Shown: positions 1-38,652 of the stretch, in pieces
Numbering within the stretch: the first letter of the stretch is position 1
Layout of the letters: each line of letters opens with the position of its first letter
DNA from: a virus
IMG/VR virus record: IMGVR_UViG_3300020002_000009
Coordinates: 1-38,652 of that record
Strand: one strand, 5' to 3'
DNA: 38,652 nt
Notes under the pieces: generated by a model
The model's database searches: none
Told to the model about the DNA's origin: nothing
The model's input: only the letters and a program-made list of their open reading frames with translations
Translations under genes and position numbers: made by a program

Positions 1-126
1 ACTGACCGCGGCACAGCATCCGATGTATGCCTTCCGGAAGGGGCTTTACTTCCCTGTCGAGCCTAACCCAGATTCGACTGCTTTCATCCCTGTACCTAAA
101 TATTACTTTGCCGGCGGCTTCCAGGG
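1..126. repeat. Terminal overlap showing circular contig
   Basis: Bases 1-126 are identical to 38526-38651. The final base (38652, T) differs from base 127 (C), and the change is synonymous in a Gly codon of the GT6 gene. The overlap length is typical of an assembly k-mer overlap rather than a biological terminal repeat, so the molecule is inferred to be circular or circularly permuted, about 38,525 bp. The GT6 reading frame continues correctly across the join, which supports closure. Confidence 0.93.
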
Positions 127-442
127 CGGTCGGGCCAAAGACTTCATCGAAGCCATGAAAGTAATGAAGCGCGCGATCGACGAGGACTTTATGAAAAATT
201 ATATGGCGCGCTGGAATGACGAGAGCCACTGGAACCGCTACCTGTTCGACAACCCTCCGGCCGTCGTTCTCGACCCGGGATACATCTATCCCGACGATTT
301 GGCTATAGGAGACTATTACATTCCGATCTGGGGACGCGACTACTCGAAGAAGATTCTGACCATTACCAAACAATTCTCGCTCACCAAAGAGGGTGGAAAG
401 TCTTTTAAGGAAAATATTGATGGGCTAACTAAACTGAAATGA
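2..442 (+). CDS. GT6 (ABO-type) glycosyltransferase, C-terminal part
   Basis: This is the C-terminal part of a family 6 glycosyltransferase whose start lies at 38179; the joined protein is 262 aa. GT6 enzymes (human A/B transferases, alpha-1,3-galactosyltransferase, Forssman synthase) add Gal or GalNAc in alpha-1,3 linkage. Visible here are the HPMYAF stretch, YYFAGGFQGG (matching FYYLGGFFGG of the A transferase) and WNDESHWNRY (residues 187-196 of the joined protein), which matches WHDESHLNKY and contains the catalytic Glu. The Gly aligned with human residue 268 matches the A (GalNAc) rather than the B (Gal) enzyme, but donor specificity is only a guess. It overlaps the next gene by ATGA. 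Confidence 0.9.
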   Translation: MTAAQHPMYAFRKGLYFPVEPNPDSTAFIPVPKYYFAGGFQGGRAKDFIEAMKVMKRAIDEDFMKNYMARWNDESHWNRYLFDNPPAVVLDPGYIYPDDLAIGDYYIPIWGRDYSKKILTITKQFSLTKEGGKSFKENIDGLTKLK

Positions 443-1122
443 TAAGCGTAATCATACCAGTATTCAATCAAGCAGAGTACCTGACTGACGCAATCGAGTC
501 GGTTCTGGCCCAATCCGAACCGGCTTTAGAGATCATCGTAATCGACGACGGGTCTACAGATAGTTCGAGTAAAATCGCCGACTCTTATAAACCTAAAGGC
601 GTACAGGTCGTGCACCAAGTGAATAAAGGCTTGGCTTCGGCTAGGAATACCGGAATCATGCGAGCTATCGGTTCATATATTTTCCCCCTAGATTCTGACG
701 ATCTTATGAAGGAAAATTGTTTAGAAAGATTGACGGATGAGATCCTTAGAACGAACGCGGACATGATCGCTCCGTCTTTCAAGTGTTTCGGGAAACAAAA
801 TGGGGAAGTCGTTTTGGATAAAGACCCTAAATTAGAAGATTTTTTGAAGACAAATAAGATAGGGTATTTTTCGGCTATTAAGCGTTCTGCGTTGTTGGAA
901 GTCGGAGGATACAATCCTCGAATGACATGGGGTTGGGAAGACTGGGACTTGTGGATAGATTTATTGAAACGTGGTAAAATATTAGTGACGATCCCTGACG
1001 TGCTCGTGCTCTATCGGACGAAAGAAACCTCGATGATCACCGAAGCCAACAAGCACTCAAAAGAATTGCAGGAGCAGATGCGTAAAAATCACCCCGAACT
1101 AAAATGGCCAGAATCTCTATAG
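439..1122 (+). CDS. GT2 family glycosyltransferase
   Basis: A 227-aa GT-A fold glycosyltransferase of family 2. The N-terminus MISVIIPVFNQ is the classic nucleotide-sugar binding strand. IDDGSTD (about residues 35-41), the DSDD metal-binding motif (about 84-87) and WEDWDL (about 165-170, with the presumed catalytic acid pair) follow in the usual order. There are no membrane segments, so it is probably cytosolic. The start overlaps the GT6 stop as ATGA, implying translational coupling within the glycan island. The length is that of a minimal single-domain GT2. Donor and acceptor cannot be read from sequence. Confidence 0.9.
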   Translation: MISVIIPVFNQAEYLTDAIESVLAQSEPALEIIVIDDGSTDSSSKIADSYKPKGVQVVHQVNKGLASARNTGIMRAIGSYIFPLDSDDLMKENCLERLTDEILRTNADMIAPSFKCFGKQNGEVVLDKDPKLEDFLKTNKIGYFSAIKRSALLEVGGYNPRMTWGWEDWDLWIDLLKRGKILVTIPDVLVLYRTKETSMITEANKHSKELQEQMRKNHPELKWPESL

Positions 1123-1769
1123 CAATACCGACATACGAGATGAACGGGCAAGGCGCGCATTTTTTGGTTCGCGCTCTCGACTCGATCCGAACCCAAGTCT
1201 TTACGGACTATGAGGTGATCGTATCTGACAATTCTTCAGACGATGAGATAAAAAAAGCCTGTGAAGGTCATCCTGTTAAGTATTTTAAGAGCGATCACTA
1301 CGGCATAGGCGCTAACCTCAATGAAGCGATGCGGCACTGCGAGGGCGAGATAATAAAGTTCTTGCTCATGGATGACTACTTAGACGATGAATTTTCTTTG
1401 ACTAAAATCTCTAATTGCTTCACCGAAGGAGTCAACTGGCTAGCTACAGGTTGCGCCCACTTAGAAGACGGCAAGATAAGAAATCCGCACTTTCCTTCCT
1501 ATGACCATGAGATCTATAAGGGCAAGAATACTATCGGCTCTCCCTCAGTGGTCTCTGTGAGGAATAAAGACCTAGTTTATTTTGATGAATCTCTGTCTTG
1601 GATGATTGATTGCGACTACTACCTCCAGATGTACAAAAAGTTTGGAGAACCGAAATTCCTATATGACGTGAATGTGGTGATCGGATTGGGAAAACATCAA
1701 GTAACTAATATGCTCTCAGAGGAGATCAAGCGGAGGGAGGTAGAGTTTATGATTAAAAAATATGCATAG
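1104..1769 (+). CDS. GT2-like glycosyltransferase
   Basis: A 221-aa GT-A enzyme. MARISIAIPTYEMNGQGAHF is a family 2 N-terminus, VSDNSSDD replaces the usual DDGS element, and MDDY (about residues 88-91) is the DxD-like position. The later WMIDCDYYLQM segment corresponds to the ED-type acceptor/catalytic region. It overlaps the preceding GT2 gene by 19 bp and shares little sequence with it beyond the fold, so it is probably not a recent duplicate. It is expected to act in the same glycan pathway. Assignment to GT2 is good; specificity is unknown. Confidence 0.82.
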   Translation: MARISIAIPTYEMNGQGAHFLVRALDSIRTQVFTDYEVIVSDNSSDDEIKKACEGHPVKYFKSDHYGIGANLNEAMRHCEGEIIKFLLMDDYLDDEFSLTKISNCFTEGVNWLATGCAHLEDGKIRNPHFPSYDHEIYKGKNTIGSPSVVSVRNKDLVYFDESLSWMIDCDYYLQMYKKFGEPKFLYDVNVVIGLGKHQVTNMLSEEIKRREVEFMIKKYA

Positions 1770-1875
1770 CACTTCCCTGTTTTCGATGGGTATGCCTAAA
1801 CCACTCCCCTATCTAGGTTTTAAGCCATATTTTGCGACTAGGTCTAACAGGGGAGGGAAGTGGATAACTCTATGA
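1762..1875 (+). CDS. Small basic protein, unknown
   Basis: A 37-aa reading frame begins inside the end of the previous gene (TATGCATAG overlap) and ends in an ATGA overlap with the GT11-like gene. It fills what would otherwise be the only gap in the island. The protein is rich in Pro, aromatic and basic residues and has no recognisable domain. Overlaps at both ends fit the island's packing, but the stretch also holds an inverted repeat (CACTTCCC at 1770-1777 with GGGAAGTG at 1855-1862), so it could be a non-coding spacer instead. Confidence 0.4.
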   Translation: MHSTSLFSMGMPKPLPYLGFKPYFATRSNRGGKWITL

Positions 1876-2651
1876 TTACTGCCCCTCTATGGTTCGGTTC
1901 GGGACTCGGAAATCAGTTGTTCCGCTATGTTATGTGCCGTGTTCTGGCACTGGATAAGGGATATGATTTCGGCATCGAATATCCTGAAAGGTTCAAAGGG
2001 GCTTCGTTCATGGGACTGGACATGGGAAAGCCTGTTTTGAATGGAGTCGCTCACGAGGGCGGCGACCCCCTTTTACTACCGGACGGGATCGAGCATTTTT
2101 ATCGGGAGAAAAAGATCATTGACAATGGGATTGAATCGTATGACTACGATTGGGAGTTGTTGAAGGTTAAAGACAAGACTAAGATAGATGGTGAATTTCA
2201 AGGGCCTAAATATTGGGAACACCGCAAAGGTGAAATAGACCAATGGCTCAGAGTGCAACATATAAAGCTACCCAATGACCTATGCGTGATTAATTTTAGA
2301 GGGGGGGAATTCCAACACATTAAAAGCCTGTTTCTGACTAAAGAATATTGGGATCTAGGGATCGAAAAGATGAAGTCTATAAATCCCGCCATGAAGTTTG
2401 AAGTACATACGGATGATTTTCTTTTAGCCATGCGATTTTTTCCCGGGTTGAAGGTTATTCACGATATAGGGATCAATTGGCGCTCGGTACGCTATGCGAA
2501 ATATCTCTTGCTATCTAACTCCAGTTTTGCCATCTTCCCTGCTTGGCTTAATAAAAGAGCGACAGTGATTGCGCCGAAATACTGGGGTCGGAGGAACAAG
2601 GGATTCTGGCACTGTGTGTATAATCAATACCCTAATTGGATATACCTATGA
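1872..2651 (+). CDS. GT11-like fucosyltransferase, divergent
   Basis: A 259-aa protein resembling family 11 alpha-1,2-fucosyltransferases, which move fucose from GDP-fucose to the 2-OH of galactose. GSGLGNQLFRY near the N-terminus is the family hallmark, and LSNSSFAIFPAWLN near the C-terminus matches the conserved NSSFS-WWGAWL region. The usual HxRRGDY motif is replaced by NFRGGEF, so the donor-binding Arg pair is incomplete and donor use may have changed. I chose the ATG at 1872, which gives the standard family N-terminus, over an upstream GTG at 1860. It sits in a run of overlapping glycan genes. Confidence 0.8.
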   Translation: MITAPLWFGSGLGNQLFRYVMCRVLALDKGYDFGIEYPERFKGASFMGLDMGKPVLNGVAHEGGDPLLLPDGIEHFYREKKIIDNGIESYDYDWELLKVKDKTKIDGEFQGPKYWEHRKGEIDQWLRVQHIKLPNDLCVINFRGGEFQHIKSLFLTKEYWDLGIEKMKSINPAMKFEVHTDDFLLAMRFFPGLKVIHDIGINWRSVRYAKYLLLSNSSFAIFPAWLNKRATVIAPKYWGRRNKGFWHCVYNQYPNWIYL

Positions 2652-3262
2652 AGTATATATTGGTAAACTACAATTCAGACCCGTCATGGATCTCGGAGTA
2701 CACTGACGATTACTTCATCTATGACCGGAGCGATGACGGGATAGACCGAAAAATCCCTGCTGACAAGTTCGTAAAGCGCGAGAACATCGGGCATTGCGAC
2801 TATGACAAGCTCTCGTACTTGATAGACAACTACAATGATCTGCCGGAGATTTTCTTTCTTGGTAAGGTCAATTTATTCAGGCACATCCCGAAGGACGAGT
2901 TCGACACTATCAGGGATGTAAAAGACTTCACTTCTGTACATAGCAGGAGGCATAAAACCTATATGCCAGTCTGTTTCTATGATACAATAGGTATGTACTA
3001 TGAAGTGAATAATTCATGGTATCTGAATAAAGACCCTGCAAAATATTTTGATAATTACGGGCAGTTCGCCAAGCGATTCCAGTTACCTAATCCGCCTTAC
3101 ATTCCTTTCGGTCCTGGAGCTAATTTCTTTCTGACCAGAGAACGGGTCCACAGATACGGAGTGGACTATTATGAGGGACTGCGTTCGATTCTGCCTTACT
3201 GTACTTTACCCGGAGAAGCTCAGATGCTGGAGAGGAGCTATTATACGATGTGGAAGAACTAA
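2648..3262 (+). CDS. DUF3431-like putative glycosyltransferase
   Basis: A 204-aa protein starting in an ATGA overlap with the GT11-like gene. NDLPEIFFLGKVNLFRHI (about 65-82) resembles the 'LPDYTIFLHG' strand of DUF3431-type proteins, which are often encoded among glycosyltransferases. The later FGPGANFFLTRERV and PGEAQMLER stretches are like the acceptor-side regions of such enzymes. It has no clear DxD motif, no signal peptide and no membrane segment. The family name is a tentative recognition from memory; a role in glycan assembly follows mainly from its position between fucosyltransferase-like and methyltransferase genes. Confidence 0.55.
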   Translation: MKYILVNYNSDPSWISEYTDDYFIYDRSDDGIDRKIPADKFVKRENIGHCDYDKLSYLIDNYNDLPEIFFLGKVNLFRHIPKDEFDTIRDVKDFTSVHSRRHKTYMPVCFYDTIGMYYEVNNSWYLNKDPAKYFDNYGQFAKRFQLPNPPYIPFGPGANFFLTRERVHRYGVDYYEGLRSILPYCTLPGEAQMLERSYYTMWKN

Positions 3263-3273
3263 ATCTTATAGAT

Positions 3274-3921
3274 ATGCACGACATAGAAAAACTAAAAGAT
3301 GAATTAATAACGTATCCTCAAGGGTCAACAAACGGTTTTACGTTAATAGGCCCTTCAGGTTTACAAAACATTGAATATATTTTGAATAAGGTCAAAGAAC
3401 AGCGTCTTGAGGGTGATTTTATAGAGTGTGGCGTATGGAAAGGAGGAGCTTGCATTTTTGCCCGTGCTTTAATGGATAACCTCGGTATCAAAGGTAAAGT
3501 CTATGTTTGTGATAGTTTTGAGGGGTTACCACAACCTGATGAGCTTCTTTATCCTGCTGATAAGGGTGATGCTCATTATCTTGAGAAGGATTTGGCAGTT
3601 TCACTGGAGGATGTAAAAAGTAACTTTATTAAATTTGGTTTCAAAAACGACATTGTATTTATTCCAGGTTGGTTCAAGGATACTCTGCCAAAATTGAAGG
3701 AGGTCATTAAAAAAGTGTCTGTATTGAGAGTGGATGGAGATATGTATGGATCTACGATCAATATCCTAGAGAATCTCTATGAAAAAGTAATACCGGGTGG
3801 CTATGTTATTTTTGATGATCGAACTCTTTGGCGAGCGAATCTAGCCATGGAAGATTTTAGAGGCAGAGTAGGAGCAAATCAATGGCAAACAAATAATGGA
3901 ACACTATATTGGCAGAAATAA
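3274..3921 (+). CDS. TylF-family sugar O-methyltransferase
   Basis: A 215-aa SAM-dependent methyltransferase of the TylF/macrocin O-methyltransferase family. GDFIECGVWKGGACIFARA is the SAM-binding motif I region, VYVCDSFEGLPQPD is the family-specific second strand, and LRVDGDMYGSTINILENLY followed by GGYVIFDD carries the metal-binding and catalytic acidic residues. These enzymes methylate sugar hydroxyls, so it may cap or trim the glycan made by neighbouring transferases. I prefer the ATG at 3274 to the in-frame GTG at 3250. Its third codon positions are noticeably richer in A/T than those of its neighbours, suggesting separate acquisition. Confidence 0.9.
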   Translation: MHDIEKLKDELITYPQGSTNGFTLIGPSGLQNIEYILNKVKEQRLEGDFIECGVWKGGACIFARALMDNLGIKGKVYVCDSFEGLPQPDELLYPADKGDAHYLEKDLAVSLEDVKSNFIKFGFKNDIVFIPGWFKDTLPKLKEVIKKVSVLRVDGDMYGSTINILENLYEKVIPGGYVIFDDRTLWRANLAMEDFRGRVGANQWQTNNGTLYWQK

Positions 3922-4685
3922 TGATATACGACATTTTTTTATTTCATAGTGAATTGGACATCTTGGAGATCAGGCTCAATATCCTAGCTGACCAAGTAGA
4001 CAAATTTGTAATTGTGGAGTGCGATGAGGACTTCAAAGGAAAAAAAAAGCCCCTTGTGTTCCTTGAAAATGTTCAGAGGTTCAAAAAGTGGGCGCATAAG
4101 ATCGAGCATTATGTTATCAGAGATGTAATGGGTGATTCAGCTCTAATTGAACAAGCAAAAAAAAGCTCCACGACCGGAGCGGGGGAGTTGCAGTGGATAA
4201 GGGAGTTTTACATGAAAGAGAGCATCAAGAAGTTTTTGACTCATCTTGATGATGACGATATTTGTGTAGTTTCGGATGTAGACGAGATATGGGAAGGAAA
4301 GCCTATATTAAACAAGCGATTTAGATTAAAAGTCTATTGCTATCATCTGAATGTCGGGACTAACGAATACTGGCTGGGCGGTTTTATTACCTCATGGAAG
4401 ATCCTAAAAGAAGGCTCATTGAATGATCTAAAGTCTTCTATAAAAGAACCGATTGAGGGAGGCTGGCATTTCACCTATCAAGGGACGAGAGATCAGATTA
4501 GGAAGAAGTTCGAGAGCGCATTTTCCGGTCAGGCTTACGGAGGCCAGTCTATAGAGCAGCTCATGTCTCATGTAGAGAATCTGCGGGATTATCTGGGAAG
4601 GCCTTTTACTTTTTTTATGGACGAATCAAAGTGGCCGGAATATCTAAAGAATAATCGGGAGAGATATAAGCACTTGCTACTATGA
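3921..4685 (+). CDS. GT17 family N-acetylglucosaminyltransferase-like
   Basis: A 254-aa protein of glycosyltransferase family 17, the family of beta-1,4-mannosyl-glycoprotein GlcNAc-transferase (bisecting GlcNAc, MGAT3). The signatures are YDIFLFHSELDILEIRLN at the N-terminus, VSDVDEIWE (DxD-containing) in the middle and GGWHFTYQG towards the C-terminus, all in family order. Bacterial and viral members occur in surface-glycan islands. It starts in a TAATG overlap with TylF (ATG at 3921 rather than a TTG at 3909) and overlaps the next gene by ATGA. The acceptor here is unknown. Confidence 0.88.
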   Translation: MIYDIFLFHSELDILEIRLNILADQVDKFVIVECDEDFKGKKKPLVFLENVQRFKKWAHKIEHYVIRDVMGDSALIEQAKKSSTTGAGELQWIREFYMKESIKKFLTHLDDDDICVVSDVDEIWEGKPILNKRFRLKVYCYHLNVGTNEYWLGGFITSWKILKEGSLNDLKSSIKEPIEGGWHFTYQGTRDQIRKKFESAFSGQAYGGQSIEQLMSHVENLRDYLGRPFTFFMDESKWPEYLKNNRERYKHLLL

Positions 4686-5227
4686 GCGTAAACTGCTTCA
4701 TCACTACCCATAAGAATCGGACGCCCGAGCGAGACTACTTCTTCGGATTGACTCAATTCGCCTTGTCGATGAGCGGCTACTCTCCGACGATTGTGGAAAA
4801 GCCGATGCTGGAAAGGTACTTTGAATGTGAATATCTGGCCAATGAGTACATTTACATCCTCTGTGATGATGATATAATACCTAGTACGCAAGATACTTTG
4901 AAAAAACTGGTTGAGATAATGAGGAGGCACCCTGAGTATTCCCAGCTTGGCCTCTCATGGAAATCCAACATGAGAGAGGAGGAAAACTCCTCGTGGATCC
5001 GCGAGAAGGGAGAGGAGATATGGGAGATGGACCATGTAGGAGGATGCATGGCCATAAGAAAGGGGACGATAAAGAATTTCGGCCTTAAGGCTGAGTTCAA
5101 ATCCGGATACGGAGACGACAGGGTGATGGGGGAGACTGCAAGGAGGCAGGGCTATAAAGTAGGAATAGTCCCTAATCTATATTTTCATCATTTGGGCGGC
5201 GGATTCTCGACATTTCATGCAGATTAA
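4682..5227 (+). CDS. GT-A type glycosyltransferase
   Basis: A 181-aa GT-A fold protein. YIYILCDDDIIPS (about 57-69) supplies the nucleotide-sugar/metal motif, MDHVGGCMAIRKG is the acceptor-loop region found in GT2-like enzymes, GYGDDRVMGE is the catalytic acidic cluster, and FHHLGG closes the fold. It is shorter than a typical GT2 enzyme because the N-terminal strand region is reduced. It is the last transferase of the island, overlaps GT17 by ATGA and the next gene by 11 bp. The substrate is unknown. Confidence 0.82.
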   Translation: MSVNCFITTHKNRTPERDYFFGLTQFALSMSGYSPTIVEKPMLERYFECEYLANEYIYILCDDDIIPSTQDTLKKLVEIMRRHPEYSQLGLSWKSNMREEENSSWIREKGEEIWEMDHVGGCMAIRKGTIKNFGLKAEFKSGYGDDRVMGETARRQGYKVGIVPNLYFHHLGGGFSTFHAD

Positions 5228-5591
5228 CATCAAGACGATACCCCATAAGAAACAAGCCTACGAAACAGTGGGAAATTGGCAATTCAAGCGCAAGGGAATA
5301 GATATACAGGTATCTGACACTAAGAACGATGATTACGCATTTTTAATAGGCTTACATGAAGCTATAGAGGCTTATCTTTGCAGGCAGAGGGGAATCATTG
5401 AGGAGGAAGTAACTGATTTTGATAAGAGCTTCAAAGGAAAAGGCGAGCCGGGCGACGATAATCTGGCGCCATATCACAGTGAGCATCTATTCGCGACCTA
5501 CATAGAAGAGCTATTAGCTGACGAGCTGGATGTAAATTGGAGAGAATACGAAAAAACCCTTAATGAACTGCCATGGAAGACAAAACAGTGA
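5217..5591 (+). CDS. Conserved phage protein with HEAIE motif
   Basis: A 124-aa protein of a type often met in phage genomes, beginning MQINIKTIPHKKQAYETVGNW. A central helix carries LHEAIEAYLCRQRGI, followed by VTDFD and, near the C-terminus, HSEHLFATYIEELLADEL. The HExxE arrangement recalls metal-binding helices of metallopeptidase-like folds, but no zinc-peptidase family can be assigned. It bridges the glycan island (11-bp overlap with the GT-A gene) and the packaging genes and has no membrane segment. Function unknown. Confidence 0.75.
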   Translation: MQINIKTIPHKKQAYETVGNWQFKRKGIDIQVSDTKNDDYAFLIGLHEAIEAYLCRQRGIIEEEVTDFDKSFKGKGEPGDDNLAPYHSEHLFATYIEELLADELDVNWREYEKTLNELPWKTKQ

Positions 5592-5677
5592 TATACCTAA
5601 TGTGGATCACTATAGGCCTCGTAGGCTGTATCCTCCTCGGAGCGTATGGAATAATCAGACTATTATTTATAAATTAA
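5573..5677 (+). CDS. Small single-pass membrane protein
   Basis: A 34-aa peptide starting inside the end of the previous gene. After a short charged N-terminus (MEDKTV) almost the whole chain is one hydrophobic helix of about 22 residues, ending in RLLFIN. The overlap with the upstream gene and the clean stop 15 bp before the terminase small subunit fit the compact packing of this phage. Role unknown; similar one-helix peptides recur in the early region. Confidence 0.55.
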   Translation: MEDKTVIYLMWITIGLVGCILLGAYGIIRLLFIN

Positions 5678-5692
5678 GTCAATGATAGAATC

Positions 5693-5995
5693 ATGCCATT
5701 TCAGAAAGGGAACAAATTAAGGACAGGAAAAAAGAGCGGATATAACGAAAAGGCCGTGGAACTTAGGATTGATCTGATAAATAAAGCAGTGAATTCAAAG
5801 AGCGATATCAATCAAGCTTTGATAGATAAGGCTAAAACTGGAGATGTTCCTGCGATCAAAGAAGTATTCGACAGAACGTTAGGTAAAGCTACAGAATACA
5901 TAGACGTGACCAGTAATGGGGAAGCACTACCGACTCCTATATTAAATGTCCTATTCAATCACAACAGCCACCCGAAAGATATTAAGCCTCTCTAA
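5693..5995 (+). CDS. Terminase small subunit (putative)
   Basis: A 100-aa protein beginning MPFQKGNKLRTGKKSGYNEKA, a basic N-terminus common in small terminase subunits and related DNA-binding phage proteins. Short helical segments follow (NQALIDKAKTGDVPAIKEVFDRTLGKA), the last part being typical of small terminase C-terminal regions. It would recognise phage DNA and deliver it to the large subunit. Its 3' end overlaps the large terminase gene by 50 bp in another frame, consistent with the pair's usual adjacency. Assignment rests on this position and the N-terminal pattern. Confidence 0.75.
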   Translation: MPFQKGNKLRTGKKSGYNEKAVELRIDLINKAVNSKSDINQALIDKAKTGDVPAIKEVFDRTLGKATEYIDVTSNGEALPTPILNVLFNHNSHPKDIKPL

Positions 5996-7127
5996 GAGAA
6001 TCCGGGCGATTCAAGGGGGCACATCGGCCAGTAAGACCGTCTCGATAATCTTGTACTTCATACAGCTCTCTCAAAGCGACAAAAGCGAGAAATTAACCAG
6101 TATAGTTTCAGAGTCATTCCCGCATTTAAGGAGAGGAGCGATGCGTGATTTTCTACTGATAATGAAAGAACATGGGTATTATAAGGATGCTAATTGGGAC
6201 AAAACCAATAGCGTTTATACTTTCGAGACTGGAAGCAAGATAGAGTTCTTCAGTGTCGATGAGTCAGATAAAGTAAGAGGCGCAAGGCGCGACAGATTGT
6301 TCATCAATGAGGCCAACAACGTAACATTCAGTGCTTTCGAGGAATTGGAAGTCCGAACGAAAGATTTTATATTTTTAGACTGGAATCCCGTAAAAGAGTT
6401 CTGGTTCGATTTCGATGTCAAGAACAAACGGAGTGATGTGGACTTTCTCGTCTTGACTTATTTGGATAATGAAGCCCTAGAGCCGGAAATCCGCGCAACT
6501 ATCGAACAGAGGCGGGACAGGAAAGGCTGGTGGAAGGTCTATGGCGAAGGACAGCTAGGCGAGGTTGAAGGTAGAATCTACACTGATTGGAATATCATCG
6601 ACGAGTTGCCCTATGAAGCTAGGTTAGAGCGGTATGGTCTGGATTTTGGCTATACAAATGACCCTACGGCGATTGTGGCTGTGTACTATCATAATGGTGG
6701 GTACATAATAGATGAAGCTCTATATCAAAAAGGAATGATGAATAAGCCGATCGCCGACTTTCTGAATAACATACCAAAAGCTCTGGTAATAGCCGATGCC
6801 GCTGAACCAAAATCTATAGATGAGATAAAAAGCTATGGCATAAATATTCTAGGCTCTATAAAAGGCCAAGGTGCAAGAGAACAGAGGATAAATTTTGTCC
6901 AATCTCAACGGATATCAGTAACGAATCGTTCAGTGAATGTGATCCAGTCTTACCGTAATTATTTGTGGAAAGTAGACAGAGATGGTAAAATCATAAATGA
7001 GCCTGAACATCAGTATTCTCATGCTATGGACGCTGTGGGTTATGGATTACAGAACATCAAGCTCTCAAAGCCTTTTATACAAAGACCGTTTTACGATAAG
7101 ACTATAGACATCTGGCAAGGAAAATGA
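5946..7127 (+). CDS. terL: Terminase large subunit
   Basis: A 393-aa packaging motor. The ATPase half has a Walker A-like QGGTSASKT (residues 23-31) and Walker B with catalytic Glu in LFINEAN (118-124). The RNase H-like nuclease half shows GLDFGYTNDPTA (231-242, first Asp), VIADAAEPKS (281-290, second Asp) and HAMDAVGYGL near the C-terminus (third Asp). This is the PBSX/T4-like terminase layout at near-normal length. The enzyme cuts concatemers and pumps DNA through the portal encoded 400 bp downstream. The start follows from the natural N-terminus just before the Walker A segment. Confidence 0.95.
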   Translation: MSYSITTATRKILSLSKRIRAIQGGTSASKTVSIILYFIQLSQSDKSEKLTSIVSESFPHLRRGAMRDFLLIMKEHGYYKDANWDKTNSVYTFETGSKIEFFSVDESDKVRGARRDRLFINEANNVTFSAFEELEVRTKDFIFLDWNPVKEFWFDFDVKNKRSDVDFLVLTYLDNEALEPEIRATIEQRRDRKGWWKVYGEGQLGEVEGRIYTDWNIIDELPYEARLERYGLDFGYTNDPTAIVAVYYHNGGYIIDEALYQKGMMNKPIADFLNNIPKALVIADAAEPKSIDEIKSYGINILGSIKGQGAREQRINFVQSQRISVTNRSVNVIQSYRNYLWKVDRDGKIINEPEHQYSHAMDAVGYGLQNIKLSKPFIQRPFYDKTIDIWQGK

Positions 7128-7579
7128 AAAAACCTGAATACAAAGACCATGTCGGACAATCCGTAACTGTCAAAGACGAGACAGGCGTTGATTGGCAGGG
7201 CCAGACCATAGAAGCTAAAGCCGCTCTCATAGAAAAGGACTCGATGAACTATGGTGAGACCACGGTAGTCCGAACATTTTTCTTCCAACTCCCCTCGCGC
7301 CCTAGCGGCGTTCCATTACCTACGAAAGAGTCCTTGCTCGTGAACCACAGGAGCAGAGTCGTCGCATTTTTATGGAAAGACGAGCTGGAGCTCATAGAGG
7401 AGCCTCGGATCTACTGGAGGAAAGAATTGCCTCAAGGCTCTCTTAGGAGTACAATGTCCATACAAAAGATACCTTTCGTGATCATTGCCGTATGTCATGC
7501 TAAAAAAGGCTCGCTTATCTATAAAGACCCGCTCAACTTAAATGGAGATATCTCCCCAAAGCATAGAAAGAAAATATAG
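7124..7579 (+). CDS. Hypothetical protein between terminase and portal
   Basis: A 151-aa protein starting in an ATGA overlap with terL and overlapping the portal gene by 38 bp. The first half is polar and looks like a small beta domain (HVGQSVTVKDETGVDWQGQT, then VVRTFFFQLPS). The second half has a Lys/Arg-rich end. No cysteine cluster, signal peptide or membrane helix is convincing. I do not recognise the family. Its place between terL and portal suggests a packaging or head-assembly accessory role. Confidence 0.65.
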   Translation: MKKPEYKDHVGQSVTVKDETGVDWQGQTIEAKAALIEKDSMNYGETTVVRTFFFQLPSRPSGVPLPTKESLLVNHRSRVVAFLWKDELELIEEPRIYWRKELPQGSLRSTMSIQKIPFVIIAVCHAKKGSLIYKDPLNLNGDISPKHRKKI

Positions 7580-9431
7580 CGAAAGCTTCGACTTTCTCCA
7601 AGAGAGGAAGAAAAGACAAGTCTCACAGCTTGTGCTCCTTAACAACCTCCAGAGAGGCGACCAGAACATAGCTTCGACCATGCTCATAACCCTCTTCAAT
7701 CGCATAGTGTCTAACCTCTATGACGACAAGATACAGATAAAATTCACCCCTGGAGAGGAAGTGGACCAGAAGAAGATAAACTCATTGAACCTCTTGGCCC
7801 AGAACGACTACCGCGAGATGGAAAAAGACCGATTAGATTATGACTGGGCATGGGATACTCTGTTCTTCGGGCGGGGATATATGGAGACTCTGCGATTCAA
7901 CAAGAAGAGGAAGATACTGGAGCCACATGTGATAAACCCTTTGGTACTAGGGTATGATCCGTACTATGAGAACCCCCAAGATTGGGGCTACTATTGGAAG
8001 TGGATAACCAAATCCAAGTGGGAACTGCAGAAGCTCATAAAGAACGGGACTATAACCGGAGTCTCGGAAGTTAGGGAGATTCCGAGCGGGATAGACACCT
8101 TCCTTTGGGATTATAAGGTGAGAAGGGATAAAGCAAAGCTCGCGGTAGAGCCGCCGATGGACACGACTACCGGAGACGTATACCAGATACTGGAATATTT
8201 CGGCTATGACGAGAACGGGGACAAGTGTGTCTACTGGCTGGACCGGTCTTTTTCAAGAGTCTTAATGAAAGAGAAGCTCGACTTGAGGGACGGGGATGAT
8301 AAAGAATCGAAATGGCCTATAGTAGTGAAGGAAGCTTTTCGGGAACCTCACTCGTCTGTAGTATTTTCCATAGCCGATTTGTTGGAAGACAAGCATCGCG
8401 CTAAATCGGTTCTTCTTAATCTCGCCTTCATCGCCGCTAAAGACAAAGCTAATCCGATCTATGGATACAATCCCGATAAGATAAAGGACTTGACCCAGCT
8501 CTTCCAGCGCCAGATCAGCCAGCATATCCCGATGGATGATGCCTCGGCGATGTGGCCTATAAATACCTCTGAGCCGATGTCAGGAGGACTCCTGCAGTTC
8601 ATTTCGATACTCAATCAAGAAGCTAATGACCCGGTGGGAACGGGAATGGCTTTGAATCCGGCTAAGAAAGGAAAACAATCTGCCACGGAGACAGCTATCC
8701 AACAGCAGTTAAACGACCTTGCCCAGTCTCTTCAATCTAAGGTTATGCAATTTGGCGAGAAAGAGTTTTGGTCGCACTGGTATCAGAGATACAAGAGATA
8801 CACGAAAGAAGGCGATGAGAAGATAGCGACGATAATCGGCGTGAAGGGAATGACTTTCGAGAAGATAAACCTAGGGGACATCCAGACGAAGTATCCTCCA
8901 GGCATCGCCGTCTATAGCGCGAAAGAAGCGGAGTATAAGGAGCTAGTCCTACGGAGAGACCTGATGCAGATGTATCCCCAGCTCACTGAGACTCTCGGTC
9001 CTGACGGGATGAGGAATTTCAACAAGTACGTATTTTTACCTAAATTCTTGTCAGACCCAAGCTTAGTTGATATAATGATCCCAAAGACCATTGATGAGAT
9101 AAAAGCCGAGGAAGAGAATGATTCGCTCCAGGAAAATATAATGCCACAGGTGGACGAGCATGACGACCATCAGCAGCATATCTATGCTCACTACATGGCC
9201 AAGAAGACTTGGGCCACTTGGACTCATATAGCTTGGCATGAGAAGCTGTTGGGCCTCCAGAAGAAGATGGAAAAAGAGCAGGCTCAACAGGGCGAGATGA
9301 AAGACGCTAGCACGCCTAAAACCGAAGGGTCGAGCGGTGGAGGGATTAAGATAAAAGAGAATAAGAAGAAGCCGATGGAAGCCGCTAGCCCTCTCAAGCA
9401 AGAGGTTCAGCCAAAGGCGAACATAAAATAA
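7542..9431 (+). CDS. Portal protein
   Basis: A 629-aa protein in the portal position directly after terminase and before the capsid genes, of a size expected for podovirus-like portals. It is mainly helical, with a polar N-terminal wing (NNLQRGDQNIASTM), a beta-rich central part including NPLVLGYDPYYENP, and the crown-side helices with QSATETAIQQQLNDLAQSLQ (about 384-403), a pattern typical of portal stems. The last 90 residues are His- and then Lys/Glu-rich low-complexity sequence, perhaps the internal crown or barrel. The dodecameric portal would be the DNA channel and adaptor docking site. Confidence 0.85.
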   Translation: MEISPQSIERKYSESFDFLQERKKRQVSQLVLLNNLQRGDQNIASTMLITLFNRIVSNLYDDKIQIKFTPGEEVDQKKINSLNLLAQNDYREMEKDRLDYDWAWDTLFFGRGYMETLRFNKKRKILEPHVINPLVLGYDPYYENPQDWGYYWKWITKSKWELQKLIKNGTITGVSEVREIPSGIDTFLWDYKVRRDKAKLAVEPPMDTTTGDVYQILEYFGYDENGDKCVYWLDRSFSRVLMKEKLDLRDGDDKESKWPIVVKEAFREPHSSVVFSIADLLEDKHRAKSVLLNLAFIAAKDKANPIYGYNPDKIKDLTQLFQRQISQHIPMDDASAMWPINTSEPMSGGLLQFISILNQEANDPVGTGMALNPAKKGKQSATETAIQQQLNDLAQSLQSKVMQFGEKEFWSHWYQRYKRYTKEGDEKIATIIGVKGMTFEKINLGDIQTKYPPGIAVYSAKEAEYKELVLRRDLMQMYPQLTETLGPDGMRNFNKYVFLPKFLSDPSLVDIMIPKTIDEIKAEEENDSLQENIMPQVDEHDDHQQHIYAHYMAKKTWATWTHIAWHEKLLGLQKKMEKEQAQQGEMKDASTPKTEGSSGGGIKIKENKKKPMEAASPLKQEVQPKANIK

Positions 9432-9841
9432 TGCATACAAACAAACACACGATACTATTTGGTTCAGCCAGCAATGCCGCAGGCGAGACTATCTCAGAGA
9501 ACATTACCACGGCATCTGGCTTCGCCGCTGATAAGCAGGGGTTCACCCAGATGGATGTCATACTTGATGTGAAGACTCTTTCGGGCACCAGCCCGACCGC
9601 TACATTCTCCATCCAGGAGAAGTTCTCGGGGATATTCGTCGAGACAGCCAAGTCAACAGCTATCTCAACCACGGGAAAATACATCCTCTGCAACGCGGCC
9701 CTCCCGAACAGCCAAGTCGCCAACAATCAGGGAGCTTTTCCGGCTCTCGGCACAGGCACAGACAAGCAGGTGGTCGTAACTGTAGGAGGAACGATAGGAA
9801 CGATAGCGACAGATATTTATTTCAACTTTATAAAACAATAA
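9431..9841 (+). CDS. Putative head decoration/structural protein
   Basis: A 136-aa protein starting in a TAATG overlap with portal. It is Ala/Thr/Gly-rich and predicted to be all-beta. The stretch DVKTLSGTSPTATFSIQEKF resembles TGATFTGTSPTLNCYIQTT in the protein at 10804-11274, so the two are probably distant paralogues. Proteins of this kind between portal and capsid often decorate the head surface. It has no signal peptide. The decoration role is inferred from composition and location only. Confidence 0.6.
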   Translation: MHTNKHTILFGSASNAAGETISENITTASGFAADKQGFTQMDVILDVKTLSGTSPTATFSIQEKFSGIFVETAKSTAISTTGKYILCNAALPNSQVANNQGAFPALGTGTDKQVVVTVGGTIGTIATDIYFNFIKQ

Positions 9842-9852
9842 CAAAAAAACAT

Positions 9853-9987
9853 ATGTCAATAAAAAACATCTTAGTAACGAACGACGACGGTACTACACAG
9901 AACTTTGTCCCTGAGACAAGCACGACCACGGCACCCCGAACCATAACGATCCCTTTAGGTGTCGATGTGATCTTGGCGGCAGAATAA
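9853..9987 (+). CDS. Small structural-type protein
   Basis: A 44-aa protein beginning MSIKNILVTNDDGTTQNF and ending in LGVDVILAAE. It starts in the AT-rich, Shine-Dalgarno-free context (aaaaaaacatATG) used by its neighbours and lies in the only free slot between two head genes. The Thr-rich middle and beta-prone ends suit a small capsid or fibre accessory. No family is recognised. Confidence 0.55.
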   Translation: MSIKNILVTNDDGTTQNFVPETSTTTAPRTITIPLGVDVILAAE

Positions 9988-9997
9988 TAAAATTCCT

Positions 9998-10264
9998 ATG
10001 CCTATGTCCTATAAAACAATGATGCAGGGCGGAAAAGGCATCTCCCAGCAGGATGCTTACGGGAAGGCTATGAATTCTGCCGTAAAGAATACAAAGAATT
10101 TCGGGCTCATCCCTAAAAAGTACCGAGGCTCCAGCCCTACTCCGGTAAAGTCTTTGCTTCCTCAGACGAAAGGCCGTACAATGACTGCAAAGCAAAAGGC
10201 CGCCAGGAAGACGAAGATGATCGGAAAGGCGGCCGAGAAGACGATGTTCCGGTCGATCAATTAA
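9998..10264 (+). CDS. Basic hypothetical protein
   Basis: An 88-aa, strongly basic protein (the Lys/Arg-rich second half includes KGRTMTAKQKAARKTKMIGK). Charge and size suit a DNA-associated or capsid-internal protein, although no domain is recognisable. It lies in the block of small head genes between portal and scaffold, with a short AT-rich spacer before its ATG. Confidence 0.6.
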   Translation: MPMSYKTMMQGGKGISQQDAYGKAMNSAVKNTKNFGLIPKKYRGSSPTPVKSLLPQTKGRTMTAKQKAARKTKMIGKAAEKTMFRSIN

Positions 10265-10282
10265 CAGAACAACAAAAAAACA

Positions 10283-10792
10283 ATGATAAGCAAATTAAGC
10301 CCTAGTGAAGTCAAATCAAGAGTAGATGCCGTCAATAAGCAGATAGAGGATGCTCGCCTGAAGCGAGTCGCTCAAGGAATCGTCGAGACTCCGGCCGAGA
10401 CAGCAGCCCGCATAGCGAGCGAGACAGCGGCATTGAATGTAGCGAAAGGGACAGTCTCCAAATCCGAAGAAATCCATCTGAAAGCCCGGGATTCGAGAGT
10501 GAGAGGAGTCATGAGCGCGATCGAAGCAGCCCGAAAAGAAAGGCTGGTCAAGGAGAGCAAGGGGATAATGGAGACTCCCGGTGCAAAATCAGACCGTCTA
10601 GTTAAAGAATCTGAGGATCTGGCGGCAGCGAACGTCGTAAACGCAGTCGAGCCGTTTACCATCGACTCGAACAACATAGCCATACAGACATTGGCTGATA
10701 AGCTGAACGAGGTGATCTCTTACTTGAATGAGCCGTATACTGCGGTTCTTCCTCCTCCAGTTCCTCCTGTTGTGAAACCGATTAATAATTAA
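10283..10792 (+). CDS. Helical repeat protein of the head module
   Basis: A 169-aa, mostly helical, charged protein with an internal duplication. The unit IEDARLKRVAQGIVETPAET (about 17-36) recurs as IEAARKERLVKESKGIMETP (about 78-97), each followed by an Ala-rich helix. The C-terminus is a Pro-rich tail (VLPPPVPPVV). It looks like a coiled-coil structural or scaffold-accessory protein. No family is recognised; assignment to the head module is positional. Confidence 0.6.
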   Translation: MISKLSPSEVKSRVDAVNKQIEDARLKRVAQGIVETPAETAARIASETAALNVAKGTVSKSEEIHLKARDSRVRGVMSAIEAARKERLVKESKGIMETPGAKSDRLVKESEDLAAANVVNAVEPFTIDSNNIAIQTLADKLNEVISYLNEPYTAVLPPPVPPVVKPINN

Positions 10793-10803
10793 TAAATAAT
10801 AAA

Positions 10804-11274
10804 ATGGGAATCAGATTACCACTCAAGAACGTCCTCTCTATCTCGGATACTGCGACGACAGGAACAGCCAACTATACTTTCAATCTTCCCCAAGACTGTC
10901 AATCTATAGTAGTCAGATTGAAGACTGGCGCGACCTTCACAGGCACCTCGCCGACTTTGAACTGCTATATTCAGACTACTGAAGACGGCGGAACGACATG
11001 GAGGGATTGCGGGAATTTGGGACAGATCACAGCAGCGGTCAATAACGACAGCGCTAGGTTCGCAGTCGTCTCGGTCGCAGGCGCTGTAGGAAACCGCGGT
11101 TTAGCCACTTTCATCGGTTCGGTTAACGCCTCGGCTACGATCTCGAACAGCATGACAGGCTTGCCTCTGCTCTCTACTTTCGGTCGCATAAGCCTGCAGT
11201 ATGGCGGAACGCAGCTAACTAATACGGCAGTCATCGTAGACGTGTTCACGAACTCACAGGACGGAGCATACTAA
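10804..11274 (+). CDS. Putative head decoration/structural protein
   Basis: A 156-aa, Thr/Gly/Ala-rich beta protein. FTGTSPTLNCYIQTTEDGGTTW (about 39-60) resembles a segment of the 9431-9841 product, suggesting paralogous decoration or fibre subunits. The end, TNTAVIVDVFTNSQDGAY, is a typical beta-strand terminus. It is expressed from an AT-rich, Shine-Dalgarno-free start (aataaaATG). A jelly-roll or Ig-like fold is likely but not proven. Confidence 0.6.
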   Translation: MGIRLPLKNVLSISDTATTGTANYTFNLPQDCQSIVVRLKTGATFTGTSPTLNCYIQTTEDGGTTWRDCGNLGQITAAVNNDSARFAVVSVAGAVGNRGLATFIGSVNASATISNSMTGLPLLSTFGRISLQYGGTQLTNTAVIVDVFTNSQDGAY

Positions 11275-11276
11275 TC

Positions 11277-11639
11277 ATGAATAACTCCAGGATATCTCTC
11301 AATACCGAGGCACCGATGGACACCAGTCCGTGGCTCCGCCAGAGAGAACAGGAGATATTGGCTATCCTAGAGGCTATTGATTCGGTGGCATCCTCGAACT
11401 ATTGGAAAGTCCTGGAAGAAAAAGTCTTCAAAGGGCTGACCGAGGGATTGGACAGGAAGCTCCGGACTGAGGCGAACCCTCAAAAGAGCGCTTGGCTACA
11501 AGGGGCCATCTCGATATCGGAGAAGTATGAGGATTTCAAGAAATTCGGGGAGACTTACAGGAGAGAATTAGCAAATGTTCGTAACAACTTAAATCATGGC
11601 AAAGAAAACCCAAGTGACGGAGACACTACAAGCTCCTGA
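11277..11639 (+). CDS. Helical hypothetical protein
   Basis: A 120-aa helical protein with a central motif region (WLRQREQEILAILEAIDSVA, then WKVLEEKVFKGLTEGLDRKL) followed by a charged C-terminal helix. This looks like a small virion-assembly or head-completion chaperone. It overlaps the next gene by 44 bp in another frame, so the two are probably co-translated. No family is recognised. Confidence 0.6.
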   Translation: MNNSRISLNTEAPMDTSPWLRQREQEILAILEAIDSVASSNYWKVLEEKVFKGLTEGLDRKLRTEANPQKSAWLQGAISISEKYEDFKKFGETYRRELANVRNNLNHGKENPSDGDTTSS

Positions 11640-12009
11640 TACAGCGGTAATTGAACAGGCTCCTCAGCCTATCCAATACACCGCTCCACGGCAAAAAAGA
11701 GTTGAAAGACAGGGTAGTCAGTCAGAGCCATTTACCAGAGTCTGGCCTCAAGTCAGAGGCGGGACTTGCGAATTCTGCGGCACGTTAGACCGTAACATGC
11801 CCTCAGAATATCAGTATAAGCTCTGTCCTCACTACCGCGGTATGCAGCTTAGGTGCTCATACTGCGATGCGTCTAAGAATCCCGATGATGTCATCAATCA
11901 TACGATTCTTAACATCAGAGACCACCCGACAGACCCTAGCGCGCTCGTCGTGTGGTGCGATTCATATGAGTGCTCGCGCAAGCACGAAAAGCGCTTTAAG
12001 ATCGCGTAA
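11596..12009 (+). CDS. Zinc-binding protein of the head module
   Basis: A 137-aa protein with a disordered Gln/Pro-rich N-terminus (1-45) and a cysteine-rich domain: CEFC (about 56-59), CPHY, CSYC (about 85-88) and, near the end, CDSYEC plus several His. The paired CxxC motifs and flanking His suggest two structural zinc sites. It precedes the scaffold gene by a 101-bp spacer containing a hairpin. Its role in the head is unknown. Confidence 0.65.
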   Translation: MAKKTQVTETLQAPDTAVIEQAPQPIQYTAPRQKRVERQGSQSEPFTRVWPQVRGGTCEFCGTLDRNMPSEYQYKLCPHYRGMQLRCSYCDASKNPDDVINHTILNIRDHPTDPSALVVWCDSYECSRKHEKRFKIA

Positions 12010-12065
12010 TCTATTTACGGAGTTCGTCGCCCGTATCTATGTAAGGGACTGATTATAAGCGTTGG

Positions 12066-12085
12066 CCTGGGATTCGCCTCCCAGG
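12066..12085 (+). other. Hairpin upstream of scaffold/capsid genes
   Basis: A perfect 7-bp stem (CCTGGGA 12066-12072, TCCCAGG 12079-12085) with loop TTCGCC lies in the 101-bp untranslated spacer before the scaffold gene. No U-run follows, so it is not a standard terminator. An mRNA stability or processing element favouring the scaffold and capsid messages is a reasonable guess. Confidence 0.55.
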
Positions 12086-12110
12086 ACAAGTTAAAAACAA
12101 ATCAAAACAT

Positions 12111-12575
12111 ATGGCTGATAAAAACCTACTAGATTTAGAAGACGAGGATGCTAAAGTCGAAAATCCTCGAATAAAAGAGCTTTCCACGAAGGTCAAGCTG
12201 ACAGCCCAAGAGCGCGATGTTGAGAAAGAGCTTAATAAGACCCTCTCTTCTGAACGCGATAATGCTCAAAGGGAAGTCAATTTCTATAAAGAATTCTCAG
12301 GCGTAACTTCAAAGTATTCAAATGCCACTCAGTTCACCGAAGCCATCAAGACGAAAGTCCTGGCCGGCTACACGGTAGAGGATGCCACGGTTTCCGTTCT
12401 TGCAAAAGAAGGGAAGCTCACCACTCCTCCTCCTGAAAGGGACACAGCGGCAGGCGGCTCATCCACTACTTCCATAGCCAACGGGGCCAAGAAGGAGATC
12501 AGGGACATGAGCCAAGCCGAAAAGCTGGCCGAACTGCATGAGCATGAGAAAGACGGCAGGTTATCCTGGAGCTGA
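12111..12575 (+). CDS. Scaffolding protein (putative)
   Basis: A 154-aa acidic, helical protein directly upstream of the major capsid gene, the standard scaffold position. The N-terminus is acidic (NLLDLEDEDAK), the middle is a charged coiled coil (about 20-70), and the last part (REIRDMSQAEKLAEL-like, about 130-145) resembles the capsid-binding C-terminal helix of scaffolds. It would form the procapsid core and then leave. Assignment rests on position and composition. Confidence 0.72.
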   Translation: MADKNLLDLEDEDAKVENPRIKELSTKVKLTAQERDVEKELNKTLSSERDNAQREVNFYKEFSGVTSKYSNATQFTEAIKTKVLAGYTVEDATVSVLAKEGKLTTPPPERDTAAGGSSTTSIANGAKKEIRDMSQAEKLAELHEHEKDGRLSWS

Positions 12576-12595
12576 CCGAAACGGAAAGATAATTA

Positions 12596-13657
12596 ATGGC
12601 AGTAACAGTAAGAAACAGCAACTGGGGCGGTTCGTCAACGATCACCTCAGACCTCTTGGTCTCCTACATCACCGAGGAGATCAAGGTGCTCGAGCCGCAG
12701 CTCCAGTACGCTAAGCTAGGTGTAAGGCGAGACGCCCCTAAGGGGTTCGACAGGATAAACTTCCCACAGACGAACCAGCTCGCAGTCAAGGCCGGAGCTT
12801 CCATCGGAACTCTGGCGGGATCAGTGTTCGGTGCAGGCGCGTCGATCTTGGGACAAGGCTCATATACGGCAGGCGGTTACATCTATGATGCTTCCGTCGG
12901 TGTAGCGGCGATCACAGAAGGCACGAACCCTACGTCAGTGACATGGGGCGCGACTTCGTATTCGTCAGGACCGTTCCAGTTCGGTATCTTGGTGCAGGTA
13001 TCCGACCTCTTGGTAGCCAACTCGGCTATTGAAGTCGTAAACTCCTGCACGATGCAGGTCAGGAATGCTCTAGCCCGAATGGTGGATACGGTCATCCAGA
13101 CAGTAGTCAATGCAGGTACGAACGGAGTCATCTATGCAGGAGGCAAGACTTCCCGTTCCAGCTTGGCATCAGGAGACCTCATCACCCAGACCGAAGTCAA
13201 TAAGGCGTACAGGAACCTCGCGGCTTCGAACGCCTCGGGACTCAAGCCTTTTGACGGCAAATATTATGTCGCAGTGATCCATCCCTTCGCCGAGACTGAC
13301 CTCATGTCGGCCACGGGCGCAGGCTCATGGGTCGACGCAGGGCGCTATACCTCCGTCGAAGACCTCCGAGCAGGCGCTATGGGAGACTTCAGGGGCATCA
13401 GGTATTTGAGGAGCGCATATCAGATGTACTTCAGCTCGACGACCAACGTCTTTCCGACTACGGTATTGGGCGACCAGTCTTTCGGCTGGGGATTCTTCCA
13501 GCAGCCGACTCCTATCCTAGTCACGACGCCGGATTCCAACAATCCTTTGAATCTCTTCAACTCTATCGGTGGCAAAGTCACCTTGGGAGTCACAAGATTC
13601 GAGGATTCGGCAGCCACGTATCGTATCGCTAGAATAGAATCGGCAGTATCGTCCTAG
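12596..13657 (+). CDS. Major capsid protein, N4-gp56-like
   Basis: A 353-aa protein with the hallmarks of HK97-fold capsid proteins of the N4-gp56 type. The N-terminal segment SDLLVSYITEEIKVLEPQLQ is the N-arm and long helix region, AVKAGASIGTLAGSVFG lies in the E-loop part, and KYYVAVIHPFAETDLMSA (about 223-240) followed by RAGAMGDFRGIRYLRS is the conserved P/A-domain segment of the family. It is directly downstream of the scaffold gene. No protease gene is recognisable nearby, so assembly may proceed without cleavage. Confidence 0.9.
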   Translation: MAVTVRNSNWGGSSTITSDLLVSYITEEIKVLEPQLQYAKLGVRRDAPKGFDRINFPQTNQLAVKAGASIGTLAGSVFGAGASILGQGSYTAGGYIYDASVGVAAITEGTNPTSVTWGATSYSSGPFQFGILVQVSDLLVANSAIEVVNSCTMQVRNALARMVDTVIQTVVNAGTNGVIYAGGKTSRSSLASGDLITQTEVNKAYRNLAASNASGLKPFDGKYYVAVIHPFAETDLMSATGAGSWVDAGRYTSVEDLRAGAMGDFRGIRYLRSAYQMYFSSTTNVFPTTVLGDQSFGWGFFQQPTPILVTTPDSNNPLNLFNSIGGKVTLGVTRFEDSAATYRIARIESAVSS

Positions 13658-13702
13658 ATTGTCGTTTGTCTCCGCCCTCTCTATCGACAGGGCGGGATAC
13701 AG

Positions 13703-14404
13703 ATGACAACTGGAACCCTTTTGACTTATGTGGAGACCAAGACTCAGGCAGGCACTGGGAGCCTTAGCGTCTCTACTCCGGGGATAGACTTTCTCAATGA
13801 AGCGATGCTCGATCTGCGGTCCGAGCTCATCAGGAGAGGCATAGATGCAGCCCAGATCCAAGAATCTTATGCCACAGCTTCTTTGCCCGCTGCCGGTCAA
13901 GGCTCGACCTTTGCTTTCCCTTCGGACTTATTCAGATTGAAGACTATCGAAGTCAATATGACCGACACCAACCAGAATAATTATATCTCCTGCGGAGCTT
14001 TGGAGATGGCCAATACTCCGAACAATACCTCGTACGACTTCCTTAGAAAGAACCAGCCTATCACCAATCCTCTGGTGGACAATCATGGAGACACATTTGA
14101 GATATATCCTTCTTTTGTTTCGGGGATGAACCTCACGAATTCCATCAAGATAGTGTATTTTCTGGTTCCGACCCTATACACTACGACAGGAGACACTCTA
14201 GCTTATCCTGATTCACTTCATTCCTACATTCTCGCCGATAAAGTAGCAGCTATTTACTTCCAATCTTTGTCGAAGTTCAACGAGGCGGACAAGTGGAATG
14301 AGGATTATAAGAAGAAACTCGATAACTTGGTCGAAGCTATCGCACCTACGTCCCAACAGCCTGTGGAGACGCAGGGACTTCCATTGACAGGCTGGGAATT
14401 CTGA
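13703..14404 (+). CDS. Head-tail adaptor, gp6-like
   Basis: A 233-aa protein following the major capsid gene. The helical N-terminus (IDFLNEAMLDLRSELIRRGI, about 28-47), a central beta region and a C-terminal helical part (LADKVAAIYFQSLSKFNEADKW) match the layout of podovirus adaptor and tail-tubular-A-like proteins, which ring the portal and connect it to the nozzle. It overlaps the next gene by one base pair of its stop. The family match is by pattern and position. Confidence 0.72.
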   Translation: MTTGTLLTYVETKTQAGTGSLSVSTPGIDFLNEAMLDLRSELIRRGIDAAQIQESYATASLPAAGQGSTFAFPSDLFRLKTIEVNMTDTNQNNYISCGALEMANTPNNTSYDFLRKNQPITNPLVDNHGDTFEIYPSFVSGMNLTNSIKIVYFLVPTLYTTTGDTLAYPDSLHSYILADKVAAIYFQSLSKFNEADKWNEDYKKKLDNLVEAIAPTSQQPVETQGLPLTGWEF

Positions 14405-14661
14405 TGACTACTGTCTGGACAAAGATAAATAAGGCGAGCGGAACTGGTTGGTCCAAGATATCTTCTGGAGTTATTCTCTATGACGATGCTGTGACCACTT
14501 ACGATGACCCGACGGTGAGCTATGACGGCACTCTAAATGACTGGACGAAGATATCCAAGCCTACAATACCTCTCTGGTCGAGTGCGAGCCTCCCGTGGCA
14601 ACTTGCCTCGCCATGGACTGTAATCGGAACAGCGTGGACTAATATACCCAAAGCAACATGA
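14404..14661 (+). CDS. Trp-rich repeat protein of the tail region
   Basis: An 85-aa protein made of short repeats around W(T/S)KI: VWTKINKAS, GWSKISSG, DWTKISKP, then PWTVIG and AWTNIPKA. Such Trp/Thr repeats occur in small tail-associated proteins and fibre connectors in environmental phages. No catalytic motif is present. It starts in the stop of the adaptor gene and overlaps the next gene by ATGA, so the three are translationally linked. Function unknown, likely structural. Confidence 0.62.
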   Translation: MTTVWTKINKASGTGWSKISSGVILYDDAVTTYDDPTVSYDGTLNDWTKISKPTIPLWSSASLPWQLASPWTVIGTAWTNIPKAT

Positions 14662-15593
14662 GCATCGCCGTATTAACATCAAATGAATCAGGAGCGAATT
14701 CATTGACCGACATCAATGCTAATTTTGCGCAAACGGCCATAGGTCCGGCTTCTGCGATAAGTAACGGGATACCTAAATTCAACGGGACTACCGGAAAAAT
14801 AGTGAAAGACAGCGGGATCGCCATAGGCGATGTGGGAGCGACTTTTGCCAACTTTCAGATAATCCAGCCGCCAGCAGTAGCCGGAACAGGCACAGGCGTA
14901 GGACTCTACGGCAGCGATTCTACGAATGCAGCAGGCGGAGGCGCTTACATAACCGGAGGTAGCGCGACTTCAGGGAATAATGCCGGAGGGGATGCTGCTC
15001 CTGCTGGCGGCGTCGGATTCGGTTCGGGAGCCGGCGGATACGCATATCTGACCGGCGGAGTCGGCGGAGTGACTGGTGCCGGCGGTGGAGCGATAATCGC
15101 AGGCGGGGCAGGAGGAGCGACAAGCGGAAACGGCGGTCCAGTCACGATCACTGGTGGAGCAGCTACCAATGGAAATGGGAATGGCGGGAACATCACCATA
15201 ACCGGCGGAGCGAAAAATGGCAGCGGAGTCGCTGGAACCGTCACTATCACCAAGCCGGTAATCAATGCCACTAATCCGACTGCTCAGACTTATACTCCGG
15301 CAGGAGGAGGGACTGCGACTCTAGACTTGTCTTTGGCTAATCAGCATTACATCACGATGCCGGCCGGCAATGCGACGATTGCTCTCTCGAACGATACCAA
15401 CAACCAGATATTCCTTGTTTCGATCACTCAAGATTCAGGCGGTTCGAGAACTGTCACATGGTTCACGACGATAAAATGGGCTGGCGGCGGAGCACCGACT
15501 CTGACGACGACAGCGAACAAGCGGGATACTTTCGGCTTTATCAGAACAGGCTCGGGTACTTATGACGGATTCGTAATCGGACAAAATATATAA
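14658..15593 (+). CDS. Glycine-rich tail fibre protein
   Basis: A 311-aa fibre-type protein. The N-terminal 60 residues (KIVKDSGIAIGDVG region) resemble fibre attachment segments. Residues about 90-195 are GGA/GG-repeats expected to form a polyglycine-rich bundle. The C-terminal part (HYITMPAGNATIALSN, TVTWFTTIKWAGG, TANKRDTFGFI) is a beta domain common at the ends of phage tail fibres. No signal peptide. It would sit on the tail and contact the host surface. Its 3' end is one base from the next gene. Confidence 0.8.
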   Translation: MSIAVLTSNESGANSLTDINANFAQTAIGPASAISNGIPKFNGTTGKIVKDSGIAIGDVGATFANFQIIQPPAVAGTGTGVGLYGSDSTNAAGGGAYITGGSATSGNNAGGDAAPAGGVGFGSGAGGYAYLTGGVGGVTGAGGGAIIAGGAGGATSGNGGPVTITGGAATNGNGNGGNITITGGAKNGSGVAGTVTITKPVINATNPTAQTYTPAGGGTATLDLSLANQHYITMPAGNATIALSNDTNNQIFLVSITQDSGGSRTVTWFTTIKWAGGGAPTLTTTANKRDTFGFIRTGSGTYDGFVIGQNI

Positions 15594-15594
15594 T

Positions 15595-16293
15595 ATGACT
15601 ATAGCATTAGATACAACATCATCAGCGGGAAACCAGTCATCGTATCCGATAACTATTTCTCATACATGTACGGGCAGCAACTTGTTGCTTATAGTCGGAA
15701 TAACGTGCGCGAGCACGGCACAAGCTGTGATATCGACTGTAACTTACAATGCTCTCGGAATGACACAGATAGCGGCTGTAGACGAGCATACCAATCAGAA
15801 CCGACAGAGCTGGTTATTTTATTATATAGGCCCTGCTACTGGGGCACATAACATCGTAGTAAGCTTTACGACACCTCCCGACACTTTTACAAGCGTAGGC
15901 GCAGCCTCATATACAGGAGCGAAGCAGTCAGGGCAACCTGACCAATCAGGAACATCCACAAGCGGAGCATCCACAGTGACGAGCGCTTCAAAGAGCATAA
16001 CGACAGTTGCCGACAACTGCTGGATGGTCGGGGTATCCTGCAACGGCGGAGGCACGACGGATACAGCGAACGGAGGGACGACGCTCAGGCTGTCTGTATA
16101 CCAGAGGACTGTCGTCGGCTACGAGCTGTATCTCATGGATACTAACGGGCCTCTTACTCCAGCCGGAGCGAATTCTCTGGGATACACATGGTCCGGAGGC
16201 GCAGCGAGGCAGAACACCATAGTCGCCTCGATATCCCCTGCAGCCGGAGTAGCTGTAACAGCCTTTCCATCTCTATTAGGATTATTGTTATAA
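15595..16293 (+). CDS. Beta-sandwich tail protein
   Basis: A 232-aa, Thr/Ser/Gly-rich, all-beta protein. LLLIVGITCAS, VSTVTYNALGMTQIAAV and WLFYYIGPATGAHNIVVSFT form the pattern of a repeated phage structural domain with Ig- or ConA-like fold, frequent among fibre genes. The C-terminus is a short hydrophobic strand (AVTAFPSLLGLLL), too short for a confident membrane anchor. It starts at an AT-rich ATG (tataatATG) without a Shine-Dalgarno sequence. It is probably a fibre or adhesin component. Confidence 0.7.
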   Translation: MTIALDTTSSAGNQSSYPITISHTCTGSNLLLIVGITCASTAQAVISTVTYNALGMTQIAAVDEHTNQNRQSWLFYYIGPATGAHNIVVSFTTPPDTFTSVGAASYTGAKQSGQPDQSGTSTSGASTVTSASKSITTVADNCWMVGVSCNGGGTTDTANGGTTLRLSVYQRTVVGYELYLMDTNGPLTPAGANSLGYTWSGGAARQNTIVASISPAAGVAVTAFPSLLGLLL

Positions 16294-16297
16294 ATAT

Positions 16298-17440
16298 ATG
16301 TCATACCCTACTTCATTAGATTCATTCACCACGCCGACATCCAGCCAAAAGCTGAACTCTCCGTCCCACTCGGGTATAGAGAGTGCGCAGAATACAGCCC
16401 TTTCGGCTGTCGAGACTAAGCTCGGAGTAGATTCTTCTGCTGTAACGACGACAGTGGACTACCTCTTAAAGAACGCGTCGTCATCAGATCCCGGCCACAA
16501 GCATACTTTTTCTTCCCTTTCTCAATTCAACGTCGGAGGCTCGCCTGCGGCTAACGATGTCCTTCAATACAACGGGTCGAAATGGGTGAATGCAGCTGCT
16601 ACGTCCCTAGGATTGAAGTTCGGAGGAACCGGAAGCGACGGAGCTTTGAGCGTCTCATCCGGTACGACGACGATAAATTGCGCAAGCGCTCAAGTCGTGG
16701 TGAAGAATTATACTTCGATATCCATCACGGGGAGCGGTACTCTGGCTTTCTCAAATCCCCACGCTAACGGTACGACTATCATCCTTAAATCTCAAGGAGC
16801 TGTTACCCTGACTTCTTCAAGCGCTCCGATGATAGACGGGAGCGGAATGGGCGGAGCAGCCGCGTCCAACGGCTTCTCTATTTCAGGTCTAGCTGTAGGA
16901 GGCGGAGGGAACGGCACTAATACAACAGGCGGCGCAGCGGGGGCGATAGCCGTATTCGCCCCAGCTAACGCCATCACTGCATCTGCCATCCTTGCCGGAA
17001 AGTATCCATTCGCCTGTCCAGGAGGCGGAGGCGGCAACTCTTTTAATGGAGTTTCAGGCAATGGCGGAGGCGGAGGCGGGTCTATATTGGCCGCTGGCTC
17101 GGGCACCACTAACACCAATACCAATACCGGAGTGGGAAGGGCTGGCGGTTTAGGCGGTGGAGTTCTGATAATCGAGTGCGGAGGCGCATGGAACTTCACT
17201 ACTGCCTCGGGGATATCTGTTGCCGGGAAAAATGGGGTAGCAGGATCTTCGAGCAATGACGGCGGCGGGGGCGGAGGAGGGGGAGGCGTATTATTGGCCT
17301 TCTATAATTCCCTAACAACCAATTCGGGGACTATAACGGTCTCCGGCGGCACCGGAGGGGCCAAGACAGGCTCAGGAACCGCGGGAGGCAACGGGGCAAA
17401 TGGATACTCGACAGTCTCGGCTAACACAGAATTCGTATAA
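16298..17440 (+). CDS. Large glycine-rich tail fibre
   Basis: A 380-aa fibre protein. Its N-terminus MSYPTSLDSFTTPTSSQKLN, then SPSHSGIESAQNTALSAVETKLGV, is a module shared by many phage fibres. A KHTFSSLSQFNVGG linker follows, then a beta region and long Gly-rich tracts (about 190-230 and 245-375) interrupted by TNTNTNTGVG. The C-terminus lacks a recognisable chaperone domain. It resembles the 14658-15593 product in composition but not in its ends. It overlaps the next gene by one base. Confidence 0.82.
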   Translation: MSYPTSLDSFTTPTSSQKLNSPSHSGIESAQNTALSAVETKLGVDSSAVTTTVDYLLKNASSSDPGHKHTFSSLSQFNVGGSPAANDVLQYNGSKWVNAAATSLGLKFGGTGSDGALSVSSGTTTINCASAQVVVKNYTSISITGSGTLAFSNPHANGTTIILKSQGAVTLTSSSAPMIDGSGMGGAAASNGFSISGLAVGGGGNGTNTTGGAAGAIAVFAPANAITASAILAGKYPFACPGGGGGNSFNGVSGNGGGGGGSILAAGSGTTNTNTNTGVGRAGGLGGGVLIIECGGAWNFTTASGISVAGKNGVAGSSSNDGGGGGGGGGVLLAFYNSLTTNSGTITVSGGTGGAKTGSGTAGGNGANGYSTVSANTEFV

Positions 17441-19077
17441 TGGCTAAATCATCCAATAAAACTCTGGTAATAGACAAGTGGAATGGCCGTCTCACTCGTT
17501 TTCGTGACGGAGACATCAACTCCGGCATGGCCAATTACTATTCTTCCTGGGGATATGATACTTTCGAATTCAACGGCACATTGACCTTTTCACAGGGGAC
17601 TACGGACATCACCAAAGGAGTCATCACCGACATGATAATGTCGGCTAAAGTAAGGATAGAGAATATCGGAGGAAATTTGACGACTTTCGTCTATGCTATC
17701 GGGCACTTGAAGAGGCTGTATAAAATACAGGTCAACGACCCTACGGGAAAGAATCCTGATTATGACACCCCAGTCCTTTTAGCTACGCTCGCCAACTCCC
17801 AGACGTTCCTTTACGGAGGGTCTTTGGTGTTCTCTCAGCTCGGAGGGACTGAGAGGATATGGATAGGGCATGATTCGGGCGTCACGAAGATAAATTTCGA
17901 CGGAACAGGCGAGACAGTGGTCGGAGTAGCCAGCTCTACCCAATGGATAGTGAATGTCCCGAGGCAAGTGGTCTCTTTCATTGGTTCTCTTTTTTATACG
18001 AACGGCAGCAACTTGGCCCAGATAGATTCTACTGAAACAGTCGTTACTTATACGAAGATATCTCCAGGATTTCCGGCTAATACTCAGGCTAGGGATGTAA
18101 AAACGACAGCAGACGGAAGATATGTTGTGGCTGTCGTCACGTACAATCAGGTTACCAACTTGACCTCGGTCTCCCCTAACATAGGGGATATCGCCGCGAC
18201 CGCCGGAACGCTGGTCTATTGGAACGGCACCGATACGGCTATCTCCTCCTCGACTTCATTCCAGTCCTTTTCCCTTAATTCATACTACTCGTTCTCGGGC
18301 TTCGAGTACGTATTCGGATACAACATCGGAGGGTCGGCTTTCGGAACTCCGCAGAACACCATATTCCTGCCCGAATTCGAGAATTCCCCTCACCCTAACG
18401 CAGTGGGAAACAGCGGAGACTTTTTAGGCTGGATGTCTTCCCTATTCAACCCCTTGACTGGCTACTCCCAAGCCTGCCTAGACCTATATGGAACGATAGA
18501 CGCAGAGAGCCCTGTAGGCCTTTACAGGCAGCTTATAATGTCATCCTCTCTCTCTAATGGAGACGTGATAAGAGTCCCGTATTTCGGGGCCATATCCCTC
18601 ACTGTCGAGTCAGGACAGTCTGGAGGCTACTATAACGCTGTGACTAATCCTATCGGCGAGACAGGATCGGGCAAGACTTATTTTTCGACGCTAGAGTATA
18701 ACGGCTCTACCACTAAGTACGGTTTCTACATGTTCAAGAACTCACAGGACTTCTTATCTGCAGCCAACACCGGAGTCTATGAGACTCAGCATCAGCCGTT
18801 CTCCAAGAAGATAAAAGCTACGGAAGTCAGGGTATACTTCGAGCCGGTTCTCGCTAACGGGATAACTTCCTTCAAGACCGAGCTGGTCGGGATAGACAGC
18901 TCGGTCATCGCCGGCTCAGCCCATACTTTTTCTCCTACCACAACCGACGGGGATAGGTTAAAATACAATCCAAATCAGGCGCCCTCTTCATATCTGGGAC
19001 TGAAGATAACTAATATCGGGCCGGTTTCCCCCTACATCCATCGGGTGGAGATAGATATCGAAGAATTTGGAAATTAA
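17440..19077 (+). CDS. Beta-rich tail protein, nozzle-like (putative)
   Basis: A 545-aa protein with repeated beta-strand motifs (GGSLVFSQLGGTERIWIGHDSG, then SFIGSLFYTNGSNLAQID, then TTADGRYVVAVVTYNQV), the spacing expected of a beta-propeller. Podovirus tail nozzles contain such propellers, and the gene lies in the tail block downstream of the adaptor. The C-terminal part (about 430-545) looks like a separate beta-sandwich. No enzymatic motif is visible. A receptor-binding or baseplate role is an alternative. Confidence 0.6.
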   Translation: MAKSSNKTLVIDKWNGRLTRFRDGDINSGMANYYSSWGYDTFEFNGTLTFSQGTTDITKGVITDMIMSAKVRIENIGGNLTTFVYAIGHLKRLYKIQVNDPTGKNPDYDTPVLLATLANSQTFLYGGSLVFSQLGGTERIWIGHDSGVTKINFDGTGETVVGVASSTQWIVNVPRQVVSFIGSLFYTNGSNLAQIDSTETVVTYTKISPGFPANTQARDVKTTADGRYVVAVVTYNQVTNLTSVSPNIGDIAATAGTLVYWNGTDTAISSSTSFQSFSLNSYYSFSGFEYVFGYNIGGSAFGTPQNTIFLPEFENSPHPNAVGNSGDFLGWMSSLFNPLTGYSQACLDLYGTIDAESPVGLYRQLIMSSSLSNGDVIRVPYFGAISLTVESGQSGGYYNAVTNPIGETGSGKTYFSTLEYNGSTTKYGFYMFKNSQDFLSAANTGVYETQHQPFSKKIKATEVRVYFEPVLANGITSFKTELVGIDSSVIAGSAHTFSPTTTDGDRLKYNPNQAPSSYLGLKITNIGPVSPYIHRVEIDIEEFGN

Positions 19078-19081
19078 GACT

Positions 19082-19348
19082 ATGAAACCAGAAGAAATCA
19101 AAAAAATGATACAAGATACTGTGACTAAAGAAGTGAAAAAAGTCACAGGCTTCAGGCAGTGGCGGAAATTCGATTCGGTTACGGACGTGTTCTCGCCGAT
19201 CACGGGAAACTCCCAGCAGATAGGGTTCTTCGGCAAGCCCAAGATTTCTCAGCCTACTGTCAGTGGTTCTCGGGGAGCGAACGCCGCTTTGGCTTCCCTA
19301 TTAACAGCCCTCTCTAATCTCGGCCTAATCACCGATTCCAGCTCTTAA
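19082..19348 (+). CDS. Small tail-region protein
   Basis: An 88-aa protein with a charged helical N-terminus (MKPEEIKKMIQDTVTKEVKK) and a polar second half ending in a helix (ANAALASLLTALSNLGLITD). The latter resembles the C-terminal helix of small phage structural proteins. I chose the ATG at 19082 over an in-frame TTG at 19067. It is four bases past the previous gene and one base before the next. No family recognised. Confidence 0.65.
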   Translation: MKPEEIKKMIQDTVTKEVKKVTGFRQWRKFDSVTDVFSPITGNSQQIGFFGKPKISQPTVSGSRGANAALASLLTALSNLGLITDSSS

Positions 19349-19349
19349 C

Positions 19350-21122
19350 ATGGGATACGTAAATTCAAAAGGTGTATATATTTCTGACGCTCCAGTAGGG
19401 GCTTCTAGCCAGTTCCAATCTAGTTCGACTGGCTCTGCAGCATCATCGGCAAATAGCAGATCAAACACAACGACACCTGATAACACAACTATTTCAGGGT
19501 CATCTATAACAGGAACGTCTGTTCCCCAAGGACAGACGGCTGTTACTGTACCCTCGACTACCCCGCAGATCGGATCTCCTTCATTGCAGGGTGCGCCTGT
19601 GCAGAATCAGACTCCCGTGGCACCTCCTAAATCTTCCACAGTGACTCCGGGCTCGCCGGAAGCCGCCAAAGTCCAACAGGTGGCAGACATGCAAAAATAC
19701 TTCCCTCAAATCCACTCTAGCTTGACAGCAGGCGGAGCTTCCCCGGACTCGGGCGGCGCAGCCAGAACAGCGATAGATAAGGAGTCTAATTCGATAGCAG
19801 GAAGCCAACCTGTATCCGCTGTGGATACTAGCGGAGTGGCTCCCCAGACTGATCCGTACATCGACCTTTTAATGCAAGAAAGAAAGGACTATGCATCCAC
19901 CCAATCGACTTCCTTAGTTGATGATTACAATACGATTTCAAGCCAGCTCGGACTGCCTGCTATCAATACGGCTTTGATGAATATAAAGAACGTCATGGCA
20001 GGGACTGAGGATGATGTGAGGACGGAGATAACCAAGGCAGGGGGATTCGCTACCGAGTCCCAAGTTCAGGGATTGGTCTACGCGAGGAACAAAGGACTTG
20101 TAAAGCAAGCTCAATTCCTCCAAGACCAAAAGGACTCGGCTCAAGGCCAGCTTGACACCCTTGTAGGGCTTGATGAGAAACAGAAGTCCTTAGCTCAGAC
20201 CCGTTTTGATACGATGCTCAATTTAGATACGAAGATCGCTGATCACGAGCAGTTGGTTCATCAGAACGCCGTAGACCAATATAATAAGACTGTTGATGAG
20301 ATAGGCTATAACGGACTGGCTTTAGGCGCATCTCCTTCGCAAAAAAGGAATATCGAATCTGCTCTCGGTAAGCCGGCAGGATTTTTAGATAATCCGCCGC
20401 TCACCGCCAAGCAGGTGAGCGAACAGTTAGCCCAAAACAGATTCGTAGTCTCCGAAAAGAACGCAGACAGGAGGCTCAGCATCCAGTTGGCTTCGGCCAA
20501 TCGGGCGAGCGACATGGCTGCCGCCAGAGAGATTTCTCTGTATTCAGGCATAGTAAATAAAACGGTTTCTTCCCTGTATCCGTCAGGAAAAAGTCCTATT
20601 CAGACTTATAACAACTCTAAACAATCCATCAATCGCCTGGACGTAGCCTATAAACTGGCGTCGGACCCGAACAATACTAATAAAGCCGCGCCTGACCTTG
20701 ACTTGGTAGACTCTTACATTTCTATCGCTAAAGGCGGTCAACAGCAAATCACTGAAGGACAAGTGGACGTCCTGCTTTCTGGGCTTGGTGTCAAAGCCAA
20801 GTGGGATGTAGCCACCCAGAAGATAACAGGGACAGGGATTTTGGATAACGGAACCCGTAAATCGATCTACGATGCTACTCATGGGATATTCGACGGCCAA
20901 AAGACTCTGGCTGACGAAGGGGTTCAGACTATAAACGGAAGGCTCCAGCAGGAAGGCGTTCCTGATACGATGTGGTTCACTTCCGCTGACCAGGTGGATA
21001 CGACAGCAGGAGTAGATAACACTAATCTTCCGGCAGATACGACAACCGTAATGAAAGATTCGAGTGGCACTTCCCATGTCTATAAATCCGACGGTAATGG
21101 CGGTTGGGTTCTAAACGAATAA
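19350..21122 (+). CDS. Putative internal virion/tail protein
   Basis: A 590-aa protein with a disordered Ser/Thr/Gln/Pro-rich N-terminus (1-165) and a long helical middle (about 165-360, e.g. FDTMLNLDTKIADHEQLVHQ), then a mixed C-terminal domain ending in SSGTSHVYKSDGNGGWVLNE. Large helical proteins at this place in podoviruses are often internal (ejection) proteins. No lysozyme or transglycosylase motif is visible. An ejection role is inferred from size, helix content and gene order. Confidence 0.55.
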   Translation: MGYVNSKGVYISDAPVGASSQFQSSSTGSAASSANSRSNTTTPDNTTISGSSITGTSVPQGQTAVTVPSTTPQIGSPSLQGAPVQNQTPVAPPKSSTVTPGSPEAAKVQQVADMQKYFPQIHSSLTAGGASPDSGGAARTAIDKESNSIAGSQPVSAVDTSGVAPQTDPYIDLLMQERKDYASTQSTSLVDDYNTISSQLGLPAINTALMNIKNVMAGTEDDVRTEITKAGGFATESQVQGLVYARNKGLVKQAQFLQDQKDSAQGQLDTLVGLDEKQKSLAQTRFDTMLNLDTKIADHEQLVHQNAVDQYNKTVDEIGYNGLALGASPSQKRNIESALGKPAGFLDNPPLTAKQVSEQLAQNRFVVSEKNADRRLSIQLASANRASDMAAAREISLYSGIVNKTVSSLYPSGKSPIQTYNNSKQSINRLDVAYKLASDPNNTNKAAPDLDLVDSYISIAKGGQQQITEGQVDVLLSGLGVKAKWDVATQKITGTGILDNGTRKSIYDATHGIFDGQKTLADEGVQTINGRLQQEGVPDTMWFTSADQVDTTAGVDNTNLPADTTTVMKDSSGTSHVYKSDGNGGWVLNE

Positions 21123-21127
21123 AAAAT

Positions 21128-22507
21128 ATGCCTCCAAAATACATAAAACAAGGACAAGAGACCCAATATGACCCTAGCTGGACATATCATCCAGTGGCAC
21201 AAAGGACGCCGAATCTTAACCAATCTTCGGCGAATCTCTCCCATGCTAATGAGACATGGGCGAATATGACTAAAGAGCAGAAGGTCAAACAAGCCCAAGC
21301 CGATACAGATGCGGCTAAAGTAAAATCTGACCAAGCCAACAGCGCGGCTGGGATAGCGGGGGAGACGATCAAACAAACAGGCAAGACCTTGATTGGTGGA
21401 GCGATTAAATTTGCCAGGTCAGCTGTATCGGCGGTTGCTGATCCAATCACAAACTTATTCAAAGGTAAGGGAGCTTTTGATGAGGTAACTCCGGGAACCT
21501 ATCAAGCTGACATACAAAAAACTACCGAAGAAGTTTTTGATAATGCCGCTCAAGGTCACGCCGATTCTAATTGGGATTTGGAGAAGAAAGCCCTCGGGGC
21601 TACTGCAGATGTGGTAATGGGCGGAGCTGACGTGTTGGGCGGGGCCGAGGGATTGGAGGCCGTAGGTAAATTCGGTGCGAAGACCGTAGGAAAGTTCTTG
21701 ACGGATAAGACTGTGAGTGCAGTTGAAAAATCCGCTTCCAAGGAAGCCCTCGGCGTGGTCACTCCAACTCTAACAAAGAAGGAAACCGAAGCGGCTCTGG
21801 CTTCAGGGCGAGGACAAGGGGGAGGCTTCTTCTCGAAGACCAAGATTGCGCCTGATAAGAGGCTATTGGAAGTCGCCGATGCTACTAAAGGAATAGTCAG
21901 AAAAGGCGCAAGCGGAGCAGAGAATATAAAGAGTGTTCGAAAAGCTCTGAGCACCGAAGCTGATAGCCTATCTACTAATGTCGAAAAAATAAAACAACCC
22001 GTGAGCGTTAAGGGAGCGACGAGTTGGCTAAAAGACGTGCCAAAGCCTATCGAGATAGAGGCCGATGCGACTCAGAGCAGAAAGTTCGATATAACAAAAA
22101 ATGCTTTGACTAAGATACTACAAAAGAATCTCGGAGAGAATCCGACAGTCTCATCCCTCCTAAAGTCACGAAAAGAATTCGATGCCTTGGTAGATAAAGA
22201 GTTTCCAACTCTCTATGAGAAAGAAAACGCAGCTTTTAGGCCAGCCGTTAAAGCCATGAGAGACGGTATAAATGATGCTATAGAAGCAAACCTACCAGAT
22301 GGATTCGGTTATAAAGAGAGCCTGAAGAAGCAGAGTCTATTTTACGATGCGATAGATAATATCGCAGGGAAGTCTTCACAAGAGGTAGGCACCAGTAAAA
22401 TAGGAAGAGTCATTGATACGGTTAAAAAGCATCCAGTCGCCTCCGCTGCTATCGGGTACGGGGCTTATAAAGCCGAGCAAGAGGTAAAGAACCTCACGGG
22501 TTTATGA
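21128..22507 (+). CDS. Putative internal virion protein with helical domains
   Basis: A 459-aa protein: N-terminal polar region, Ala-rich segments (e.g. GIAGETIKQTGKTLIGGAIK, about 75-95, amphipathic), and helical C-terminal domain with KSRKEFDALVDKEFPTLYEK. The last stretch HPVASAAIGYGAYKAEQEVK includes a short hydrophobic helix. I start at 21128, in the AT-rich aaaaatATG context six bases after the previous stop, rather than at 21104. Helical proteins with such glycine/alanine stretches fit ejected membrane-penetrating proteins, but this is inference. Confidence 0.55.
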   Translation: MPPKYIKQGQETQYDPSWTYHPVAQRTPNLNQSSANLSHANETWANMTKEQKVKQAQADTDAAKVKSDQANSAAGIAGETIKQTGKTLIGGAIKFARSAVSAVADPITNLFKGKGAFDEVTPGTYQADIQKTTEEVFDNAAQGHADSNWDLEKKALGATADVVMGGADVLGGAEGLEAVGKFGAKTVGKFLTDKTVSAVEKSASKEALGVVTPTLTKKETEAALASGRGQGGGFFSKTKIAPDKRLLEVADATKGIVRKGASGAENIKSVRKALSTEADSLSTNVEKIKQPVSVKGATSWLKDVPKPIEIEADATQSRKFDITKNALTKILQKNLGENPTVSSLLKSRKEFDALVDKEFPTLYEKENAAFRPAVKAMRDGINDAIEANLPDGFGYKESLKKQSLFYDAIDNIAGKSSQEVGTSKIGRVIDTVKKHPVASAAIGYGAYKAEQEVKNLTGL

Positions 22508-22554
22508 GACCTTTATCGCGATGTATATAAGTAAGAAAATGGCGATGCCCATAT

Positions 22555-24420
22555 ATGAATACTACCACCAACAAGAAAATAAGTCAAGACCCCAAAGTTG
22601 GGGATAAACTGGGGACATTCGTCTTCGGGTACGATTTTGACCGGGTTTCCGATCATATCCCGATGGCTCCTAATTCAGTGGTAATCACTGGAAGGTATAA
22701 AGACTCTGAAAAAGAGCTTAGGAAGGCGGTAGGGGATGTCCCTATATTCTTTTTGCCCGACGACGTAGAGCACACTGATTTGAATGTCGGAAAACACAAA
22801 GGAGAAACGGCTAAAAAACTCGGACTCAAGACCTTCTATGAGGATAGACCTGACCAGGAGGTTCACTTCAAAGAAGCTAACTCTGATACTAAGCTCGTAG
22901 ACATCAATTTTACCGAAACGACTTACGTTGTCTTCACCTCCGAGGGAGCGGGCCTTCCGATAGCCCATCACCTTCAGAACGAAGGATATACCGTCTATGT
23001 CGGTCAAGCTGAGACTTTCAAAGAACTTGGAATAGAATCCACCCCAGATGAAGATAAGAAGCTGAAGGACTCGCAGACCCTTTACAAAGGGATCATAAAA
23101 AACAAGACTACTGCCCAGAAGCTCCTAAAGGCTTTAAGCAAGGTTAAAAACAAAGACGACTACTTTATCCTATGTGATCTTAACTCTCTATATCGTTACG
23201 GTGAGAGATTGCTAGAGATGGGGTTCACTAAAGGACTATTTCCAACGAAAGAAGACTACGATTTTGAAAAGGGCAGGGAAGACGCAATGGATTTCGTCAA
23301 AGAGAACTATCCTGACGTCCAAATCATCCAATACCAAAAGGTCAAGACCGTTGAAGAGGCAAAGCAGATCGTATCCGAGTCAGAAGTACCGCTAGTCATC
23401 CAATCAGAAGGGGACTTTGTTTCTACGATCTGCCCTGTAGATGACGTGGAGAAGAATAAGGCGGAGATATTGTCGGCTCTCGACAAGCACGCCTCGGAAT
23501 ACTCGAAAGGGGAGATAATCCTCAAAGAAAAACTAGTCCAACCGATAGAGATCACCCCCCAGATAGTCTTTTGGAACGGGGAACCTGTATTTACGGACAT
23601 AGACATCGAGACCAAGAACATCGGGGACGGAGAGAATAACGGCAACCAAGTCGGTTGCGGCTCGAATCTCATAATCCGCACGGAGTTAGGGGATAGGATT
23701 AACCAAATAGCCTTCCCGCCAGTAGTCTATGAGATGGCCAAGAAGCATAAAGGAATCTTTGTCTGGGATATTTCAATCTACATCACTGAAAATGGCCTAT
23801 ACTTTGGAGAGTTCTGCTCCAATAGGTTCGGTTATGACGCGGTCCTGACGGAAATGGCCATGGCAGGCGGGGCAGGAGCCTATTTGGAGGGCATCCAGAG
23901 CCTCCAAAACCCCCTCAGGAAGGCTTTTGGCACGGCAGTAAGGGTATTCAACCTTAAGAACCAAAAAGACACGGAAATAGGGATTTCTGACCTTGAAAAC
24001 ATCTGGCTTTACGAGGTTGCTAGCGTAAAAGGGAAGTGGCAGAGCCTCGGGGTGTTCTGGGACTTGGCTGTGATAACCGGCGCGGCCGATGACATCCAAG
24101 AGTCTGTCGATAAGATGTACCAAGCCTTACCGGAACTTTCATTCAAAGAACGCTACTCTCGGACTAAAGAGGACTTTTTGTGCGACTATCCGACTTCGAT
24201 AATCAACCGCTTCAACGGAACCAACCACGTCTATTTTGAATCGCCTGACTTTATAAAGAGTGAGGAGAAAAAAGACGACTATGCTAAGAGGCTGGAGCTG
24301 GAAAAGTCTGACCTTAAATCTAAACATGAAGAAAATCTCAAAGAGAAGGAGACTGAGTATAATGGTAAGATAGAAGAAATAAGAAGGGAGATTAAATCCA
24401 TCATCAATGCTGACTATTAA
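22555..24420 (+). CDS. PurD-like ATP-grasp protein with N-terminal HAD-like region
   Basis: A 621-aa protein. Residues about 20-110 look like a HAD-type phosphatase remnant (YDFDRV, NSVVITGR, KHKGETAKKLGLKTFYED). Residues about 125-445 resemble PurD (glycinamide ribonucleotide synthetase): FTSEGAGLPIAHHLQNEGYT is the nucleotide-fold start, EVPLVIQSEGD the ATP-grasp lysine-strand region, and ENGLYFGEFCSNRFGYDAV matches the 'VIEFNARFGDPE' metal/ATP site. In that last motif only the first acidic residue and the Asn-Arg-Phe-Gly core are kept. A C-terminal coiled coil (about 575-621) follows. Its position among virion genes is unlike a purine gene, so it may ligate an amino compound to a phage product. 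Confidence 0.65.
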   Translation: MNTTTNKKISQDPKVGDKLGTFVFGYDFDRVSDHIPMAPNSVVITGRYKDSEKELRKAVGDVPIFFLPDDVEHTDLNVGKHKGETAKKLGLKTFYEDRPDQEVHFKEANSDTKLVDINFTETTYVVFTSEGAGLPIAHHLQNEGYTVYVGQAETFKELGIESTPDEDKKLKDSQTLYKGIIKNKTTAQKLLKALSKVKNKDDYFILCDLNSLYRYGERLLEMGFTKGLFPTKEDYDFEKGREDAMDFVKENYPDVQIIQYQKVKTVEEAKQIVSESEVPLVIQSEGDFVSTICPVDDVEKNKAEILSALDKHASEYSKGEIILKEKLVQPIEITPQIVFWNGEPVFTDIDIETKNIGDGENNGNQVGCGSNLIIRTELGDRINQIAFPPVVYEMAKKHKGIFVWDISIYITENGLYFGEFCSNRFGYDAVLTEMAMAGGAGAYLEGIQSLQNPLRKAFGTAVRVFNLKNQKDTEIGISDLENIWLYEVASVKGKWQSLGVFWDLAVITGAADDIQESVDKMYQALPELSFKERYSRTKEDFLCDYPTSIINRFNGTNHVYFESPDFIKSEEKKDDYAKRLELEKSDLKSKHEENLKEKETEYNGKIEEIRREIKSIINADY

Positions 24421-25111
24421 GAAAAAAAACAAGCTCATATCAGTTCTAAAGAAGCTCGGCGACACGTCTTTCGCCGAGTCGCGGGTCTTGAATGACCTCT
24501 CCGACCAGATCGAGTCCATTAAAGAGTCTCTTCCCTCTCCGTATGACGATAGGGGTATCGTTTCAAGAGTCCAAACATTGAATGTCCGATATGAGTCACT
24601 TTCTAAGACTCTTGTGGCTATGGTTGATTTTATAAACGGCCTCGTAAATGAAGTCCGAGACGAGACTAAGGCCCGCGAAATCGAGAAGAAGCTCAAAGAA
24701 TTTTCAGCCCTCCTTGAAGATACTAAGAAAGAGCTTATGGCTAAGATATTTATGACAGGCGGGGGTTCTAAGCCGCTTCAAGTATCGGTAGGAAGCATCG
24801 TAGCCAATAATAGATACGCGGACATAAATATTATTTCTTCAGGAGCGACCGTGGCAAACAATGACACTACCAAGAAGACCGACATCACATTCAGTTCCTC
24901 TGGTTCGAGCTTCCAAGTCCCTATCTCTGGTATAATCGACGGAGTTAATACCGTGTTTGTTTGGGCCACCGCTCCTAATGCGCTCGTTGTAGACCAAGGC
25001 CGAGCGATGCAAAAGACTAACTCTTCGCCTGATTTGAATCCAAACTGGACAGGCACTACTACCACGACATTACAAGTGGCCCCTAATTTTGATATCTTTG
25101 CAATTGCTTAA
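24407..25111 (+). CDS. Coiled-coil fibre-type protein
   Basis: A 234-aa protein with an N-terminal helical coiled coil (about 1-115: SRVQTLNVRYESLSKTL, then KAREIEKKLKEFSALLEDTK), then a beta domain (about 130-234) with ISSGATVANNDTTKKTDITF and VPISGIIDGVNTVFVWATAP. This stalk-plus-beta-head layout is that of short tail fibres. The start overlaps the ATP-grasp gene by 14 bp. The final region is like the end domains of other phage fibre proteins. Receptor binding is inferred. Confidence 0.65.
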   Translation: MLTIKKKNKLISVLKKLGDTSFAESRVLNDLSDQIESIKESLPSPYDDRGIVSRVQTLNVRYESLSKTLVAMVDFINGLVNEVRDETKAREIEKKLKEFSALLEDTKKELMAKIFMTGGGSKPLQVSVGSIVANNRYADINIISSGATVANNDTTKKTDITFSSSGSSFQVPISGIIDGVNTVFVWATAPNALVVDQGRAMQKTNSSPDLNPNWTGTTTTTLQVAPNFDIFAIA

Positions 25112-25115
25112 ATAT

Positions 25116-26054
25116 ATGAGAAAAATAATCACAATCATAGCAACTTCGGTGATAGCTTTAATTGCTTTGTTAGTGCCTAACCTGGCTTTTGCTAATTTCG
25201 CCGCTACATGGCAAGGAACGTCTACAACACAGAATTGGATCACCCCAGTGAAGGTGAATGGAAATGAACAGACTGTTGTTGGTAATAATTTTATAGCGAC
25301 CTCCACTACAGCTTCATCTACTTTCAAAGGTGCAACCTTCACCCAGATAAATACGACAGCTACATCTACCACTAAAGGTTTCAATGTGACTTCGGGTTGT
25401 TTTGCTATCAATAATGTTTGTCTCACATCAGGAGGCGGCGCTTCCCTTTCAGGAGGTTCTCCAAACACTCTGACCTATTGGACTTCAGGTACCGCAGTAG
25501 GAGCGACTAGCAGCCCTACCGTGGGATATATCACAGCGACTTCGACAGCTACTTCTACCTTCGCGGGTTTCATAAATATCAACGGATCGAACTCTACTTC
25601 GACATTCATAGGAAACCTAAAGGCCTCGACTTCGACTTTCGCAAATCTTACAGTCACAGGACTGGCTACTTCGACATTCAATGGGACGGTAAAGAATAAT
25701 GGGACAGTGACGAATAACAATGGCGTAGAGAACTATGGGACATATAATCTCTACGTTCCGACTAATACTTTCAATTTCGGCTTTCGGGACATAGATAATA
25801 GCAACGCCACACTGATAGATATGCTGAACAATGCGAACACCGGAGCAATGAATATCTACGACCCAGGAACAGGTCAAGCGGCTTCATATCGTCCTAACGG
25901 TATAGTGAATGGCCATACAGGAACGGAATGGATAACCTTTGGCCTTGATGATAGCCCACAAATCATAGGAGGAATCACTGGCGTATGTGGCGGAACACAA
26001 GTAACACAGATCACCATAGTCGGTGGAGTGGTGACAGATTGTCAGGGATTCTAA
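25116..26054 (+). CDS. Secreted ATSTF-repeat surface protein
   Basis: A 312-aa protein with a clear signal peptide: MRKIITIIATSVIALIALLV followed by PNLAFA-NF (cleavage after about residue 25). The middle carries repeats of the (T)ATSTF type (ATSTATSTFAGF, KASTSTFANL, GLATSTFNGT), which I know as characteristic of Parcubacteria surface proteins. The C-terminal 120 residues form a distinct domain with two Cys (GVCGGTQVT, TDCQGF). I chose the ATG at 25116 (aaatatATG). A host-like secreted protein in a phage could mask or alter the host surface; fibre or adhesin function is the alternative. Confidence 0.8.
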   Translation: MRKIITIIATSVIALIALLVPNLAFANFAATWQGTSTTQNWITPVKVNGNEQTVVGNNFIATSTTASSTFKGATFTQINTTATSTTKGFNVTSGCFAINNVCLTSGGGASLSGGSPNTLTYWTSGTAVGATSSPTVGYITATSTATSTFAGFININGSNSTSTFIGNLKASTSTFANLTVTGLATSTFNGTVKNNGTVTNNNGVENYGTYNLYVPTNTFNFGFRDIDNSNATLIDMLNNANTGAMNIYDPGTGQAASYRPNGIVNGHTGTEWITFGLDDSPQIIGGITGVCGGTQVTQITIVGGVVTDCQGF

Positions 26055-26066
26055 TACAATAAATAT

Positions 26067-26480
26067 ATGGACACAAATACAGCCGCTACTGCCGCCGCTA
26101 ACGCCGCCATCTCCGCAGAGAAAGCGGCTGTGGCTGCGGCTGTAGTCGGAGTGAACATCGACAATATCAAGGTGAACATCAGAGAGATAAAAGACACCCT
26201 GAAGGAGATGACGATGCAGTATGTGCCAAGGACGGACTTTCTCGAACACCTGAAGGTCGATGTAGACCATGAAAATAGGTTGAGGGTTCTTGAGAAGATC
26301 GTTGTATCTGCCGAAGAAGCTCGCAATGACCTGTCCGATAAAGATAAGTCCCAAGATATTCAACTAAAGAAACTGGAAGAGTTCATGTACACTCTCATAG
26401 GCAAGATATGGGGAATTGGTATAATGGCAGCAACCGCTATGAGCATTATCGGAATCCTAATCTCTCACTACTGGAAATAA
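26067..26480 (+). CDS. Coiled-coil protein with C-terminal membrane helix
   Basis: A 137-aa protein. An Ala-rich N-terminus (TAATAAANAAISAEKAAVAA) leads into a coiled coil (about 30-105) and a single C-terminal transmembrane helix (about 112-134, IGIMAATAMSIIGILI). This layout is like XhlA-type lysis-associated proteins, and the gene sits directly before the endolysin and holin genes. It could regulate holin opening. No Cys or lipobox is seen. It ends two bases before the endolysin ATG. Confidence 0.68.
   Translation: MDTNTAATAAANAAISAEKAAVAAAVVGVNIDNIKVNIREIKDTLKEMTMQYVPRTDFLEHLKVDVDHENRLRVLEKIVVSAEEARNDLSDKDKSQDIQLKKLEEFMYTLIGKIWGIGIMAATAMSIIGILISHYWK
26417..26425 (+). promoter_or_regulatory. 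Possible internal promoter for lysis genes (TGGTATAAT)
   Basis: An exact extended -10 sequence TGGTATAAT lies 57 bp before the endolysin ATG, inside the end of the preceding gene. The same 9-mer forms the likely promoters at 28742, 28966 and 37254. No good -35 is visible. Because it is inside a coding region, chance cannot be excluded. Confidence 0.4.
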
Positions 26481-26482
26481 TT

Positions 26483-27298
26483 ATGAAACTATCCCTCTAC
26501 TACCCAGTTACTCCGAAATTCATCAGTCAGGGATTTGGAGTGAACGGCGCATATTATCAAGCTCATGGAATAGACATCATCGGCCACAATGGTTTGGACA
26601 TGCAAGCTAAGCATGGACAGCCTATATATGCCGCACATGACGGAGACGCCTATTACGAGATAGACGGCAATCAGGGCGAAGGTGTAGTGCTCCGGACTAC
26701 CCAAATGTTCGACTTTCCTGACGGCCCAGCTTTCGCTAAGACTATCTACTGGCACATGGTGGACAGCAATAAGGAACCCCTATATACAAGCCCTGTGAAG
26801 GGCCACGATGCGGTATACGGGCCTTTAAGGGTCAAGGCTGGAGATCTGCTCGGTTATGCCAATTCAACAGGCCTATCGACAGGCGACCATCTGCACTTTG
26901 GCTTCAAGCCTTGTCTCCCAGGAGAGCCTGTGGGAACTTGGTATAACGTCTACCAGACTAACGGGTACCTTGGGGCGATAGACCCGTCTCCTTACTTCAA
27001 CGGATTATTCGCTTCTGACATAGGCAGGACACATAAACATACTTTCTATCTTCCTCTGAAATACGGAGATGTCGGGAATGAAGTCTTGGAATTACAGAGA
27101 TGCCTGCAATCAATCGGATACTTCCCATCGACTACAGTCCCTGACGGCCATTATGGGCCGATAACGAGCGGAGCAGTATTTGCCTTTCAAAAAGACCATG
27201 TAATAACAGGTATGCTTTCTTACATAGCGGTCTGGTCGAGCCTTGGAAGGAACGTCGGAACATTCACTTTACCAATTCTGAATAATTATTTTAATTAA
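26483..27298 (+). CDS. M23 endopeptidase endolysin with peptidoglycan-binding domain
   Basis: A 271-aa lysin. Residues 30-145 are an M23 (LytM-type) metallopeptidase: HNGLD (H35, D39) and HLHFG (H136, H138) are the zinc-ligand/catalytic motifs, with YWH (H91) between. Residues about 190-245 (LKYGDVGNEVLELQRCLQSI, then DGHYGPITSGAVFAFQK) are a peptidoglycan-binding type 1 domain. It lacks a signal peptide, so release would need the adjacent holin. It cleaves peptide cross-links of the host wall. I start at 26483, right after the previous stop, since an upstream start would overlap the membrane helix gene. Confidence 0.93.
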   Translation: MKLSLYYPVTPKFISQGFGVNGAYYQAHGIDIIGHNGLDMQAKHGQPIYAAHDGDAYYEIDGNQGEGVVLRTTQMFDFPDGPAFAKTIYWHMVDSNKEPLYTSPVKGHDAVYGPLRVKAGDLLGYANSTGLSTGDHLHFGFKPCLPGEPVGTWYNVYQTNGYLGAIDPSPYFNGLFASDIGRTHKHTFYLPLKYGDVGNEVLELQRCLQSIGYFPSTTVPDGHYGPITSGAVFAFQKDHVITGMLSYIAVWSSLGRNVGTFTLPILNNYFN

Positions 27299-27299
27299 A

Positions 27300-27608
27300 A
27301 TGAATAAGTTTTTACTCTCAAGCGTAGATCCATCAAAGCTATCAGCTACAGTTACAGGTCTTATCATCTCTTTAGCGTCGGTAGTAATCCTCATAGCCGG
27401 ACACTTCGGAATCACTTTGACTACAGAAGCCGTGACTGCTTATGCAGCTCATATCGGAGAAGCTATAGGCTCAATCGTCTTCATCTTCGGCCTGCTTCGG
27501 AAGATTGTGATGCTATTCGTCACAAAGTCTGTGACTCCTGTGCTTGCTATCCCAGCTGTGACTTCGGCTCCAGCCACGCCATCAACTCTAGCCACCCCTA
27601 CTGCATAG
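27300..27608 (+). CDS. Putative holin
   Basis: A 102-aa membrane protein with two hydrophobic helices (about 17-40, TGLIISLASVVILIAGHFGI, and about 52-76, IGEAIGSIVFIFGLLRKIVM) separated by a short loop and followed by a Pro/Ala/Thr-rich tail (about 80-102). Size, helix number and position two bases after the endolysin gene support a class II holin that permeabilises the membrane for the lysin. The long Pro/Ala tail is unusual and may be a periplasmic or cytoplasmic regulatory end. Confidence 0.75.
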   Translation: MNKFLLSSVDPSKLSATVTGLIISLASVVILIAGHFGITLTTEAVTAYAAHIGEAIGSIVFIFGLLRKIVMLFVTKSVTPVLAIPAVTSAPATPSTLATPTA

Positions 27609-27697
27609 TTGTGCAGGGTGTCGAGGACACACGTTGCTCCGGCGTAATCCGTGTCTCCTCCACTCCCTACGAAACAAATAGGGATTCAAGGCTCTTT

Positions 27698-27865
27698 ATG
27701 AAAACTAATGACTTATGTTGGGGCTGCTTCGAGATAATCAAGGGGAAAGTACTCCGCAATGGAGTCTATTCCTTCTGTTCTAAGAAATGCCGTAAAGCAT
27801 TTGTCGGGGGAGGAGGACAGCTTCCTTTGAAGATACCTCCCAGAGAGAGAGCGAGGCCAGATTGA
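27698..27865 (+). CDS. Small zinc-finger protein
   Basis: A 55-aa protein with CWGC (about residues 7-10) and FCSKKC (about 26-31), a CxxC/CxxxC pair like the TRASH/MYM-type treble-clef zinc finger, then a basic Gly- and Pro-rich tail. I start at the ATG 27698; an in-frame GTG at 27611 would add 29 residues of unlikely composition. The 5' spacer holds a 5-bp hairpin (GTGTC/GACAC). It is probably a nucleic-acid-binding accessory at the end of the late transcript. Confidence 0.6.
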   Translation: MKTNDLCWGCFEIIKGKVLRNGVYSFCSKKCRKAFVGGGGQLPLKIPPRERARPD

Positions 27866-28018
27866 AGATACGCCTTTTCAATTATAAGCGCACGCTGCCA
27901 GAATTAAGCTCTATCCACGTTAAACGGATACCGATACCACAGTACGCAAAGCAAGTTTCGGTTTCTTTTTGTCATAAACGAAAAACCGTAATTTTCATAT
28001 ACCATCGGTAGTAACACA

Positions 28019-28047
28019 GAACCTCTAGTGGCAAAGAGGTTCTTTTT
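28019..28047 (+). terminator. Intrinsic terminator ending late transcript
   Basis: An 8-bp perfect stem (GAACCTCT 28019-28026, AGAGGTTC 28035-28042) with an 8-nt loop is followed by five T. It lies after the last late gene. The 153 bp before it (27866-28018) are gene-free and hold only a weak CGGTTT...AAACCG inverted repeat. Confidence 0.78.
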
Positions 28048-28051
28048 CTGT

Positions 28052-28057
28052 TACAAT
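28052..28057 (+). promoter_or_regulatory. -10 box of a leaderless HNH transcript
   Basis: TACAAT ends seven bases before the ATG at 28065, so transcription would begin at or next to the start codon. The same spacing is seen at 37257/37269 and 37441/37453. It directly follows a terminator, so the downstream gene needs its own promoter. Confidence 0.55.
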
Positions 28058-28064
28058 TACTTTC

Positions 28065-28634
28065 ATGATTTCAGATAAAACCCCAGCTAATAAAATTCCT
28101 TCTCTGCAAGAAAAAGACATAGAAAGATTATTTTCCAAAATATCCTTTTCTTCAGATTGTTGGAATTGGAAAGGAACAAAAACTAGATTAGAATATGGCC
28201 TATTTTTTCTTAAAGGATATAGCTTTTCAGCACATAGACTATGTTACCAATTTTTCCTTGAAAAGGAGATTCCGCTTAATAAAGTAACTGATCATCTTTG
28301 TAGAAATCATAGCTGTGTCAACCCTTTTCATTTAGAAGTGGTGACAAATAAAGAAAATATAGTACGTGGTAATTTCCCACCGATTATTAATTCTAAAAAA
28401 ACCCATTGTAAAAATGGACACCCTTTTGACAAGAAAAACACCTATTTACGTAAAAATAAACAACACCGATCATGTATTCTTTGTAAAAATAGTTGGTGGC
28501 AGCGGAACAAAACACCTGAAGAGTTAAGAGAATATGAACGTCTTAAAATGAGAGAATGGCGAAAAAAGAACTATCAAAAGAATCTTCTTTATCAACGAGA
28601 GTATTTGAGAAAATGGAGATTAAAACAGGTATAA
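28065..28634 (+). CDS. HNH homing-type endonuclease
   Basis: A 189-aa protein. The core DHLCRNHSCVNPFHLEVVT (about 81-99) is the HNH motif of phage homing endonucleases (bba-Me metal finger). A second zinc-type segment, HCKNGHPFDKKNTY and CILCKN (about 114-141), follows, and the C-terminus is a basic helix. The N-terminal CWNWKGTKT element is typical of this subfamily. The gene is markedly more AT-rich than its late neighbours and sits between two terminators with its own promoter, suggesting a free-standing mobile insertion. It would nick or cut DNA at a specific site. Confidence 0.9.
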   Translation: MISDKTPANKIPSLQEKDIERLFSKISFSSDCWNWKGTKTRLEYGLFFLKGYSFSAHRLCYQFFLEKEIPLNKVTDHLCRNHSCVNPFHLEVVTNKENIVRGNFPPIINSKKTHCKNGHPFDKKNTYLRKNKQHRSCILCKNSWWQRNKTPEELREYERLKMREWRKKNYQKNLLYQREYLRKWRLKQV

Positions 28635-28694
28635 TATCAGATAGACCCGTAAGAGCTGTATCTTTATCTACTTCCGCTAGTGCACCTACCCGGT

Positions 28695-28739
28695 GTCCTT
28701 TCAAAGGACCTGTATTCAAGGATACAGGCTCTCCTTTTT
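28695..28739 (+). terminator. Terminator with competing upstream hairpin
   Basis: A long stem (AAAGGACCTGTAT 28703-28715 with ATACAGG 28722-28728 and TCCTTT 28732-28737, three bulged bases) ends in a T-run. The 5' strand can also pair upstream as GTCCTTT/AAAGGAC (28695-28709), so two folds exclude each other. It lies between the HNH gene and the small membrane-protein gene. Confidence 0.68.
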
Positions 28740-28741
28740 AA

Positions 28742-28750
28742 TGGTATAAT
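28742..28750 (+). promoter_or_regulatory. Extended -10 promoter (TGGTATAAT)
   Basis: TGGTATAAT follows immediately after a terminator and precedes the small membrane-protein gene with a leader of about 26 bases. No -35 box is clear, as usual for extended -10 promoters. Confidence 0.7.
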
Positions 28751-28782
28751 TAATATAGATTTATCAGCTTAATAATAAATAT

Positions 28783-28965
28783 ATGATTCCAGCTGTTATC
28801 AGCTTGCTCATCGCTTTAATAATTCTAGTAGTCTGTTATTACATTGTAAAATGGATAGTAGGATACTTCGGGCCTCCAGCACCTCTAGGTCAGATAGTGA
28901 ATGTCGTTTTTATAGGGGTTGCTATAATCATAGTGCTTAGATTCTTGATGACCATCCTCCACTAA
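28783..28965 (+). CDS. Small two-helix membrane protein
   Basis: A 60-aa protein that is almost wholly two membrane helices: about 1-28 (MIPAVISLLIALIILVVCYY) and about 37-58 (VVFIGVAIIIVLRFLMTILH), joined by a FGPPAP turn. It has its own promoter (28742) and starts at aaatatATG. Similar small two-helix proteins occur widely in phages and may be second holins or pinholin-like regulators. Function is not proven. Confidence 0.68.
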   Translation: MIPAVISLLIALIILVVCYYIVKWIVGYFGPPAPLGQIVNVVFIGVAIIIVLRFLMTILH

Positions 28966-28974
28966 TGGTATAAT
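28966..28974 (+). promoter_or_regulatory. Extended -10 promoter before a short RNA
   Basis: An exact TGGTATAAT begins at the stop codon of the preceding gene and is followed, about 30 bases later, by a strong terminator with no gene in between. Confidence 0.6.
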
Positions 28975-28980
28975 GGTAGG

Positions 28981-29029
28981 GTGTTCATGGGTTGAGCAAG
29001 AAGGCCGCTCTCATAAGAGCGGCTTTTTT
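28981..29029 (+). ncRNA. Candidate short non-coding RNA
   Basis: A transcript started from the promoter at 28966 would run about 50 nt before the terminator at 29004-29029. It has no usable reading frame (an ATG at 28987 reads only two codons). It lies in the gap between converging transcription units, so it could be a small regulator or simply a terminator read from a decoy promoter. Existence is inferred. Confidence 0.4.
29004..29029 (+). terminator. Strong intrinsic terminator at convergence
   Basis: A perfect 8-bp GC-rich stem (GCCGCTCT 29004-29011, AGAGCGGC 29016-29023), a CATA loop and six T form a textbook rho-independent terminator for rightward transcription. Confidence 0.92.
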
Positions 29030-29039
29030 GTTACCTCAC

Positions 29040-29134
29040 TGATTACAAGGTTGCGGGAAGTTAATAACTTTACCCGAATCGGGGGAAAACTTGCTTATTC
29101 GATTTATTCGCAAATTCCAACAACCTTGTAATCA
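29040..29134. repeat. 14-bp inverted repeat with nested palindromes
   Basis: TGATTACAAGGTTG (29040-29053) is perfectly inverted at 29121-29134. Between the arms lie two more near-perfect palindromes: AAGTTAATAACTT (about 29059-29071) and CCCGAATCGGG (about 29074-29084). The whole sits in the 115-bp gene-free gap where the rightward and leftward units converge. It could be a cruciform replication or resolution site, or a terminator for the leftward unit, although the long loop (67 nt) is unlike ordinary terminators. Confidence 0.7.
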
Positions 29135-29144
29135 AAGAGCTAAC

Positions 29145-29741
29145 CTATTGATTGACTATAAAGAAGGCTTTAGCAAAACCTGGATAACACATACTTCTTG
29201 CATTCATTCTATCGTATCTATTTCTGGTATTCATCGGAGTAATAACATCACTCGAACTTCTGCCAGTTCCTATTTGATTAGTCCAAAAATCTTTTTTAGG
29301 TTCATTGAACATTCCCCATAAGGCTGTACGCTTCATAAAATCAGCTCCAAATTCGTGGGGTGAATACTGAAAAGTTGGCCTGCCTAAAAAATATTTTAAC
29401 ATTCCCGTTGCCGGATTTTCTATCACCCAAAACTTCAAGGGACATATCAATTTATTTTGCGGAGTATCATATTGACATTCCCAGATGATCCGTAGACATT
29501 CCTTTACCAATCTCATTCCCTCCCTCAAATCTCTGGGTGTTGCAGCTCTTTGTCTGGCTATCGAGAACATTGTACATGGGGGATTAGCAATAATTCCATA
29601 TACGTTCTTTGGAGGATGATAATTTTCAATTCCAATAGAGCTTCCAATCAATCGAACATCATAACCGGCATCTTTGTAAGGTTTTGTGTCGCTTCCAATA
29701 TCAGCGCAAAGGTGTAAAATGATTTTATCTTTGTTTTCCAT
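29145..29741 (-). CDS. DNA (cytosine-5) methyltransferase-like protein
   Basis: A 198-aa minimal C5-methyltransferase. NPPCTMFS (residues 53-60) has the catalytic Cys56 of the PPC motif, FWVIENPATGML (104-115) is the ENV-like motif, and LHLCADIGSDTKPYKDAGYDV at the N-terminus replaces the usual SAM-binding motif I order. RSMCYPGFAKAF at the C-terminus is like the closing motif. It is about half the length of typical Dcm-type enzymes and has no obvious target-recognition domain, like many short phage methyltransferases. It could protect phage DNA from restriction. It ends the leftward operon. Confidence 0.8.
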   Translation of the reverse strand: MENKDKIILHLCADIGSDTKPYKDAGYDVRLIGSSIGIENYHPPKNVYGIIANPPCTMFSIARQRAATPRDLREGMRLVKECLRIIWECQYDTPQNKLICPLKFWVIENPATGMLKYFLGRPTFQYSPHEFGADFMKRTALWGMFNEPKKDFWTNQIGTGRSSSDVITPMNTRNRYDRMNARSMCYPGFAKAFFIVNQ

Positions 29742-29750
29742 ACGTTTTTG

Positions 29751-29951
29751 TTATCCAATGCTCAACGTTAATCCCTTCGGCCAACATGAGCATCGCCATG
29801 AATATTCACTTTTCTTTTTAGTAATAGGGTCTATGACGTTCTTCAGCTTCTTCATGCAATGGCCGCACCTATTGGCTTTGATTCTACCTATTTCAGTGTC
29901 AGAAAGACAGGTATCGCAGATGCCTTCATTTGTATGGATGCAGTGTTTCAT
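29751..29951 (-). CDS. Small cysteine-rich (zinc-binding) protein
   Basis: A 66-aa protein with HCIHTNEGICDTC (about 3-15) and RCGHCMKK (about 28-35) plus a CSC pair (about 54-56). This gives enough Cys/His for one or two zinc sites. It starts in an ATGA overlap with the upstream gene of the leftward unit. Probably a nucleic-acid- or protein-binding early accessory; no family recognised. Confidence 0.6.
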   Translation of the reverse strand: MKHCIHTNEGICDTCLSDTEIGRIKANRCGHCMKKLKNVIDPITKKKSEYSWRCSCWPKGLTLSIG

Positions 29952-30148
29952 TTCTTTTTATCTGCCCAGATTAAGAACCTAGTAAGTGCGACTGTCGCTA
30001 TGCCTCGTGAGCCATCGTAGCCCTCTCGTGGACAGCCGTCTATACAGTCAGGGTGGCCCGCATCAAGGCATGCTTCCGAGTGCTCGATCTTAGGATAATA
30101 CTCCTCGATATATTCGGGAAGCAGGTCTTTTAGGTGTTCTGTTTTCAT
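29948..30148 (-). CDS. Hypothetical early protein
   Basis: A 66-aa acidic protein, MKTEHLKDLLPEYIEEYYPK followed by a Cys/His/Asp-rich segment (EACLDAGHPDCIDGC, about 25-39) and a C-terminal helix (TVALTRFLIWADKKK). The Cys-His pattern could bind one metal ion. It is translationally linked to the following gene by ATGA. Function unknown. Confidence 0.6.
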   Translation of the reverse strand: MKTEHLKDLLPEYIEEYYPKIEHSEACLDAGHPDCIDGCPREGYDGSRGIATVALTRFLIWADKKK

Positions 30149-30149
30149 T

Positions 30150-30452
30150 TTAGTCTAAGTAAAATTTAATAATTCTATACATCGAAGATTTTCCTATAGA
30201 ATTGTATGAAGCAAAGTCTTCTGCCTCTCTTTTTGTTGTAAACTTTTTATTTAACATTATTTCTCCTGAGAGAATTCCGTATCTCTTAATTTCTTGTTTT
30301 TGTAAAATTGTTTTTATTTTTGTTTTTACAATAACTTTTTGTTTGGGGCATTTATGTCTTCTCTTTTCATACTCTTGTCCAGCATTAAACATCTCTGATA
30401 TTTCTTTTGTCATGTATAATGATTCAATTGTCAATCTATTTTCTTCTGTCAT
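30150..30452 (-). CDS. Hypothetical early protein
   Basis: A 100-aa basic protein beginning MTEENRLTIESLYMTKEISE. The middle is Lys-rich (KCPKQKVIVKTKIKTILQKQ, about 34-53), and the C-terminal part includes KFTTKREAEDFASYNSIGKS, resembling small nucleic-acid-associated or protein-binding domains with a beta-alpha pattern. It starts in an ATGA overlap with the tiny gene upstream. AT-rich. No family recognised. Confidence 0.6.
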   Translation of the reverse strand: MTEENRLTIESLYMTKEISEMFNAGQEYEKRRHKCPKQKVIVKTKIKTILQKQEIKRYGILSGEIMLNKKFTTKREAEDFASYNSIGKSSMYRIIKFYLD

Positions 30453-30592
30453 TTTATTTCTTGCCCAGTTATCAAATAATCTGCATATCTCAAAATATCA
30501 TTCAGGGCTATCTCTTGGTCTCGACCATTGTAATGATACATCTCTAGTATCTTCTCTCCTATTTCTTTGCGTATTTCTTTTTCTGTTTTCAT
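30449..30592 (-). CDS. Tiny early protein, helical
   Basis: A 47-aa, charged helical peptide (MKTEKEIRKEIGEKILEMYH, then RDQEIALNDILRYADYLI). It overlaps both neighbours by ATGA (30449-30452 and 30589-30592), strong evidence that it is a real coupled gene. Function unknown. Confidence 0.62.
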   Translation of the reverse strand: MKTEKEIRKEIGEKILEMYHYNGRDQEIALNDILRYADYLITGQEIK

Positions 30593-30705
30593 ATTAGTAA
30601 TTTAGTTAATTCATCAAATAATTCTAAAGAAAAAAATACAATAATAATAGCAATCGGCCCAGAGAATATAATTAAAGCCTGAATTGGGATATCGAAAATC
30701 GTCAT
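30589..30705 (-). CDS. Tiny single-helix membrane protein
   Basis: A 38-aa peptide with one membrane helix (about 8-28, IQALIIFSGPIAIIIVFF) and an acidic C-terminus. It is coupled to the downstream gene by ATGA and overlaps the upstream one by four bases. One of several one-helix peptides in the leftward unit. Confidence 0.58.
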   Translation of the reverse strand: MTIFDIPIQALIIFSGPIAIIIVFFSLELFDELTKLLI

Positions 30706-30824
30706 AATACTTTAATTATCGCTCTGATAATATCCCTTACTCTCTTTGCCTCTTTTTCTGTCTCATAAGCCCCCAAGAAGGTCTCACGAGCTTCAGTTTT
30801 AGCGTTAGGCGTATCAAACTTCAC
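30702..30824 (-). CDS. Tiny early protein (GTG start)
   Basis: A 40-aa charged helical peptide (KFDTPNAKTEARETFLGAYE, then TEKEAKRVRDIIRAIIKVL). It needs a GTG start at 30824, overlapping the end of the lectin-like gene by 11 bp, and its stop overlaps the next start. Couplings at both ends favour it; the non-ATG start lowers confidence. Confidence 0.45.
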   Translation of the reverse strand: MKFDTPNAKTEARETFLGAYETEKEAKRVRDIIRAIIKVL

Positions 30825-31626
30825 TACTTGGCCTCGGCCCTATGATAAACCAGCAAAAATCTTTAGAGATAGGAGGAGCAAGGGAAACTGCCTCACGGGA
30901 ACGCAAGCTCGAGCGCCGATAGTCGCGATAGCTCCAGTAGACGAAGAACCCGTCGTCGCTCCAGTACGCGTAAGGCACCCTGCCGCCGGAATTGCGGGAA
31001 CCGGAACAGAGAGTCCAATTCTCGATATCCAGATGTTTTCCTGTTTCCTTAAAATATTTCAATTCCATGATGATCCTTTCCCGTATGGTTATCCCTTTTA
31101 TGCCTTCTTTTTCAAGATCGACAGCGGATTTATCCTTTAGATTCTCGTCAGACTCAATGGTCTTCTTGAAATATCTTCTTGTCGCCTCTTTAGGCGGAAG
31201 AAAGTCCTTGTCCATCTCTGTATCATTGTAATAAGTCCAAACTCTGAATAAGGATCTGCATTCATCGAGGAGTTCGGACGTTTTCCTATCAGGCGTATCT
31301 ATGATCTCAAAGTATCCTGATGTATCGGGTCCACAAGCTTCTTCTTTTCGTTCCCAACTAGTCCTGCACTCGCACTGACAATCTCCCCTAGTGCATTGGA
31401 TATGGTCTCCGTCAAAGCAGTCATTGCAGAGGGTATTTGATAATCCTCCGCCTCCTACCTTTTCACCACACTTACCGCATATATCGTAACCGTCCTTACA
31501 ATATCCAACGGGATGATTACAGATGTTATCTTTAACCTCTTCTATAATCTCTTCTCTTTTTAAGTAAGCTATAGTATCGGCCATAGATAAATCCATAAGC
31601 TTTTTTTTGAAGATGTATTTTTTCAT
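30814..31626 (-). CDS. Zinc-finger protein with DGR-target-like variable lectin domain
   Basis: A 270-aa mosaic. An N-terminal helical region precedes a cysteine-rich segment (about 36-90: CNHPVGYC, CGKCGEK, CNDC, CQCEC) that should bind two or more zinc ions. A helical linker (about 100-195) leads to a C-terminal domain (about 196-250) reading KHLDIENWTLCSGSRNSGGR, then VPYAYWSDDGFFVYW and LRSREAVSL. That pattern is like the variable C-type-lectin-fold domains diversified by retroelements in CPR bacteria. The end of the gene is far more GC-rich than its surroundings. It starts in an ATGA overlap. Ligand unknown; binding is the presumed role. Confidence 0.68.
   Translation of the reverse strand: MKKYIFKKKLMDLSMADTIAYLKREEIIEEVKDNICNHPVGYCKDGYDICGKCGEKVGGGGLSNTLCNDCFDGDHIQCTRGDCQCECRTSWERKEEACGPDTSGYFEIIDTPDRKTSELLDECRSLFRVWTYYNDTEMDKDFLPPKEATRRYFKKTIESDENLKDKSAVDLEKEGIKGITIRERIIMELKYFKETGKHLDIENWTLCSGSRNSGGRVPYAYWSDDGFFVYWSYRDYRRSSLRSREAVSLAPPISKDFCWFIIGPRPSSEV
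30883..31016 (-). other. Candidate variable repeat (VR-like) segment
   Basis: Codons 205-248 of the lectin-like gene. At about sixteen positions the codon is NNC or NNT (TAC, AGC, GAC, TTC, GTC, TAT, CGC), as expected if AAC/AAT codons had been randomised at adenines, while fixed residues (Trp, Gly, Arg) keep other codons. GC content is about 60% over 30901-31020 against about 40% just upstream. No matching template repeat or reverse transcriptase is seen in the phage. Confidence 0.5.
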
Positions 31627-31775
31627 TTTAGTAATTCATCAATGGTATCGAGATACCCTAGTAATAAAGTTATAGCCTCGTCTTCTTCACTCCAATCTTT
31701 TGCTTTATAGACCTTTTTAACGGCCTTTTTTAATCCTACGAGCCATTCTCTTGGAACATTTACAGTTTGTTTCAT
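31623..31775 (-). CDS. Tiny early protein
   Basis: A 50-aa peptide, MKQTVNVPREWLVGLKKAVK followed by an acidic helix (EEDEAITLLLGYLDTIDELL). ATGA overlaps join it to the genes on both sides. No family recognised; helical, soluble. Confidence 0.62.
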   Translation of the reverse strand: MKQTVNVPREWLVGLKKAVKKVYKAKDWSEEDEAITLLLGYLDTIDELLK

Positions 31776-32155
31776 ATATTTTTAAGCGCATTATCTAGGT
31801 AAGCGGTGAAGTTAGTAATGGGTTGCTCATCAGTCTTTATTGCTTCCCATTCCTTCTTTATTTCTTCCAGTAGCTGTTTTTGGCAGGCGGCGATGAAGTC
31901 ATGCAAATCCATTTGTATAGATGAGTAGCCTGTTTCAGGATGAGTATTTATCGGACTTCTTCCGAAGATATTGTTAAAATCTTTTCTCTGCTCTTGTATA
32001 AGGTTGATTAGGGGCATATTTTTATGGCATTTACATTCACACTTAAAATCAGGAATTACTCTCTCGGCTTCTTTTAACCCCTTGCCGTATTTTTCAGGTT
32101 CGCAGTGGCCGCAAGCCGTTGTTTCGCCGACATGTAGGTAGTTGATTAGAGTCAT
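31772..32155 (-). CDS. Zinc-binding early protein
   Basis: A 127-aa protein. I use the ATG at 32155, which forms an ATGA overlap with the upstream gene; the longer frame upstream would duplicate coding already used in another frame. The first 45 residues hold TACGHCEP and CECKCHKN (zinc-type Cys/His). The rest is helical (LHDFIAACQKQLLEEIKKEW). The CxCxCH element resembles CQCEC in the lectin-like protein next door, hinting at a shared zinc module. Function unknown. Confidence 0.62.
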   Translation of the reverse strand: MTLINYLHVGETTACGHCEPEKYGKGLKEAERVIPDFKCECKCHKNMPLINLIQEQRKDFNNIFGRSPINTHPETGYSSIQMDLHDFIAACQKQLLEEIKKEWEAIKTDEQPITNFTAYLDNALKNI

Positions 32156-32490
32156 ATCCGTTTTATGAACCACACCCCTATGCCGACAACAAGAGCTATT
32201 AAAGTAACTATGACCGAGAAGGCATTGGCGTACCGGCTGTCGGGAATATTCCATAGGAATAGGACGGCTACGAGGAGTATGTCTAGGAGGAGGAAGATGG
32301 GATAGCGCCAAGCGGAGGGCTTCATTTTCTCCCTCAACTCGCTGTATTTTTCCCTCCAAAAGGCTATCTCTTTATTCAATCTGGCGATCTCCTCTTGGAG
32401 ATGTTCAATACGTGTCGATTCTGTTCGTACGTCAAAGGGAACATGCACTTCTTCATTATGTATGCGTGTAAGATTTATTTTCTTTTTCAT
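32152..32490 (-). CDS. Coiled-coil protein with two membrane helices
   Basis: A 112-aa protein. Residues about 25-56 form a coiled coil (RIEHLQEEIARLNKEIAFWR), followed by two membrane helices (about 60-83, YPIFLLLDILLVAVLFLW, and about 88-108, FSVIVTLIALVVGIGVWF). Charge distribution places the coiled coil in the cytoplasm. Such early membrane proteins often alter host membranes or block superinfection, but no family is recognised. ATGA overlap with the following gene. Confidence 0.68.
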   Translation of the reverse strand: MKKKINLTRIHNEEVHVPFDVRTESTRIEHLQEEIARLNKEIAFWREKYSELREKMKPSAWRYPIFLLLDILLVAVLFLWNIPDSRYANAFSVIVTLIALVVGIGVWFIKRI

Positions 32491-32495
32491 GTTAG

Positions 32496-32627
32496 TTAAT
32501 CTGTGTTATGGTCTCTTTGTAATCTCTCTGATTCTTTTTTATATTCATTCGACCTATGTTCGTCTCCTATTGCGAAATAATAGTTTTCAAGTATTTTTAA
32601 TTCTTCCGCGGTGATTAGTCTAGTCAT
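32496..32627 (-). CDS. Tiny early protein
   Basis: A 43-aa charged peptide (MTRLITAEELKILENYYFAI, then GDEHRSNEYKKESERL), predicted helical. It occupies a gap of the leftward unit at regular spacing, with an AT-rich leader before its ATG. Function unknown. Confidence 0.55.
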   Translation of the reverse strand: MTRLITAEELKILENYYFAIGDEHRSNEYKKESERLQRDHNTD

Positions 32628-32628
32628 G

Positions 32629-32700
32629 TTAGTTTTTAGATATTATGCGTCCCAAGAGGAAGCCGATTATGAATAAGTCTACAAAGAAAATGAATATCAT
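32629..32700 (-). CDS. Tiny single-helix membrane peptide
   Basis: A 23-aa peptide that is nearly all one hydrophobic helix (MIFIFFVDLFIIGFLLGRII). The ATGA overlap with its upstream gene (32697-32700) supports translation, but it is short enough that chance is possible. Confidence 0.42.
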   Translation of the reverse strand: MIFIFFVDLFIIGFLLGRIISKN

Positions 32701-32915
32701 GGCAGTAAGGATTTAAGTAATTTCTTGATAAAGATATTCTTCTCTGTCTTGATTATCTTGATTGGTTGCGTAGAGTGGGGATAGTCCGTAAGTTTCCACT
32801 CTCTCGCTTCCCTTACTCTTTTAGTCCAGTAGTCGAATCTCTTACTGCGCTCTAGACAGCTCTTTATGTATAGAGCGTCGTCTATTTTGAAGGCTTGTTC
32901 AAATTGATTTGTCAT
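32697..32915 (-). CDS. Hypothetical early protein
   Basis: A 72-aa basic helical protein (MTNQFEQAFKIDDALYIKSC, then RVREAREWKLTDYPHSTQP and a Lys-rich end). It overlaps the upstream gene by 17 bp and the tiny membrane peptide by ATGA. No known family. A DNA-contacting role is possible from charge alone. Confidence 0.6.
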   Translation of the reverse strand: MTNQFEQAFKIDDALYIKSCLERSKRFDYWTKRVREAREWKLTDYPHSTQPIKIIKTEKNIFIKKLLKSLLP

Positions 32916-33069
32916 GTTTTTCTTTATATTTCTTTTCTTTATATTTCTTCCAATAAGCCGCCCGGCCCTTGTCTCTTAATTTTCCCTGTTTCTCATAGAA
33001 GCCGCTTTCTTTTAGTTTTTTATGCAGAGCCGGACGTATCTTGTTCAGATGTTGTTTTAAGGATGTCAT
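32899..33069 (-). CDS. Small Lys-rich protein
   Basis: A 56-aa, very basic peptide (RPALHKKLKESGFYEKQGKL, then AAYWKKYKEKKYKEKHDKS). ATGA coupling to the upstream 124-aa gene supports it. The composition is that of a nucleic-acid-binding peptide. No family recognised. Confidence 0.6.
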   Translation of the reverse strand: MTSLKQHLNKIRPALHKKLKESGFYEKQGKLRDKGRAAYWKKYKEKKYKEKHDKSI

Positions 33070-33440
33070 TTATTCAGTCTTTTAATCGCTTGTCTTAGTA
33101 ATCCCGGCATCATCATGAGGATCTCTTGAGTAGCGGCGTCATACACATCGTCAAAGGCTTCGACATAGCCTTCATCGCTGTAGAGCTTGAAAAGATAGGT
33201 GCGGATCTTCTGGCTGTTCTTCCGGGGATCTTTTGCTTTTATAGACTTCCCCAGATGGTTTATTATCTCTATAGTGACCGGTTCGAACTTGAACGAGACG
33301 TTGTTGCCTCCGTCGAAGTTATCATCCTCTTTTTTCTGAGTCACGCTTCCCTGCGCCTTCACTTCGTAGTTGTGGCCGATCTCCAGAGTCTCGGGGATGT
33401 TCGCTTTTCCTTTTAAGTTTATGAAGTAAGTGTCTTGCAT
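33066..33440 (-). CDS. Hypothetical DNA-metabolism module protein
   Basis: A 124-aa protein with a beta-rich first half (YFINLKGKANIPETLEIGHN, YEVKAQGSVTQKKED, VSFKFEPVTIEII) and a helical C-terminus (AATQEILMMMPGLLRQAIKR). The beta part could be an OB-like fold. It is encoded between NinG and small basic proteins, overlaps NinG by 22 bp, and is plausibly part of replication or recombination. No family recognised. Confidence 0.65.
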   Translation of the reverse strand: MQDTYFINLKGKANIPETLEIGHNYEVKAQGSVTQKKEDDNFDGGNNVSFKFEPVTIEIINHLGKSIKAKDPRKNSQKIRTYLFKLYSDEGYVEAFDDVYDAATQEILMMMPGLLRQAIKRLNK

Positions 33441-33787
33441 TTTATTTTGTATTCTTCGATGATTTTCTCATAAGGGAATCCCCAGTAAGGCTTGTCTTTG
33501 TCCTTGTTCAATTCTTCAAAGATCGTCGGGCCAAATTTCTTTATGAGGAACAGCGAATACATCTCTTTATTCCCTTCCAAGAATCTATTGCATTTACGAC
33601 AGGAGGCGTGGACGTTTTTCTCATCGAATCTTTTTTGCAGATATTGTCTTGAGACGAAGTGCGAAGCATCTGCGTCTTTCCAGTGGACCAACCGTCCGCA
33701 ATAGCACTTTATGAGTCCGTTTTGGTCCGCATCCCTCTGTCGGATGAACTCGCTGAATATTTTGTCTGCTTTGGCTTGTAGGGTCAT
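33419..33787 (-). CDS. ninG: NinG/Rap-like recombination nuclease
   Basis: A 122-aa protein matching phage lambda NinG (Rap), a Holliday-junction nuclease acting in phage recombination. ADKIFSEFIRQRDADQNGLI at the N-terminus, the zinc pair KCYCGR (28-30) with ASHFVSRQYLQKRFDEKNVH (41-60), and CRKCNRFLEGN (63-73) are the family's ordered motifs; HNH-like chemistry is expected at the His residues. It is shorter than lambda NinG (204 aa) because its N-terminal part is missing. It lies between an OB-like protein and the ssDNA-binding protein, consistent with a recombination/replication role. Confidence 0.88.
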   Translation of the reverse strand: MTLQAKADKIFSEFIRQRDADQNGLIKCYCGRLVHWKDADASHFVSRQYLQKRFDEKNVHASCRKCNRFLEGNKEMYSLFLIKKFGPTIFEELNKDKDKPYWGFPYEKIIEEYKIKCKTLTS

Positions 33788-33896
33788 TTTTAGGGTGGGG
33801 TGCTATCTACTATCGTCTTTTGATAATTCATGCGTCCTGGCTTATCCTGTAAAGCGGAGAGGGCATCCATAAACAGTCGGTCAATCTCTTTTAGGG

Positions 33897-34430
33897 CTAG
33901 AAAGCCACATCCGCCGGATCAATGCTTGCTGGGTATTCAATCGGATATTCACCGGCAAAGAGCTTTTTTAAGTCGATCTCGGTTTTGGCGTAGAGGTCGG
34001 CAATCTCCGGGGCAACGGGCTTCGGCGGGATCGAGAGCGTGGTGTAGGTCGTCTTGTCGCCGACTTTGGATTTATTCACTTCGATGTCGTAGCCTTTCAA
34101 GTCTCCCCAGTCAGAATTATCTTCAAGGTCTTTCAGGACGCCCATGATCGTCTTTTGGGTTATCTCCCAGATCTGCAATTTTTTCTCGGCGTAGTTCCAG
34201 ATCACCATCGCCCAAAAATAGTTTATGTTCGGCAGGCCGCTTTGATTGAGGTCGACTTGCTCGGGTTTTATCTGGCAGACATTTCCCTCGTGACGAAAAG
34301 GCTTATTATTTTTCCATCCTTCCCATCCGACAACTATGTCGGAAAGTATCCTCACTCGGTTCTTGCCTTCCTCGGCTTTGAAGAATTGGGCGGAATTTCT
34401 CGGGATGACTGCATCTGTTGGTATTGCCAT
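33897..34430 (-). CDS. Single-stranded DNA-binding protein (putative)
   Basis: A 177-aa protein. PRNSAQFFKAEEGKNRVRIL (about 10-29) followed by a beta-rich body (FWAMVIWNYAEKKLQIWEIT, YDIEVNKSKVGDKTTYTTLS) and a C-terminal acidic tail resembles phage ssDNA-binding proteins of the gp32/gp2.5-like OB-fold type. I prefer the ATG at 34430 over 34490, because the latter would overlap a small upstream gene and 34430 has the usual AT-rich leader. It would coat ssDNA at the replication fork with the helicase encoded upstream. The last 10 residues are acidic and aromatic, ending in DPADVAF. Confidence 0.75.
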   Translation of the reverse strand: MAIPTDAVIPRNSAQFFKAEEGKNRVRILSDIVVGWEGWKNNKPFRHEGNVCQIKPEQVDLNQSGLPNINYFWAMVIWNYAEKKLQIWEITQKTIMGVLKDLEDNSDWGDLKGYDIEVNKSKVGDKTTYTTLSIPPKPVAPEIADLYAKTEIDLKKLFAGEYPIEYPASIDPADVAF

Positions 34431-34434
34431 TTTA

Positions 34435-34602
34435 TTATTCGTTAGTTGGTAATTCTCTTTCAACTCCGATGTCCTCGGCAGTCCTGTCATTCGGCTCTCC
34501 GGTAAGAGACTCGGTGTCTTGATGCAAGCTTGTATTGTATTTATTCAGGGGCTTATTGCTTTTTGCTATTGCGTGTCTTTGGATTTGTAAACTGTTGTTC
34601 AT
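34435..34602 (-). CDS. Small early protein
   Basis: A 55-aa polar peptide ending four bases before the ssDNA-binding gene start. It overlaps the 34553-34723 gene by 50 bp in another frame. Composition (LHQDTESLTGEPNDRTAEDI) suggests disorder. A leader peptide or accessory is possible. Low to moderate confidence because of the overlap. Confidence 0.45.
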   Translation of the reverse strand: MNNSLQIQRHAIAKSNKPLNKYNTSLHQDTESLTGEPNDRTAEDIGVERELPTNE

Positions 34603-34723
34603 ATTCTTCTTTTAATGAGTTAATAATGTCATTCATAGTTTCTTCTGCGTATTCTCCATCATCCCAGAAGTAACTTCTTCTGATCTCTAACCCTTGATAT
34701 TCAGCTGTTATTGTTATTTTCAT
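34553..34723 (-). CDS. Small early protein
   Basis: A 56-aa protein, MKITITAEYQGLEIRRSYFW then an acidic helical part (YAEETMNDIINSLKEEYEQQ). The first half is a beta hairpin-like stretch, the second a helix. It is followed two bases upstream by the Cys-rich gene and fits the packed leftward unit. No family recognised. Confidence 0.58.
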   Translation of the reverse strand: MKITITAEYQGLEIRRSYFWDDGEYAEETMNDIINSLKEEYEQQFTNPKTRNSKKQ

Positions 34724-34725
34724 AA

Positions 34726-34863
34726 TTAGTCTGTGTTATCTAGTTCCTGTTCTTCTAATCGCTTCGACCTTTTTTGTCTCACACATAAGCAATCGTCTCC
34801 AAACTCATTTTCTCCGGTTCCCTCGCAGATCTCACAATCGGGGTCAGCTAGTTTATTTTTCAT
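34726..34863 (-). CDS. Tiny zinc-finger (DnaJ-like) peptide
   Basis: A 45-aa peptide with CEICEGTGENEFGDDCLC (about 10-27). The CxxCxGxG element is the zinc-binding repeat of DnaJ-type fingers, with a second CxC half. A basic helix follows. It overlaps the upstream membrane-peptide gene by ATGA. Probably a single-zinc accessory protein of unknown partner. Confidence 0.6.
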   Translation of the reverse strand: MKNKLADPDCEICEGTGENEFGDDCLCVRQKRSKRLEEQELDNTD

Positions 34864-34979
34864 AGGATTTTGTCGATTAACGGATGGCTAAGCACCATGA
34901 CGAACCAGGCGACGGCGACGATCAAAGCTGTACAGACGAGGATACCTAAAAACTCATACGCGATTTCTTTTATTGTCAT
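34860..34979 (-). CDS. Tiny membrane protein
   Basis: A 39-aa peptide with one membrane helix (about 8-30, FLGILVCTALIVAVAWFVMV). The ATGA overlap downstream supports it. It is the first gene after a 240-bp gene-free stretch with predicted RNA structure and a promoter. Confidence 0.58.
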   Translation of the reverse strand: MTIKEIAYEFLGILVCTALIVAVAWFVMVLSHPLIDKIL

Positions 34980-35166
34980 TTGATTTGTCCCATTGCCCCC
35001 ACCGCCAACATTCAGTGTGAAAAAATATAAGCACTAAAAATCTGGTGGAGGTGACGATAGGAATGTTGGCTTAATTTATAAAACCGCCTTTGGGAGACTG
35101 TCGGGATGCAAAGCCGGGGCTGTGCGAGCGATGTCTCTGTTTACGGTTAGAGCTGAAGAGCTCATG
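34980..35166 (-). ncRNA. Candidate structured leader or non-coding RNA
   Basis: This 240-bp gene-free stretch (34980-35219) would be transcribed leftward from the promoter at 35172-35200. Read on the minus strand it can form nested pairs (CCG/CGG, GAGAC/GTCTC, GC/GC, AGCC/GGCT) at about 35087-35146, a short hairpin GAGCT-CTTC-AGCTC near the start, and a 10-bp inverted repeat GCCAACATTC (35061-35070 with 35004-35013). No known RNA family is recognisable. It may be a leader controlling the small genes downstream or an independent RNA. Confidence 0.45.
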
Positions 35167-35171
35167 TAAGA

Positions 35172-35200
35172 AGTCTATCAAAAGGTATTCGGTTCGTCAA
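35172..35200 (-). promoter_or_regulatory. Leftward sigma70-type promoter
   Basis: On the minus strand TTGACG (35200-35195), a 17-bp spacer and TAGACT (35177-35172) form a good -35/-10 pair. It would start transcription near 35165, just after the 69-aa gene, and feed the genes from 34979 leftward. A DnaA box lies just upstream. Confidence 0.6.
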
Positions 35201-35208
35201 GCGTAGGG

Positions 35209-35217
35209 TGTGGATAA
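35209..35217 (-). promoter_or_regulatory. DnaA box (TTATCCACA)
   Basis: A perfect match to the DnaA box TTATCCACA (minus strand), one of three in the genome, located immediately upstream of the leftward promoter at 35172-35200. Confidence 0.55.
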
Positions 35218-35219
35218 CT

Positions 35220-35429
35220 TTATATCTCAAAATCAGACACATCCTTCCTCGATTCCCATTTTTTTGAATCCTCATAGAGTTGCATGGCTCTCGTCTCCAA
35301 TAGTTTGTCATCGTGCTTTTTCGCCATTCTGAGACAGATCACAGCGGCCTCCATGAGGAGCGTAGCTAGTTTCTTATTACTCAGCCCAGGCTGAATCGGC
35401 GAGAGTATCGGTGAATTGTTTGATTTCAT
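35220..35429 (-). CDS. Small helical early protein
   Basis: A 69-aa protein with a Ser/Pro-rich N-terminus and a helical body (NKKLATLLMEAAVICLRMAK, then KLLETRAMQLYEDSKKWESR). The start lies 53 bp inside the helicase gene's 3' end in another frame. It follows the helicase in the same unit, so a replication-accessory role is possible. No family recognised. Confidence 0.6.
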   Translation of the reverse strand: MKSNNSPILSPIQPGLSNKKLATLLMEAAVICLRMAKKHDDKLLETRAMQLYEDSKKWESRKDVSDFEI

Positions 35430-36306
35430 TTTCTTCAGTCTTAGATTTTTCTAAAAATCGACCATTCGTATAGATCATCTTCACATTCCCGGTCTTTCCA
35501 GTTCTCCGGTTGGCTTGGATGGATACGTTCACCTCGTTCGTGATGATGAGCTCGCCTTGGTCTCTTACGGACTTTCGCCAGAGCATTATCACAGTGTCGG
35601 CTTCTTGGGCGGTGAATGACGAGTCCCTTAGATCCTCCAAGTCGGGTTGGACGATCATTTTAGTTTTCTTCAAATGGGAGATTATAAAAATCGTCACATC
35701 CAGTTTCTTGGCGATAGACTTTAGCTCGCGCATCGTCTGGCCGATCTGGAGGTCTTGGCGCTCTGCCATGAAAGGGACTATGAAATGCAGATGGTCTATG
35801 AAGACGATGTTGGAGTTGAATTTCACTTTGGCTTCGATGATCTTATTTTCTACCCAGTTCATGAGGCTCGATGGTATTTTCCTTGGTGTGTAGAAAAGAG
35901 GCGGGACTTCATTGCGGTCTAAAAATTTCTGGATGAGCTCTTCCGCAGGCTCTTCGAACGGCAGCCATAGGGGGTTCTGGTCTTTTAGGCGGATGGTAAG
36001 CTCGATACAAAAGCTAGTCTTGCCTGATTTGGTCGGAGCCGCGATAACGATGAGCTGTTTTTTTGTGAAGCCGCCGAGGATGTCGTCGAATTCTTTTATG
36101 CCGGTCAAGATCTTTTCAATGGGCTTCCGGGTCCTCAGGTCCTCCGCGATCTGATGGGATGAGACTATCTCGTCTTCACCGGAATAAGTGCCGTAAATTA
36201 TCTTCCATCGGCGGAGCTGTTCTTCACGGGCTTCATCATCGGTCATCTTACGGAGTTCCATCTCCATGGTCATCAACCAGTCTGCTGGGGCGAGTGATTC
36301 TTTCAT
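35377..36306 (-). CDS. DnaB-family replicative helicase
   Basis: A 309-aa RecA-fold SF4 helicase. TGIKEFDDILGGF (68-80) and the Walker A APTKSGKTS (90-98) open the core; FEEP (117-120) has the catalytic Glu; NIVFIDHLH (167-174) is Walker B; IISHLKK (208-214) and LRDSSFTAQEADTVIMLWR (226-243) match DnaB motifs H3/H4, and ANRRTGKTGNVKMIY (265-279) the arginine-finger end. It lacks the long DnaB N-terminal domain, having only about 60 residues before the core. It would unwind phage DNA; its start overlaps the initiator gene by ATGA. Confidence 0.9.
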   Translation of the reverse strand: MKESLAPADWLMTMEMELRKMTDDEAREEQLRRWKIIYGTYSGEDEIVSSHQIAEDLRTRKPIEKILTGIKEFDDILGGFTKKQLIVIAAPTKSGKTSFCIELTIRLKDQNPLWLPFEEPAEELIQKFLDRNEVPPLFYTPRKIPSSLMNWVENKIIEAKVKFNSNIVFIDHLHFIVPFMAERQDLQIGQTMRELKSIAKKLDVTIFIISHLKKTKMIVQPDLEDLRDSSFTAQEADTVIMLWRKSVRDQGELIITNEVNVSIQANRRTGKTGNVKMIYTNGRFLEKSKTEENEIKQFTDTLADSAWAE

Positions 36307-37085
36307 CTCTTGTCGAAAGACGAGGCAACGTCCATGAAGTCGAAGCCCCGGTCTTTATAGAAATTATCGGTTTCTAATTCCACCCATCTGTTCTTGATTT
36401 CATTAGGGGTCTTTTTAGCCTCGATCATGATCTGCATTGCTTTGAATTGTTTAGTCGGAAAAGAAAACATCGTTCCCCTTCGGTCTTCAGCCCACTTAAG
36501 CAGGTCTTTTTTACCCGTAACTTTACCTTTAGGCTGAGTTCGAATTGGTTCGTTAGTTTCTGCATCCAAGACAGTCTCATGAGAATCCGAGGACTTGTCT
36601 TCTTGATAAGAACCGAATGTGTTTTTTTTCATTGATTTTGTGAGCGATGCGACAGCATCGCCTATTGTATTAGAGTTAGAGTTAGAGTGCGATATCCTAT
36701 ATATAGGGTATCCATAGCCTATGGCCTTTTCTAAAATATCCAAGGGAATACAGGATATTTCACGATTCATGCCTATTTTTATTTTTGGGTTGTTCGAATG
36801 CTGATATTTGATGAAATTGATGAGTACGACATACCCAGATAGGCTATCCATAGGGTATCTGAGGTAATAGATTTTAGGCTCGATTTGGGGTAATAATTTG
36901 ACCAGCATTTCGACATTAATGCCAGTTTCTAGTGCCATCACTTTGATGGGCAATTCATAAATTCCGCTTATATTAGTGTGCTCATTTGTAAGCAGGTAAA
37001 TAAAGAGGAGTTTTTGGAGCGGAATCAAGTTTGAAATGAATCCGTCGTTCCAAAAGCGAGTGTTGACGATACGCTCTTTTGCCAT
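36303..37085 (-). CDS. Phage replication initiator/replisome organiser-like protein
   Basis: A 260-aa protein. Residues 1-115 look like a winged-helix domain of replisome-organiser type (VNTRFWNDGFISNLIPLQKL, FIYLLTNEHTNISGIYELPI). A low-complexity linker (about 130-205, SHSNSNSNT and a KSSDSHETVLDAET stretch) follows. The C-terminal 55 residues (KQFKAMQIMIEAKKTPNEIK, then NRWVELETDNFYKDRGFDFM) resemble DnaD-like loader domains. Placed upstream of the helicase with an ATGA overlap, it is probably the origin-binding helicase loader, as lambda O/P are. The DNA for its linker carries repeats that may be the origin. Confidence 0.78.
   Translation of the reverse strand: MAKERIVNTRFWNDGFISNLIPLQKLLFIYLLTNEHTNISGIYELPIKVMALETGINVEMLVKLLPQIEPKIYYLRYPMDSLSGYVVLINFIKYQHSNNPKIKIGMNREISCIPLDILEKAIGYGYPIYRISHSNSNSNTIGDAVASLTKSMKKNTFGSYQEDKSSDSHETVLDAETNEPIRTQPKGKVTGKKDLLKWAEDRRGTMFSFPTKQFKAMQIMIEAKKTPNEIKNRWVELETDNFYKDRGFDFMDVASSFDKR
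36670..36852. repeat. Intragenic iteron/palindrome cluster, candidate origin
   Basis: Within the initiator gene: three tandem TTAGAG (36670-36687), a 12-bp palindrome CCTATATATAGG (36696-36707), CCATAGCCTATGG (about 36712-36724), and the 9-mer TATCCATAG at about 36709 and again at about 36844. Tandem repeats and AT-rich palindromes in the linker-coding part of an initiator gene resemble the lambda O arrangement. Confidence 0.5.
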
Positions 37086-37091
37086 TTAATT

Positions 37092-37156
37092 TATTCTCTC
37101 CCCCAATCCCACGGAGCCGCTTTACAAGTAGCTTCGATGGGCTGAGGGGAGAGAAT
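37092..37156 (-). promoter_or_regulatory. Long hairpin in the leader of the initiator gene
   Basis: ATTCTCTCCCC (37092-37102) pairs perfectly over 11 bp with GGGGAGAGAAT (37146-37156), with further CCCA/TGGG pairing inside. In the leftward transcript this structure ends seven bases before the initiator ATG, where it could limit translation; as DNA it could be a cruciform. Gene-free span 37086-37268 also holds the divergent promoters and a DnaA box. Confidence 0.68.
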
Positions 37157-37199
37157 GTAAAGCTGATAAAATTCGATCTTGCGCTTGCGCGTTAGACAG

Positions 37200-37205
37200 A
37201 TTATA
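37200..37205 (-). promoter_or_regulatory. Leftward early promoter (-10 TATAAT)
   Basis: TATAAT on the minus strand, with TTGTTT about 15-16 bp upstream as a weak -35, drives the leftward unit with a leader of about 110 nt that contains the hairpin at 37092-37156. Confidence 0.6.
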
Positions 37206-37228
37206 CCGTGGACTTAGAGAAAACAAGC

Positions 37229-37237
37229 TGTGGATAA
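37229..37237 (-). promoter_or_regulatory. DnaA box between divergent promoters
   Basis: A perfect TTATCCACA (minus strand) lies between the leftward (-10 at 37200-37205) and rightward (-10 at 37257-37262) promoters. Host DnaA binding could act in replication or in switching the two promoters. Confidence 0.6.
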
Positions 37238-37250
37238 CTGGATTAATGAG

Positions 37251-37262
37251 TGATGGTATAAT
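37251..37262 (+). promoter_or_regulatory. Rightward promoter (TGGTATAAT), leaderless transcript
   Basis: TGGTATAAT at 37254-37262 ends six bases before the ATG at 37269, so the transcript would begin at the start codon. It is the main candidate for driving the rightward unit through the glycan island. Confidence 0.72.
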
Positions 37263-37268
37263 CGACTC

Positions 37269-37445
37269 ATGCATCGACCAGAAAAAGATATTTCTAGAAA
37301 TTGCCTGCGATGTGGACAAAACTTCTATGTACGGAATCGTTTTTCACCGTATAAATACTGTAGAAAACATTATAACAACTCGAGAGATGAGGACCTATAT
37401 ATTAAGAGTTATCCACAGGACAAAAAATTACCGACCGTGTTATAA
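37269..37445 (+). CDS. Small zinc-ribbon protein, first rightward gene
   Basis: A 58-aa protein: MHRPEKDISRNCLRCGQNFY has CLRC (12-15), then YKYCRKHYNN supplies Cys31 and His34, enough for one zinc site. It is basic and could bind nucleic acid. I choose this frame over a longer one starting at 37246 because it has a zinc pattern and lies exactly where transcription should start (leaderless). A DnaA box (37409-37417) is inside its 3' end. A regulatory role is possible from position. Confidence 0.68.
   Translation: MHRPEKDISRNCLRCGQNFYVRNRFSPYKYCRKHYNNSRDEDLYIKSYPQDKKLPTVL
37409..37417 (+). promoter_or_regulatory. DnaA box in 3' end of zinc-ribbon gene
   Basis: A perfect TTATCCACA, 172 bp from the box at 37229 and in opposite orientation. 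It sits about 30 bp upstream of a second promoter-like TATAAT (37441). Confidence 0.5.
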
Positions 37446-37446
37446 T
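37441..37446 (+). promoter_or_regulatory. -10 box of second leaderless transcript
   Basis: TATAAT overlaps the stop codon of the zinc-ribbon gene and ends six bases before the ATG at 37453, the same geometry as the promoter at 37251-37262. Confidence 0.6.
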
Positions 37447-37452
37447 ATTTTC

Positions 37453-37644
37453 ATGAGAACTGGAGAGAAAGCCTTTTATCATGAGCCGTTGAGATTCAGG
37501 AAAGCATACCGTCCTCTTTTTAAGAGATATCTGGATTACGTGAAAAAGAGCGACATCTCTGAATCGAGGAAGAACGATGTGATAAAAAACTATGAATACA
37601 GAAAGCAGCTATTCAATATCCAAGACGATGATTCATCCCGATAA
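37453..37644 (+). CDS. Small basic protein
   Basis: A 63-aa protein rich in Arg, Lys and Tyr (YHEPLRFRKAYRPLFKRYLD, then KKSDISESRKNDVIKNYEYR). It has no Cys and is probably helical. The ATG at 37453 has a -10 box at the leaderless distance, so I start there rather than at the longer frame from 37246. It overlaps the GT11 start by 17 bp. Possibly a DNA-binding regulator; no family recognised. Confidence 0.62.
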   Translation: MRTGEKAFYHEPLRFRKAYRPLFKRYLDYVKKSDISESRKNDVIKNYEYRKQLFNIQDDDSSR

Positions 37645-38182
37645 GATATTTGGACGGTTGGGCAATAGGCTCTTTGAGATGGCGGCTTTGTATTCTTTTT
37701 GTCGGGACTTGGGAATAGGCTTCTATTGCCAGGATGAAAAATACTTCAAGAGATACGAAAGGGAGATCCGTGCCATGTTCTCGGAAGGCATCGGTGAGCC
37801 TATAGACGAAGTGGCGATACATGTGAGGCGCGGAGATTATGTTGACAACCCTTTTTATGTAGACTTAACCAAGACTGACTATTACCAAAATGCTACCGGA
37901 CTTTTTCAAGGCGATACTTTTAGGGTTTTTTCAGACGACATTCCGTATTGCAAAGAATATTTTAGGGGAAACAATTTCAAATTCTCGGAAGGGAAGTCGG
38001 AGCTTGAAGACATGAACGACATGGCGAGGTGCAAAGCCCATATAATCGCCAACAGCTCGTTTTCCTACTGGGGGGCTTGGCTATCTCCGCTTTACCCCGA
38101 TAATCGCGTTGTAGGTCCAAAATCGTGGCATCCAGACGGCATCATCCGTACGGTCTTGCCGGAACATTGGGAAAAAATATGA
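37628..38182 (+). CDS. GT11 alpha-1,2-fucosyltransferase
   Basis: A 184-aa family 11 fucosyltransferase. GRLGNRLFEMAALYSF (about 9-24), HVRRGDYVDN (the GDP-fucose-binding HxRRGDY motif, about 65-74), FRVFSDDI (about 98-105) and NSSFSYWGAWLSP (about 141-153) are all present in order. It is about 100 residues shorter than usual because the region between the N-terminal motif and HVRRGDY is reduced. It would make Fuc-alpha-1,2-Gal, the H-type structure on which A/B-type GT6 enzymes act. Its stop overlaps the GT6 start (ATGA). I start at 37628, which gives the family N-terminus. Confidence 0.9.
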   Translation: MIHPDKIFGRLGNRLFEMAALYSFCRDLGIGFYCQDEKYFKRYEREIRAMFSEGIGEPIDEVAIHVRRGDYVDNPFYVDLTKTDYYQNATGLFQGDTFRVFSDDIPYCKEYFRGNNFKFSEGKSELEDMNDMARCKAHIIANSSFSYWGAWLSPLYPDNRVVGPKSWHPDGIIRTVLPEHWEKI

Positions 38183-38652
38183 TGAAAGCAATACCACAAA
38201 AAAAAATAGCTCTCATATTCATCTGTGTTAATTTTCCCTATTGGCCTTATATTGGTCCGATGATCGAATCGTGTAAGAAAAACTTTTTGACCAATCATAA
38301 AGTGGATTATTTCTTGTGGAGCGACATAGGTGACACTTTTCCCGAAGTGACTTACGGAGCGACGGTATTTCCGACTGAAGGAGTTAACTGGCCTCTTCCG
38401 ACTTTAATGCGCTATCATTTGTTCTTGCAACAGGAAGAAAAGTTGAAAGAGTATGACTATATTTTTTATGCTGATGCGGATATGTTGGTAGTGGATAAAA
38501 TCGGGGATGAGATTCTGGGTGACGGACTGACCGCGGCACAGCATCCGATGTATGCCTTCCGGAAGGGGCTTTACTTCCCTGTCGAGCCTAACCCAGATTC
38601 GACTGCTTTCATCCCTGTACCTAAATATTACTTTGCCGGCGGCTTCCAGGGT
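38179..38652 (+). CDS. GT6 (ABO-type) glycosyltransferase, N-terminal part
   Basis: First 158 codons of the GT6 gene that continues at base 1 of the window. KKIALIFICVNFPYWPYIGP opens the GT-A fold, MRYHLFL (about 77-83) is the family helix, and YIFYADADMLV (about 94-104) supplies the DxD metal/nucleotide motif (D99, D101). Many bacterial GT6 proteins instead carry NxN; here the vertebrate-like DxD is kept, so metal dependence is expected. It has no membrane anchor, unlike Golgi enzymes. It overlaps the fucosyltransferase stop, which suggests a coupled H-then-A/B-type pathway. Confidence 0.9.
   Translation, partial: MMKAIPQKKIALIFICVNFPYWPYIGPMIESCKKNFLTNHKVDYFLWSDIGDTFPEVTYGATVFPTEGVNWPLPTLMRYHLFLQQEEKLKEYDYIFYADADMLVVDKIGDEILGDGLTAAQHPMYAFRKGLYFPVEPNPDSTAFIPVPKYYFAGGFQG
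38526..38651. repeat. Terminal overlap, right copy
   Basis: Identical to bases 1-126. It lies inside the GT6 gene, so the contig break is not at a natural gene boundary. Base 38652 (T) differs from base 127 (C), a synonymous difference. Confidence 0.93.

Follow-up and report, generated by a model that had tools for sequence, protein, structure and literature searches.

The window analysed here is the whole 38,652-nucleotide stretch of IMG/VR record IMGVR_UViG_3300020002_000009. Comparison of its two ends revealed a terminal repeat, with bases 1-126 identical to 38526-38651; the sole difference lies at the last base (T/C, synonymous in a Gly codon). From this 126-base identity we conclude that the sequence is circular, with a unit length of 38,525 b. 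IMG/VR classes it as linear, probably on account of the single last-base mismatch in the end overlap. Across the circular junction runs a gene of glycosyltransferase family GT6, whose 5' part occupies 38179-38652 on the plus strand (ATG at 38179, or an in-frame ATG at 38182) and whose 3' part occupies 1-442 on the same strand. The preliminary description had proposed that this gene, with its YADAD and WNDESHWNRY motifs, is completed at bases 1-442; indeed, joining the record ends yields one intact 262-aa frame with its stop codon at 440-442. Because the 126-base overlap restores a single frame, the GT6 gene is not a contig-end artefact.

The GT6 gene belongs to a cassette of about nine genes on one strand, extending from 37628 across the junction to 5227 in the order GT11, GT6, GT2, GT2, F7, DUF3431, TylF methyltransferase, GT17 and GT21-like, with start and stop codons overlapping at most joints. 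Together these genes encode homologues of at least six glycosyltransferases and one methyltransferase. The first is a short GT11 homologue (37628-38182; 184 aa, or 196 aa from an alternative start at 37592), whose HVRRGDY and NSSFSYWGAWL motifs lie, as first described, in an ORF ending at 38182; the start at 37628 fits the protein starts in sister phages. Its TGA stop codon (38180-38182) forms an ATGA overlap with the GT6 ATG, and another ATGA joins GT6 to the first GT2 glycosyltransferase (439-1122; PF00535, 125 bits). A second GT2 gene (1104-1769; PF00535, 54.7 bits) is followed by F7, a divergent, full-length second GT11 homologue (1872-2651), and by a DUF3431 protein, family F8, which is a probable glycosyltransferase by context (2648-3262; PF11913, 30.9 bits). 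A TylF-type methyltransferase, probably acting in sugar O-methylation (3250-3921; PF05711, 195.9 bits), and a GT17 glycosyltransferase (3921-4685; PF04724, 70.2 bits) come next, and the cassette ends with a GT21/GT2-like glycosyltransferase (4682-5227; PF13506, 25.4 bits, cut-off 21.7).

None of the cassette proteins has a strongly hydrophobic segment (maximum KD19 1.25), and Pfam recognised no flippase, polymerase, lipid-carrier transferase or O-acetylase in the window cassette. Nor did hydrophobicity or Pfam reveal in it the membrane flippase and membrane glucosyltransferase that are features of gtr-type serotype conversion. The window also contains no SDR sugar-nucleotide genes, including those of GDP-fucose synthesis (PF16363-type), implying that sugar donors must come from the host.

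Directly 3' of the cassette, on the same strand, lie the packaging, head, tail and lysis genes (5946-27298; terminase at 5946, portal at 7542, major head protein at 12596, M23 peptidase at 26408). The replication genes are upstream of the cassette, on the opposite strand (29145-37085). Neither an integrase nor a repressor was recognised in the scanned ORFs, which leaves lysogenic conversion without support. The head protein remotely resembles those of Bacillus and Streptomyces phages, and the terminase those of Flavobacterium phages; the portal had no match in the phage collection, no near DNA match to the record was found, and genome scans for GT6 gave two distant bacterial loci and no more. 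These results, taken singly or together, do not support a host.

The GT6 protein and its predicted donor

Profile searches confirmed the family assignments made for the GT6 and GT11 genes, both far above the cut-off. GT6 scored 92.7 bits (PF03414; 2.4e-26, cut-off 25) and GT11 66.8 bits (PF01531; 2.4e-18, cut-off 23.9), the latter match covering profile positions 151-266. By phmmer, the closest solved relatives of the GT6 protein are BoGT6a of Bacteroides ovatus (1e-29) and the human ABO transferases (about 8e-22). The structural model was made from the homologue in sister contig L009, which is 59% identical over 254 columns (pLDDT 88.6). Its best match was BoGT6a (PDB 4ayj; E 1.1e-22, TM 0.76/0.87), with the human ABO enzymes next; the model of this homologue has the GT-A fold of the GT6 type, which the window protein is predicted to share.

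Aligned with the human enzyme, the window GT6 has DAD at 211-213 and keeps the equivalents of His233, Trp300, Asp302 and Glu303, with the catalytic-site His233, Trp300 and Glu303 matched by its HPM and WNDES motifs. At the position of human Asp326, which like Thr245 is an acceptor-contact residue, it has Pro, as does BoGT6a, an enzyme that is nonetheless active on 2'-fucosyllactose. Conserved Lys residues are found in the tail, where the sequence alignment to BoGT6a ends before Lys231, a diphosphate contact. Position 235 is Met, and position 245, Thr in the human enzyme, is Pro throughout the clade. Because these last two residues differ from those of characterised enzymes, donor or acceptor preference could differ from that of ABO.

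A Gly at the position matching human 268 had been taken as a hint of GalNAc transfer. The Gly is present, and the hint is strengthened by the complete donor-site tripeptide at 266-268, Ala-Gly-Gly, which is found in 19/19 members of the clade and in BoGT6a and which supports a GalNAc donor better than Gly268 alone. With a human A transferase carrying Ala-Gly-Gly, A antigen reached 95-141% of control and B antigen was absent (PMC6351642), and BoGT6a is an A-type GalNAc transferase that acts on 2'-fucosyllactose (PMC3961637). Taken together, these data make GalNAc a fair prediction for the donor.

The preliminary description had also singled out the GT6 protein for keeping DxD. The motif is there, but it is no rarity among phages, as all 38 of the 38 phage GT6 rows compared have DxD; the two bacterial loci read NGT and NAN. 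NxN is found in nearly all bacterial GT6 enzymes, and Mg/Mn dependence has been described for a bacterial enzyme with DxD (PMC3961637). From the retained DxD we infer that the phage GT6 is probably metal-dependent. It shares with BoGT6a and human ABO the predicted fold and the catalytic Glu, Trp and His, but differs from BoGT6a, an NxN and metal-independent enzyme, in its DxD and in Met235 and Pro245. Phage GT6 proteins, with DxD rather than the NxN of most bacteria, would provide a probably metal-dependent microbial set for comparison with the ABO enzymes.

In a GT6 tree, the window protein grouped with its 18 sisters (100/100). The deeper order was weak and the human row formed a long branch, and for these reasons we claim neither a vertebrate nor a bacterial origin. 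In most sister GT6 proteins (L003-L058) the N terminus is extended and tens of residues are inserted ahead of WPxPT, two features absent from the window and L009 proteins.

Related cassettes in other phages

Scans of viral contigs identified 18 sister contigs, in all of which the core of GT6, both GT2 genes and the short GT11 is present (18/18). Most also carry F7 (15/18), DUF3431 (15/18) and GT17 (12/18). In four contigs (G001, G005, G009 and G037) the cassette is followed, in the same direction, by portal and head genes with 58-76% identity to those of the window. Contigs selected by terminase were 5-19 kb long and uninformative for cassette presence or absence. The slot between DUF3431 and GT17 holds TylF in the window and an unrelated FkbM methyltransferase in L008 (9318-9968), which suggests an exchangeable capping methylation.

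SDR sugar-nucleotide genes and a DegT-type aminotransferase are present in 18/18 sisters, the SDR genes being those absent from the window. NCBIfam indicated dTDP-glucose 4,6-dehydratase-like enzymes among the sister SDRs; in L012, a GDP-mannose 4,6-dehydratase fell just under the cut-off (405.1 vs 415 bits), and no GDP-fucose synthase exceeded it among the sister SDRs scanned. The combination of SDR and DegT genes implies that the sisters probably make an amino-dideoxy sugar. The window, judged by its gene content, is probably a reduced version of the cassette that relies on host donors.

A closely similar block is found in LR756502, a 642-kb uncultured phage, with GT2, GT6, DegT, GT2, DUF5672, DUF3431, F7 and GT17 in a row, indicating that the cassette is common to very different phages. 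Two more F7 homologues lie at the same locus (L139; LR756502.1 438000-468000), as does a GT11 of full length.

We also asked how often GT11 and GT6 occur together. Although a GT6 relative was found in only 71/50,697 phage records overall, GT11 was above cut-off in 17/19 GT6-selected phage contigs, and a GT6 lay within the fetched flank of 26/80 GT11-selected loci; many of the paired contigs are related, so that these pairing counts are not independent. Another 12 phage contigs, some nearly identical to one another, have a GT11 that overlaps GT6 directly by 16-25 b. The proposed coupling of the two genes is therefore borne out. Within the clade itself, the direct GT11-GT6 order is confined to the window and L013, with at least one gene intervening elsewhere.

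Nevertheless, the pairing is not special to the present phage. GT11 and GT6 are already known from one annotated cluster in each of the ocean cyanophages P-SSM2 (of Prochlorococcus; PSSM2_265 and PSSM2_268) and ACG-2014f (of Synechococcus), co-directional with other glycosyltransferases and with DxD in the GT6, as here; the GT6 of two cyanophages was mentioned in the 2014 BoGT6a paper (PMC3961637). These cyanophages differ in being large and T4-like; their GT11 is full-length (264 aa) and separated from GT6 by two genes, the cluster includes sugar-nucleotide genes, and the GT6 is only 29-36% identical to that of the window. What is new is that a second clade of phages has a conserved cassette of larger size, with a short GT11 and an unrecognised second GT11 homologue. 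Also new are the signature of DxD and Ala-Gly-Gly, shared without exception, and the finding that the window, and it alone, has no sugar-nucleotide genes. A partial literature search found no paper describing this clade. The conservation of the larger cassette across a second uncultivated phage group suggests that these phages assemble an elaborate coat of sugars for themselves.

Acceptor, product and the short GT11

With moderate confidence, we favour the view that the phage-encoded cassette builds an oligosaccharide stepwise in the host cytoplasm, most likely on a virion protein. The enzymes would act in the cytoplasm during late infection, using host sugar nucleotides. GT6 would most likely add alpha-1,3-GalNAc and GT11 fucose or another GDP-6-deoxyhexose, so that part of the glycan may resemble a Fuc/GalNAc-branched galactose. 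The completed glycan would shield virions or mediate adsorption. A virion protein as acceptor is suggested by the apparently soluble enzymes, by the late-gene position of the cassette and by the lack of recognised lipid-linked or flippase machinery and of a thymidylate synthase-type gene. Several structural proteins have Ser/Thr-rich stretches, which are too unspecific to name an acceptor. The H/A-type product, the fucose donor and the acceptor are all predictions, and the SDR and DegT genes of the sisters speak for amino-dideoxy sugars in preference to a simple H/A structure.

There are precedents for such a role. The capsid of chlorovirus PBCV-1 is glycosylated by virus-encoded glycosyltransferases. 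So are mycobacteriophage virions, in the account of Freeman et al. 2023 given in PMC12619734. We use both as a working analogy only, expecting differences in the glycans as well as in the enzyme sets. If the cassette does decorate virions, it would constitute a self-contained viral glycosylation system common to 40-kb phages and a 640-kb phage, and a handful of soluble enzymes would allow a direct test of what phage GT6 and GT11 genes are for.

The main rival is that the cassette remodels LPS, capsule or some other glycan on the host surface and so blocks superinfection by other phages or changes receptor display, a role already proposed for cyanophage LPS genes. Cyanophage GT11/GT6 pairs lie in clusters that their authors termed LPS or cell-wall modification genes, and host-surface remodelling is favoured by those authors for similar clusters (PMC9602691). 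Bacterial GT6 and GT11 enzymes also work in O-antigen synthesis: in E. coli O86, WbwK (GT11) is followed by WbnI (GT6), which acts on Fuc-alpha-2-Gal (PMC4202792). This is the same family pair, but in a membrane-based pathway whose machinery is absent from the window cassette, where not even a membrane anchor was recognised; the cassette moreover adjoins late structural genes. A host-surface acceptor could use the membrane machinery of the host, which counts against the virion reading. On balance, we consider remodelling of the host surface possible but somewhat unlikely.

Two further explanations concern the enzymes rather than the acceptor and are consequently not exclusive of either scenario above. 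The first is the ABO-like pathway of the preliminary description, in which GT11 makes Fuc-alpha-1,2-Gal and GT6 adds GalNAc to give a blood-group-A trisaccharide cap. Much of its foundation stands: both families, their repeated coupling and the GalNAc hint, with a GT6 that has the A-type tripeptide and whose closest match, BoGT6a, uses 2'-fucosyllactose. In addition, a GDP-mannose 4,6-dehydratase-like gene lies close downstream of GT11 in two sisters, and another is included in the GT11/GT6 cluster of ACG-2014f. However, the pair is only part of a cassette of about nine genes, which makes a simple H-then-A cap just one interpretation among others. Against it also count the missing GDP-fucose pathway in the window (host supply is possible), the lack of a GDP-fucose synthase among the sister SDRs, the truncated GT11, the Pro in place of Thr245 and, in LR756502, a best GT11 match about 20 kb from GT6. 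A true two-step pathway is therefore unlikely in our judgement.

Also unsupported as worded is the assignment of GT11 as an alpha-1,2-fucosyltransferase making H. Besides the absence of any GDP-fucose gene from the window, the protein lacks much of the N-terminal half of a full-length, two-domain GT-B enzyme. Other phage GT11 proteins mostly have 263-272 aa, compared with 184 in the window, and alignment shows that about 65-80 residues between the N-terminal GxLGN and HxRRGD are absent from the window protein and its 18 sisters. Both family motifs, HxRRGD and NSSFSxWxAxL, are present. An AlphaFold2 model gave a confident, compact single domain (pLDDT 92.9, pTM 0.87), whose fold matches were weak (best E 2.5e-3) and included POFUT2, POFUT1, NodZ and WaaC, all GT-B; a search against PDB sequences gave no match. 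On these grounds we class the protein as a short GT11 homologue and not as a canonical alpha-1,2-fucosyltransferase. The short form is common to 19/19 members, ruling out a truncation artefact. Its likely transfer of fucose or another GDP-6-deoxyhexose is open to the objection that so short a protein may have no activity or a different one.

The second GT11 homologue, F7, bears on this question. No Pfam model recognises it, but profile comparison aligned it with GT11 (hhalign, 99.2%, E 2.5e-19), and tblastn matched it to a cyanophage protein annotated as alpha-1,2-fucosyltransferase (4e-34) and to the P-SSM2 GT11 (7e-6). Its first motif is FRGGE in place of HxRRGD, and it co-occurs with the short GT11 in 16/19 members. 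In split GT-B enzymes such as Alg13/Alg14, the donor-binding half-enzyme has about 180-200 aa, similar in size to the short GT11, for which F7 is only a candidate partner. A bolder and rather improbable view is that this whole clade of small phages (about 38-44 kb) devotes roughly one-sixth to one-quarter of the genome to a mobile cassette making a long, cytoplasm-built virion glycan with a blood-group-A-like branch. The half-size GT11 would then work as a GT-B enzyme that is either single-domain or split, and F7 might lend it an acceptor-binding domain. Whatever its activity, the short GT11 is a natural test of the minimum size of a GT-B fucosyltransferase.

Alternatively, the short GT11 could be a decayed, non-catalytic remnant, with only the other enzymes mattering. 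Its missing N-terminal-half residues, weak fold matches and lack of a PDB sequence match all fit this explanation. A decaying gene, however, would not remain open and uniform across 19 genomes; the short GT11 is open in all of them, with proteins 42-53% identical to that of the window and motif residues kept in most, and the model is a confident single domain. We regard decay as doubtful.

Least probable is that the enzymes glycosylate modified phage DNA bases against restriction, since the GT6, GT11 and GT17 families act on saccharide acceptors and DNA hypermodification drew no support from searches for a thymidylate-synthase-type hydroxymethylase (none in the window or 18 sisters, with working positive controls) or for TET/JBP (no match, in a search without a positive control). 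In its favour are a DNA methyltransferase-like gene at 29145-29741 and the phage glycosyltransferases that decorate modified DNA bases, discussed in PMC12619734.

Finally, the sister cassettes contain several genes of other kinds. HNH/NUMOD3 and endonuclease VII-type genes lie between cassette genes in L011 (4465-4971, 9119-9595 and 12213-12665) and L014 (5573-6016), and are perhaps linked to cassette mobility. Directly 3' of the cassette in L012 is a Cpn60/GroEL-type chaperonin gene (19078-20649; Pfam, 168 bits). In several sisters the cassette also encloses a nucleotidyltransferase similar to RfaE domain II or to glycerol-3-phosphate cytidylyltransferase, which in L014 (7654-8690) adjoins a HAD hydrolase and which hints at a further activated sugar or polyol.
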